Of a DNA stretch of 64,000 nucleotides, positions 1 through 64,000 are shown in pieces. Position 1 is the stretch's first letter. Each line of letters opens with the position of its first letter. Where the stretch lies: positions 8,056,501-8,120,500 of the forward strand of contig NC_080560.1 of assembly GCF_030253575.1 (NCBI RefSeq). Reading direction: 5' to 3'. This DNA is from Rhododendron vialii (Eukaryota > Streptophyta > Magnoliopsida > Ericales > Ericaceae). The position numbers were made by a program, and so were the translations under genes. Under the pieces are notes generated by a model. That model did no database searches and was not told where the DNA came from. It worked only from the letters and a program-made list of their open reading frames with translations.

Positions 1-566
1 CTGTATGAAGTATCTATGAAGTATGAACCCCAAAGGTTCTTTTTTGTGCAATGAAGAGCGATGAAGCTCAGGGGTTTGGTGTGTAGTGTTCTTCAGGGCA
101 AATTTGCAAGCTTTTTGTGAAGATGGGCTGTGTGCATATCGAGGCTGGCTCCTTTTATCCCTTTTTTTACCTCGGGGTCGGCTTATTTCTTATTTTTCCT
201 TGTTAGCCATGCAAGTGTAAGTGTGTGTATCATAAGTAATCTGGTTTATTATGGAGGTAGCATTTTTTCGAACATCCTACCCAATAACTTCTTCTTCCTC
301 TTCTTTCTTTTTCCTGGTGGTAAAGCAAAGAGACTGCTTCCATGTTTGCTTAATTCTCGGCTTTTGGTCGTTATTATGCCAATCAAATTGTATAAATCAC
401 AAGCGTAATATTTGTATTTTCTTTTGGATGGAGTTCTATCTTTGGGACACTTGCTAAGCAGCAAAATTAAACATGATAGTAGGGACCATAATGCTATGGT
501 TGTGGTGTCAGTAATTCACTGTTTATGATGGTGCAGCGGAGACAGGATGAAAGGAAAATTAAACTC

Positions 567-690
567 GGTGAACGGAGAAGAAGAGGAGGCCATGATTTGG
601 CACCATATCAAGTGTTTACGAAGATTAGGTGAACAGAGAAGAAGAGGGCCTGTGACTTGGCGCTATATCAAGTGTTCTATGAAGATTATT
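567..690 (+). repeat. Imperfect 62-bp tandem duplication
   Basis: Two adjacent copies start at GGTGAACGGAGAAGAAGAGG (567) and GGTGAACAGAGAAGAAGAGG (629). Both continue through ATATCAAGTGT to GAAGATTA. The second copy carries the open frame of the putative terminal exon, and the first copy is broken in that frame. This suggests an exon-edge duplication in which only one copy stayed coding. Confidence 0.7.
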
Positions 691-923
691 GGTACTATCA
701 GACTCTTCAATGGAAAGCGCGGTAAGGTTGTTTATTTAGTACCTTCGGCAGACCGAGTCCGAATGAATTCACATTTTCAGGAAGAAAAGGAAAGTATCCT
801 GGTACTTGGGAATTTGATCTAGCATGGCAGATTTTTCCACCTGCTGTTAATGCTATGTGGGGGCTCCCATTTTCTCGTTTGACTTTTAAAGCAATGGAGG
901 CATTTTCTTCAACTATGCAGTAA
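633..923 (+). CDS. Putative 3'-terminal exons of an unrecognised gene (partial)
   Basis: A reading frame open from 633 ends at a donor-like site (exon end 721, GT at 722-723). It can join a last exon at 785-923 through an AG at 783-784 and stop at TAA 921-923. The joined peptide is rich in aromatic residues (pieces such as FYEDYWYYQTLQWKAR and KYPGTWEFDLAWQIFPP) and looks like real coding sequence, but I do not recognise the family. An alternative acceptor 4 nt upstream (CAG at 778-780) would give a frame that stops early, so the splice choice decides the protein. Upstream exons would lie left of the window or in 1-540, where I see no clear coding signal. The evidence is only open frame, composition and splice sites. 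Confidence 0.35.
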
Positions 924-3366
924 TTCATTTACGCACTTAGGTGAGTGTTACAATTATTATTGCTAGCCCACAACACATACAAGTGGTGCCATAACCAGTA
1001 GTATCTGCACTCACACCACTGTTCGACCTCGCGAATGACAGATAAGACCTCTCATTCGGCATGGTATCATTATTTCTGTCTTCTCAATTTGCATGTGAGA
1101 AAATTTAAGTTGTAGATTTGAGAATTGCATCACAACTATTTCTGAAGGTTCGATACTCACATATGCACCTCCGGAAGGCATGTGTTGTTTTGGCACGAAT
1201 CTTTTGTTGACATGAGAATCGCATCACGACTATCTCTGAAGTCCGATACTCACCAAATGCACCTCCGGGAAGCATCTGTTGTTTTGGTGAAGAGAAACAA
1301 TTTTCAGGTGGCTCGGTGGGGTTGAGAAATGAAAGAAGACTCGAATCTCACAAACTGAACGCCGATGTAGCTCCGTTGTTTTTGGACGGGAAGCAGTGTC
1401 AAACGTCGGTCGGACGCTTAACCCGATTGAGTTACTATTGCTCCGTGTGGAAAGAGCAAAAACTTGTATTTCTTGTACCTTAAAAAGCGCAAACAAAAGC
1501 CCTACGATACTTGGATGAAAAGGCCGAGATACTGTGAAAACATGAAAACTGCTATGCATTTTCTGCACTCTTTTGAGGAGAGAGAATGAGCTTTGTTGAG
1601 AATCTTTGTCTACAGTTTTCTGCATGGGGTACAGGCCTTGTTAGGTGCGTGTTTGTTGCAGCATGTAATGGGTATTTACTGCACCAATTTAAATTCGGGC
1701 GGAAATCCTGTAGTGCACCCTGTAGTACCCTTGGACTACAGGGGCTCTGTAGAGCGTCATTAAAGTGTCCATCATTAAAGTGTCTAAAAATGTTTTTAAT
1801 GGTTCAAATTTAAAATAAACTTTTTCAGGGAAGAGTGAATAACGGTCCGGATTTAAAACAAAATCTTCCATGGAAGAGTATTCACTCTATTCTTCTCTTT
1901 CATTCACTCTTCGATGGAGCAATTTGTTTTAAATTCAGATCGTATTCACTCTTCTTCGGAAGTTTGATTGCTGAGATTGACGTATGGCGTGATGTACTAC
2001 AATCCTGTAGGATAGCCCACTCTACAGGATCCCTAGATCCGTGAGTGGACTTGCTAACTCGACGTCTCTCAGCTGGCAACGAGTCACAGGGTTTGCAATC
2101 ACATTCTTGATTTTCTATCCAATGTATGATTGTAACATCCAAACTGTGATTGTGAAACTGTTCACCACGAAGGATGGAGCTAGGATTTATGTTAGAGGGA
2201 GCCAAAACTTGAAACCTGGAATTATTCCACGTATTCACACTTGTTGAATTTTTAAGTTTTTCTTTAAGCATGATTTAAAATCCAAGCATTAAAATCTAAA
2301 GAATAATATTATACGGAGTACAAGAAAAACGTAGTCACTTCTATCCATAATGTGCCAAAACATACGTATACCATAAAGGGAATAATTGTTTTTCACTATA
2401 TGACCACTTTTTATTTAATTTTTTTGAAGTTTAGAGGGTCTGATATTGTTTGTCACTAATATTTAACGTGTATTTTATGCTATATGTATGGTGATTCTAG
2501 CAAGATTGGGGTGGCTCAGACCTCACCCATACATGTAGATCCGTCACAACCACCCAAACTTAGAGGGAGTTTGTCTGATATTGATCACAACCACCCAAAC
2601 TTGGAGGGAGATTGTCTGATATTGTTTGTCACTAAGAGGGATGTTGAAGTATTCGCACTCTTATATTTTTCTATTTTCTCTCCAAACCAAACAATGGAAG
2701 AGAATTTTATTTTATTTTTAAAATTTTCCCTTCCTTTCTCCCACTTTCCTCGAGTTCCAAAATAGATGAAAATGAATTTTTTTTTTTTCCGGTCAAACGG
2801 AAATTCGTTGAAAATGAATCTGTCATGCAACCAAAATAGTCACATTCCTTTCCAATGACTTTGTCAAACTTTCCTTCCAGCCTAACATTGGCTCTCTGTT
2901 TCTACAAACTACACCTTAACCAAAGATAAAAAAAAAGAAGAAGATAAAATTTGTTCCACTAACTAAAATAAGTACTTATTTAAAAAATAAGTACTTAATT
3001 TTTGAATTAAAGATAATGTATTGCGAGAGAATGATATGTATCGTAAAGCGGAATATAACTATTTACAAAATAAGAACCTTAAAAAAACGGGGATGTAACG
3101 ATCATACAAGGGGAAATGTAATCTAACTCAAATAAATATCCATATCTACTTCAATCCTCTGTTCCTTCTGTACAAAAATATTACTGAAAGACAACTAAAT
3201 AGTGTATAACTTAGGCTATCGGAACTCTAAACATGAAATGTAACAGAAGCAATACAACATGTAAGATATGAAGATATACACGCAAATAATCGCAAAAAGG
3301 TATAATTATAACGTAGGCTATCGGAACTCTAATCGTATACCGTTGTCTTGAAATGAACTCTCTCTC
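924..3366. other. Non-coding AT-rich interval with small repeats
   Basis: No convincing gene is visible. The interval holds an imperfect tandem duplication at 1117-1290, with two copies of a block running from GAGAATYGCATCACRACTAT to TGTTGTTTTGG. It also has an inverted repeat at 1829-1957, two copies of a roughly 37-bp block (CACAACCACCCAAACTTRGA) at 2545-2625, and a duplicated block TAGGCTATCGGAACTCTAA at 3211 and 3314. The short open frames here lack splice, composition or homology support. Confidence 0.5.
1829..1957. repeat. Fold-back (inverted repeat) element
   Basis: Arms of about 40 bp (GAAGAGTGAATAACG... at 1831 and ...TATTCACTCTTC near 1955) are imperfect reverse complements. Both contain the GGATTTAAAACAAA / TTTGTTTTAAATTC core. 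The centre again carries ATTCACTCT motifs. This could be a small MITE or a decayed hairpin, and no target duplication is clear. Confidence 0.5.
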
Positions 3367-3576
3367 TCATCGCTTGTTGTGCAATGGATTCGGTCCTGTA
3401 GGGACCTTTCGCATCTCGGACTCGAATTCGCTGCTCGCCGGAGAACTGAACGGAGGGTGGAAAGCTTGTTTTTTTTCTGCAGAGGAACGGGAGATGTCAC
3501 CGCGGATAGCTGAAACAGTGAGAGAAAAGAAGAGGAGAGAGATGATCACAAGCAGGCAGAGGTGAAAGCGATTCAT
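3367..3576 (-). CDS. CLE (CLAVATA3/ESR-related) signalling peptide precursor
   Basis: This is an intact single-exon reading frame of 69 residues, a typical CLE prepropeptide size. Residues 1-23 form a hydrophobic signal peptide (MNRFHLCLLVIISLLFFSLT). The middle is variable and polar. The C-terminus ends in the CLE 12-mer RKVPTGPNPLHN at residues 56-67, followed only by KR. The prolines at motif positions 4, 7 and 9, the central glycine and the final HN match the CLE consensus. CLE peptides are secreted, trimmed and hydroxylated or arabinosylated, and are perceived by CLV1/BAM-type LRR receptor kinases in meristem and vascular control. The motif resembles the VP(S/T)GPNPLHN group rather than the TDIF group. 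The stop is at 3369-3367. A TATA-like box lies about 60 bp upstream on the minus strand. I am confident of the family, but the orthologue is not assignable. Confidence 0.93.
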   Translation of the reverse strand: MNRFHLCLLVIISLLFFSLTVSAIRGDISRSSAEKKQAFHPPFSSPASSEFESEMRKVPTGPNPLHNKR

Positions 3577-3585
3577 TATGTTTGA

Positions 3586-3645
3586 AGAGAGAGAGAGAGA
3601 GAGAGGGGCAAGTTGGTGGTATTAGCTGCTGATTATATATCCACG
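3586..3645 (-). promoter_or_regulatory. Likely core promoter and CT-rich leader of the CLE gene
   Basis: Read on the minus strand, a TATATAATC box lies at about 3640-3632. It is followed by a pure CT dinucleotide run (GA on plus, 3586-3606) just before the ATG at 3576. CT-rich leaders are common in plant genes. The short TATA-to-ATG distance implies a very short 5' UTR or another start upstream, so the assignment is tentative. Confidence 0.45.
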
Positions 3646-4258
3646 TCTCTTGTATTAGTTGGGTTGTCTGGGCCAGATTATGCGTACGACAATTTGATCT
3701 TGGATAAGCATAAGCTAACGGAAAATGCCGAGAAAAATATAAGAAAAACGAACGGAAAAGTTTTTGAACTTACTAAAAACAAATTACTTATAATGATCCA
3801 TGGAAGCAGACCTAAAGTTCGTTCCCCGTAAACTCCAATAGATTTGGCTAAGTGAACATGAAAAAGCAAATCAGTGCTCGTGGTTTATTAAGTCTCAGGT
3901 GTTGAATCCCACATAGACCAATCTTGGAGCCATCGAAGAATTTGCTCAGTCGTTAATTTCAAGGCCACAAAATAAGTTGAGGTGCGTGTAATTAAGTTGA
4001 CCCGAACATCCGATTATGAAAAAAAAAAGGTTTGTTCCTCGTGGTTTTTTGAAAGCCGTTAGATCCACAAATCGTGTTATGGATGAAAACTGCCACTAAT
4101 TTTTTGACACCGTTGATTTTGATCCGAGGGCAATGGGAATTGTGACGTGTAAGTTTCTGCGCCACTTGATCAGATATATGGTCATGGACAAAAATGACGG
4201 TTTGGTGGTGGCGGTGGTGGATTCAAGTATTGGGACGGTGATCTAAGGAATGAGAAAG

Positions 4259-4480
4259 GTTTTTTTTTTTTTTTTAAACGCAAAGTGTTCCCGGTTCAGC
4301 TTGCGCGCACCACGAGACTAAATCTCTACAGCTTCCACCAACCTTTGCTAACCCAAAAGTTTTTACGCATGGATGGCCTCAAGAATTTTTTTCGTAGTAC
4401 AGGAAAATCGAACTTGAAATCTCGAAATGATAAGCCCCTTCATCCAGACTAATCACCAACTGCACTAACCCTTGTGGTAG
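4259..4480 (-). mobile_element. SINE (Au-SINE-like), minus strand
   Basis: On the minus strand the sequence starts near CTACCACAAGGGTTAGTGCAG and has an A-box-like TTAGTGCAGTTGG. It continues through a B-box-like GTTCGATTTTCC to a 3' part with GTGCGCGCAAGCTG and an A-tail (the T run 4260-4275 on plus). The box arrangement, the length of about 220 bp and the 3' motif match the plant Au SINE family. A weak flanking similarity (GAGAAAGG and GAGAGGGG) may be the decayed target duplication. Confidence 0.7.
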
Positions 4481-6863
4481 AGAGGGGTTAGGTTATGTGG
4501 AAACTTGGATGAAAAGTTATGCCTAATGTGACTCTTAACTACTCTAAGGACAAAAGTGCCCTTTTATTTTCCACTAAATTACCAATATAGGAATAAGTTG
4601 TACTGTAAATTTAAAGTGGCCAAACTTGGCGGTGCCATCTAACTCATCTGGGGCATTCTTGTCATTAAAAATGTCAAAGTCATATGCCGACAAACTCGTG
4701 GAGTAGAATTCAACGTCTCATGGTCCAATTAATTAAGGATTTAAGAGTAGGAATTAATTACTTATAGTCTGATTCACACTAGTGTTCTAGAGACATTTTT
4801 TTTTTCTCATGGTTCACACTAATGTTTGGGCCGGTTTACTTGTACCTTGATTGATTTCGAGAAATTTTATTCTACCTTGCCCTAGCAGAGAGTTCAATAA
4901 AAGTCGGAATAAAACTCTGTATGTTTTAGTGACATTTACATATGCATGTTTCTTTGTGTTCGGTTATGACAATGACAAAGTAGAGAATAAACAAATTATC
5001 AAGCAATCAAACAAGAGGATATGGATTCACTATGAACGAGAAGATATAACACAAAGAGCCAGGTATACCCGCAACTCTTAACGAAACACCAAACGATATT
5101 CGCAGACAAATCTCTGAACAGAAACCTGAAAGGGAGACACAAACCTTAGTGGAACCCAAAGAGATGCTCCAAAAATTCTAATATCAAGTCCGAATGACAA
5201 AAGACTAAACCCTAGAAACCCACAAGGTCCTTGTTTATACGTAAGCCTTGAATAAGTCTAAACCGACTTCAAACGCGTACATTCCGTGTCTAAATGTTCA
5301 GACAGATGCGACTCTAGTCCGGACGGAAAAAACTACGAACGAGAAACATAGCAATCTAGAAATCCCATTCGGATGGCCCTGAATCCCGTCCGGACCAAAA
5401 TTCGAGTTGTGAGGCTTGTGTCTTTGATTTTCTCAATAGGATTTCTTATTCTCAAGACTTTTTTTTAGCAGTTGATAAAAGAGATCATTTACATTATCTA
5501 TGAATTACAAAGTACAAACCACAAAATAATCAAACTCAACAACTCAATCAACAGAAAAATAAGCCTAAATACAAGATTTTGTAGTAATCTTATTCTCGCA
5601 CAAGTTTTGTACGCAATTAAACTATTCAGCGTTTTGGAACATTCTTTAAGGTTTCTTTTATTCAATAAATGCACAAAGAAAAGTACATTTAACTCCCTTT
5701 TCTTTACTTCACTAAACTAATTATTTTTTCCAAAAATTGCATCAATTTTTTGATAAGTGGACAAAGCCTAAATAATGACGAGTAAGGATTCCCACAATCC
5801 CTAATGTGATCTCTTATAAGACTCGAAAAATAGGACCCATTGCGATTTCATTTTGACAATTGAGCATTCATTTTAAAGCACTCGGTGTAATTAAAATTCA
5901 TAAAATTTTTAAGTTTTTCAGATATTTATATTTAGCTTAACAAGATATATTTGTCAAAGAACACAAGGGAGTAAATAGTCTTTTTCTACTTTATTTCTTC
6001 CTTCTTTTTCTTTTTCTTTTTTGGTCAAAAGTGAGAAGATTGTATTATGATAAACGCCCAGTGGCACTTACAAAACGGAGATCATTACAAAGAATTTGGT
6101 CAAAACTAAACTAATCTTCTGACAAATAAAAACGAGTAAACGAATAAATCACAAGGCAATCGATATCTTTTATCCTAACCCAGGCATGATCTGACGCAAC
6201 AGCAACACTTTTAAACTGTCTAACATCTAATTAGGAGTCTCAAATGAGAAAAAGTAGTACAAAATTAAGGATAAAAGACACCAAATACCACTCCAACCAA
6301 GGATGAACACATCAATGAACTTTCAAGAATTACAGATCAGTCAAGTCGCCACGAGTTGCCCCTCCAAAGATCGTGTAGTGATAGAACATGCTGAAGCACA
6401 AATATCGTTGTGAAGCAACTTTGATTGAGAGAATTCGATCTGTAGAAAAAATTTGTCCAAAGACAAAATTAACAAATCTCGTAAAATGAACTCTCGTAAA
6501 ACGAGAGACAAAACTCTCACAGATCAAACGACAAGTCGTTGATCTAAAGAGACGGAAGAGAAAAAGAAAAAAAGCAAAGAAAATGAATTGAAATAGTATC
6601 ATGGTCTTCCCCTCTCGTCGCCGCACACAAATATGAAACCCACGGGGGAAAGGAAAGGGAGAAGAGGAGTTGTGGTGGCTAGGATTGAGAGAGAAGGGGA
6701 GAGAGAGATAGGGTTGGCAAAAATACGACTCCTATTTTGCGTCACCATATGAGAGAATTTTAATTCTTTATACATTGCATCAAGCAATGCCAGGAGTAAG
6801 AAACTTCTTTTTTTTTTTAACAAGGAGTGAGAAACTTCTGATATCCATATTTTTACTTTTGAA
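4481..6863. other. Gene-poor AT-rich interval
   Basis: I see no gene. Around 6020-6620 the strand composition and the motif CCCAGTGGCACTTACAAAA resemble the antisense of LINE 3' regions found in plant genomes, but no reverse-transcriptase coding remains, so this is only a possibility. The rest shows no structure I can support. Confidence 0.4.
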
Positions 6864-7152
6864 AAGTCTACAATACACACTTTTTAAAAGGATGTACCAT
6901 GTGGACCTATTTTATGGTTCATTCGTAACATTTTAGCATGTTTCGTAACTTTTGTCCTAGAATTCATAACTTTTCAGTATTACGATTCGTAACATTTCAT
7001 TATGATTCATAACATTTTGGTGTATCTTGTAACCTTTATACGATTTGTAACTTTTTAGCAATACAATTCGTAACATTTTTTCTATAATTCATAATATTTT
7101 AAAGGGTGTATATGATATACACCTAAATAAAAAGTGTGTATTATAGTCTTTC
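6864..7152. mobile_element. MITE with internal periodic repeats
   Basis: The ends are inverted: ACAATACACACTTTTT at the left, and its counterpart AAAAAGTGTGTATTATAG at the right. Inside, a short motif (TTCGTAACATTTTAG and variants such as TTCATAACTTTT) recurs about nine times at a spacing of roughly 20-30 bp. The structure is that of a non-coding terminal-inverted-repeat element. The superfamily is not assignable because no clear target duplication is visible. Confidence 0.6.
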
Positions 7153-8125
7153 CCTTTCACTTTTTTCCAACTCGAGAAACTTTTGATTTGAAGCGGACAG
7201 CTCCACTACATAAACTTCTTTTTTTATCCGGTCCCACACTTAACTAACGAAGCAGATTTTTTTTTTTGAAAAATGTAAACACAATTTATCTATACTACTT
7301 CTTTTAAAAACAAGGAATTTTCTACGAGTACTTTTTAATTTTCACAAATGCCCCCAAGAATTTTTGTGAATTCCTGTTCTATATTCTACAACGGGTTCCT
7401 TTTATCTGCCAAGTGCCCTTGGTAAACGACACAATGTCGAACGAACTTCCGGAAAAGAAAAATTACTACAGCCAACGAGAAAGTTACGCCCCTTGGTAAA
7501 TGACACCCCTTGTCAACTGAGGCCACTTGCTGCCGAAGAATAAATTACTTCCGGAAATGCTTCACCATACCATTCATCTACTCCATGGAATTCCTGTTGC
7601 CAACGAGAAAGTTCGAAAGCGCGAGCCCATCCACCTACTCCACATGCCGACGAAGTACTTTTGTGCAGAGAGATCCAAGTATCCAACTGCCAAAATCATA
7701 CCGACTCTTACCGCCATCAAATGTCACTGCCAAACAGAAATCCAAACGAAAGTAAGATAATTATTCAGTTTTCCTTCCTGCCTCTAATTGAACCATTGTC
7801 CCCTGGCCCCCTTTCAAAGACATAGTCAGGCATTATCGTCCACCATATTCACTGTGCCTTTTGCACACAAACTGTTTGACAAAAATGTTTTTTTTTGATA
7901 AATGAGGTTTTCATTTCACGCCGTAGCCCAATGTCACTTCACCTGTACAAATACAAATTGGCACGCTATTCTTCAGAATTCTCCTACTTAAAGCAATAAC
8001 TACTAGTATTTGGTGGGAAAACATCGATGGGAATGGAAGCGCAATTTATCCGGCCAATGTACACCCTAGGATGGTCTTAATTGAAGATCGATCAACCCAC
8101 ACTGAAATAATCACCCCGGACATAC

Positions 8126-8130
<5 letters not shown>

Positions 8131-8169
<39 letters not shown>
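8131..8169. repeat. (CT)n microsatellite
   Basis: This is an uninterrupted CT run of about 39 bp inside the Helitron. Confidence 0.95.
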
Positions 8170-8171
<2 letters not shown>

Positions 8172-10295
8172 GGAATGAAAAATTGGTACAATTGCTCATC
8201 ATTTCAGGTTGATAGAATTCTGAAGTCTTTCTCTCTGATGAAAGAAAATTAAGGAATTAATAAAAGAGAAAGCTCACGTGAAATCCCTCACCGCAATGGA
8301 ATTTAAACCTTGCGCTGTCCCTGACGAGCGCCGCCTCACGGTAATAGAATTTAAACCTTGTGTCATCCCCGATGACAATGGGATTTTAACTTTTCGCCGC
8401 TTCACGGCAATAGAATAAGAAATGGGAATCTTATCTTGAAAGAAATGGAGAGAGGTAAAGAGAAAGAAGAGGAGGGGCTCAGAACCATCGCTTGGAACTT
8501 GTACAGAAACTATCTTTTGCTCTGTGATTTCCCTCTTTAGTTTTGCTTATGCCTTCTTCACAATTGAGTGCTTTCTTCCGAAATAACTCACTCTCTCCCT
8601 CTCTGAAGTAATTGGCCCTGTAATTTTATTTATTGTAAAGAGCTTCCCATTTACTTATAATTGGTTGGGTGAAGACCATGACAATAGGTAGTGAACATAT
8701 TAGAGGCCCAAACTACAAAGGTGGTCGAAACATAAAAAGGTTGATTGATATGAGACAAATCCCCTATACCCATCTCCGTATTAGTCAGCCAAATAGGGTG
8801 TCATGATGTCAAATTGTCCCATTATATGCTATATTCTATAATGCAATATACTAAGGTGTAATTGGCATAAAGGTGGGGTCATGGCACCCCACCTCAAGCC
8901 TTGCTTTCATCACTGGTTGCTGCCTATTATGTCAACATGATCAATCAAGTAAGTAGAAGGAGTGTAAATCTAGGAGATGAAGCACCTTGAAGGCGAGCTA
9001 TATGTTGTAGCACCTATTCGATATCACTTATGCAGCTTTTTATCTCTTTTGTTTTTATTCACTCCATTTAGGTACAATACTAAACCTCAAGTGCTTCCAG
9101 AGTCTCACATCTTTTGATCAGTGAAACTGAGTTGGGAAAGTGGTGTAAGGTCCAATCAGATCTCGACCACCTCAATTATTGCATCAATGAGTGTTTGGTG
9201 GCCAAGGACATCAAGGTATATTTATTAATGTTATTGAAAATCTCTTGGCAAATAAAAGATCCTTAGAGTTCATTTTCCGATGATCCTTGTTACTACCATG
9301 AATCTATGAAACTCTCCTTTGCAAAAAACACCCTTTGACTAATGACTAGGTGTGCTTCAATTTATCCATTACTTAAGTTTGATGAACTTTTGCATGTCAT
9401 AAGTATTCTAAAATTCTGTTTGTTACCCCATTTGTATTGCACACGGTGCATTAGAATTGGTTTGAAACCACGAATAATTGTCTCTTTTTTTTGTTAGTTC
9501 ATGCGTTCTTGAATGCTTGACTTATTCCCATTGATTCACATCAGAGATATGCTTGTGGAGTAATATATTTGCAGTTGTAATAAGGATTCTACTATATTTG
9601 CAATATTGTTACTACAATTCTTTTATCCACTATATAGTTCTTCCTTAGATTCCTTGTCAAAATTATCCTTGTCAACGATCCCATTTGTTGCTTTTGCAGG
9701 ATCATATCACAAGCATTTCATTATGCCCACCTTCTTGTTCCAACAAGATTGTCAAACCAGCACCCAGTTAGTCAAAGATAAGATAGCTTTGAAAACCAAC
9801 ACCCATTTAGTGTTTGTATTAATAGCTTGATGTTGGATGTTCTTAAAAAAAAAGCTACATTGTGTAGAATAAATAATGACAAATTTCGCTTGAAGATTAA
9901 TACAGGTTGCAATTTTTTGATGATGAGATTATCTCAAGGAAAATTAGATGTTGTGTTTAGAAGGAATACTCTTTCAATCTATTACTACCCGAGAATACTA
10001 GATCCATCGCTCCAACAACTATGTCAGGAAACAAAAAGTTTGAGAGATTCTCAATATAAAGTATTAGAAGGCTGATCCATACTTAGCTGACAGGAAACAA
10101 AGCATTGCAACTATTTAGGCATTGGTGTGTTCTTTTTGTTCTTCTACTCATGATGAGTGATCCAGAGCAAAATGAATCCTTCGAGTGCACTTCCATTAAT
10201 GTTGTTATTTGGAAATTTTTGAATTTTAATTCATTACAGGTTTGTTTTGTGTAAATAACACAAGATTTATAAATAGTCTACGTGCCACGTGCAAC

Positions 10296-10313
10296 GCACG
10301 TGCTCCTCACTAG
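10296..10313 (+). terminator. Helitron 3' terminus (hairpin right arm and CTAG end)
   Basis: The right arm of the palindrome GCACGTG (10296-10302; left arm 10286-10292, loop AAC) is followed by CTCCTCA and CTAG. In Helitrons this structure terminates rolling-circle transfer. The host T follows at 10314. Confidence 0.85.
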
Positions 10314-11524
10314 TATTGATAAAATCATATACAAATTGCGCAACCTAAAGACCTAAAATCTAAAAAGCAAAATAGAACAAAAAATAAATAAAATACAACA
10401 AAACAACAAAATATATCTTGTTAGGCTAAGGCCAATCAGTTGCAAGAGGCGGAACCAAATCTTGCTCCTTGGGTCCAAAAATGATGAGGAGATCGAGAGA
10501 TCTTCTCTCCCTAAGGAGACCCTAAAGAGAGAGAGAGAGAGAGTTTTGACCGTCTTACACCCATATATGGAAGTAGGATAGGAGAGCAGAGGAAAGGGGA
10601 GGGGAGAGGGGATCCGATTCCGATGAGGGTTGAGGGGGAGGAGGAACGAAGAGAAAAAAGGGGAAAAAAGAAAGGAGAAAGAAAGGGAAGGGGGTGGTGT
10701 GTGTGTGGGAATGGGGATGAGCTGGGGTGAGGGTTTCTCAGGAAGCAGATGTTGTGTGTTCAACATTACTCACTGGGAAAGACTACAATACTCACATAAC
10801 TAATCATTCAAAATGTTTGTGCTCTCAATTCTCAAACAGTGCTCGCGCTTTCAGTTTTCGCTTTCGTGAAGTTTAGTAGCTTGGTATGTGTTTCAAAGAC
10901 GTTTTTACACTAGCACGCACTCTCGCTTCTGCACGCGCATACAAATTATGTGACAATGGTCAACTTCCACTCCTTTTCGTCACCCACAAAAGATAATTAC
11001 AATTCTCAGGATTTGAGATATTAGTAGTGTCAAGTCCAAATTTTCATGGGTCTTGATTTTGCCTAGTCTATATGGTGGGTCGGACATAACCTGGATGTGG
11101 AGATTAATTTCTTGAATTAGTCATAGAATTCAGAACAACAAGAAAAGTTAGAAAAGTTCATTGCTTTTCCCCTATGCAATTAGGCCTGCGTTCTTTATAT
11201 TTTCGTAATGCCGTCCCCATATCCACACAAAGATGTTTAATAAACAAAAATGTCAAATGTCACTTCATCAGCAAAGATGGAGTTAGGATTTATTCTGCAG
11301 AACTTAGAGCCATTTCCAATTTTTTAATGATATAGGTGGAAAATTTTAAAATTTCAAAAAATCTTTGGAATAATTTGGCAATAGTTATGGGTTCAACTAT
11401 GAAAGTAACACCAAAATTATAGCTACTCTAGCAATAATTTTCAACTCAGTGGGGTAAAATAATCCCACTTGTCAATGGATAGCTCCATGCATGACAAGAG
11501 AATTAGTTTTAATATTCACGTTAA
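10314..11524. other. Gene-poor interval with purine-rich tract
   Basis: A strongly GA-biased stretch (10495-10740) opens a 137-codon minus-strand frame made mostly of P, S, L and F. That frame looks like a by-product of composition, not a gene. No other structure is supported. Confidence 0.5.
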
Positions 11525-11750
11525 ATATCGCTATAGCGACACACTCAGGGATTGCCCAGTAATTCAAGCAGATGTCTAGACTTTGGGAGTACTCTTTAAG
11601 ATTTGGGGTTCGATTCTCCACAGGATGAGTACCCTGAAGTAAGTGGAGAGCCGTGATTGGTATGGCTGTACTAGCTTCCTGGAGGTTTGAGTTGCACAAT
11701 CCATTTAGTGGTCTGGCTGTGTGGCTGTTCCTCCATTAAAAAAAAAAAAA
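11525..11750 (+). mobile_element. SINE-like element, plus strand
   Basis: The element carries a B-box-like GGGGTTCGATTCTCC at about 11605-11620 and an A-box-like GATTGCCCAGTAATTC about 60 bp upstream. It ends with a 13-nt A tail (11738-11750), about 225 bp in all. The layout fits a tRNA-derived SINE unlike the one at 4259. Only a loose target-duplication candidate (CTATCGC near the tail against TATCGC at 11525) is visible. Confidence 0.55.
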
Positions 11751-12069
11751 TCCCTATCGCAATGGATATAACTTATTATTGGAGAAGCTTTGAGATATTT
11801 CAGGTACAAGTTCTCGCTATGCTGATTAATCCGAGAAATAATTATAAAAAATAATCTAAGACATTGACATTTACCGTTGATCAGAAAAAAAAAAAAAAAA
11901 ACAGTGACATTTACTTGAACCAGTTAAATGTAGTATTTGTTAACCAGATTCTCAAAATCTGAAAGCTATCAAGTAATTTTTTGATTTGAAAAAACGTACC
12001 ATCTTTCTACATCTAATTTTAACATCACGAACTACATCAATCTCATCACATTCCTTTCTTCTTCCTCCT

Positions 12070-12309
12070 GCAGGGCTGTAAACGAACCGAGCAGCTCGCG
12101 AGTTCGGCTCGGCTCGTTCTATAAAAGCTTTGCTCATTAAGGGTGGCTCGGCTCAATTAATGAAGCTCATTTAATAAACGATTCAGCTTGGCTCGATAAG
12201 ACCTTGGCTCATTAAGGCTTGAGCCGAGCTCGAGCTTGAATTTTTGGCTCGTTTAGTGAATGAGCTGAGCTCGAGCTTGACAAAGCTCGGCTCGCTCGTA
12301 TACAGCCCT
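12070..12309. mobile_element. hAT-like MITE
   Basis: The terminal inverted repeats are CAGGGCTGTAAACGAACCGA at the left and, at the right, CTCGCTCGTATACAGCCCT. The interior is full of GGCTCG/CGAGCC repeats. This closely matches the widespread plant MITE family with ends of the GGGCTGTAAACGAGCC kind. The flanks CCTCCTGC and ACTCCTAC could be an imperfect 8-bp target duplication, which would fit hAT. It is non-coding. Confidence 0.65.
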
Positions 12310-12599
12310 ACTCCTACCTTGTTTGTTTGGAGATTTTATAAAAAATGAGACATGTATATGCTTGGTTTGTTTTTGGTAGATATATAATTAAAAGGAAATG
12401 AGCATTTTTGTAATTAAAAAGTTGGTATAAAGGCGGATAAAAAAAATTAAGAGGGAGGCTGTGTTATTATATTCGGCCATAGGTGGATATGCAGTCCGGG
12501 AGATATTATAGCTTAAAAAATTTTATTTGCGAATAAAAAGAAGGGCCAAAATTGCAAATAGAAAATTTTAGATTTGTGACATATAAAAGAGAGAAAGAA

Positions 12600-12895
12600 A
12601 GACGCTTAACAAAAAACTGTTAAGCGTGATTTTAAGGGTCCGTATGAGAAATCGGAAAAAAAAAAAGATCGGAAAGAGCTTCATCCAAGTAGTTTTTGTT
12701 TGAACCGTTCGATAAAAACAAAAACAAAAACTTCTCTGATGAAGCCCTTTTCGAATTTTTTTTTTGTTGATTTCTCGCGAGTACACTTAAAATCACGTTC
12801 TGAACACATTGAGCGGCTCGGATCATCGAAATTCGATCGGAAAAGGAAGGTCTACATTTTATTAAAATGAGGTGGTCCTCATAAGAGCCGGACTG
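12600..12895. mobile_element. Fold-back element, copy A (left arm truncated)
   Basis: This is the first of four related copies. It has the shared arm text GTGATTTTAAGGGT, GAAATCRRCAAAAAAA and CGGAAAGGGCTT, a centre of the GTTTTTGTTTGAACCGTTCG kind, and the inverted right arm ending CGAAATTCGATCGGAAAA. The left outer arm is missing. The right side runs into a TA tract at 12896-12911. Confidence 0.7.
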
Positions 12896-12909
12896 ATATA
12901 TATATATAT

Positions 12910-13262
12910 ATGTATATTGGGGCGGTTCCGAGGATACCTAAAAAAACACCTCATAGTTCCTGATCAAATTTTGATGATCCGAGCCGCTCAATGTGATCAG
13001 AACGTGATTTTAAGGGTACTCGCGAGAAATCAACAAAAAAAATGACTGGAAAGGGCTTGATCCCAACAGTTTCGAACAGTTTTTTATTGAACAGTTCAAA
13101 TAAAAACTGCTCAAATTAAGCCTTTCCTGGTCATTTTTTTGTTAATTTATTGCAGGTACCCTTAAAATCACATTCTGCACACATTGAACGGTTCGGATCA
13201 TAAAAATTTGATCGGAAACTATAAGATTAAGATTTGGGGTGTTTTTTTAGGTGTTTTTTTCA
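12910..13262. mobile_element. Fold-back element, copy B
   Basis: This copy is complete. The arms run from CCTAAAAAAACACCTCATAG inward past TTGATGATCCGAGCCGCTCA and GTGATTTTAAGGGTACTCGC. They are mirrored on the right by GGTACCCTTAAAATCACATT and TTTGATCGGAAACTATAAGA. It sits between two TA-repeat tracts. Confidence 0.7.
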
Positions 13263-13353
13263 GGTTCAGTCGCCCAAATTTTCTTATGTCCGAATTTCTG
13301 TCTTAGCCGTTGGATTGAATGGAAGACATCCAACGGCTATGAAAATAAAAGGG

Positions 13354-13354
<1 letters not shown>

Positions 13355-13403
<49 letters not shown>
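13355..13403. repeat. (TA)n microsatellite
   Basis: This is about 49 bp of uninterrupted TA repeat, close to the end of fold-back copy B. Confidence 0.95.
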
Positions 13404-13405
<2 letters not shown>

Positions 13406-13622
13406 ATATTCACTCAAAACTAATCTGGTTGGCCCATAATCAATACTACGTATACAGTATACTACAATCGCACTGCAACAGCAACCAAGATTTGCGTTAT
13501 AAAGTTGAGTGGCCCGTCAATTCTCTGAACTAATCTTTTTTTAACCAATTGATGTGGACCAAATTCAAGTTATGCTCCATTGGTCAGCACAATCAGGGGA
13601 AGACGAAGGCTTATGCGGCTAC

Positions 13623-13866
13623 GCCTATGCCGGCCTGGGACTTCGGATTGGTATTGTGCAGTGAGATACACAGCACCACATTCTTGCTGTTGAATCGTGC
13701 ATTCGACGGCTCGGATCTTATCTCGGCAATCAACAATTGAGAGTCGTTTCTTGCCGAGATGAGATCCGAGCCGTTGGATACACGATTTGACGGCTCGAAA
13801 GTGCGTAGCACGTTATTGCGCACACTACTGTACAACACCATATCCCAATTGGCCGGGCAGGGCCAT
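13623..13866. mobile_element. Inverted-repeat MITE
   Basis: Arms of about 110 bp meet near 13745. The inner arms ACGGCTCGGATCTTATCTCG and CGAGATGAGATCCGAGCCGT are nearly perfect complements. The outer parts (ATTGGTATTGTGCAGT and, inverted, ACTGTACAACACCATATCCC) are looser. Short open frames on both strands here are products of the palindrome. Confidence 0.65.
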
Positions 13867-13955
13867 AACCCATCCCATTCATTACGCATAAATATTTCTT
13901 ATGGGGATTCCTGCATTTTCAAACACGAAGAAAATATATTTCTATTTGTTCTTTA

Positions 13956-14020
13956 GTTTTTTTTTTACACCAAATTAAAGTATTCAATGAGTATTTTAAT
14001 TTGGTGTAAAAAAAAAAAAA
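13956..14020. repeat. Short hairpin
   Basis: Left arm TTTTTTACACCAAATTAAAG and right arm TTTTAATTTGGTGTAAAAAA pair with one mismatch around a short loop. A similar hairpin (GACACCAACTTAAA / TTTATTTGGTGTC) occurs at 52541-52610. Confidence 0.7.
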
Positions 14021-14670
14021 ATTTTAGGGAGTTTGAAAATGCACGAATTTCTACGTATGAGAAGTTTTAAGTGGGACAGGCAGAGTAATATTTTAAGTAT
14101 GAAATAAATAATACATAAAATTTTATTTTTATAACTATAATGCATGGGTTATATTAACTCTGATAATACTATTAAGAGCGAATTCATATAAAATTTTACT
14201 CTCTGAGTGCAAATATCGAATTATCAGGTTATTGATTTTGTTCAACATGCAAAAGGTAGGGCGGGGCAATTAACAAACTGTATTGAATAGCTGACTGGAC
14301 GGGGAAATTGAACTAGTGTGTGTTCGATTATTGTGAGTTTTCTTTTGTGCATTGAAGTGGAACAAGATACGTCGTTCTTCGGTTAGGAGAGGTAGTAATA
14401 GTTTGGGTGTGTATATGAGAAGGCAACGGCCCCCATAGATCACTAAAAAAATTTAAACTCATGGGCTTTAGTTTTTTCATTTTTCGATAATTGGTCTCCG
14501 AGATCAGATTTTGCATACATCAATTAATCTTAAGATCTCGAAGTTGGCAATCAGGTAAATCTTTAGTGATCCTAAAAAAAATTTCCCCGATGATGGTGGA
14601 AGTCTTCGTGCTTGCTGTTATGCTTTTTTGTCTCTAAAGCTCTCATAATTAAATATTTGCTTTTTATTTG

Positions 14671-14995
14671 GGACACTGTAAAGCAAATACTTGATTGTGA
14701 AAGCTCCAGAAACAAAAATTAATTATGATCCTTTAGGATAAAATGATTTAAAAAATAATAAGATTTTTGCACTGGTTCAAACGGGTTAAGAATTGGAGCA
14801 CTTAATTTTTTAGATAGTTTATATGTTAACAAACATGGTTAAGAAAATAAGTGCTCCAATTTTCAATCCGCTTGAACCAGTATTAAGATCTTATTTTTTT
14901 ATCATATTATTCTTAAATGTCATAATTAATTTTTGTTTCTAATACTCTCGTAATTAAGTATCTGTTTTTTATTTGATACTATGCAGAACAAATGC
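14671..14995. mobile_element. Inverted-repeat MITE, about 325 bp
   Basis: Arms of about 145 bp surround a centre near 14830. The inner arms GAATTGGAGCACTTA / TAAGTGCTCCAATTTTC and the outer arms AAACAAAAATTAATTATGA / TCATAATTAATTTTTGTTTC are clear reverse complements. It has no coding capacity. Confidence 0.7.
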
Positions 14996-15254
14996 GGTTT
15001 TAAGTTTCAAATGGGCCATTAGGTGACCTGTCTGTTAGCCATTGGTATGCCGCACAAGGGACGTGTAGAATCTAATCTCCTAAAATTAATTAGCTTATTT
15101 ACAACTCTGTAGTTTCCTTGCCAATTAGAAAACTAAGGCTATGTTTGGAACTTGTGAAAAGGAAACGCAAATTTTAAAAAGTTTCTTTTTCCTTTTTTTT
15201 TTTTATTTTTAAAAAAAAAAAAAGGAAAAGGGAAACCTTCAATATATATATATA

Positions 15255-15621
15255 TATAGACAGGAATTTTCATGTCCACTCGCCCAGATTTTCTTATGGT
15301 TCGGATTTTCCCTTTCCCGATCGATTTGCGATGATCCGAGCTGCTTAATGTGTTCAAAACGTGATTTTAAGGGTACCTTTTAGAAATCAGCAAAAAAAAA
15401 ATGATCGGGAAGGGCTTGATCCGAGCAGTTTTTTACTGAACCATTCAATAAAAAACTGTTTGGATCAAGCTCTTCCCGATCATTTTTTTTGCTGATTTCA
15501 TGCGGGTACCCTTAAAATCACGTTCTGATTACTTTGAGCGGCTCAGATCATCGAAATTCGATCGGGAAATGCGAGGTCTGGATGGTCCGGACCGTAAGGC
15601 GTCCGGACCTGAAAAGAACTC
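15255..15621. mobile_element. Fold-back element, copy C
   Basis: This copy has the same arm text as the others (GTGATTTTAAGGGTACC, ATGATCGGGAAGGGCTTGAT). Its inverted right half ends CGAAATTCGATCGGGAAATG. It is bounded by TA tracts at 15242-15257 and 15622-15631. Confidence 0.7.
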
Positions 15622-15629
15622 TATATATA

Positions 15630-16015
15630 TAAATCTTCAAGTAAGGACCTTAAAATGAGGACCTTATATGCGGATCTCCTCATTTCTTTCCTTTTCCGAT
15701 CGGATTTCGGTGATCTGAACCGTTCAATGTGTTTAGAACGTGATTTTAAGGGTACTCGTGAGAAATCGGCAAAAAAATGACCGGAAAGGGCTTGATTTGA
15801 GCAGTTTTTATTTGAACCGTTCGATAAAAAATAAACAAAAACTGCTCGGATGAAGCCCTTCCCGGTCTTTGTTTTTGCTGATTCCTTGCGGGTACTCTTA
15901 ATATCACGTTCTGAACACATTGAGCGGCTCGGATCATCGAAATTCGATCGGAAAAGAGAGATCCACATTTTATTAAAATGTGGAGGTCCTTATAAGAAGG
16001 GGACTCATATATATA
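15630..16015. mobile_element. Fold-back element, copy D
   Basis: This is the fourth copy. Its arms begin GGACCTTAAAATGAGGACCT, run through TTTTCCGATCGGATTTCGGT and GTGATTTTAAGGGTACTCGT, and are mirrored by GATCGGAAAAGAGAGATCCA and ATTTTATTAAAATGTGGAGG. It is flanked by TA tracts on both sides (15622-15631 and 16007-16018). Confidence 0.7.
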
Positions 16016-16519
16016 TACATAGAGACACACACACCTATTCCTTAATTTCTCTCTAATTTTTTCTTAATTATCTTTCCTTCCTTTTTGTTTCTTTCATCAA
16101 GTTCCAAACATAGTCTAGAGACTCTAAACTTCTGAGAAATTATTCAAAACAATGGTTATTTGTAATGCCATTCTTACAAAAAGTGGAATTCACACATACA
16201 TGGAGCCCGCATCATGTAAGAAAACATTACAAGTAACCGTTGGATTGAATTTTTTTTTCCTTTAACTCCCCACGAGGTTTGTAATTGCGGGCCACAACCC
16301 CTTCACGTTAACATATACTATAACTCAGCTCACAATATGGTTTCTCATACCATTCCTCCTGATGAGCTCATTACCGGCTCGGCAGGTTAAGAACAATAAA
16401 CAACTTGATGTTGAAAACGTCCTGACACGTTGCTACCCTCCTAGAGGCGGATATAAGAAGAGTAACCTTTAGTTTTTTTCCCTTCCATTGTACCCAAAAC
16501 AATAGTAAAATACACTATA

Positions 16520-17281
16520 GTTGGACCGGGTCAAGTCAAAGAGACCGCCAACTGTATTAAAGGGACGCTCCAAATGGCGGCAATTTCTAGTTCTTCTCCC
16601 AGAAAGTCTACGGTTTCCGACCAAGGGATCTGATCGGATCCCGACGCCTCGCCGGGCTCACTTCGGCCACCGAAAGGCCGTTCTTAGCCATCCAAAATTT
16701 TTATAAAAAAATGAGTGAGCCCACGCGAGAATCAACAGCGTCCGATTTGTGTAGATGCACGATCCAAACACTCCATGGTTTTGTATATATATGTTAAAAC
16801 ATATATATATACAAAACCATGGAGTGTTTGGATCGTGCATTTACATATATCGAATGCCGTTGATTCTTAGGCGGGCCCGCTCGTTTCTTTTTTTTGAATT
16901 TTTGGACGGTTCGGATCGACCGTTTGGTGGCCGGAGTGGACCCGACAAGACGTTAGAATCCAAACGGGATCCCTTGGTCGTCGGGAACTGTAGCACCGCT
17001 ATTGTTCTCCTCTATCCCAAAGTCAGACTTCCTTCAAAATAAAAAAATTCCCACCACGATTTCCCAATCAAACAATTTCGTAATTAAATCCAATCATTTT
17101 TTATTCGGTCAACCGTCCAATCACCATCTTCCCCAATCAAATAAAACAACAAATCCAAAATACGCAAACAACATCAACCCCAAATCTCCATCCCATATGA
17201 TTCCCATCGTCTTCTTTTCTCGATAACTTAATTCTCAGACGTTCCGGACCAGCCTACGCATACCTATGTTTCGATCCTAAC
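16520..17281 (+). promoter_or_regulatory. Upstream region of LYK gene 1
   Basis: A block at 16520-16595 (GTCAAAGAGACCGCCAACTG and ATGGCGGCAATTTCTAG) recurs upstream of the decayed exon 1 at 51230-51310. In variant form (ATGGCGACAATTTTCA) it recurs at 42013 and 57218, upstream of the other exon-1 region. A shared position ahead of several LYK first exons makes it a candidate promoter or 5'-leader element. In gene 1 a 358-bp fold-back element (16628-16985) separates this block from the ATG. I see no convincing TATA box. Confidence 0.5.
16628..16985. mobile_element. Fold-back MITE with 38-bp perfect inner arms upstream of LYK gene 1
   Basis: The whole block is an inverted repeat. The outer arms match imperfectly: GGATCCCGACGCC / GGGATCCC, CGGCCACCGAAAGG / CCGTTTGGTGGCCG, GAGAATCAACAGCG / CCGTTGATTCTTAG. 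The inner arms ATGCACGATCCAAACACTCC (from 16755) and its mirror ending at 16840 are perfect for about 38 bp, broken only by TA-repeat length at the loop. A transcript would fold into a long hairpin. Confidence 0.75.
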
Positions 17282-19371
17282 ATGTTTCGATCAAAACTAG
17301 TGCTATCCTTTTCCCTCTCAATCATCTTCCTCCTCTTAACCACAGTCCAATCCAAGTGTCCCAAGACCTGCGACTTGGCTCTGGGCTCGTACTACGTCTG
17401 GCCCGGAACCAACCTCACTTTCATTTCCACAGCATCAGCCGACTCCATCACCGATATCCTCGGCTACAACACATACATCACCAATGCGGACAGCATCGAA
17501 GCGGGAACCAGAGTCAACCTCCCCTTCACCTGCGACTGCATCGACGACGAGTTCCTGGGCCACGTGTTCCCATACTCGGTTCTGTCCGGGGACACGTACT
17601 ATGAGATCGCGCAGACGTACTACGCGAATCTAACTACGCCCGCGATGCTGGAGCAGTTCAACAGCTACCCGGAGTCCAATGTCCCGGTTAAAGCGGTGTT
17701 GAACGTGACGGTGAATTGTTCGTGCGGGGACGCGGCGGTGTCGAAGGCGTACGGGTTGTTCATCACTTACCCGCTTCGGGTTGGGGATAGCTTGGAGTCG
17801 ATTGCGGCTGCTGCGAACTTGAGTACGGATTTGCTGCAGAGCTACAACACGGGTGTAGATTTTAGCGCGGGGAGTGGTCTGGTTTACATTCCTGGCAAAG
17901 GTGAGCATTTACTTATTGTTTCTTGGATAACTCAAATGTCCCAGCTAGCATCACGCATACGTCAATTCATTAATTCCTAGAACTAATCCTACTGTCCATT
18001 AAAAATTTAGAAGCGACTCGATTAAAGCCATGACAAAGTCCGTGTTCCGTAAAAATTGATGTCACCTAAATGTTTCGAACCTAACACCTACGACAAAGGA
18101 AAGCAAACCTTTTGGTTTCCTCTCCTTGGATCATTTGCCTCTATTGGTAGGGGTACCAATGGAAAAAACAAAAATGATGGATTGGATATGGAAAGGCTCA
18201 GACTGGGATATCGAATTCTAGGTCTGTGTAGTATAGTATTAATGTTAGCTTGCGTTATTAAGGAACAATAATACCTTGCCTGTTGGGATTTCGGCCAAAC
18301 CAAAAAACAGAAAACTTGCAAAGATAATCAAGAAACAAAAACAAGGAAGCAAGACACAGAGGATCTTTTGTGGTTCCTCAAATAGATTATGAAGTACATC
18401 CACGGCTGACACCGATTTTCACTTTGTATCGGACGAAAAAAAAAAGTTACATCGGACATATAGTAGGTATTTATAACTCAGAATTCACATCACCAATTAC
18501 GTAATACCCTCTACCACAAGTGTACAAACCTTTAACACTTAGCAAAGCTCAACCCAAACCGAATCAGGCTTCACAAACCCAACAACAAGATCCATAAGTT
18601 TATAGGCCTTAGAGTGCCACTTGACCGGGGCTTCAATTGTAACACCCCATCCCACATTGGAAGTCTACATAGATGATCTTAGACATATAACAAACCTTGT
18701 GGGCTACTACTAGTACCTTGTGCTTAAGCTTTTGAGCCATGTGGTGTGGCTTGTGGATCAAAATCAAGGTATTGGGCCAGTGGTCTACTTGGGGTGTTAC
18801 AGGTGGTATCAGAGCCATCCATGTGCACGACCATGTGGGCCTTGGAGTTTGGTTTGATTTGGTTGTTGGTTTGATTTGTATTGGTGATTATAGTGCTCAA
18901 TCTCTCGCGAAGGCACGATGCTATAAAGTTTGGGAGATTGTAACACCCTATCCCACATTGGAAGTCTACATGGATGATCTTGGACATATAACAAACTTTG
19001 TAAGCTATTACTAGTACCTTATGCTTAAGCTTTTGGGCCATGTGGTGTGGCTTGTGGATCAAAATCAAGGTATTGAGCTAGTGGTCTGCTTGGGATGTGC
19101 ATTAACTCAGGTGGCATAAACTTCTCCTTAGGAGTTCTTAAAAAATAATTAGACAAAAAAATCTACATACTTGCTAAGGGAGTTTAAATTCCTTTGCTCT
19201 TTCGTTGGTCTTTGCCCCTGCGTAGCAAGCAATCATCCTTGGCGCTTCCTACTCCCAAGCCCGGCTTTGCCTTTAGGCAAGCAAAGCATGGAGTATATTT
19301 TTTTGATAGGGCCGGCCCGGGTAAGCCCCGCAAGTCTTCGGACTTGGGCAACCCTCGGGCTGGGGCAACCA

Positions 19372-19409
<38 letters not shown>

Positions 19410-22400
19410 AAATATAAATTTAAAAAAGTTTCCCATGGTAGCATAAACTGCTTCTTTAATTTGGTGTTGTGTTCATTGGCTAGCTCAATGCTAGATTTTT
19501 AAGTAGTAGAGGAGTCGTGTTCGATTCCCAGTCCACCACCGCCCTTTTCCCTTTATTTTTTCACTTTTATTTTACCTGTTTTTGTTTTCCACCCAATTCA
19601 CAATAATACGAAAATCAAATTTCTTTGTTGAATTTTTTTGATTTAACAAACACAACAGTAATGTACAGGTGATATGTTCTTACATTTGATTAAAAAAAGT
19701 CATAGTTAAAATAATAAATCGAGCGAGTTAACACGGTTTTTATTTTTACTTTCGAACTACCGTTTCGCAAGAGAGATTAAAGAGATTGGTTATGATTTCA
19801 ATTAAAAATGAGGCGCCGTTCCGCAAAGTGCATTTTTAGGCATTTGGGACTTTTTAACTTTTTACGCTTTTTGAGATAGGTCATTCTTCTCACATATATC
19901 AACTAAAAAATCCAAAAAGCTAAAAAACCAAAAGTTAGCGGAATGGACTCGAGTTTTTGGATAAGTAAAGTACGATGACTCAATTGGATTTTGCTTCAAA
20001 AAATGCAAGAAGAAGTTGTTTTCCTTAAATCAGATCGTGCTACTCATAAAACACTATAATTGGGGGTTTACATTTTGATAGTGATTTTTTTTTTTTTATG
20101 TTATTCAAGCTAAAAGAACAATGTAATTTTTTTTTTTTTTTTACTTAGTAGTATGTGTTTTTTTTTTGTATGACTTAAAAGTATGTGGGCAACTGTAGAC
20201 ACCCCATTCTGGACTGTCCAGATAACGTTATTTGTCGATCTTATATTTCCCCAATGATGATTTTAGTCGAAAACAGTTTAAGGACAAAGGTGTGGTCGAG
20301 CTTTGAGCGTCCCGAATCTCTCTCAAACACCTTTCAAAACCCTTCAAACCAGAGCCAAACAGCCCCAGCAAAACCTAATTGGCATACGCCAGTGTCCTGG
20401 AGGCGTACGCCAGTCACCTGCCACGTGTCAGTCATCGACCAGTGGCCCATCTTGTACTGGCGCACGCCAGTTACTAGTGGCGCACGCCAGTCAAACCCAG
20501 TCAAATCAACTTTATCCAGCCACTTGGGCGGGACTTTTGTGCCACCCTGACGTCGGCCACAGTGTCCCTGATGACCGCTTTCGGCCAGGCCCGCTCCCTC
20601 TCTCTCCTACACCCCCCATCAAGGCAAGTCCCATGCATTTAATGCATGGGAGGCTCCAACCTTACCTTAAACAGCCAAACAGGGCCTTAGACCAGACTGA
20701 TCTCAGTCACTCCCCCCTCTATAAATACCCCCCTTGCATTCATTTGCAAGGGGTTGGCCTCATTAAGAAGCACAAAGCTTTCTTCACCTCTCTTCTTGCT
20801 CTTTATTTCTCTTCCTCCATTAAAAGAGAAAGTAGAACAACCCATCTCCATACACCCTGCTGACATACAGCCATCTTCTCAGCCTCCATCTTCAACCCAT
20901 AAGCTCAATATCTCCTCCAAACCTCCATACGAAAAGGTATACCACCTTTACGTTCTTTTCTGTTTTCGATCCCTGAGGGGAGCCAGCAGGGCCCAGGCTA
21001 GTAAACAATACTAGTCCTGGCCTTGAAATGGCAAAAATGTGACAATCGTATCAGATAAAACATGGCGCACGCCAGTATGTCTATGCCGTACGCCAGTAAT
21101 GGAAGTATGGGCACAACTGGCGTGGGGATCATGGATCGTCATTCCTTTTGTTTTATCTTTCTGTCGATCACCTTAGCATGCTAATAACCGGTTTACTGCT
21201 TTCCATATTTAGAACAGTTTAGTGGTAATATCCTATCTTTTTCATCTCTGTCATGTAAAGGCCTCTGGGATCCTTCTGGTCATGTTCCAGAGCCCAGATG
21301 ATGCAAAGCCAAACACTGGAATCAAAGGCAAAGTGGCGTACGGCAGTCATATACTGGCGTACGGCAGTAGGCTTCTGGGTCCAGTGACTGGCCCTTGCAT
21401 CTGAAGCGAAAGCTAGGCCTATCTTTTGTCCCACACTGTTTTGGGGTGTTCTGCTTTCTTTCATGGCCTAAAGCCATTCGTTTTGCCTGTGACTGTGTAT
21501 ATTCTGCTATATTAAACTGCGTGGTTTGCCCTGGGTGTGCGCTGGTCCTTTTCCAGAGCCCAGAGGGTTGCAAACAAAGACTGAGAGATCCAACAAGTGG
21601 AGTACGCCAGTTTATATGTGGCGTGCGCAGGTTGTATCACCATGCAGTGGCTCGACCAGTGCATGCTGGCAGAATCTGCTCACGTCACCTTGTGACAGCG
21701 TACTGCAGTTTGCTCGGGATGCTCAGTGCTTGTTCTCAATCTATACCTAGCATCGCAATCAAATCATTCATAAGCATTTTGTCACATAAACTGCAACTTG
21801 TTACCGTTTTAATCCCCATTAACTGCTCCCCCGCCCTAACTGGCTAAAAAAGATGATCAAATGAGAGAAAAGTGCAAATGTTTTACAAAATGCCCGAGTA
21901 GAGACCGATCTCCGGATTGGGCGAGAGGGGTGCCATAAAACCCTTCCCCTCTCGTAACCTGGCTCCCGAACCTCAGATATCGAAGGTGACGACGGACCAG
22001 TCTACAAGCCTTTTTCAAAAATCAAACAAACGTGGCAAACGTTTTCGAGTTCGGTTCCTTGGGTGCTTTCACCGCTAAAACCCGAGTGGCGACTCTGAAT
22101 CGAAGCGTTTCGCCGCACTTTTTCCAAGCAAAAAGGGCCACGCCCAATTTTACGAATAAAATTTCCGGGGGGCGCGTGCCCACAGTGGCGACTCTGCTGG
22201 GGACCATTGCGTTGATTGATATTTGGCGATTAATACATAATTGAACAATTCTCAAAAGCTTGTCAAAACAGCACGCTTCGCGCTGCTGAAGAACGGAATG
22301 GTAACGTAACAGGATCTCAGCATCCGACCAATCCGAACTGGGGCTTTTACTATTGTTCTCTTGTGTAGTTTTCTCCAAATATCAATTAACAAAAGTGAGC

Positions 22401-25400
22401 CAAAGCTTCAAAAGGCATTTGTTTTCAAAAGCGTTGCATTTCTCTCTCATTGAATCATTCTTTGGCATTCTCCGTTCGTATCGATGGTTGGTCAGCCCCG
22501 TTGAGGTGTTTTGGGTAACCGGCACAGTTTACTGGAGCCCGGGGTCCTCGAACGCCCAACAACCTTGGACGATGATGAGTCGTACTACCGTTCGACCATT
22601 TGCTTTGCTCTACGCGTTGCAATGGGAGGTATATCGCGGCTCTAGTCAGAGGAACCCCTTTAAGCCAAAACCGGCCTCTACAGCGTTTACAAAGCACTAG
22701 AACCTTTCAACATAAGACAGGAACCCGCAGGGTAGGATTACTTGCTTCTAACCCCATATCCTGTCTATGTGTTACCGCTTTCCATATCGCATGCCTGTAC
22801 ATACATTCATGATCGTTTTGCGTAGGAGCATGCTAGGGCGGCTTTTAGGGTGTCTTTTGTCGAGTCTGTCTTGCGCCCACTCGGCATTTGCCTTGGACCG
22901 ATGACGAGTCGTGCATCTCGATGTTGCACGTTACAAAAATTTTCAAAGTCCTTAATCAATGAGACTTCGGGAAATCGACACTTTCTAAGTCTTTGACCAA
23001 TACCCCATCGAGGTTTCGAACCGAAAACTAGGAACAACGGAGAATATGGCATGATGCTTACACCACTCAGGTTAAAAGTGCTAATCACTTACACCAGGCT
23101 CCGGCACAGTGCTGCCTACGCCACTTCGGTTACGGTATCATGACATCTACACCGAGCTGTTCCAAAATCAAACTTTGAAACTTCGAGAAGGGAGAAAGTC
23201 AAAGGCTTAGGCTGTTTTGGCATCCCTTAGTAACATTCGATTCAATCAAGGATACACCGTCGAAAAGAAATCCGAGGATTCCATCGCAACCGTCCGAATG
23301 GTGTAAAGCAGACTCCCCCTAGTTCTAGAGTCTAGGAGGACACCGACGACGTTGGCATGATCATTTTTCAATTCCCGTCTATTCTTTCAAATAAAATGAC
23401 TGCAGGCTGTCACTGAGCTCTTGTACTTTGCCGTCTAGTCATGCTGATGTCAAAGCAGAATTCCGAGATCAAGAGCCAAACCTACTTGGGACCGTCCGTC
23501 GAGTCTGTTTGAGGATCTGATTTGGGGTTCGTTTTTCAGTCAACCGCAACGGAAGTTCTGGCCTGCACTGTGTCACGAGAGGATTCGCCACCGACTACTC
23601 CGCACGAGTCCCCTCCGTCTACTCCATCTCCGCCAGCATCTCCCAAACCTGTTAAAATAGAAGTACTAGCCATGGCGGATGTCCCACCTCCGAATCTTGC
23701 AATCGTCCTAGCCGATCTACAGCGCAACCTGGCCATCATGCAACAGAGAGCCGACCAGGCCGACGCCTCTATGGCCAATCTCCAAACCCTAATCGAGGAG
23801 CGACTTCCCCTGGTAGCAGGAGGGGAAGGCGGTGAAAGGCGTGAACAGGGAGCCGCCGGCCAAGAGGAACCATTGGTTGAGAACCCCGCTCCAAGCCCAG
23901 AAATGGCAGCTTTGGTCGCCAAGATGGCCAAGTTGGAAGAAGCCGTCGCCAAATCTGAAAGAAAAGGGTCGGGAGCGCTAGACATGGACCGCCTCTGCCC
24001 GTTTCCGAATGCTCGGCTGCCCGATCGGTTTAAAATGCCCGACTTTGCAAAATTCGACGGCAGCGGAGACCCGAAAACTCACTTGTTGGCCTATCATGGA
24101 GCCATGAAGCTGCATGGCGTCGAGGAAGATGCCATGGCTCAGCTATTTCCGCAAACTCTGGCCGGTCCCGCCTTCCAATGGTTTCTGTCCCTCGACATCG
24201 CCAAGAGGCGGACCTGGGAGGACATCGGCACGGCCTTCAATGCCCAGTATAGCTACAACGCCCAGCTCAAAATGACCACTCGGGAGTTGGAATCCACCAA
24301 GATGACTGCAAAGGAGTCCTTTGCAGACTTTATCCAAAGATGGAGAGCCAAGGCCGCTCTCATGCCCGACCGCCCAAGCGAGAAGGATCAGATCCGCATC
24401 ATCTCCCGTAATCTGCAGCCCGACTTCGCCAAAAACCTTGTGTTGGTTCAGGGCGCAAACTTTGAAACCTTCTATGACTCCGGGCTGGCCATCGAAGAAG
24501 CCCTTCAAACCGGCGTTCTGCCTAGGAGTGACAATTCCTCCTCCACTTCAGCCTCAAAATCAAAGCCTCGTGCATACACCGGGAACAGCACTGCTTTGTT
24601 CGGTGGCAACAGCTACGCCAACGCGAACTCTGCCAACAACCCCTCTACCCAAAACTCTAACCACATTGCCGACATTAACCAAGTTCAAACCCCTCAAAGA
24701 CCCCGAAACCGCAACCAACCTCGTAACTTCGCCAACTTCGAGGCACCTCTCTCCTCGGTGTTGGAGAAGCTAATCAAAACCGGGCACCTCAGGCCTCTAG
24801 CCCCAACTCCACTTCCTCAAAATCCACCCCCTAGCCATAACCCCAACGCTTTCTGTGCGTACCATCAAATGCCCGGCCATTACACCGATTCCTGCTACCG
24901 CCTCCGTCATGCGATACAGGATTTGGTGGACAATGGCACCCTTCCAACTCCACCCGCAAAGCCCAATGTCATTTCCAACTCCTTACCCAAGCATGACCCT
25001 AACCCTCGAGTGAACCAGATAAACCTTAGCTCCACCATATTCAACCCTACCGACCATATTACCTCAACCTTCAACCAAAGACCAATTGTACCCTTCCCCT
25101 CCGAACCAAGCATTAACATGATGGCGGCCGGTTGGGCCATGGAGGACAGAGCCAAGGAGTGGGAAGAACTTTGCAGTGATTGGACTGAACAGTATAATAT
25201 GGGATTCCCTGCGCACCCTCAGGTCAATCAAATGTGGCTAGATCAGTGGCAGGAAGAATGGAACGCGGCGCAGGTTGACCCTCTGGATGGTCTCTCTCTG
25301 TTCACGCTCTTTTACCAGCCCGAATTAAACCCCGTCGAAGTGGAAGCCGAGGAGTACGTGTGGGATCCACAGCCTGGTGGATGGCAATTGGGTCAAGGCC

Positions 25401-28400
25401 TCGAGGCGGATGTGGACCAAAACGACTTTGATGAGAAGTACTGGGACCAGTTCCAAGAGGGAGAGGTTGTGCCCGAAGTTCGTCGCCCGCTAGGCGCCAT
25501 GTTACCCTTGGTAAATGCTATTGCTGACACGCTCGACCGTCGCATCCATGAGTGTGATATTACCCTCGACGTTGTTTCTGTGGAACGGCCGCGTCCTGTC
25601 ATTACAGCCCCCGGGGATGACTGCTCAATCATGGTTCTAGATGCGCTTCCGGCCGACCTCTGGGATGCGGAAGAAGCTATTAAGACCTCACCGCCCGCTG
25701 ATATTTGGGACGTCGACAACATTGTCGACCTCAACATGGGGAACGAAGTATGGACCGTCAATACTGCTCTCGTCGATGGAGGATTTTGGGACGTTCCATT
25801 CGTCACTAACCCAGGAGCACCATTTGAAGAAGAGGCTGCACAGGATCCCGCCTTTTGGGAGGGTCTAGTGATGGAGGATTTGGAATGGGATACCGCTCTG
25901 GGGACAGATTCGACTGCAGCGGTGGCATCAACGGACAAAGGGAAGCGCAAGCTGGAAGAAGTACCGGCCGATCTGTGGGATTCTATTGACTCATCATCTT
26001 GGTGGGACGTGGCCAATGTCACTAGGAGCGGCCGAGTGTTTCAGCCCTCCAACCTCCAGGCGGGAAGCTCGTCCAATCCGCCCGGTCAGAAAGCCACTGT
26101 TCCCGCTGCTCAGCGAACTGATCCGCTCTTTCCGAATGGGGCTCCAGAAGAAGACGCCATTTTGAAACAGCTCGAACGGATTCCTGCCGCCGTCTCTATC
26201 TGGGGTCTGATATCGTCATCAAAGGAGCATCGTGAGAAGCTGTCTTCCGCATTGGCCCGGCTCACTGTACCGATCGACATTACCCCCGAGGCCATGATTG
26301 CTCTCGTGCTACCACTTCTCTCTAAACACTCCGTCACTTTCACTGAGAGGGATCTGCCCGTTGAAGGAACTGCTCACAACCGCCCGCTGCACATCACCAT
26401 CAAGTGCCGGGGACATTGGGTGCCAACCGTGCTAATTGACAACGGCTCAGCTATCAACGTTTGCCCGATGAGGGTTGCCTACCGTTTGGGATTCTCAAAG
26501 AGCGACCTAACGCCCTCCAATCTGGCCGTCAAGGCATATGACAGCACTCGCCGCATGGTGGAAGGAACTCTGATGCTGAAACTGGATGCTGAGGGTTTCG
26601 AAATGGATGTAGAGTTCCACGTGGTTGACGTCCCCGCCACCTTTAACCTGCTGCTGGGCAGACCTTGGCTTCATAGGGCCGACATTATGGCTGTACCTTC
26701 AACCCTACACCAGAAAGTCATGCTGGGGCTGCCTACCGGAACCTTAACAATCTGCGCGGACTCTGGGATCCGCCCGCTCACGGATGACGGCACGCCTGTC
26801 TTGGGCATTATGCACGGGGAAGAAGACTCGGACTTCGGGGGTTTCTCTTTCGACACATCTGGCTCAGTCCTCGCCATTGCCATGGATGATGACTTCACCA
26901 TAAGCTCAACTGTCCTCGAAATGATGAGGAAGATGTCATTCATGCCGGGCCTAGGACTCGGGGCCAACCAACAAGGGATCGCCGAGTTCCCTGTCTTTCC
27001 TTCCAACAACGGCCGCTTTGGTCTTGGTTACACTCCACCGGCCAAAGGCGCCGAAAAGAGGAAAGACACGGGAAAACCTCGAACCCTTTTTGGTAACCCC
27101 GACAGCTACTTTGTGCGAGAGGGAGGAGGTTCTGCTTATTCGGGACAGATAGAGCCGTTTTGGGATCCAGAGGCTTCCACTTGGCTGCCGGGATTTGAAA
27201 TATTTGCTGCGGACACCTGGTCCGATGAAGAGACGGCCGAAGAAAAACTGGCCAAAAAGGAGTTCGAGAAGCAGCTGGGTCAGACCAAGGGAGAGTTTGA
27301 CTGGCTGAAGGCTTTTGATCAAGGGGATCTGGAGATGCTGTTCTCCCAAGTAGGTTTGGTTGGCAAGGGCGAAGAAGCTGAAGTGCTGATGCTCGGGCCC
27401 GACTCCCCAGATACTCTCGAGGATCCTACCTCTCTCATTGTGAAGGCACAGGGAAGTCTCAATAATTGCATTTTCACTCCGCGTCTAACATGCATTGACG
27501 ATGAGTCTGAGTCTGACACAGAGTCTGTCAAGTCTAAGTCTAGCTCAGAGTCGGAGCTTGTGCCTCTTGGCCCTCCACGTCGTAGCTTTTACTTCGAGTT
27601 CGAGTCTGTTGTACTTGGCAACCCCGTGGGGTTTTATGAAATGCATGATCCTACTTCTGACTACTTTGCTAGCTTCTATATAAACTGTGTCGACCCTGAC
27701 GATGAAGGAACAGACTTCGACGGGGATATCCCGGCTGAGTTGCGTTCCCTCATCGAAAAGGAAGACGAAAGGCGTGCTCAGCCTCTAAAAGAAGAAGTAA
27801 TTTTTGTAAATTTGAAAGACGAGGATGACCCCCGCATGATGCAAATCGGTGCAAATCTATCCCTGAAAAATCATGCCGGAACTATCGAGCTTCTCAAGGA
27901 ATTTCCCGAGGTTTTCGCGTGGTCTCATAAGGATATGCCCGGCATCGATCCCGAGATAGTGCAGCATCGCATCCCGTTAGAGCCTGGGGCTGTCCCCGTC
28001 AAACAGAAGCTCCGCAGAATGAGGCCGGATTGGGTTCAGAAGATCAAGGAAGAGGTTACTAAACAGATTGATGCAGGGTTCATAAGGGTTGCAGAATACC
28101 CCAAATGGGTGGCCAACATTGTGCCCGTTCCTAAGAAGGATGGAAAGATCCGAGTCTGCGTCGACTTTCGGGACTTAAACAAGGCAAGCCCCAAAGACAG
28201 TTTTCCCTTGCCACACATTGACGTGCTTGTGGACAACACGGCGGGGCATGCCTTGCTCTCTTTTGTCGACGGATTCTCCGGATACAACCAGATCTCTGTG
28301 GCACCCGAGGACCAAGAGAAAACGACATTTGTCACGGAATGGGGGACTTACTGCTATGTAAAGATGCCGTTTGGGCTGAAGAACGCCGGGTGCACTTTCC

Positions 28401-31400
28401 AACGGGCTCAAACGACCTTGTTTCACGATTTTATCCATAAGACCGTCGAGATCTACGTCGATGACATGATTGTGAAGGCAAAGGAGGAAAAAGACTATCT
28501 CCCGACACTCAGGCAATTTCTCGAAAGGCTCCGCAAATACAATGTGCGCCTGAACCCGCAAAAGTGCACGTTTGGGGTCACGTCAGGCAAAATGTTGGGG
28601 TTTCTGATCACCGCAAGGGGAATCGAAGTGGATCCTTCCAAAATCAAAGCAATCCTTGAGATGGAACCACCCAAGTCTGAAAAGGGTGTGCGAAGTTTTC
28701 TAGGGAAAGTCCAGTTCATCAGCCGTTTTATCTCCAAGCTAACTCTAACCTGCGGGCCGTTGTTCCATTTGCTCAAAAAGGGGGTCCCATTCGAATGGAC
28801 GGAGAAATGCCAGACCGCTTTCGAGTCTATTCAGAGGTATTTGCAGAACCCACCGGTGCTGATGCCGCCAACGCCGGGTCGGCCTTTGATTCTCTATCTG
28901 TCCGTTTCTTCAACAGCCATGGGGTGTCTGCTAGCACAGGAAGGAAGCAATGGGGTCGAGAAGGCTGTGTACTACCTGAGCAAGAAGATGGTCGGATCTG
29001 AGGAGCGTTATACCCCTCTGGAAAAGACGTGTTGGGCGCTAGTTTGGGCTACAAGAAAGCTTAGACACTACATGCTAGCCTATTCGGTGAGACTGATTTC
29101 TCGGATGGATCCTATCAAGTATCTGTTCGAGAAGCCGGCGCTCACCCATAAGCTAGCACGTTGGTTGCTTCTGTTGGCTGAGTTCGAACTCCAACATGTC
29201 ACGAGGAAGTCTGTAAAGGGGCGCGCTGTGGCCGAATTTTTAGCTGATCACCCTATCGACGGCCCGGAAGACGTGGATTTCACATTCCCCGACGAAGAGG
29301 TTCTAACAGTGGTCGAAGAAGTATGGACGCTCTATTTTGATGGGGCTGCTAACCAAAGGGGATTCGGGATCGGAGTATTGTTGATCACGCCCGCCGGTGC
29401 ACACATTCCTCTCGCCTTCAAACTGAATTTCGATGTCACCAACAATCAAGCCGAGTATGAGGCCTGCATCGTCGGAATGGAAGCTGCTATCGCTTTAGGG
29501 GTCGAGAAGTTGGAAGTAATTGGCGATTCGAACTTGGTGGTTTCCCAAGCCAATGGAGATTGGAAGGTTCGTGAGGAAAAGCTGAAGCCTTATCACCAAG
29601 ATTTGGAAGAACTGATTCCTCGCTTCAATAAGGTGACTTTCACCCATGTCCCACGCTTGAGGAATCAGTTCGCCGATGCCTTGGCGACTTTGGCTTCAAT
29701 GATCGAACTTCCAATAGGAGTTAAGCTGCGGCCAATTGTGATTGAACAGAGGGACTTGCCCGTTTACGAGTATATCAACGCCATTGATGATGTCGATGAT
29801 GGCCTACCCTGGTACCATGACATTTGGAACTTTGTGGAGCGCGGGGAGTTCCCTATTGAGGCCACGAAGAAGGACCGGATTGCCTTACAGAGGCTGGCTT
29901 CTCAGTACATCATCTGTGGGGGGAAGCTGTATCGAAGGTCGCACTGCGGGATGCACAAGCTCTGCGTCAACGGCGTCGAGGCAACAAGGATAATGGAGGC
30001 GGTTCACGAAGGAGTCTGCGGGCCTCACATGAGCGGCATCATGCTCGCTAGGAAAATCCTCAGGCAGGGTTATTACTGGTCTACAATGGAGACGCAGTGC
30101 ATCGACTATGTCCGGCGCTGCTACAAGTGTCAAATCCACGCAAACTTGCAGCATGTCCCTCCGTCTAAGCTGTATGGCATGACTTCGCCGTGGCCGTTCT
30201 CTGTTTGGGGCATCGATGTTATCGGGATGATTAGACCGTCTGCTTCAAACGGCCATAAGTTTATACTAGTAGCGATAGACTATTTCACCAAATGGGTCGA
30301 GGCCGAATCCTACAAGACGCTGACAACGGGTCAAGTTGCTCAGTTCATTCGAAAGAACATCATTTACCGGTACGGAGTTCCTCAGGCATTTGTATCCGAT
30401 AACGGGAGCCATTTCAAGGGGAGGGTTCTGGAGCTCTTCGAGGAATTTGGTGTCGAGATCCATCATTCAACGACCTATCGCCCGCAAACAAATGGGGCTG
30501 TCGAAGCTGCAAACAAGAATGTCGAGATGATCATCAAGAAGACGACCGAGTCTGCAAGGGATTGGCACGAGCAGCTGCCTCTCGCCCTCTGGGGGTACCG
30601 GACATCTATTCGCACTTCAACGGGTGCAACTCCTTTCTCTTTAGTCTATGGGATGGAGGCGGTACTTCCCATCGAGCTCGAGGTACCATCGCTGAGAATC
30701 ATGGTCGAAAGCGGTCTTGAGGAAACTGACTGGTTAAGCGGAAGGTTTATCGAGTTGATGTTGTTTGATGAGAGAAGACTCCGGGCCTTGTATCATGTTC
30801 AGGGGTATCAGCGTCGAATTGCCCGTGCATTCAACAAAAAGGTGAAGTCCAGGGGCTTGGTCGAAGGAGACATGGTCACGAAGGAGATCCGGGCTCCAGT
30901 GTTTGATCCTCGTGGGAAATTCAGGCCGAAGCGATCCGGGCCATACATCATCAAGGCCATCCTATCCGGGGGTGCTGCTAAGCTCATCGACCTCGACGGC
31001 AATGAATTCAACACCCTGGTCAACCTGGATCAGCTCAAGCGTTATTTTCCCTGAGAGATGCTCGTTGGGTCGAAAAACCACAAGGGTGGGCGATTCCAAG
31101 CAAAAGTTAGAGCAGCCTGCTAGACCGAAAACCTAAGGAGGCGGTTCTAGGCAAAAATAAATAGGCAAAAGTCGAAAGCTCGCTAGACCGAAAACCTGCA
31201 AAGGTGGTACTAGGCAAAAGTTAGAGCGTAAAAGGAGAGGTAAAATACACGAGCGAACCTTTGCCTGAACTACGTTCTGACCTGATTCCCTGAAAAGGGA
31301 TACGTAGGCAATCTCACCTTGAGATTCGGTCACATTCTATCAAAATTTCGATCCAGGTTCGACACTTTTGGGTCAATAGCGCAGTTCGAGGGGGTCGAGC

Positions 31401-34400
31401 ACAAGTCAAAGGCAGCACCGAAGCGAGTCAGAAAGGGGGAAACCTGTTGTCTTTCAACTTTATTGCAAATTACTATTTCTAATATATAAACTGAGCACAA
31501 AAGCCTTAAAAAAAAAAACAGTTGAAGCATGAAAAACAGAACAAAATGCTTATGAAGCCTAACGGCTCGCAGTTTATTCTAAGCATAGCAGAGTGGCCCG
31601 GAGTCAGTCAATGTTTTCTCTTTCATTCACATCTGCTCTCAGCCACTGTCTGTAGCGCCTCCTCAGCCCTGTTGAAAAATCTGGCATCTCAGCCTGAAGG
31701 GCTCTAAGGCCCCAGCGCCGTTGGTAACCGCCGAGTGTTTGAGCGTTGAAATTCGGGACACGGAAATCCCCAATGCTGGTGCGGTGGTTCTCTTGAGAGG
31801 CGCCCAACTGTCGAAGAACACGGCCGGGAATGTAGAAAGTGAAACTCGATAGCCCAGCAATCACCATCCGGTCGAATCCGTCGGAGGAAATAGCCATATC
31901 CGGAAGGTCCAGCCAGGGGCACCTCCAAGCAGTCTCATCAGGCTGCATTTGCTGCATGAACTCATACCAGCCTTCTATGTCCATGTCCGGATACCGCATC
32001 TCCCTTTGATGGATCCTCTTCGGAAAGAGATTCCAGCCCGCTACCGGAGGATGCAAGAGATTCAACTTGTCTGACAGCCACAACTGAATGAGAGGAAAAG
32101 ACAAGTAAGAGGCTAGATAAAACCTGAGCGAAAAGACAAGTAAGGAGCTAGGAAGCAACCTAAGCCGAGCGTTGAGGTAAAATGAGAACGTGTGAAAAGC
32201 CGGAAAAAGGTGAGCTGAGTGAGATTACCTGAAGCAAAAGCGGGCTGCCGCTGAAAACGGCAGACTGGCCCGTATACACCAAATCCAAACCCAAAAGAGT
32301 TTCGGCCAGGACCAGAGGGACCACGTTCCTTCGCGCCCCCATCTGTGCAGCAACGCTCACCAGTGAAGGGCTGACCCGCCCGTCGGCCGGCACAAGCAAG
32401 TAGGCGGCCAGCAAGCAGATCACCAAGGCAAAGCGGCGTCGCGCCTGAGCATCATCACTAGCCAAATCGCCGTCCGGGCTGTACATTTCGATCAACCGCA
32501 TGATTTTCAATTGGCCGCCCTCCAGGATGGTATTTGCCAAGCCCCGGGAAATATTGAGTGAACTGGCCAGCAATTTGGGCATGCTCGCCTGGTAGGGTGG
32601 AACTACAAGCGTAGGGGACGAGAAGGTCCGAAGGTACGCCTGGAATTCTTCGACAGTCGGGCACATCTCGTCGTCGCCAAAGCGAAAGACATGGACGTCC
32701 GGATCCCAGAATCTGAGAGCTGCCTGCAGGATCGCTGGGCGGAGTGGCACATGTCGAAGAAAGCGGAACGAGGCGAGACCGTGGTATTGAAAGTTGAGCC
32801 AGTCAACGCTTAGAAATTGCGCCAACCAGGGCCTAAGTAAAGTCGGGAGGGGGTTGTCCATGGCAAATATTGAAGTATATTGGAGGAAAGGGGAAGCAGT
32901 GCGCCTTGGGAAACCTTTGCAGGGCCTCTGCTTTATAGGCCTTTGCCCTTTGAATTTCTTTCCACTAATGGGGCATCCAAAGCCTCATGCTACACTCCAA
33001 ATCATGTTCCTGCAAAGGACACTGCCCCCCTGAGACACCCAGAAACCGTGTGCAAACCGTGTAGGGGTGAAGACAAAGTGGCCCCCCCCCCAAAAAAAAA
33101 AGGACAGTTGGTCAGTCAAGTGGATCTGGCACTCAGGACCCTAGCGTACGCCAGTTATTTACTGGCGTGTCCGTGTCCCCATATTACTGGCGTACTGCCC
33201 TCAACTTCTGGCGTACGCCAGTCGGCTTCACCAGAAACCAGTCTTGAGCAGCTACTGCCTCCGTGTGGTCGTTTTCAATTCCGGGGCTGGCTTTGGCTAT
33301 TTGTTGGGTCCTACAAGTCACGAATGACATTTAAGACTATGGCCAAGCATCGGATTCCAAAAGCCACGCCCGATGAAGATTTTGGACCCTCGGTGGCCCG
33401 TGTCGAGACAAAATCAAGGATACGGATGGTCAAAACTCGTTTCCAGGGCTCTTGCCAAGTTTTGTCATACCATACAAGTTGCGTAGGACTTATGTGACTG
33501 TGTGGGGGTGTCGGTTTCAGTCCGGGACTATATCGAGTCATCTTTGGCGTCTTATGCCCGTTTTTATGGCATTTTTAGCATTTTTTTTGGTATTTCCCCT
33601 TGCACCGGGACTTTTCTATTCGGTTTTGATGGCTCGTACAGGTCATCGTGCATCTATGTCACCTTTCAAAAGGGTCAGTTCCCTTCCCCGGGGAGAATCT
33701 TAGAGTTTGGCCTACCGGCGCCGAAAACTCCCGTATCCCCCGCGTGTCTGGGATACGTATGGTATCCTAGGACGTTTCTGTCCATCTTTTCTTCGAGCTA
33801 AGTCAATTATGTGCGTAGTCAAGTGTCTGTGGTCGACTCAAAGTATTCATCAATGCATGTTAGATATTAGCGGATGTTTTGTTCTTTTCCTTTACCAAGT
33901 CTCACCAAAGTAATGGGAAAGCAGTAAAACAGAAAATGCATCTATTATATACTACTGTGTCAAAGCTACTGGTGGAAATGTACCGAGTATCAAACGACAC
34001 AACGGCCCGGGCAGAGCTAAATGTATCAGGGCACACTCGCCCGCAAAATCAAGAGGCACGCAGGCCCCGTCCAAAACATCGAGTATCAAAGTATCTATCC
34101 AAAAGTGGCAAGTACCGGCAAAATAGACTGAGGCTCGGTGATAGCCCTCAGTCATCAAAAAGGTCTTCCTCGTCGTCCTCATCCTCGCTGTCCTCCACCT
34201 CCCTAGGGTCTATCCGGAACCTCGGATCGCTCGCTGAGTCAGAGCCGCTGCTGAGGGACGTCCCCTCTTCCTCTTCTTCCTCTGCCTCTTCTTCTTCTCT
34301 CCTTTTCTTCTGCGAGGGTCCCTCGGCAGGCTTCTTCTCTGCAGGCCTCTTCCTCAGCTCCCAGCGGAACTGGAGCTCCTCGCTGGCCGGAGTGATTTGC

Positions 34401-37400
34401 ACTCCCTGTTCCACCCTTGCCGCTGGCTGGGAGGAGCTCGAAGCTGCCTTCTTTGCTGGGGGAGGCCGCACGCTCTTTCTCCTAGGAGCCGCCCTAGCGT
34501 GTCCCTGCATAGTCATTCAATTCAGTTAACATACATTGTGCATATTGTATATATTGAAATGCTGAATGCAGGAAATGTCAAAAGCAATCCCGATCAAAAG
34601 TAAAAGGAACAGTTATACCTGAGGCTGCTCAACGGGAGCTGGAACTGGTGGTGGGTACTCCAATTGCAAAGAGGCGCCGCCGGCTATCCTGTGGAACTCC
34701 TTCTCCATGGCCTTCATCAGGCGAGCTGCCTCCCGTACCCATTCTATCGGGGCCTGTGACATATTTCGGGACAGAATCAGAATGCAAGCCAAGTGTACAC
34801 ACTGAAAACAAATACGGGAACTACAAAAGGGTAAAGGAATGTCTTACCGGCCCTGTGATCTCTGCTGGGTCTGTCCTGGCGGGCTCGAACCGAACTATAG
34901 CCTCCTCTTCTGCTGTGTCCCGCACAGCTAGGGTCCAAGAAAGCCGAGGCAGCCCAGTCGCTGTGGCATAGTCGCTCCTCTCTCTCGGGCGGGATGCCCT
35001 GCTCTCCCGGCTCCGCCTCTCCTCACCAGCCTCAAGCGCCTCACTCTGCACGGCGACATGCTCCAGCACGCCGAGCGGCCTCGCCAGGTGCTGCCTCCGG
35101 TATACGGCGTAGTCACGCTCAGGCCTCAGAAAAGCAGCCAGCCCGGTCGGAACAGTGAAGCGCCTCAGCTCAGCCAGGGTATACTTGTCCGTGTGGGAAG
35201 CGTGAGGAGGAAGTGGCCCCGGCACCTGAAAGTCAAGAGCGCCTAGTGACTGCCGTGTCACCCGGTCACCCAGGTACCACCGCCACCCGAAGGCCGACTC
35301 CAAAAGCACCCGGCTCGCAGTCACCACCCTGCTCTCCGCCAAGTACGCAGGCTCAGGCTCAGCGCCGCTCCAAGGGTTCCAATCCACCTGCAAGGCAATG
35401 GCACAGTTTGTAAGGTATCAGCGACAGCATTAAAGCAATTCTACAGGCATAATGATCAAATTCGACATAATTGCATACCTGAGTGCCAGACAGCTCGTCG
35501 AGGTAGGTCCGGAAAGCTAGGAGGCTCCCTCTGGACTTCTTTTTCCCGCTGTACATAGGACCCCAAATCATGGCACGGGGGAGCATCCTCAGGTTCGGGC
35601 ACTTGTTCTCCGGGGGGTACATCTTCAGCACCTCATAAGCCCATAGCTGCAAATGGTAAAGACAACCAAGGCGTCAGTTCATATGCAAATCAAAGTACAA
35701 ATGCAATAAAGGGAAAAGCGGTAAGTAAATGGTAGTCTTTGTTTCTTACCTCCCACACCCTCCAGTAGCCGGCAGTCGCCTTCTTCCCGCGAGAGAACGC
35801 CCCCATAAAGCCATAGCAGGTGCCCAGGGCAGCTCCTCCCCAGTCAAACCTCGAAGCTGCGCCTAAGTCATGGAGGGCCGGTAAGTAGGACAGGTGCACT
35901 ATGGATCGCTTGTTCGGGTACAGGGTAGCCCCGAACAAGTACAACAGGTAGGCCCTCGCCATCTGCTCCGCCTCCAACTCTGACTCCGGCTCCCTCCCGT
36001 GCAAATACCGTTTGAACTGGTCATAATGGACGGTCTCCGCCTCACCCGCCGGCGCCTGCCCTAGAAACCACGTCAGAGCCGCCGGATCCCTGTAAATCTC
36101 TGAGTCAAACGGGATAGGCTCTCCACCTACCCTCAAGCCTGTGAGCGCTGCGAAGTCGGACGGGGTCACTGTCATTTCCCCAATCGGTAAGTGGAAGGTA
36201 TTTGAGGATTCCCACCACCTCTCGGCCAGCGCTGTCAGCAGAGCGTGATCGCTTTTCACGGCCGTCAACGTGAGGATAAACGGCCGGAACCCTGCAGCGT
36301 CAACCAAGGCCCTGACACGCTCGGGCAAGCTCCTGTACAGCTCAAGCGAACTCGCCGGACCTCCGTGGCCCCGGGTGCTGGCCGCCCCCCTCTGCACAAC
36401 AAAGACAGACAGACAGCAGAAAGAACTTCATCAATAAATTACACTCCAAACAGTTAGTCGAATTCAGAATATCAAAGAGTAACTCTACAAGTCGAAAACA
36501 GGTATCATAAAGGTCGAACAAAAGCTACTAGGCACTTGTATTCTCCTATCCAGTTCTGCTATCAGTCGAATCAATTCAAAGGTATCTTTCAGTCGAGTTT
36601 CGGGCTCCAAAGGCTTTATTTCTCTTAAGGCACACCTCTCGGTCGATTTTACAAGTATTCAGTTTATCAATATGGTCGATTCAAGCTATTGGGCACGCCA
36701 TCCGAGCGTCCGTCATGTCATTCAACTTAGTCGAGTTCAAGTTCAAAGGATAGTCTTATTGATCAAAGTCGCTTATGGCCGATTCTAGTTTGGCGCTAAC
36801 CATTCCCTCAAAGTTATGAAACATCCTGCAAGTCGATTCAACTACTTCGATTGTTCTACCATTCAAGTCGAGTTTCTGCGTCAAGGCATATTATTCAAGG
36901 TTCCATTTTCTCAGTCGGGTTACAATCGAGGTTCCAATCTACATGCATTACGAGCTACGCTACGACAGTTCAAAACTACCTTTGGATTCAAACGATAAGA
37001 CATGCATATCAAAGGAAAAAGTTCAAAGGAATACCTGTGCCCAGTCCACTGACAAGTGCCTCTGCGGGTCCCTCAGTATCAGCTCAGCGTCATAACTCCC
37101 CCTCAAAGGCGCGAGGCTCTCGACCCCGGACGGTATAAACAGGTGTGGCTCGGGCGGAGCGTATGTAGCCGCGTCAAACTGACGGCGGGGTGCCAGCCGG
37201 GCGGACTCTGCGAGCGTCACTGCCCGCTCAAGGGACCACACCTCCCCCTGAGCCTCCTCAGCTATCTCAGTCTCGCTCACAAAGGCTTCCTCATCGGCCC
37301 TGGCCCTCTCGGCCTCCTCCCTCAAGCGCTCATCCTCCTGCGCTCTCTCCACTTGCCGGGCCCTATCCTCTCGTGCTGCCAGCACTGCAGCCACTACCCC

Positions 37401-40400
37401 CGGGTTCTCACGGAGCAACCGGCCGAGTTCTTCCTCGGACGCAAACTCGGCGAAGTCACCCCGTGTGATGGGTACGTGCGCCGAGGACCCTGCTGCAGGC
37501 CTGAACTCCACCTCTCCCACGGGTAGCTCTCCGGATGCTCCCTCTTCAACCGCCGGGCCCTTGCCCCTTGCCGGATCTCTCAACGGCGTCTCCGGCCGAT
37601 CACCATCATCACCACTGCCGCTACCGTTGCCGCCGGCTCCAGCCGAGCCCAGACCCGTGATCACTAAGCCCTCTACCCCGCTGCTTGGATCCAATCGCCG
37701 GACCTGTGGACCCACTATCACAACAGAACCTGGCGTACGCCTCATCCCTCCTGGCGTACGCCCCTCCTCGCCACCAACCACCTCTTCTGCATGGCCACCA
37801 CCGCCGTCTTCGCCGCCTGTACCGTCTGCACCAATGCTCGACGAAGCCCCTACCGTCGTTTGATCGTCGATTCGTGGCCTTGGGGCCTCGATTTCACCCC
37901 TTGTTTGGGTTCTTCCTTCTCCGGCACTGCCATTGCCGCCACCTTCACCGGATTCTGCCATAGATGAGGTGGGCTGAATGAATAATGGATGAGATGAGAG
38001 ATTGAGTGAGGGTATGATGGGTTTTGAGAGAGTTTTGAGAGTTCGGAGTTCAAAACGGAACGAATGGCGGTTTTCTGCACTGGTTCGGCATCTCATACGA
38101 CGTATGGGACGGTTGGGCCGGGTCTGGACTCGGATCTGGGCTCGGATCTCTGAGCTTTATGGCGTACGCCAGTTGTTTGTACCATACGCCAGTACTTTGT
38201 GGGCCTCAGGCCCAATCCATGTCCAATGCTGAGATTCGTCCTAAAAGGAAGGCCCAGCTTCATATCGGCTCACGTGGACCCATCCCCAAGCAGAGACTCG
38301 TCCAATTTCAAATCAACGACGATCCTCTCGTCCAATTTCAAATCAACGACGATCTATCCGTCCAATTTCAAATCAACGACGATCCTCTCGTCCAATTTCA
38401 AATCAACGACGATCTATTCGTCCAATTTCAAATCAACGACGATCTATCCGTCCAATTTCAAATCAACGACGATCCTCTCGTCCAATTTCAAATCAACGAC
38501 GATCCTCTCGTCCAATTTCAAATCAACGACGATCTATCCGTCCAATTTCAAATCAACGACGATCTATCCGTCCAATTTCAAATCAACGACGATCTATCCG
38601 TCCAATTTCAAATCAACGACGATCTATCCGTCCAATTTCAAATCAACGACGATCTATCCGTCCAATTTCAAATCAACGACGATCCTCTCGTCCAATTTCA
38701 AATCAACGACGATCTATTCGTCCAATTTCAAATCAACGACGATCTATCCGTCCAATTTCAAATCAACGACGATCTATCCGTCCAATTTCAAATCAACGAC
38801 GATCTATCCGTCCAACTTCAAATCAACGACGATCCTCTCGTCCAATTTCAAATCAACGACGATCTATCCGTCCAATTTCAAATCAACGACGATCTATCCG
38901 TCCAATTTCAAATCAACGACAATCTATCCGTCCAATTTCAAATCAACGACGATCCCCTCGTCCAATTTCAAATCAACGACGATCCATCCGTCCCACAATC
39001 TGCTTTCCCCAACGGAATCAATGCTTCTGCAAAAAGGTCATTCCCCAGAGGAGTCCACATTTCTATGATCTGTCGGTCTATCCGCCCCAGCGACAAGTCA
39101 AACAGGTTCTTCAAATTTCTTGCGTTCCGGATAGCCTTGAAGAGGGTGTCTAGAAAACCTTTGACGTTACTTGTCTTCAGTCAATGGTGCGTCAAGTGCC
39201 GTCAAAGGGGGGCTTCTGTAGACACCCCATTCTGGACTGTCCAGATAACGTTATTTGTCGATCTTATATTTCCCCAATGATGATTTTAGTCGAAAACAGT
39301 TTAAGGACAAAGGTGTGGTCGAGCTTTGAGCGTCCCGAATCTCTCTCAAACACCTTTCAAAACCCTTCAAACCAGAGCCAAACAGCCCCAGCAAAACCTA
39401 ATTGGCATACGCCAGTGTCCTGGAGGCGTACGCCAGTCACCTGCCACGTGTCAGTCATCGACCAGTGGCCCATCTTGTACTGGCGCACGCCAGTTACTAG
39501 TGGCGCACGCCAGTCAAACCCAGTCAAATCAACTTTATCCAGCCACTTGGGCGGGACTTTTGTGCCACCCTGACGTCGGCCACAGTGTCCCTGATGACCG
39601 CTTTCGGCCAGGCCCGCTCCCCCTCTCTCCTACACCCCCCATCAAGGCAAGTCCCATGCATTTAATGCATGGGAGGCTCCAACCTTACCTTAAACAGCCA
39701 AACAGGGCCTTAGACCAGACTGATCTCAGTCACTCCCCCCTCTATAAATACCCCCCTTGCATTCATTTGCAAGGGGTTGGCCTCATTAAGAAGCACAAAG
39801 CTTTCTTCACCTCTCTTCTTGCTCTTTATTTCTCTTCCTCCATTAAAAGAGAAAGTAGAACAACCCATCTCCATACACCCTGCTGACATACAGCCATCTT
39901 CTCAGCCTCCATCTTCAACCCATAAGCTCAATATCTCCTCCAAACCTCCATACGAAAAGGTATACCACCTTTACGTTCTTTTCTGTTTTCGATCCCTGAG
40001 GGGAGCCAGCAGGGCCCAGGCTAGTAAACAATACTAGTCCTGGCCTTGAAATGGCAAAAATGTGACAATCGTATCAGATAAAACATGGCGCACGCCAGTA
40101 TGTCTATGCCGTACGCCAGTAATGGAAGTATGGGCACAACTGGCGTGGGGATCATGGATCGTCATTCCTTTTGTTTTATCTTTCTGTCGATCACCTTAGC
40201 ATGCTAATAACCGGTTTACTGCTTTTCATATTTAGAACAGTTTAGTGGTAATATCCTATCTTTTTCATCTCTGTCATGTAAAGGCCTCTGGGATCCTTCT
40301 GGTCATGTTCCAGAGCCCAGATGATGCAAAGCCAAACACTGGAATCAAAGGCAAAGTGGCGTACGGCAGTCATATACTGGCGTACGGCAGTAGGCTTCTG

Positions 40401-43400
40401 GGTCCAGTGACTGGCCCTTGCATCTGAAGCGAAAGCTAGGCCTATCTTTTGTCCCACACTGTTTTGGGGTGTTCTGCTTTCTTTCATGGCCTAAAGCCAT
40501 TCGTTTTGCCTGTGACTGTGTATATTCTGCTATATTAAACTGCGTGGTTTGCCCTGGGTGTGCGCTGGTCCTTTTCCAGAGCCCAGAGGGTTGCAAACAA
40601 AGACTGAGAGATCCAACAAGTGGAGTACGCCAGTTTATATGTGGCGTGCGCAGGTTGTATCACCATGCAGTGGCTCGACCAGTGCATGCTGGCAGAATCT
40701 GCTCACGTCACCTTGTGACAGCGTACTGCAGTTTGCTCGGGATGCTCAGTGCTTGTTCTCAATCTATACCTAGCATCGCAATCAAATCATTCATAAGCAT
40801 TTTGTCACATAAACTGCAACTTGTTACCGTTTTAATCCCCATTAACTGCTCCCCCGCCCTAACTGGCTAAAAAAGATGATCAAATGAGAGAAAAGTGCAA
40901 ATGTTTTACAAAATGCCCGAGTAGAGACCGATCTCCGGATTGGACGAGAGGGGTGCCATAAAACCCTTCCCCTCTCGTAACCTGGCTCCCGAACCTCAGA
41001 TATCGAAGGTGACGACGGACCAGTCTACAAGCCTTTTTCAAAAATCAAACAAACGTGGCAAACGTTTTCGAGTTCGGTTCCTTGGGTGCTTTCACCGCTA
41101 AAACCCGAGTGGCGACTCTGAATCGAAGCGTTTCGCCGCGCTTTTTCCAAGCAAAAAGGGCCGCGCCCAATTTTACGAATAAAATTTCCGGGGGGCGCGT
41201 GCCCACAGCAACATAATATAAGGTTGAGCTAGGGCAACCCAAATGTTGGGACCGGTACTGTTTTTTGATCACCTTTAGAACTTGGTTCAAAAGCTTAACA
41301 AGCTTCAAAAAATATCTTAGCTTGGTTCATTTATGCAACCAATTAACCAATCTTGAATGAGCTTTTATTGAACGAATGTGATCTCAAACTCCAGTAGTTT
41401 AGTTCATTTAACGATTGTGGAATACAACGCCGCCATGTTATCTTATTGTAAGAAAAAAAATATTTTATTCTTACCTCAGCCTTCGAAATTAGTACTACCA
41501 ACTGCTCGGTGCACTGAATAATCACTTTGCCTTGGCTCTAACAATAATTCTAAGTATCCAAAAAAATATACTCCAAAATTATCCCAAAAAGATAAATCAA
41601 CAGTACAAAATGACTTTGAAATGAATCTGTATTGTTGATTTACTAATTTCATATTTGGACCGAAGTAGTGTTTTCGGTATTGAAAAATTTATAGATTTTT
41701 ATTTGTGGTTGAGAAGTTATTAGGTGTTTTAGATGGTGAATAAGTAATTGATGAATTTGCGAGTAGAGTTACAGTAGCAAAAAAAAGTTTCTGTTTACAA
41801 TTTTTTTGTTAGTGGAAACGAAATGATTAAATTCTGAAATTTTTTTGTTAGTGGAAATGAAATGGTAAAATGTTTTAAATTTTTTTATGATTTTTTATTT
41901 TATTTTTGGTGAAAACACCCCTTAGTCAAGTCAAAGAAAATTCCGATTAAAAATACTCCGTAAAAAATAAGAAGTCAAAAAGAACGACCAACTCTTTCAC
42001 ACACTGAGACTCCAATGGCGACAATTTTCATTTGTTCCTACAGTAAACACACACTATCACGTCCCTTCACTGTCCAAAAACTCAACAATGTTCCGCAACA
42101 AAACAAGCAGCCATTAATGCCTTGTTTTTTTTTTTGATCAGCGCTATTAATGCATTGTTCACTTCACTCTTCTACTTGAAAAATATTTCTCAACTCAATT
42201 ATTATTCTCAGATCTCTTTTTAACTTTTTAATCATTACTCTCATTTCTCATTCTATCTCTCTCTACTTATACCAGTTGGTGCAGCATAGTAAACCAGAGT
42301 TGATATGATATCATATGTAGACCCTTGTGTGATTCAATCATCTATTTACTTCACCTCACAACAATGCATCACCACCATATCTTCGATTTTGTATGAAGCT
42401 TCAAGTGTCCATTTATCTAAGTATAGATATCTTAATCTTTTGCAGATAAAAGTGGAAATTATCCACCCCTGAAATCCAGGTAATTTTTTTGCAACTTTGA
42501 TGTTCTTATAAACTGGAACCATGTTTTTTGTTGCATTACTTACACTTTCAATAAATTATTAACATCTGACAGCCGCTTATTGTTTTCCCTTTTGCAGCAC
42601 AGGTTTTCCCGTCAACTTTGCTACCGGTTCAATGTTGACTTGCTTAATTACTCTGACATTACACCATATATGGATGATTACTTGGAGCTTTTCTGCTACT
42701 TTAAGTACTTGTTTTGCCTTTCATTTAAGCAGGATTGTCAGGTGGAGTCATAGCTGGAATATCTTTAGGAGTAGTGATGGGAGCACTACTAGTGTTTGTT
42801 TGCATATATTGTGGGTTCTGCAGAAAGAAGAAAATGCTGGACAAGTTATTGAGTTCAAAAAGATATGAAGATCGACATCTTCAAGCTGGTAGGGGTATTT
42901 CTCCCCTATTTCTTTTCTGTGTTCCTTTTATTCCAGTATACTAAACATTTTATGTTTGGAAAGGGTGCTTCATGAATATATCTGGTTAGAAATTCTCCTT
43001 TCACTTGTTTTACGCTTTGGCTGAAGATTGAATCCAATCTGACTAACTGGGAAACTTTATGTACTGAATGGTCACAATGTGCTCTAGAATTCGTAACACC
43101 CATGGTTACAAGTACATTTACATTTACCCCTGGCACATTCGGTGTTCAATACAAGGGAAAACAAAAGGTTACTTTTCAAATCTGTCAAAAAATTGTGATG
43201 ATTTGATTTGGTGCAAACCCTGATTTTTTAAGGAGTACCCTTAAGTTTCATAAACATTGCAAGTCACTATTGTTGCTTGTGCCCTTTGTTTTCAAAGTGT
43301 GCTACATTTTACTCTGTATTTGTAGGGCCATGAAAATATTTGGTTGATAGGAAATTCTTACGGCATTTTCCTGAACTAAAGTTATCTTATCCAATGTTCT

Positions 43401-46207
43401 TTTATGTGCGGAAGCATATTCATATTGAGTTTCTACAGTTCCTCAGCTTCTCATGTTGCAAAAAATGAATTACTCAAGAACCTGACACTGATGTGTTTTC
43501 CCCATGCTTGTGTTTTTAGCTCCGGGAAGTACTTCAGAGAAATCAGACTCCATTGGGGCTCCTGGTAGTACTTCTTCCCGTGGCTTAGCCATCAGTGTGG
43601 ACAAATCTGTGGAGTTCTCCTATGAAGAGCTTGCAAAGGCAACTAATGACTTCAGTATTGGTCATAAGATTGGTCAAGGTGGCTTTGGAGCTGTCTACTT
43701 TGCTGAGTTGCGAGGCGAGGTTTGTAGCTATTAATCTAATCATGGTGATAAACAGAGAAGAGGGAAAAAAAAACTGATATCACATTCCAAACTGCATTCT
43801 ATTTCCGTGACTCAAATAAGTAGCTTTGTTTCTTGATTGGCTTATTACCCATGATTAAGATAATATGCTCGTAAAAAGTGATATGTTGTTCTTATTTCTG
43901 TATTGTATTCCATGTATGCAAGTGGAATGGATATTTAAAACAGGATGCATTTGTGACCAACTCTGGTTAGGGAAGCTGGAATATCAATTTGCATACAAAC
44001 AATTATAGTGATGTTTCAACCTGGCCTGCTTAGGAAATCTGGTTTGGAGTCGCTTTGGAGGAGGATGAGTAATTTGTTTAGGGTGCTATGTTTGAATGAA
44101 TTTGTGATAGTCCATCATCTACAACCATTTTTTTAAGACATCAGAGAAAAAGCCGGATCGGTGCCTGCCATTTGATACATATTCACGTCAATCTCTCATT
44201 GTCTTCAGCGATCAATCTCATAACCTGCTTTACTAAAATATTTTCCCGTCTACTATGGATTTTGCACTCTGGTTGGTGCTATACAAGTAGTTTTAGTGAA
44301 TGATGTTTGTGTACTAATTGGTGCTAAGCGCTTTTTAATTGGTGTTGTGGTTATATTGACGCTAAATATGTGTATCGTTCCTAATCCCTCATGGCAAAAC
44401 TCCATGCAGAAAGCTGCAATCAAGAAGATGGATATGATGGCTACAAGGGAATTCCTTGCTGAACTGAAGGTTTTAACACATGTTCATCACCTGAACCTGG
44501 TAATGCTCAAATTTCCCTTGGATGATGTGTTTTGCATATGCTATGTCTCCGTAATTTTGGCAGTCATATCTGGGGAATTCGATCTGGCTAGTTGTTCATG
44601 TTTTCATGAAATGCGTTATCTCTGAGCATGGCATAAAAGCAATGTGCTTCTTTCAGCTTGTATGATCGGAAATAATGTACTTAAAAGTACAATAAACTGG
44701 TATGCTGAACTGAAAAAATGACCTTTAATGCTCTATAATTTGACATTACAGCATGGAAATTTCAATAGCTTCGGCCACTATGATGGAACCATATGGCATT
44801 GCAGTAGGTCATTAGTGTAATGGAAGTTTTCATTTTCTTCTAGGTATTGTTGTGAGATTATCTAGCGACTACTTATTCTCTTTCACTGAATAATCTTCTA
44901 AAGAAATGCATCATTTTCAGGAATACACCTACGTGATTCTGTTTACTATTTTAGGCATGGTAACTTATATTGGCATCTAATGCAGGTGCGCTTGATTGGC
45001 TATTGTGTGGAGGGCTCTCTTTTTCTAGTATATGAATACATCGAGAATGGCAATTTAAGCCAACATTTACATGGGACAGGTGATAAGATCTCCATGGCAA
45101 GACCTCATCCAGTGGCAGTGCTTTGAAACAATGCTACTGATTGTTACGTTTGTCTTTTTCAGGATGGGATCCCATCCCTTGGTCTACCAGGGTGCAAATT
45201 GCTCTTGATTCAGCTAGAGGGCTTGAATATATTCATGAGCATACTGTGCCTGTCTATATTCATCGGGACATCAAAACAGCAAATATACTGATAGACAAAA
45301 ACTTCCGTGCGAAGGTGATGCTCATTCTTGTTTGCAGTGCTGTTGTCGTTTGGCAACCATGTGAAAGGGAATTCATCGTCATTGTATTAAATGCTTCTTC
45401 TGCAGGTTGCAGATTTTGGTTTAACAAAGCTGACTGAAGTTGGGGGTTCGTCACTGCCCACACGTCTTGTGGGTACATTTGGATACATGCCACCAGAGTA
45501 AGATTAACTTGTTTCTTGAAAACTTGGTGCAATGCAAGTCTCCATTTTCTAATTCCTTCAAGTTTTGGAAGGAGTAGGTTTTCGACATTTATTTGATTTG
45601 TTCAATATGGTTACCATCCTTCGATGCAGATATGCTCAATATGGTGATGTTTCTCCTAAAATAGATGTATATGCATTTGGGGTTGTCCTCTATGAACTAA
45701 TTTCAGCCAAAGAAGCCATAGTCAAGGCAGGTGGTTCTATGCTTGAATCGAAGGGCCTCGTTGCTTTGGTAAGTTGAGGAGAAGTACCAAGCTATACTCT
45801 CTAATTTGTTTTCATGAGCTAATTACCGTTGTCTCTAATGCTTCGTAGTTTGAGGAAGTTCTTAATCAGCCTGATCCAAGAGAAGACCTTAGCAAGCTGG
45901 TTGACCCTAGGCTTGGAGATAGCTACCCCATCGATTCAGTTCGCAAGGTGATTTTTTTTTTTCCATTTCCTGATACCCATATTCAGTTGTCGTTGCAGTA
46001 AGGTTAGTTCTTACGAAGCTTCGGTGTCCTATTTGGTTGCAGCTGGCTCAGCTTGCGAAAGCGTGCACACACGAGAATCCACTACTACGGCCTAGCATGC
46101 GGTCTGCTGTCGTTGCGCTCATGACTCTTTCGTCCTCAACGGAAGACTGGGATGTTGGTTCCTTTTATGAAAACCAAGCTCTAGTCAGTCTAATGTCAGG
46201 GAGGTAG
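17282..46207 (+). CDS. LysM receptor-like kinase, CERK1/NFR1 type (LYK gene 1, 12 exons)
   Basis: Coding exons read from splice sites: 17282-17900, 42446-42479, 42598-42602, 42733-42888, 43520-43719, 44410-44499, 44986-45079, 45163-45314, 45406-45497, 45630-45768, 45849-45947 and 46043-46207. They sum to 1845 nt, giving 614 residues, close to AtCERK1 (617), with the 12-exon layout usual for this clade. The signal peptide is at 1-24. A three-LysM ectodomain follows with the KCPKTC, CDC and CSC cysteines. The single membrane helix is at about 224-248. The kinase has a GQGGFG loop (323-328), Lys343, HRD 433-435, DFG 453-455 and YAQ 482-484, and ends LVSLMSGR. The family perceives chitin or lipo-chitooligosaccharides at the plasma membrane. 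The active-kinase motifs are intact. Intron 1 is 24,545 bp and holds a 21-kb retrotransposon in the same orientation, so expression may be reduced or altered. Confidence 0.9.
18638..19091 (+). mobile_element. TRIM (miniature LTR retrotransposon) with tRNA-Met primer site
   Basis: A 164-bp LTR (18638-18801), TGTAACACCCCATCCC...GGGGTGTTACA, is followed by GG and the canonical initiator-Met primer-binding text TGGTATCAGAGCCA (18804-18817). Then come about 120 bp of internal sequence and a second LTR from 18939. The second LTR ends in GCTTGGGATGTGC, where its last bases blend into the flank. The empty site is visible in the duplicate at about 50430 (TTTCAATGGGATGTCC). No coding capacity, as expected for TRIMs. 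Confidence 0.8.
19374..19406. repeat. (AT)n microsatellite
   Basis: This is a simple AT repeat of about 33 bp. It opens spurious frames rich in isoleucine and tyrosine. Confidence 0.95.
20189..20193. repeat. Target-site duplication, left (GCAAC)
   Basis: These five bases directly precede the TG of the 5' LTR and are identical to 41208-41212. Confidence 0.93.
20380..20491. promoter_or_regulatory. Cluster of four palindromic motifs in U3
   Basis: Sites are at 20380-20393 (TGGCATACGCCAGT), 20401-20414 (AGGCGTACGCCAGT), 20456-20471 (ACTGGCGCACGCCAGT) and 20478-20491 (TGGCGCACGCCAGT), 230-340 bp upstream of the TATA box. The variants differ mainly at the central CG/TA, as expected from CpG transitions. 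The 3' LTR carries the same sites at 39403-39514. Confidence 0.8.
20720..20727 (+). promoter_or_regulatory. LTR TATA box
   Basis: TATAAATA in the context CCCCTCTATAAATACCCCCC is a textbook plant TATA box. Transcription would start about 30 bp downstream, making U3 about 560 bp. The same box occurs at 39743-39750 in the 3' LTR, where it could drive read-out into LYK exons 2-12. Confidence 0.8.
21063..21632. promoter_or_regulatory. Further palindrome-like motifs in the LTR
   Basis: Sites are at 21063-21076 (TGGCGCACGCCAGT), 21084-21097 (TGCCGTACGCCAGT), 21334-21347 and 21355-21368 (TGGCGTACGGCAGT), 21598-21611 (TGGAGTACGCCAGT) and about 21619 (TGGCGTGCGCAGG). They come mostly in pairs about 20 bp apart. 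Confidence 0.7.
22185..22204 (+). other. Primer-binding site, tRNA-Arg type
   Basis: Directly after the LTR and one base, TGGCGACTCTGCTGGGGAC matches, with one mismatch, the complement of the 3' end of plant tRNA-Arg(ACG) plus CCA. This primer is typical of Ogre/Tat elements. Confidence 0.8.
22205..23671 (+). other. Retrotransposon leader
   Basis: About 1.47 kb lies between the primer site and the gag ATG. No gene is seen. A pyrimidine-rich TTCGTTTTTCAG at 23528-23539 resembles a splice acceptor and could belong to a leader intron. The frame upstream of 23672 is open but has no ATG. Confidence 0.6.
23672..31054 (+). CDS. Gag-pol polyprotein of the Tat-type Ty3 retrotransposon
   Basis: One uninterrupted frame of 2460 residues. 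The first ATG (MADVPPPNL) is at 23672, while the frame upstream lacks an ATG. Domains in order: gag (about 115-275), [14 protein letters not shown] knuckle-like motif (about 395), a tryptophan-rich acidic linker (about 483-783), TRSGR motif, aspartic protease (LIDNGS, about 920), G-patch (about 1087-1120), reverse transcriptase with YVDD (about 1595), RNase H (about 1737-1863), archaeal-type second RNase H (about 1886-2010), and integrase with a zinc-binding region and D,D,E (GID, SDNG, VEAAN; about 2110-2300). No chromodomain is seen. No frameshift separates gag from pol and I see no need for the pol intron known in Ogre. All catalytic motifs look intact, so it may encode active proteins. Confidence 0.95.
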   Translation: MADVPPPNLAIVLADLQRNLAIMQQRADQADASMANLQTLIEERLPLVAGGEGGERREQGAAGQEEPLVENPAPSPEMAALVAKMAKLEEAVAKSERKGSGALDMDRLCPFPNARLPDRFKMPDFAKFDGSGDPKTHLLAYHGAMKLHGVEEDAMAQLFPQTLAGPAFQWFLSLDIAKRRTWEDIGTAFNAQYSYNAQLKMTTRELESTKMTAKESFADFIQRWRAKAALMPDRPSEKDQIRIISRNLQPDFAKNLVLVQGANFETFYDSGLAIEEALQTGVLPRSDNSSSTSASKSKPRAYTGNSTALFGGNSYANANSANNPSTQNSNHIADINQVQTPQRPRNRNQPRNFANFEAPLSSVLEKLIKTGHLRPLAPTPLPQNPPPSHNPNAFCAYHQMPGHYTDSCYRLRHAIQDLVDNGTLPTPPAKPNVISNSLPKHDPNPRVNQINLSSTIFNPTDHITSTFNQRPIVPFPSEPSINMMAAGWAMEDRAKEWEELCSDWTEQYNMGFPAHPQVNQMWLDQWQEEWNAAQVDPLDGLSLFTLFYQPELNPVEVEAEEYVWDPQPGGWQLGQGLEADVDQNDFDEKYWDQFQEGEVVPEVRRPLGAMLPLVNAIADTLDRRIHECDITLDVVSVERPRPVITAPGDDCSIMVLDALPADLWDAEEAIKTSPPADIWDVDNIVDLNMGNEVWTVNTALVDGGFWDVPFVTNPGAPFEEEAAQDPAFWEGLVMEDLEWDTALGTDSTAAVASTDKGKRKLEEVPADLWDSIDSSSWWDVANVTRSGRVFQPSNLQAGSSSNPPGQKATVPAAQRTDPLFPNGAPEEDAILKQLERIPAAVSIWGLISSSKEHREKLSSALARLTVPIDITPEAMIALVLPLLSKHSVTFTERDLPVEGTAHNRPLHITIKCRGHWVPTVLIDNGSAINVCPMRVAYRLGFSKSDLTPSNLAVKAYDSTRRMVEGTLMLKLDAEGFEMDVEFHVVDVPATFNLLLGRPWLHRADIMAVPSTLHQKVMLGLPTGTLTICADSGIRPLTDDGTPVLGIMHGEEDSDFGGFSFDTSGSVLAIAMDDDFTISSTVLEMMRKMSFMPGLGLGANQQGIAEFPVFPSNNGRFGLGYTPPAKGAEKRKDTGKPRTLFGNPDSYFVREGGGSAYSGQIEPFWDPEASTWLPGFEIFAADTWSDEETAEEKLAKKEFEKQLGQTKGEFDWLKAFDQGDLEMLFSQVGLVGKGEEAEVLMLGPDSPDTLEDPTSLIVKAQGSLNNCIFTPRLTCIDDESESDTESVKSKSSSESELVPLGPPRRSFYFEFESVVLGNPVGFYEMHDPTSDYFASFYINCVDPDDEGTDFDGDIPAELRSLIEKEDERRAQPLKEEVIFVNLKDEDDPRMMQIGANLSLKNHAGTIELLKEFPEVFAWSHKDMPGIDPEIVQHRIPLEPGAVPVKQKLRRMRPDWVQKIKEEVTKQIDAGFIRVAEYPKWVANIVPVPKKDGKIRVCVDFRDLNKASPKDSFPLPHIDVLVDNTAGHALLSFVDGFSGYNQISVAPEDQEKTTFVTEWGTYCYVKMPFGLKNAGCTFQRAQTTLFHDFIHKTVEIYVDDMIVKAKEEKDYLPTLRQFLERLRKYNVRLNPQKCTFGVTSGKMLGFLITARGIEVDPSKIKAILEMEPPKSEKGVRSFLGKVQFISRFISKLTLTCGPLFHLLKKGVPFEWTEKCQTAFESIQRYLQNPPVLMPPTPGRPLILYLSVSSTAMGCLLAQEGSNGVEKAVYYLSKKMVGSEERYTPLEKTCWALVWATRKLRHYMLAYSVRLISRMDPIKYLFEKPALTHKLARWLLLLAEFELQHVTRKSVKGRAVAEFLADHPIDGPEDVDFTFPDEEVLTVVEEVWTLYFDGAANQRGFGIGVLLITPAGAHIPLAFKLNFDVTNNQAEYEACIVGMEAAIALGVEKLEVIGDSNLVVSQANGDWKVREEKLKPYHQDLEELIPRFNKVTFTHVPRLRNQFADALATLASMIELPIGVKLRPIVIEQRDLPVYEYINAIDDVDDGLPWYHDIWNFVERGEFPIEATKKDRIALQRLASQYIICGGKLYRRSHCGMHKLCVNGVEATRIMEAVHEGVCGPHMSGIMLARKILRQGYYWSTMETQCIDYVRRCYKCQIHANLQHVPPSKLYGMTSPWPFSVWGIDVIGMIRPSASNGHKFILVAIDYFTKWVEAESYKTLTTGQVAQFIRKNIIYRYGVPQAFVSDNGSHFKGRVLELFEEFGVEIHHSTTYRPQTNGAVEAANKNVEMIIKKTTESARDWHEQLPLALWGYRTSIRTSTGATPFSLVYGMEAVLPIELEVPSLRIMVESGLEETDWLSGRFIELMLFDERRLRALYHVQGYQRRIARAFNKKVKSRGLVEGDMVTKEIRAPVFDPRGKFRPKRSGPYIIKAILSGGAAKLIDLDGNEFNTLVNLDQLKRYFP
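31055..31603. other. Interval between pol stop and the antisense DUF7745-like gene
   Basis: Non-coding. It has repeats of the phrase AGACCGAAAACCT with GGCAAAAGT at 31101-31215. It would serve as pol 3' untranslated sequence and as the antisense gene's 3' region. No sense env-like frame. Confidence 0.6.
31604..32861 (-). CDS. Antisense DUF7745 / plant-mobile-domain-like protein (2 exons)
   Basis: Minus-strand exons are 32861-32229 and 32083-31604, joined by a phase-0 GT-AG intron, giving 370 residues. The N-terminal part has [19 protein letters not shown] (around residues 58-76). A following helical region ([20 protein letters not shown] then [10 protein letters not shown] across the junction) matches the DUF7745/PMD superfamily found in transposons and in MAIN/MAIL-type proteins. 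The function is unknown. Related PMD proteins act in the nucleus in silencing and genome stability. A TATA-like CTATAAAG lies 70-77 bp upstream of the ATG. The introns persist because they are antisense to the genomic RNA. Confidence 0.75.
32862..34147. other. Interval between the two antisense genes
   Basis: Non-coding apart from the promoter elements. It holds a C9A10-type homopolymer junction at 33082-33101. Short frames on either strand have no support. Confidence 0.5.
32931..33222 (-). promoter_or_regulatory. Promoter region of the antisense DUF7745-like gene
   Basis: Minus-strand CTATAAAG lies at 32938-32931. Further upstream come palindrome motifs at 33142-33155 (TAGCGTACGCCAGT), 33163 (TGGCGTGTCC, half-site), 33187 (CTGGCGTACTGCC) and 33208-33221 (CTGGCGTACGCCAG, perfect). 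This mirrors the LTR arrangement of palindromes 200-350 bp upstream of a TATA box. Confidence 0.6.
34148..37961 (-). CDS. Antisense plant-mobile-domain (PMD) protein, 6 exons
   Basis: Minus-strand exons are 37961-37035, 36391-35750, 35646-35479, 35387-34848, 34753-34619 and 34504-34148. All five introns are GT-AG and phase 0. The joined product is 922 residues. Exon 1 (309 residues) is Gly/Glu-rich and then a charged, probably coiled-coil segment ([18 protein letters not shown]). Exons 2-4 carry the PMD, with [19 protein letters not shown], the [17 protein letters not shown] region and YWRVWE then [13 protein letters not shown]. The C-terminus has basic patches ([13 protein letters not shown]) and an acidic tail ([13 protein letters not shown]), suggesting a nuclear protein. 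PMD proteins such as MAIN/MAIL1 act in silencing and genome stability, and PMD copies are known in transposons. An upstream in-frame ATG at 38096 would add 45 residues. Exact regular splice phases argue it is a working gene, not debris. Confidence 0.8.
36398..37034 (-). other. Intron 1 of the antisense PMD gene
   Basis: This 643-bp intron (36392-37034) is dotted with a short AGTCGA(A/G/T)T-like word at roughly 30-60-bp spacing between 36450 and 36930. It looks like a very degenerate repeat and encodes nothing I can support. Confidence 0.5.
37731..37762. repeat. Two palindrome cores inside PMD exon 1
   Basis: TGGCGTACGCC occurs at 37731-37741 and 37752-37762, 21 bp apart and in the coding exon. 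There they contribute the repeated GRTPGG / RRTPGS text. The pairing distance matches pairs in the LTR. Confidence 0.8.
38098..38225 (-). promoter_or_regulatory. Promoter region of the antisense PMD gene
   Basis: Reading toward the gene, the region has GGCCCA/TGGGCC (TCP/site II-like) motifs. It also has two palindromes: 38158-38173 (TATGGCGTACGCCAGT; core TGGCGTACGCCA perfect) and 38181-38193 (ACCATACGCCAGT). Both lie 200-230 bp upstream of the MAES start codon. No obvious TATA box. Confidence 0.55.
38299..38993. repeat. 23-unit 30-bp tandem array
   Basis: The unit is CGTCCAATTTCAAATCAACG plus ACGATCCTCT or ACGATCTATC. There are about 23 head-to-tail units, almost invariant in the first 20 bp. 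Two main variants (CCTCT and CTATC) are interleaved. The order CCTCT, CTATT, CTATC occurs twice (units 3-5 and 13-15), hinting at block duplication. Because 30 is divisible by 3, two plus-strand frames stay open with decapeptide repeats ([10 protein letters not shown]), but nothing supports translation. Tandem repeats just before the 3' LTR are known in Tat/Ogre elements and can seed satellite DNA. Confidence 0.95.
39201..39216 (+). other. Polypurine tract
   Basis: AAAGGGGGG (39204-39212) followed by CTTC ends directly at the TG of the 3' LTR. This is the expected plus-strand priming site. Confidence 0.8.
39217..41207 (+). repeat. 3' LTR (1991 bp)
   Basis: It has the same length and ends as the 5' LTR, with about five transitions between them. 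It contains the same palindromes, TATA box (39743-39750) and AATAAA near its end. Confidence 0.95.
41208..41212. repeat. Target-site duplication, right (GCAAC)
   Basis: These five bases directly follow the CA of the 3' LTR and are identical to 20189-20193. Confidence 0.93.
41213..42120 (+). promoter_or_regulatory. Relic promoter of a lost LYK first exon
   Basis: Blocks here match the region upstream of the exon 1 at 57458: AATGAGCTTTTATTGAACGA (41354) with 56778, ACAACGCCGCCATGTTATCT (41424) with 56854, and ATGGCGACAATTTTCA (42013) with 57218, then GTTCCGCAAC and CAAGCAGCCATTA. At 57458 an exon 1 follows; here the homology stops near 42120 and no exon follows. About 41665-41930 is an AT-rich insertion absent from the other copy. 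Gene 1 therefore probably once had a second first exon next to its kinase exons. Confidence 0.6.
42598..42602 (+). other. Predicted 5-nt micro-exon of LYK gene 1 (CACAG)
   Basis: Exon 2 ends in phase 2 (TCC AG) and exon 4 starts with GA TTG TCA GGT GGA. Only the 5 nt CACAG, between an acceptor (TTTTGCAG) and a donor (GTTTTC), restore the frame. They give KSSTGLSGG just before the membrane helix. The second cassette has the identical micro-exon at 61160-61164. Confidence 0.75.
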
Positions 46208-46504
46208 TGGCTGTCAAGAGAAAGTCCATTGGATTGGCTGTAATACTCAGATCAAACTGTTGAAAATTTTCAAAGATGCATAAATTAGTTGTAAATGTGA
46301 AAAGTTTTGTATGTAGTATATGTTTTGCTTCCAATAAGAAATTTCCATAAAGATGATCCCAAAAAAAAAAAAATTTCCATAACGTTTTGCTTTCAAACAA
46401 GCTACACCTATTATTACCATTTCAGGAAAAAAAAAAAATTCAAGAAGAAACTATTAGTATTATTAACCCACACTCATTGATTTAAAAACAAAGTGTAATG
46501 ATTA
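46208..46504. other. 3' flank of LYK gene 1
   Basis: Presumed 3' untranslated region. A-rich runs are at 46361-46372 and 46426-46438, and AATAAG at 46334-46339 may serve as a poly(A) signal. No other feature. Confidence 0.5.
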
Positions 46505-46714
46505 GCGCGGTGTTGAACGTGACGGTGAATTGTTCGTGCGGGGATGCGTCGGTGTCGAAGGCGTACGGGTTGTTCATCACTTACCCGCTTTGGGTTGGGG
46601 ATAGCTTGGAGTCAATTGCGGCCGCTGTGAACTCTAGTACGGATTTTCTGCAGAGCTACAACCCGGGTGTGGATTTTAGCGCGGGGAGTGGTATGGTTTA
46701 CATTCCTGGCAAAG
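46505..46714 (+). pseudogene. 3' fragment of a LYK ectodomain exon
   Basis: From GCGGTGTTGAACGTGACGGT to the donor GGCAAAG/GTGAGC it is nearly identical to the last 210 bp of exon 1 of LYK gene 1. It keeps the CSC motif and third LysM but has no start, signal peptide or first LysMs. The homology continues into the intron (to 47083, then from 50035). A truncated tandem copy. Confidence 0.85.
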
Positions 46715-47497
46715 GTGAGCATTTACTTATTGTTTCTTGAATAACTAGACGTCCCAGCTAGCTTCGCACACGTCGATTCATTAATTCCTAGGACTAATCC
46801 CACTGTCCATTAAAAATTTAGAAGTGACTCGATTAAAGCCATAACAAAGTCCATGTCCCGTAAGAATTGGTGTCGCCTAAAATGCTTCGAACCTAACACC
46901 TACGACAAAGGAAAGCAAACCTTTCGGTTCCTCTCCTTGGATCATTTGCTTCTATTGGTAGGGGTACTAATGGAAAAAAAAATGATGGATTGGATATGGA
47001 AAGGCTCAGATTGGGATATCTAATTCTAGGTGTGCGTAGTATAGTAATGTTAGCTTGCGTTATTAAGGAACAATAATACCTTATGTCACACCCCATCCCG
47101 GAAAACACCACTCTAAATTATTTTCTAAATGGGATGGACCCACACCTTAGCCCTGCTCAAACAGTAAATAAAAACACCAGCCAAGTGTCCAACTCATAAA
47201 AAAAAAAACTTAACTTGCATATATACGGAAATAACTGTCATACAAGACGTGCCACATGTACTTACAACATATACAAGCTCCAAAAATGGGCACATAATCA
47301 AAAGAGTCAAAAAGCTAGACTATTATATACACAACTCCTATCTAGACTCTGCAGTGGACCCGCGTGCCGTCACACCTCTGAAAAGAAAACACTGTAGGGG
47401 TGTGAACTATCAACTTGCTCAGTGAATGTACTTATCCAAACAATTTTAAAACAAGAATATTCAGCCTCACAATAACATTCCATTACTTAATACTCAT

Positions 47498-47655
47498 GAC
47501 GCCACTAAGGCAATTTCCATATTTACGCCACTAAGGCAATACTCTTTACGCCACTAAGGCAAGAGTCGTCACGCCACTAAGGCAATATTTATCCACGCCA
47601 CTAAGGCAATATTCAATAACGCCACTAAGGCCATATTATAACGCCACTAAGGCTT
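47498..47655. repeat. Seven interspersed copies of ACGCCACTAAGGCAAT
   Basis: Copies lie at about 47499, 47525, 47548, 47571, 47595, 47619 and 47641, separated by 6-10 variable bases. They lie inside the solo LTR and may be binding sites or a minisatellite. Confidence 0.85.
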
Positions 47656-48544
47656 CGACCATATTCTCGCTTAGGAGCTCAAGCCAAATATTAACCATTT
47701 CAATACGAAAAATAACTCTACACTGTGTCTCATCTTCCGCTATTAAAAATAAGAACACCCACCTTGAGGTCTAGCCAAAAGTACTAACACGAGCTCACTC
47801 CCTACGTGGAGTAACGTTGCTCGTTGCCGCTTCCGAACCTGACATACAGCACATAAATCCACACATGTGAATATGGAGTTGAAACCATAAGGAAAACACA
47901 ATCAATTACTCAAATGGAACACTCCTTTCCTCAGTCACAATTGGGAAACTCCCAATAAGGTATACTGCAGTTCCCAACTCCAAATATTAAGAAAATTTAA
48001 CCTATTATAAGTTACAGATACAAATATTCAACAGTTAGCATCATATTCCAACTCTTATAAGCTATTTTAGCACTTGAGCATTTATTTTTAGCATTCCGGT
48101 TCAAAGCCTAGCATATTACAAGGAAAATTCAGCAGTTACACAGCTCATATCCAACAACAACGACCAGTTTCTTGCAATAAAAATCAGTTCAGACTAACCT
48201 CAAGATCAGGTTTTGACATGTCTAGAAACATAAGTAAAGGTAATTGCATTACTAGTTCCCATTAGAGATGCTAACAAATTATGTGCAGGATAAATTAACA
48301 ACCCTTTCACATAGGATAATTTTTCCAAAGTAGCCATTGACATCCACTAGCAGCAACAGCAAACCACGACAATAACACTGTCCAATTCGTTTCTGTCTCT
48401 TTTCCCCTAATTCTCCTCGTTAACCAAATTAATCAAAATTCATCCTTTCATAACCCCAAAATCAAATCATTCATAGTCAATAAAAAGTGAGACTAAGAAA
48501 ACTTGCAATCACATCTGCCAATTCGAGCAGAGAAAGAAAACTAA

Positions 48545-49605
48545 GGCCATCCACAGTGGCATAATCAAAAATGGATAACCAAAAGTTGACACATCAGTTT
48601 TTGATTATCCATTTAAGAGGTTGCTAAGCTTAACAATGTTGAGGTCCACAATGGTCACTTCTAGTCCATAACTAAAATAAGGGATACACTACAATTTCAC
48701 TCTCTCTCCCCTTGTGTTTTCCACCATTGATCACTTCCCTCCATTACACTTTTTTTTGGCAAAAATATATCGATTTTCTCCTTTAATTTGGGAAAAAAAT
48801 TGGTGACTTCTTTCCCTAATATTATGAATTTGGAAAAAAAATCATGTACTCAAAAAAAAAAAAAGTGTTCTTGAATTTGTAAAAAAATGTAAGGTTATTT
48901 ATGCACTCAACCACAGGAAGAAGAACGAAAAAAGAATAAAATAAAAACGGAAAAAAAAAAAGTGAAATACCTTAATGCGGCGACAAATGTTTTCCACCAT
49001 TGATCACTTTCCTTCATTACGTTTTTTTTTTAGCAAAAATATATCGATTTTCTCCCTTAATTTTGGAGAAAAAATTGGTGACTTCCTTCCCTCATATTAT
49101 GAATTTGGAAAAAAAATCATGTACTCAAAAAAAAAAAAAAAACAGATGTGTTCTTGAATTTGTAAATGAATGCAAGGTTCTTCATATACTCAACCACAAG
49201 GAGAGGAACGAAAAAGAATAAAATAAAAACGGAAAAAAAAAGTGAAATACCTTAATCGGCGACAATGAGTTGAATTGTAAATGATTGAAAGATATGAGCT
49301 TCACTTTTGGAGGGAAAGAAAAAGAAAGAGTTTGTGGCTGAAGAAAATGAGATACAGAGCAGGTGAAGAAAATACCATTTGAAACACGTGTGTATATAAA
49401 TTTTAGAACCAGTTAACTTATGTGGTGTGAGATTCACAAATTTTGATTATTGAAAAAGGTTGCTAGTTTTGGTTATCCAAAGCCCAAAATTTGATTATTT
49501 CTAAGAATGTTGTTAAGTTTGATTATACCATTGTGAGCCATATTTTACCCCAATATTGTTAACTTTAAAAATAATTTGCTTTTGATTATGCCACTGTGGA
49601 TGGCC
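48545..49605. mobile_element. PIF/Harbinger-like MITE nested in the solo LTR
   Basis: The terminal inverted repeats begin GGCCATCCACAGTGGCATAA and end with the exact mirror (TTATGCCACTGTGGATGGCC, preceded by TTTTGA). The flanks are TAA/TAA (48542-48544 and 49606-49608), the 3-bp duplication of PIF/Harbinger. Length is 1061 bp. Inside is a tandem duplication of about 270 bp (48715-48985 and 48985-49255) sharing TTCCACCATTGATCACTT and AAAATATATCGATTTTCTCC. No transposase. Confidence 0.8.
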
Positions 49606-50034
49606 TAAGAATAGCCCAAGTTAGGGATACCTAGAACCCAATTGATTCTCAAAATCTCAAAATAACTCAATTCAATTACAAAATATGTTAAATAATCAAT
49701 ATGCAAAAGAAGCTAAAAGTTACCTATTGAGACTAGAACTTCTGTTACCGCTAATTCGCTCTTCCTCTCTTCCCCGTTCTCTTTCTCTCCCCGCCTCTTT
49801 CTTTTTTTTTCTCTCTCGAACGTTTTTTTTTTTTTTCCATTAGATATGTATCACACACATGCAGAACAATAGCTTTCCACGTGTACATGCCTTTTTTTTT
49901 ACAACTTGAACCCAATAGTACTAGGAAATCACATTAAAGGCCCTCATAAAACAATAACTAGATAAAACTCACCTTTAATAAGACCACTTATTTTCTTTTC
50001 TTTTTTTAGAAAAAAGAGTGGGTCTCACACCTTA

Positions 50035-51701
50035 CCTGTTGGGATTTCGGCCAAACCAAAAAACAGAAAACTTGCAAAGATAATCAAGAAAGCAAGACAC
50101 AGAGAAGTTTTTCTGGTTCCTCAAATTGATTATATATGAAGTACATCCACGGCTCACACAAATTTTCACTTTGTATTAGACAAAAAAAAAAAAAGTTACA
50201 TCGGCTGCTGCGTATAGTAGGTATTTATAACTCAGAATTCACATCACCAATTACGTAATACTCTCCACGGACCACCGCAAGTGTACAAACCCCTAACACT
50301 TAGCAAAGCTCAACCCAAACCGAATCAGGCTTCACAAACCCAACAACAGGATGCAAAAGTAAATGTATGAATCTCACATAATTGTGTGATGTTTATAGGC
50401 CTTCGAGTGTCACTTGACCTGGGTTTCAATGGGATGTCCATGAACTCAGGTGGCATAAACTTCTCCTTAGGACGTCTTAAAAAATGATTAGACAAAAAAA
50501 TCTACATACTTGCTAGGTGAGTTTAAATTCCTTTGCTCTTTCTTTGGTCTTTGCCTCTCCCTAATTTCTTCCGATCGTTATAACAATGCTTTCTTTTCTT
50601 CTTGAGATATATAACCTCGTCCCAAGGTTCACTTGCGGCTGCGTAGCAAGCAATCATCCTTGGCGCTTCCTATTCCCAAGCCCGGCTTTGCCTTTAGGCA
50701 AGCAAGGCATGGAGTATATTTTTTGTTTTTGATCACCTTTTTTATATGAAAATAACAATTTTCGTTGGAAAGGACTCAATTCAAGAAACTAGGCCTAAAA
50801 TAGGGAAAAAATTTCAAAGCAATAATACTTGGATCAAACCTGTTATTTTCATGACTTTCCTCTTTCTTATTCTCAAGCAAGGCCCCAAGAAAGCTCCGTT
50901 CATCCATTTTTGTAACCGTTATTTATGCAAAAAGAAGATTTTCAATTAAATAATGTTAAAATTCTTCTTAAAATCAACAATGTCACTAGAAAAATTGATT
51001 AGTTTTACTATCAATAGAGAATTCGTTAGCGAAACTTGACTATAAAGATTTACTAGTAATTTTTCATCACTGAACTAAAAATAAATAATTTCTAGTAAAT
51101 AATTATTTTAATAAGGCCTTAACTACTTCTTCGACTAACGCGAATCCTTCATTCTCCTTCAATAAATACTAGTATCTTTTTCTTGAGCACTCAATAATTA
51201 ATTAGTCAGCCACAACCCCTCTCTCTAGTTGGATCGAGTCAAAGTCAAAGAGACCACCAATTAATTGTTAACGGTACGGCAGCAATGGCGGCAATTCTCA
51301 GTTCTGGCCTTCCTCCGATCTCATTTTCTATTTAAGGCCCGTTCCTAAAATCTTCTTAAAAAATAAGTAGCTTATTTCACATTTTCAAACTCAAAAATAA
51401 AGTAAATAAATAATATTTTTTCAATTTTTTTTTGCATAATATAAAAGATCTCATCGAGATCTTCCAAAAAAAGATCCATATTGCATATTTTTAGATTTCA
51501 ATAAGCTCATAATATTTGAATTTGAAATTGTCTTCTTAAAAGATAATGGTTTTTTTTTGGTTCTGGATCAGTAAATCAACCAACCTATTAAATGAAACAA
51601 AGGTCCAATCTTCTTCTTGTTTTTTTTTTTTTCCACTACTTACCCAAAAAAAGGATGAAGATCATACAATCCAAATATGATTCCTACCGTATGATCCTAA
51701 C
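50035..51701. other. Duplicated intron sequence and LYK upstream block
   Basis: 50035-50720 continues the duplicate of LYK intron 1 (matching 18279-19300, without the TRIM). From 50720 to 51220 nothing is recognisable. 51230-51310 carries the LYK upstream block (ATGGCGGCAATTCTCAG). The rest is AT-rich. Confidence 0.6.
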
Positions 51702-51872
51702 ATGTTTCGATTCAAACTAGCGTTAGCGTTTTCCCTCTTAATCATCTCACTCTGTTTAGCCAAAGTCGAATCCAAAGTGTTCCAGGGGCTGTGATTTAGC
51801 TCTAGGCTAGTGCAACGGCTGACCCAAGGCGAACCTTACTTTCATTCCCGAAGTAGTATCAACCAATTTAAT
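51702..51872 (+). pseudogene. Decayed 5' fragment of a LYK exon 1
   Basis: ATGTTTCGATTCAAACTAGC starts a recognisable signal peptide (MFRFKLALAFSLLIISLCL). A one-base insertion at the first cysteine region shifts the frame to a stop. Nucleotide similarity to other exon 1 copies fades after about 170 bp. Confidence 0.8.
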
Positions 51873-53642
51873 GCTTTACTTTTTAGATTTATCTCTTTGA
51901 GATCTTCGAGACAAACAAATAAGTCAAAAAAAAATTAGATAAAAGAAACCAAACCAAAGCAGAAAAAAAATTGAATAAAGACAAAATTGTATCCTTTTGG
52001 ATCATTAGGCCAACCACCCTTTAAGCCCTTGTTCGATTGTGGGTTTGGAAAAAAAATTCAAACCCAAATCCACTCATTACCTATATTTTTAATTATTATT
52101 ATTATTTCTCTCTCTATTTATTACCCATATATCTAATCATTAATATCATTTATCTCTTTATCTCTCTCCACTCAGTAACCTTATTCCTAACTTGAATAAT
52201 TAGGTTTATTTATATTCTTATGTTTAAAATCAAAAATTTTATCCGCTTCTTTGAGAAATTAAAAAAAAACAAAAAAGCACCTTGAATCGGAATTGAGAAT
52301 CGTTGCACCTCACAATTAACTTCTTCAAACAATTAATGGAGAATATGTGTGTTTCCTGCCATAAGGAAAGCAGTACCCTTCTATGACTCTCGTCTCTTCC
52401 TATCCTTCAAAAGATTAGATCAATAAATATTTTTTATCTTTAAAATTCTCCCCCGTCTTGAAAATATGATCATCAAATTACAGGAAGACGTGTAATTTTT
52501 GAATTAAGAGATAAACTACCTTCATAAGTAATTTTTAAAATTTTTTGACACCAACTTAAAAAATTAATTGAGATATTTTTATTTGGTGTCAAAAAAAATT
52601 AAAAAATTTCTCACAGAAATACTTTATTTTTTTGAATTCAAATATTCACGTATTTTCATGGTGAACCATCTTCGCCTCTTCGGGGATCGGGGAGATTATT
52701 TAATCTTTACTCTGATTAGGTGAAGGCTATATATACACATGTGTATGTTTCAGCCACCACTAGCAAATAGTAAATTATCATTCTTCTAGAAAGGATGTTT
52801 ATTACGGTACCGTAGGTTCCCCGCCAATTAGAAAACTCAACTCCCTTTCAGATTTGTTACTATACTAGTATTTAGGTACCGTTCCGTTTTCTTTTTAAAC
52901 ATTTTTTTTCAAAAAAAAAATAATTTCAAACTCAAATATAATAAAAATAAAAAATAATTTTTTAATTTATTTTGCACTGTTTAAAAAATTTCAATGAGAT
53001 CTATCAAACAAGATACATATTAATAAAAAAATTATTTACGTAAATACATAATTTTTGAGCTTGAAATTACTTTCATTTTCTAAAACTTCTGTTTTCTAGA
53101 AACCGGAACGGCCTATTAATTTGGTCCACAAGCACTTCCCGTCATAGACGTTCGCTTGGACAATTCAAAGGAAAAAGAGTTGAAAAAGATGGTACATTTT
53201 GAGGTGTACTACATGTTTCACGAGAAGTTTTTCAGTGCCTGATGGGCACGGACTACATGGTGCCGAACATGATCTCGACCGTCCAAATGTGTTTTAAATG
53301 GTTCGAATTTATTTGGATAATTTTTTAGTGTAAAATTACTAAAACACCTCCTCGAGTTCAAACAAATTTGGACCGTTTAAAACACGTTTGGACGGTCGAG
53401 ATGCTTGCTTAACACCACGTGGCCTGTACGCACCAGTCAGTGAAAAATTTCTCTTTTCGAAGGAAGCAAAACATTTCCCCAACACTTCGCTATCACAACA
53501 GTTATTGGTCCACTAATCCAATCTATTTCTCATCAGCGAACAACCAATTTCTCATCATCTTCTCCCAATCGAGTGCTAAAACAACGATCCAAAATAATAC
53601 CAACAAATCCATATGATCCCTGGAGTTTTGATCCTAATTAAC
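51873..53642. other. AT-rich interval upstream of the intact second LYK exon 1
   Basis: No gene. It holds a hairpin at 52541-52610 and a fold-back near 53265-53400 (GACCGTCCAAATGTGTTTTA and, inverted, TAAAACACGTTTGGACGGTC). It would include the promoter of the exon at 53643; no TATA box is clear. Confidence 0.5.
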
Positions 53643-54261
53643 ATGTTTCGATCCAAGCTGGGTTTATCCTTTTCCCTTTCGATCATCTCCCTCTGTTTAA
53701 CAACAGTCGAGCCCACCTGCTCCAAGGGCTGTGACTTGGCCTTAGGCTCGTACTACGTTTGGACCGACGCGTACACCAGATTGGTTGCCGAAGTATCAGG
53801 CAATTCCGTCAACGAACTCATCAGCTACAACCCAGGGACCACCGAGCGCTTCATCCTGTCGGGCTCTAGAATCGTCGTCCCCTTCGCGTGCGATTGCATC
53901 GACGGCGAGTTCTTGGCCCACGTGTTTACTTACACGGCCCGGTCCGGCGACACGTACGATAAAATCGCCAAGACGTACTACGCGAACCTGACTACGGCCG
54001 CGACGCTGGAGCGGTCCAACAGCTACCCGGCTAATTCCTCGATTCCGGTTAACGCGACGGTGAACGTGACGGTGAATTGTTCGTGCGGGAACGCGTCGGT
54101 GTCGGAGGCTTACAGGTTGTTCGTCACGTACCCGCTTCGGGCCGAGGATAGCTTGGAGTCGATTGCGAATGCCACGAACTTGAGTACGGATTTGCTGCAG
54201 AGGTACAACCCGGGCGCGAATTTCAATGCTGGGAGTGGTCTAGTGTACATACCCGGCAAAG
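53643..54261 (+). CDS. LysM receptor kinase exon 1 (intact ectodomain; likely first exon of LYK gene 2)
   Basis: This is an open 619-nt exon ending at a phase-1 donor (GGCAAAG/GTACGA), exactly like exon 1 of gene 1. It encodes a signal peptide ([19 protein letters not shown]), three LysMs and the TCSKGC, CDC and CSC cysteines. The in-frame ATG 30 bp upstream is less likely because all paralogues start at MFR/MSR. The next compatible acceptor with coding sequence is 61009, so a transcript must skip the nonsense-bearing exon at 57458. The visible intron would be 6747 bp and contains copia and LINE remnants. If it is not spliced to the kinase, this exon would encode a short secreted LysM protein reading into the intron. 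Confidence 0.8.
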
Positions 54262-54832
54262 GTACGATTTTATTTTGTTTTGCTTTCCATAATTCAGTGT
54301 TGGGACTAGTATGTGCGCCTTGACTAATAATTTCTAGGGACGGATCAAAGCCCGGGCCAATAAGAGTCGACAGTAGTAAGGAGTTTTAGAAACCGAGACC
54401 TAGGAGTGAACCCAAGTGTTATGTCTTGATCACTAATCCAATCCATTGGGGTCAGAGAGTTATAGTTGTTGTTTGTGCAATTGTTCAATGTTATGGATCT
54501 GTGTCACATAATTCGCGTGTGATTGAGAATGAGAGCGCAAGAACGAGCTTTAAAGTGTATGCGACTAAGATATGGTTGAGAACATGTTTGTTGATCATTT
54601 GCTTGCATTGGTAGAAGGATGGAGTATTGAACGGACACTTTTCTATAGATTTTAGAGCATTTGGATCAAGGGTTTATTAGGGATTATGTGTTACCTGGAC
54701 AACAGATCCCACAAATTGGGATATCCAATCCTAGATCTGTGTGTAGTATGCAATCTTATTAGCACCTTAATAGGAGGAACATGTGTACCATTTTATGGTC
54801 TCTCTCTGACAAAATCAGTAAATCGAAATAGA

Positions 54833-54874
<42 letters not shown>

Positions 54875-55149
54875 TTGTTCTATTATTTCCTCAACTGTTT
54901 TTCCTGTCTTTACAGAAAAGAGAAACGCCTATTTATCTCTCGTGATGAAACAGCTCCTATTGGACCACAAGTACACTGCTCGGATTGATGAGCCGGCAAT
55001 CCAAACTTATATCTCAACTAACTCACAGAGAATGCACAAATGAAATACAATCAAACTGAATTTCAAATGAATTTGAACAAACTACCAAACTAACTTCTAA
55101 CTGTTGTGCACTGCTGTGCTTTCCTTTATACTCCCCTGCAAACTCATGG
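54262..55149. other. Intronic or intergenic sequence with GA repeat
   Basis: Non-coding. (GA)n lies at 54836-54872. No other feature is supported. Confidence 0.6.
54836..54872. repeat. (GA)n microsatellite
   Basis: This is a pure GA repeat of about 37 bp. Confidence 0.95.
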
Positions 55150-56420
55150 GGGGTGAGGTGGGTCTTCAAGAAGAGAAAACGAGATACACCCAACCCTTTG
55201 GTAAAAATATAAGCAACTTCAGCAGTAGAACCAATAAAACAAAGAACCAATTTTTTAGCCAAAACCTGCTCTCTGATGAAGTGATAATCAATTTCTATAT
55301 GCTTAGTTAAAAGCATGGAATACTGGGTTGGATGCTAAGGCCATAGCAGAGCGATTGTCACACCAAAGAATATGGGGTGGAGAAATGGGAATGTGCAGCT
55401 CAGATAAAAGCTGCTGTATCCATACCAGATCAGTTGCTGTTTGAGCCATTGCCCTATACTTAGCCTCCGCTGAAGATCGAGCAACGGTGGGCTGCTTTTT
55501 GGCACACCAAGAGATAGGTGTTGATCCCAGAAAAACAACAAAACCAGAGGTGGAACGTCGGTCCACTAGATCTCCAGTCCAGTCAGCCTCTGCAAATGCA
55601 GTTAAGGAAGAGATCCCGAAGTAATATGCAGACCATGATTGAGAGTTCCTTTCACATATTGAAGAAGACGTTTAACAGCAGCAAAATGACTGACTTTAGG
55701 CTGATGCATATGTTGGCATACAGTATTAACGAAGAATGGACTCTCAGGTCTAATGAGAGTAAGGTATTGTAATGAGCCCACCAAGGTAACATCATCAAAC
55801 AAAGGATCAGAAGGATCATAAGGACCTTTGGAAGATGTTGGTGATGCACTCGATTTGCATTCCTGCATAATAGCCTTAGTCAAAATTTCCTGAGCATATT
55901 TGGCTTGAGATAAAAACAACCCATTCGGCGTAGAATTGACCTCAATCCCAAGAAAGTAATGTAAAGATCCTAGATCTTTCATGACAAATCGGGAGCTAAG
56001 CAAGTGAACTAGATGAGTGAGATATGAAGAATCACTGCCTGTGAGTATGATATCATCCACATAGACCGATATCAAAGTAAGAGAGGACCCCTTGTGAAGA
56101 AGAAACAAGGATGTATCTGCCTTGCTTGAAATCCAAGCTCCAAAAGGTAAGAAGAAAACACAGAGAACCATGCCCTTGGTGCCTGTCTACGACCATATAA
56201 AGCTTTATTGAGTTTGCAAACAAAATGTGGATGAGTGGGATCTTTATATCCCAAGGGCTGCTTCACATAAACATCTTCGTGAATAACTCCATGCAAGAAA
56301 GCATTTGAGACATCTAACTGCTTTAAAGGCCATTTATAGTGCACTGCTAGGCTCAAAATAATTCTAACAATAGGTTGTTTCACCACTGGGCTAAAGGTTT
56401 CCAAAAAAATCCAATCCCTC
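55150..56420 (-). pseudogene. Ty1/copia pol remnant (reverse transcriptase and RNase H)
   Basis: On the minus strand, in order: ETFSPVVKQPIVRIIL, QLDVSNAFLHGVIHEDVYV and YVDDIILTGSD of copia reverse transcriptase, then the RNase H region RRSTSGFVVFLGSTPISW, SSAEAKYRAMA, TKHIEIDYHFIREQV and IFTKGL. The frame is broken at least near 56100 and 55310, and gag, protease and integrase are missing. No LTR is recognisable. A dead, 5'-truncated fragment. Confidence 0.88.
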
Positions 56421-56689
56421 TGCTTGTTGAACGAATATCGTAAACTCTGGTAGATTTCTGGCCAATTCGAAAACTATAACTTCCCTATCACATTGTAATT
56501 GTGGGTAGGAGTGATAAACGAATGGAACTAGGCGAGCAATTAGTTGTAAAGCTTGGTGTGAAAATTTAATGAGCTTCAAAACTTGCTCAAGATTAGCTTA
56601 TTTATGAGTTATACTGATCTCGTATGAGCTTTAGTCAAGCCGATTTCCAGTAACTTGAATTTCCTATACATCATGATTTGAACGAGCCG

Positions 56690-57457
56690 AGTAGTTGGTT
56701 GTTAGAACTTGTTTTGAAAACTTAGTGAGTTTTAAAAAATATCTAAGCTTGGTTTGTTTATGCAACAAATCAATCTTAAATGAGCTTTTATTGAACAAAT
56801 GTGACCTCAAACTCCAACAGCTTAGTTCGTTTAGTCGCGCTGATTGTGGGACACAACGCCGCCATGTTATCTTATGGTAATTACTTTATACTTACCTCAG
56901 CCCCAAAAATTAGTATTATTAACTGCTTGCTACACTGAATAATCACTCTGCCTCGGCTCCAACAATAATTCTAAGTACTCAAAAAATATACTCCGAAATT
57001 ACAATGAAAAGATAAATCAACAGTACAAATTAACTTTGAAGTGAATCTGTACCATTAATTTAACTTTTCAGGATAATTTTGATGTATATTTTCTATGTAC
57101 CATTGTTCCAGCTCCAATTCCATATTTGGAACGAGTAAAGTCAAAGAAAATTGCGATTAAAAAATAAAAAATACAGTCAAAAGAGAACGACCAACTGCTG
57201 TTGTATAGTGAGACTCCAATGGCGACAATTTTCAGTTGTTCTTTCCGATCCCACAGTAAACACACACCCACTAATAACACATCCCTTCACTGTACAAAAA
57301 TTCAACAACGTTCCGCAACCAAACAAGCAGCCATTAGTCCAACCATACTCTCACACACTCTTTCTCTCTCTCTCCACCCAACCAACCACTCACTATCTTC
57401 TCCCAACATCAAATAAAATAAACCCGGATGATTCCTAGGATTTGATTTGATCCCAGC
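56690..57457 (+). promoter_or_regulatory. Upstream region of the third LYK exon 1
   Basis: It shares several blocks with 41213-42120 (for example ATGGCGACAATTTTCAGT at 57218). Before the ATG lies a CT-rich stretch (57359-57378), typical of a plant 5' leader. The conserved ATGGCG block could be a promoter element or start of an upstream ORF. Confidence 0.5.
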
Positions 57458-58073
57458 ATGTCTCGATCCAAACCAATGCTACCTTTTTCCCTCCTAAGCA
57501 TCTTCCTAATGACGGTCGAACCCAAGTGTCTTAAGACCTGCGACTTGGCTCTGGGCTCGTACAACATATGGCCTGACGCCAACCTCACGTTCATCGCTGA
57601 GGTATCCACCAATTCAATCGACGAAATCCTCAGCTACAACAAAGACAACATCCCCAACAAGGACTTCATCGGCGGCAGAATCAACGTCCCCTTCACCTGC
57701 GACTGCATCGGTGACGTGTTTTTAGGCCTCGTGTTCCCTTAGGCGGTCCGGTTCGGCAACACGTACGATAGGATCGCTGAGACGTACTACACGAACCTGA
57801 CCATGGCCACGTGGCTGGTGCGGTTTAATGGCTACGAACCGTCTCGGATTCCGGACAATGCGGTGCTGAACTTGACTGTGAATTGCTCGTGCGGGGACGC
57901 GGCGGTGTCGGAGGAGTATGGGTTGTTTGTGACGTACCCCCTTGGGGACGGGGATAGCTTGGATTCGATTGTGGCTGCGGCTGCTGCGAGGGTTAACGAG
58001 GATATATTGCTGAGGTACAACCCAGGCGCGAATTTTAGCGCGGGGAGTGGTCTGTTGCACATTCCAGGCAGAG
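57458..58073 (+). pseudogene. LYK exon 1 with a single nonsense codon
   Basis: This is a 616-nt exon with the right phase-1 donor (GGCAGAG/GTAAGG), signal peptide, cysteines KCLKTC, CDC and CSC, and three LysMs. In-frame TAG at 57740-57742 (codon 95) replaces the tyrosine codon TAC of gene 1 (FPYSV becomes FP-stop-AV). Otherwise the frame is open to the donor, so inactivation looks recent. It is the exon nearest to the second kinase cassette. Confidence 0.85.
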
Positions 58074-58849
58074 GTAAGGTTTTGTTGTTTTTTTTCTTCC
58101 TTGGATAAGTCTGGATGTCTTGGCCAGCCTATGTGTACCTGCACGAAATCCTATGTACTGAGAAACCTTTATACCCATGTATTCTGGGTCGTTAGATTGT
58201 GTGAGAACTTTTTATTTCTGTGCGATCTGACGGTCGAAAATTTCTTAGTACAAAGATACAGAGCATCAGTGTTATGTGTACCTCGACAAATTTATGTGGA
58301 GCAATTAAAGCCAGGCCACATAAGAGATGATGGCAGCTAGTTGGTTTTGAGTTTTTGAATCGCAGATCGAAAGGGAGTAAATCATTTGTCTTTAGGTCTT
58401 GACCAACAGGCCAATCCCTTGGTGTTGAGGAGTATTATTGTTGTTTGTGCACTTGGATCAGCAATTTATAAGGGATTAATATTAGCTGACCAACAAATCC
58501 CTCATGGGGAATCGGGGTTATCTAATCCTAGGTGTGTTGTTAAGGTGTGTTATTAAGGAACACTAATAATTTACCGGACGAAAACATGCTACAGAATCGT
58601 TTTAGAATAGTGAATTTAAACGAAGGAATTAAGGTATATGTTTCCTTCACTATTAGTCTGGCCAATGTGACGTGACCTTAGCATTTAGCATAAATCCCAT
58701 CACAAGCAATTTTACTGACAATTATTTTGGAGATGTAGTTGATCATCATCCCATTTAGCAATTTTACTGACAATTTTAATGTAGTTTCACTGTATTCGTG
58801 ATATTATGGTCTATAAGCCATTTGGCAGCAAATGAAATTGGCTTGTGTA
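58074..58849. other. Intron-like sequence after the nonsense-bearing exon
   Basis: No gene or repeat I can support. Confidence 0.5.
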
Positions 58850-60740
58850 TAGTGGAATGGTTCTTTTAATGAGGTCCATTTTGTTCCGTAGGGAATTCTA
58901 CGTCAGATGTTCCAAGATTATTATGACTAGGAAGATATCCGACGAACGGAGAAGGAGCATCTTAGTACCTATCTATAAGAATAAAAGGGATATTCAAAGC
59001 TGCAACAACTGTAGAGGTATTAAATTGATGAGCCATATGATGAAGTTGTGGGAAAGAGTTATTGAACATCGCTTGAAGATGGTGACTACGGTGTCAGAGA
59101 AATAGTTTGGGTTCATGCCTGGAAGATCAACCATGGAAGCTAGATACCTATTAAGGAGATTGGTAGAAAAACATAGAGCAAAGAAGAAGGATCTCCATAT
59201 GATTTTCATAGACTTAGAAAAGGCTTATGATAGGGTGCCTAGAGACATCATATGGTTGGTTCTGGAGAGAAAGGGAGTGACCAAATGGTATATCGAGGTG
59301 ATTAAAGACATGTATGAAGGTGCCGTCACTACCATTAGATCACCAGTAGGGGAAACGAATGAATTTCCAATCACTGTAGGATTGCATTAAGGGTCAGCCT
59401 TGAGCCCGTACTTCTTTGCCATAATTATGAATGAATTGACTAGATAATTTCAGGAGGATATCCCATGGTATATGATGTTTGTAGATATCATTGTCCTCGT
59501 AGATGGAACCGTTAGAGGTGTGTTAATACGAAACTAGAAATTTGGAGGGAAGCATGAGAGTCAAAGGGTTTTGGGATAAGTAGGAGTAAAACTGAGTATA
59601 TGGCGTGCAAGTTTAGTGGTACCAGCAGTGCGCATGAAGAAAGAGTGATGATCTAAGACTAGGAGATACCAAAGAGTGATCATTTTAGATATTTAGGTTC
59701 AATTATTAGTAGAGATGGAGAGATTGCCGATGATGTGACCCATATGATCCAAGTGGGGTGGCTTAAGTGGAGGAGTGCTACTGGTGTACTATGTGACAAG
59801 AGGGTACCCACAAAATTGAAGGAAAAATTCTATGGAACTGCTATAAGACCAGCGATGCTTTACGGGACAGAATATTGGCCTATTAAGAAACAACATGTGA
59901 ACAAGATGAGGGTAGCGGAAATGAAAATGTTGAGGTGGATGTGTGGACTAGACGAGATAGGATTAGAAATGAAACGGTTTGTGAGATAATAGGTGTAACA
60001 CCTATAGAAGAGAAGTTGAGGGAAAATAGAATAAGGTAGTTTGGGCATGTCTATTTTAAACTAGGAGATGCAGTAATTAAAGAGAATGGATATGATAGCT
60101 TTAGGTAGCAATGCTACGGGGGGGTAGACCTAAATTGACATTAGATGCTGTTGTGTGCAAAGATATGAGCTATGAAGCACCGACACCTCTAGAGGTCGAG
60201 GTATCGCAGTGTCAGACACGGGGACGCGGGGACACGTACGGGACACGCCACGTGTGGCGTGTCCCATACTTTAATTTGAATTTTTCAGGGGGACACGGCA
60301 GGGACACGGCTGGAGACACTGCGGGGACACAGCAGGGGCCAAACTGTAATTTTTTAAAAAAATTTGGGGCCAAATTGTAATTTTTGAAAAATTGGGGGTC
60401 AAACTGTAATTTAAAAAAAAAATTGGGGCCAAATTATAATATTTTTAAAATTTTTGGGTGCCAAACTATATTTATTTATTTATTTATATATATATTTATA
60501 TACACGTGGCGTGTCCCTCGCCGTGTCCGTGTCCCCATTTTTTTAGAATTCCCGTGTCCCGGTGTCAGTTTCAGTGTCCGTGTTGGTGTCCATGTCCGTG
60601 TCGGTGCATCATAGGATATGAGTATAATAGGTTTGTGTGAGCAAGTAGCCCTTGACAGAGCTCAATGGAGGACAAAAATTTATGAAGCTGACCCCAAGTG
60701 ATTGGAACGTAAGACTCGATTTGGTTTAGATGTTCCAAGA
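58850..60740 (+). pseudogene. Degenerate LINE reverse-transcriptase remnant
   Basis: Pieces in order: ILVPIYKNKRDIQSCNNCRG, IFIDLEKAYDRVPRDIIW and GSALSPYFFAIIMNELT. The catalytic FADD box is decayed to FVDIIVLVD. Later come RPAMLYGTEYWPIKK and, beyond a nested MITE, ALDRAQWRTKIYEADPK. Several stops interrupt the frame. The order matches the reverse transcriptase and C-terminal part of plant non-LTR retrotransposons; endonuclease and ORF1 are absent. Confidence 0.85.
60177..60610. mobile_element. MITE nested in the LINE
   Basis: Ends GCACCGACAC and GTGTCGGTGC are perfect inverted repeats. Inside, GGGGACACG-type words dominate both halves. Four imperfect copies of GGGGCCAAATTGTAATTTTT lie at 60334-60470. 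LINE coding similarity resumes after it, so it inserted into the LINE. Confidence 0.7.
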
Positions 60741-61008
60741 TACCTAAAAATTGCCTCAAAACTGCGAAGTAGTAATGACATTATAACTACTGCAATGCTA
60801 TTGCTTTGATTCTTATCATTTTGGTGATTTATATCAGTTTGTGCAGCATGGTAAACCAAAGTTGATATGATATGTAGACCATTGTGTGATTCAATCATCT
60901 GTTTACTTGAGATGCACCATACAACAATGCATCATCACCATATCTTCGATTTTGTATGAAGCTTCAAGTGTCCAGTTATTTAAGTATAGATCTCTCAATT
61001 TTTTGCAG
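60741..61008. other. Sequence before kinase cassette 2
   Basis: 60838-61008 is nearly identical to 42267-42445 of gene 1 (GTGCAGCATRGTAAACCARA onward). This marks the left end of the duplicated kinase cassette in this copy. Confidence 0.7.

Positions 61009-64000
<2,992 letters not shown>

Follow-up and report, generated by a model that had tools for sequence, protein, structure and literature searches.

The window, the 64-kb stretch of Rhododendron vialii DNA that was analyzed, contains a retrotransposon on its forward strand. The 5' LTR (20194..22184, 1991 bp, target site duplication GCAAC) and the 3' LTR (39217..41207) carry 5 differences between them, and the LTR TATA box, TATAAAT, lies at 20720..20726. 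The gag-pol frame (23513..31054) encodes gag, RT, RNase H, a second RNase H (RVT_3) and integrase. The LTRs, the target site duplication and the presence of RT and integrase identify the element as a Ty3/gypsy LTR retrotransposon rather than a MULE DNA transposon, and the domain order RT-RNaseH-INT is of the Gypsy type. The second RNase H (PF13456, 1943-2060) is located between RNase H and integrase, a feature shared with the Tat Gypsy lineage, which is described as having a dual RNase H in the portion of the literature available. Two further genes lie on the reverse strand. Gene A, of the DUF7745/PMD type, occupies 31604..32861 with exons at about 32861-32226 and 32092-31604, and a TATAAA at 32932..32937 on the same strand, read by eye from the sequence because a scan with the pattern TATA[AT]A[AT] does not pick it up, is found 71-76 bp before its start codon. 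Gene B (34150..37961) is a multi-exon gene with its PMD exon in 35690-36427; its start codon was set at 37961, and an in-frame ATG is also present at 38096. A frame in the LTR, taken as a protein, gave an empty homolog search, and searches of viral_contigs with PMD and pol proteins confirmed no relatives of the element.

The original prediction described a dispersed palindrome of 12-16 bp, and its copy positions were matched within 0-2 bp. A repeated near-palindrome is indeed present. However, the exact 16-mer has zero copies within the window, and the 18 sites instead fit TGGCGTACGCCAGT with sharp edges. Two of these sites fit without mismatch, 10 have one mismatch, 1 has two and 3 have three, while the worst fits are the left site of P7 (4 mismatches) and the right site of P6 (5 mismatches). 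When up to 3 mismatches are allowed, ACTGGCGTACGCCAGT gives 22 matches in 64 kb compared to 0.04 expected. The core TGGCGTACGCCA gives 24 matches at up to 2 mismatches, 23 of which are inside the element, and the best of 59 other palindromes, obtained by permutation of the half-site, gave 4. The gag-pol frame, as anticipated, contains no core match at up to 3 mismatches (chance of none about 0.01-0.02). The sites end in GT on the right in 15 of 18 cases and in AC on the left in 4. Thus, 12 sites point one way (GT on the right, AC on the left missing), one (P7 left) points the opposite way, and five have no orientation (three with both ends and two, those of P8, with neither); a uniform site orientation was dropped after this count. 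Exact 16-mers, which are symmetric, were found in relatives of the element, and the full 16-bp palindrome may therefore represent the ideal site. Among 177 proteins, motif-encoded peptides showed no excess; a single VRHTP in P0027 is uninterpretable. Elsewhere, CTGGCGTACGCCAG was identified in 65 stretches of viral_contigs, at one place each. Double-site patterns numbered zero in viral_contigs, and one was found in genome_contigs (Sporosarcina, L066). The 10-12 base strings of the motif occur in 9 papers, none of which, judged without full texts, concerns plant transposons.

Pairing, which had been reported as frequent, extends to all 18 sites, with a degenerate partner in some pairs. Within the 5' LTR, on the forward strand, P1 (20380..20414, period 21) and P2 (20458..20491, period 20) are located 306-340 and 229-262 bp upstream of the TATA box, respectively. 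The other three of the five LTR pairs are downstream of it: P3 (21063..21097), P4 (21334..21368) and P5 (21598..21632), all with a period of 21; the upstream flank of P4 is common to P5. P1 to P5 recur in the 3' LTR at 39403..40655, at exactly the predicted offset of 19023. The internal pairs are also given on the forward strand. P6 (33142..33176) and P7 (33188..33222) are upstream of gene A, 205-285 bp from its TATAAA; the right site of P6 is kept in relatives despite its mismatches, and P7 combines an exact 14-mer on the right with a degenerate left site. P9 (38160..38193, period 20), whose left site is an exact 14-mer, precedes the start codon of gene B by about 200 bp. P8 (37731..37765, period 21) is in coding exon 1 of gene B and is the only one of the nine pairs that is not noncoding. 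Thus, the claim that sites precede the LTR TATA box and both antisense genes stood for P1, P2, P6, P7 and P9 but not for P3, P4, P5 and P8.

Relatives of the element, for which the presence of the motif had been proposed as a check, contain both the sites and their layout, including diverged relatives in which the arrangement of pairs is the same. Among LTR copies, variation is fourfold lower in the sites than in the remainder of the LTR. For example, the right site of P2 has no variation in 21 LTR copies, whereas P1 right and P2 left show roughly the same variation as their flanks. Conservation of the sites is modest at 66-84% identity, as measured in LTRs free of ascertainment (0.807 compared to 0.753, rank 21 of 238). 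The spacers within pairs mutate but their length is kept. The original prediction also held that variants arise mostly at CpG positions. This did not bear out, and CpG decay was rejected as the source of variants: only 6 of 30 substitutions fall at these positions (4 of 14), 3 of them being CpG-type transitions, and CpG columns among LTR copies show 0.9% variation inside sites compared to 8.1% elsewhere.

The structure models were made for relatives' proteins, P0103 (gene A) and P0007 (gene B), in place of the window's own, and a VANC21-like fold is predicted for both. The top Foldseek match of each model was the solved VANC21-DNA complex, but with E-values of only 0.22-0.23 (probabilities of 0.87 and 0.92), and the overall quality of the gene B model is low (pLDDT 60.7). 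Sequence-profile searches of the PDB with the antisense proteins did not find VANC21, and comparison of the gene A and gene B family profiles gave an hhalign probability of only 25.7. DUF1985 gave matches at E<=0.01 to 12 of the 20 PMD members, the lowest E-value being 7.4e-5; against the window exon it reached E 0.0019 and 18.6 bits, under the cut-off of 35.1. The models suggest that the element encodes a protein of the VANC fold, which strengthens the comparison with VANC that had been proposed.

The motif is a candidate binding site for a sequence-specific protein, and the spacing of pairs by about two helical turns would allow two molecules or dimers to bind side by side. Since the sites are constrained, their spacing is fixed and the layout is the same in diverged relatives, there is good support for the prediction that a single sequence-specific DNA-binding factor acts on the three transcription units. 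The most likely reader would be one of the element's own antisense proteins, from gene A or gene B, with its predicted VANC21-like fold. By binding its sites in the LTR and ahead of genes A and B, such a reader could switch on or unsilence the three transcription units, with feedback on genes A and B, and the beneficiaries would be the element's own family, gene-less copies included. We consider the chances of this reading, in which a VANC21-fold antisense protein activates or unsilences all three units through the palindrome pairs, to be slightly less than even. A fuller version is more tentative and falls somewhat short of even chances. Here a Gypsy VANC-type system would comprise either one or both of the antisense PMD proteins of VANC fold. 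Each protein would have a motif array to itself (the palindrome pairs at promoters, GTCGA in the gene B intron), and only their own family would be unsilenced, with short gene-less copies riding along.

The GTCGA array enters because intron 1 of gene B (36428..37034) holds 10 copies on one strand in 607 bp, and the array is kept in relatives (10, 8 and 8 copies, with one on the opposite strand in L077). It is also compatible with the pattern of VANC targets, and the target repeats of VANC21 also occur in VANC21 introns; therefore, the antisense proteins might read GTCGA instead and leave the palindrome pairs to another factor, a reading that overlaps with a host reader. We regard this division as unlikely. 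The array is outside the LTR, where the promoter to be freed lies (the LTR has 4 GTCGA copies on one strand and 2 on the other), and two proteins could read two motifs. A credible, though not probable, alternative is that the pairs are recognized by a host transcription factor whose sites the element has amplified, which was suggested for the palindromic repeated motifs in Sirevirus LTRs. The general layout is as in Sireviruses, and short copies without the antisense genes retain the sites. In addition, 7 of the 11 diverged LTRs aligned have an intact CACGTG located between P1 and P2, and therefore a likely host-read element adjoins the sites. However, all 13 places found with the exact 16-mer belong to relatives of this element, and a host reader also leaves the pairs past the TATA box and the coding pair to be accounted for. 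The comparison with host factors covered SPL alone. SPL/SBP proteins recognize a GTAC core, and SPL had been offered as an alternative host reader, but GTAC is intact in only 11 of 18 sites. SPL is unlikely as the sole reader because GTAC-less sites (for example, P1 left, P2 right and P3 left) stay nearly invariant, with 0-1% variation among LTR copies.

Two readings dispense with a protein reader, and both are very improbable. Sirevirus palindromic LTRs are sources of small RNAs, and palindromes 21 nt apart are able to pair mutually, so hairpins of DNA or RNA could feed or evade small RNA silencing. However, left-right pairing within pairs was unsupported, at 9.2 of 12 compared to 9.4 between pairs, and in P2 and P4 the substitution common to both sites breaks the pairing, where a compensatory change would have restored it. 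Neutral copying, in which a functionless unit of 20-46 bp spread through local duplication, is consistent with the roughly 54 aligned columns duplicated upstream of P4 and P5, with the two identical sites in each of P2 and P4, and with the gain of a 20-bp unit in L091 (L109 lost one; 2 of 20 copies). It is disfavoured by the low variation of the sites and the constant length of mutating spacers. Moreover, other flank matches between pairs consist of the motif itself or the P4-P5 stretch only, and P8 persists in a coding exon amid variable neighbours.

Among known systems, Sirevirus LTRs resemble the element in that palindromic boxes precede the TATA box, and further boxes precede an accessory gene. 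However, Sireviruses are Copia elements whose boxes nearly all have a CGG-CCG core, compared to GGCGTACGCC in this Gypsy element, and the available part of that paper mentions neither a paired layout nor a VANC-type protein (Bousios 2010, PMC2829016). The antisense ORFs of Retand, as far as the accessible text describes them, are likewise between pol and the 3' LTR, have been suggested to be regulatory and have tandem repeats nearby, but they are mostly TRP28 (Vicient 2025, PMC11963269); here PF04195 (TRP28) was absent at E<=1 in the 5 antisense pieces scanned. MAIN and MAIL1 likewise connect PMD proteins with a motif in a promoter, but they are host genes, the motif is DOWN of the MORC1 promoter, CATGCAGTTT, and direct binding is described as unproven in the available portions of these reports (PMC7156037, PMC9899485).

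Closer to the element are the Gypsy-encoded PMD proteins. From the parts available, the PMD is ubiquitous in angiosperms, some clades are encoded by Gypsy elements only, its function is still to be determined, and anti-silencing was speculated for MULE-captured PMDs (PMC5418596). A 2021 review, in its accessible portion, speculates that PMD proteins made by transposable elements counter silencing (PMC8616336). The PMD-A1/A2 clades are carried by Gypsy elements as here, but the available text mentions no target motif or structure for them, unlike the window element (Ikeda 2017, PMC5418596). A literature search, mostly without full texts, likewise found no paper that ties Gypsy PMD proteins to a VANC structure or target motif. 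The VANC21 fold match and the constrained, family-specific target array make the published speculation testable with named proteins and a DNA site. If the fuller version of the reading is true, the Gypsy-encoded plant mobile domain would be a sequence-specific anti-silencer. If the speculation is right, sequence-specific anti-silencing would extend to retrotransposons, beyond one transposon group.

VANC21, encoded by a plant transposon, binds the element from which it comes and reverses its silencing. The element resembles the VANC21 and VANC6 systems of Arabidopsis VANDAL in its element-encoded proteins with a predicted VANC21-like fold, in short repeated motifs that are mostly noncoding, and in the gain and loss of units by tandem duplication. 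However, the known VANC motifs are different and only 8-9 bp, compared to a near-palindrome of 14-16 bp in pairs 20-21 bp apart, and the motifs in VANC21 arrays all face the same way, whereas only 12 of 18 sites share an orientation here. VANDAL elements are MULEs, while the window element is a Ty3/gypsy LTR retrotransposon with two such proteins in antisense. Thus, the element may work like VANC without being a VANDAL.

The palindrome-like motif sites of this Ty3/gypsy element very probably form a selected protein-binding array. Eighteen distinct sites in the window make up nine pairs with a period of 20 or 21 bp, P1-P5 in the LTR (repeated in the 3' LTR) and P6-P9 internally. The motif was enriched as the original prediction required, with 22 matches in the window against 0.04 expected, and its core had 24 matches against at most 4 for any of 59 permuted palindromes. 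The conserved unit in the window is TGGCGTACGCCAGT, and information falls sharply at either edge. A right GT is present in 15 of 18 window sites and the mirror-image left AC in 4; judged by these ends, 12 sites share one direction, 1 has the opposite direction and 5 are indeterminable. Symmetric exact 16-mers were found in relatives of the element, and therefore the complete palindrome originally named may be the ideal site. Degenerate partners also exist (P7 left, 4 mismatches; P6 right, 5 mismatches).

The element occupies 20194-41207, with LTRs of 1991 bp differing at five positions and a target duplication of GCAAC. Its gag-pol is an open frame with gag, RT, RNase H, a second RNase H and integrase; dual RNase H has been reported for the Tat family. 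The antisense genes A (DUF7745/PMD type, 31604-32861) and B (PMD, 34150-37961) are located between pol and the 3' LTR, and a 30-bp tandem repeat of about 23 copies (38299-38990) lies between gene B and that LTR. Named protein relatives come mainly from Rhododendron molle and R. vialii. Element-like proteins such as P0005, P0006, P0009 and P0143 are annotated in Rhododendron as MAINTENANCE OF MERISTEMS-like or MAIN-LIKE, and are possibly transposon genes catalogued as host genes; P0143 fuses parts matching gene B and gene A. The element is flanked by two similar reading frames (17201-17980 and 53598-54323) that we take to resemble extracellular LysM receptor parts, and 55602-56186 (minus strand) is presumably a Copia-like RT fragment.

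Sites had originally been noted ahead of the LTR TATA box and both antisense genes. This was borne out for P1 and P2 (229-340 bp before the LTR TATA box), for P6 and P7 (205-285 bp upstream of a TATAAA on the gene A side, read directly from the sequence 71-76 bp before the start codon) and for P9 (some 200 bp ahead of the start codon of gene B, where a TATA pattern scan gave no match), but P3-P5 follow the LTR TATA and P8 is within exon 1 of gene B. The absence from gag-pol, originally noted too, holds, as the 12-bp core had no match there with up to 3 mismatches. Two further sequences adjoin pairs. The G-box-like GCCACGTGTCAGTCATC (20420-20436) lies between P1 and P2, its CACGTG unchanged in 7 of the 11 diverged LTRs that were aligned, and the palindrome-like TGGGCCTCAGGCCCA (38200-38214) adjoins P9, identical in three of four aligned relatives with one change in the fourth. 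In addition, intron 1 of gene B contains a GTCGA array (36428-37034), with 10 copies on one strand and none on the other, or 16 per kb versus 2-3 per kb in gag-pol. Three relatives contain 10 (L072 8100-8690), 8 (L077 1175-1730, one copy on the other strand) and 8 (L084 8230-8745).

The exact 16-mer occurred 15 times in the genome searched (reversed control, 0), and all 13 places examined were inside or bordering a stretch that matches either the element's LTR (66-74% within the part that matches) or the flank of gene A (70-88%). The whole-LTR search, in which 40 of 2849 candidates were scored, gave as lower bounds at least 42 matches, 40 being LTR copies at 87-100%, and 25 elements including the window's. 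Of the 24 other elements, 20 contributed one LTR each, whose first 1480 bp were aligned with the window. The sites are present in other family copies and less variable, with 1.6% variation in site columns versus 6.5% in others; when the ten-site template was shifted circularly, 4 of 1480 shifts attained the observed value, likewise without CpG columns, which vary 0.9% within sites versus 8.1% outside. The spacers of P2 and P4 change in letters and keep their length in 19 (P2) and 21 (P4) of the 21 copies, and a 20-bp unit was gained in L091 and lost in L109. P1 right and P2 left, the latter influenced by the L109 deletion, have variability close to their flanks (0.058 versus 0.061 and 0.056).

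Among diverged relatives, P8 (0.875 versus 0.658) and P9 (0.893 versus 0.680) were compared in four relatives each, free of ascertainment. In LTR upstream parts of 66-84% identity, five copies free of ascertainment gave a weak difference (sites 0.807 versus 0.753, rank 21 of 238 shifts; P2 sites 0.84 and 0.90, P1 0.74), and six ascertained copies gave 0.756 versus 0.565 (rank 5 of 238). In the gene A flank of five relatives, identity was 0.81 (P6L), 0.89 (P6R), 0.43 (P7L) and 0.99 (P7R), with spacers at 0.45-0.54 and flanks at 0.59 and 0.78, P7R (four relatives) and P6L (one) being biased by how loci were found. Five stretches lying beyond diverged full elements were also compared: three have four of the five LTR pairs with 21-bp gaps and at most 3 mismatches, one has single sites, and one (L088) has no LTR match.

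The reader of the palindrome pairs would be a VANC-fold protein encoded by the element, a proposal to which we give slightly less than an even chance. Short elements bear on this and on a host factor alike. At least 8 LTR pairs lie 8.9-10.7 kb apart versus at least 7 at 18.6-19 kb, and short elements include C12:33979473-33990819, C5:39845326-39856639 and C8:2301121-2312857. All three short elements that were read inside had no match to the RT-integrase part, gene A or gene B, and no internal motif site up to 2 mismatches; their LTRs (L095, L107 and L110) retain P2 and P4. Sites in gene-less copies are expected if the factor reading them acts in trans from full copies or comes from the host.

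Related arrangements are described in several papers. Sireviruses carry palindromic boxes ahead of the TATA in their LTRs and also ahead of the envelope gene (PMC2829016). PMD clades encoded by Gypsy elements are already known, with anti-silencing speculated (PMC5418596, PMC8616336), a regulatory role has been suggested for Retand antisense ORFs (PMC11963269), and in maize Grande the antisense gene possesses a promoter of its own and gives a nuclear product (PMC7264820). Our literature search found no account of VANC-fold Gypsy proteins together with a constrained target array. VANC21 targets YAGTATTAY in one-orientation arrays in noncoding VANDAL21 parts, where it causes methylation loss and where units are gained and lost as tandem repeats (PMC5735166, PMC10398659). 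The element offers comparable components, namely two proteins predicted to have the VANC fold, an array at its promoters, and gain and loss of units.
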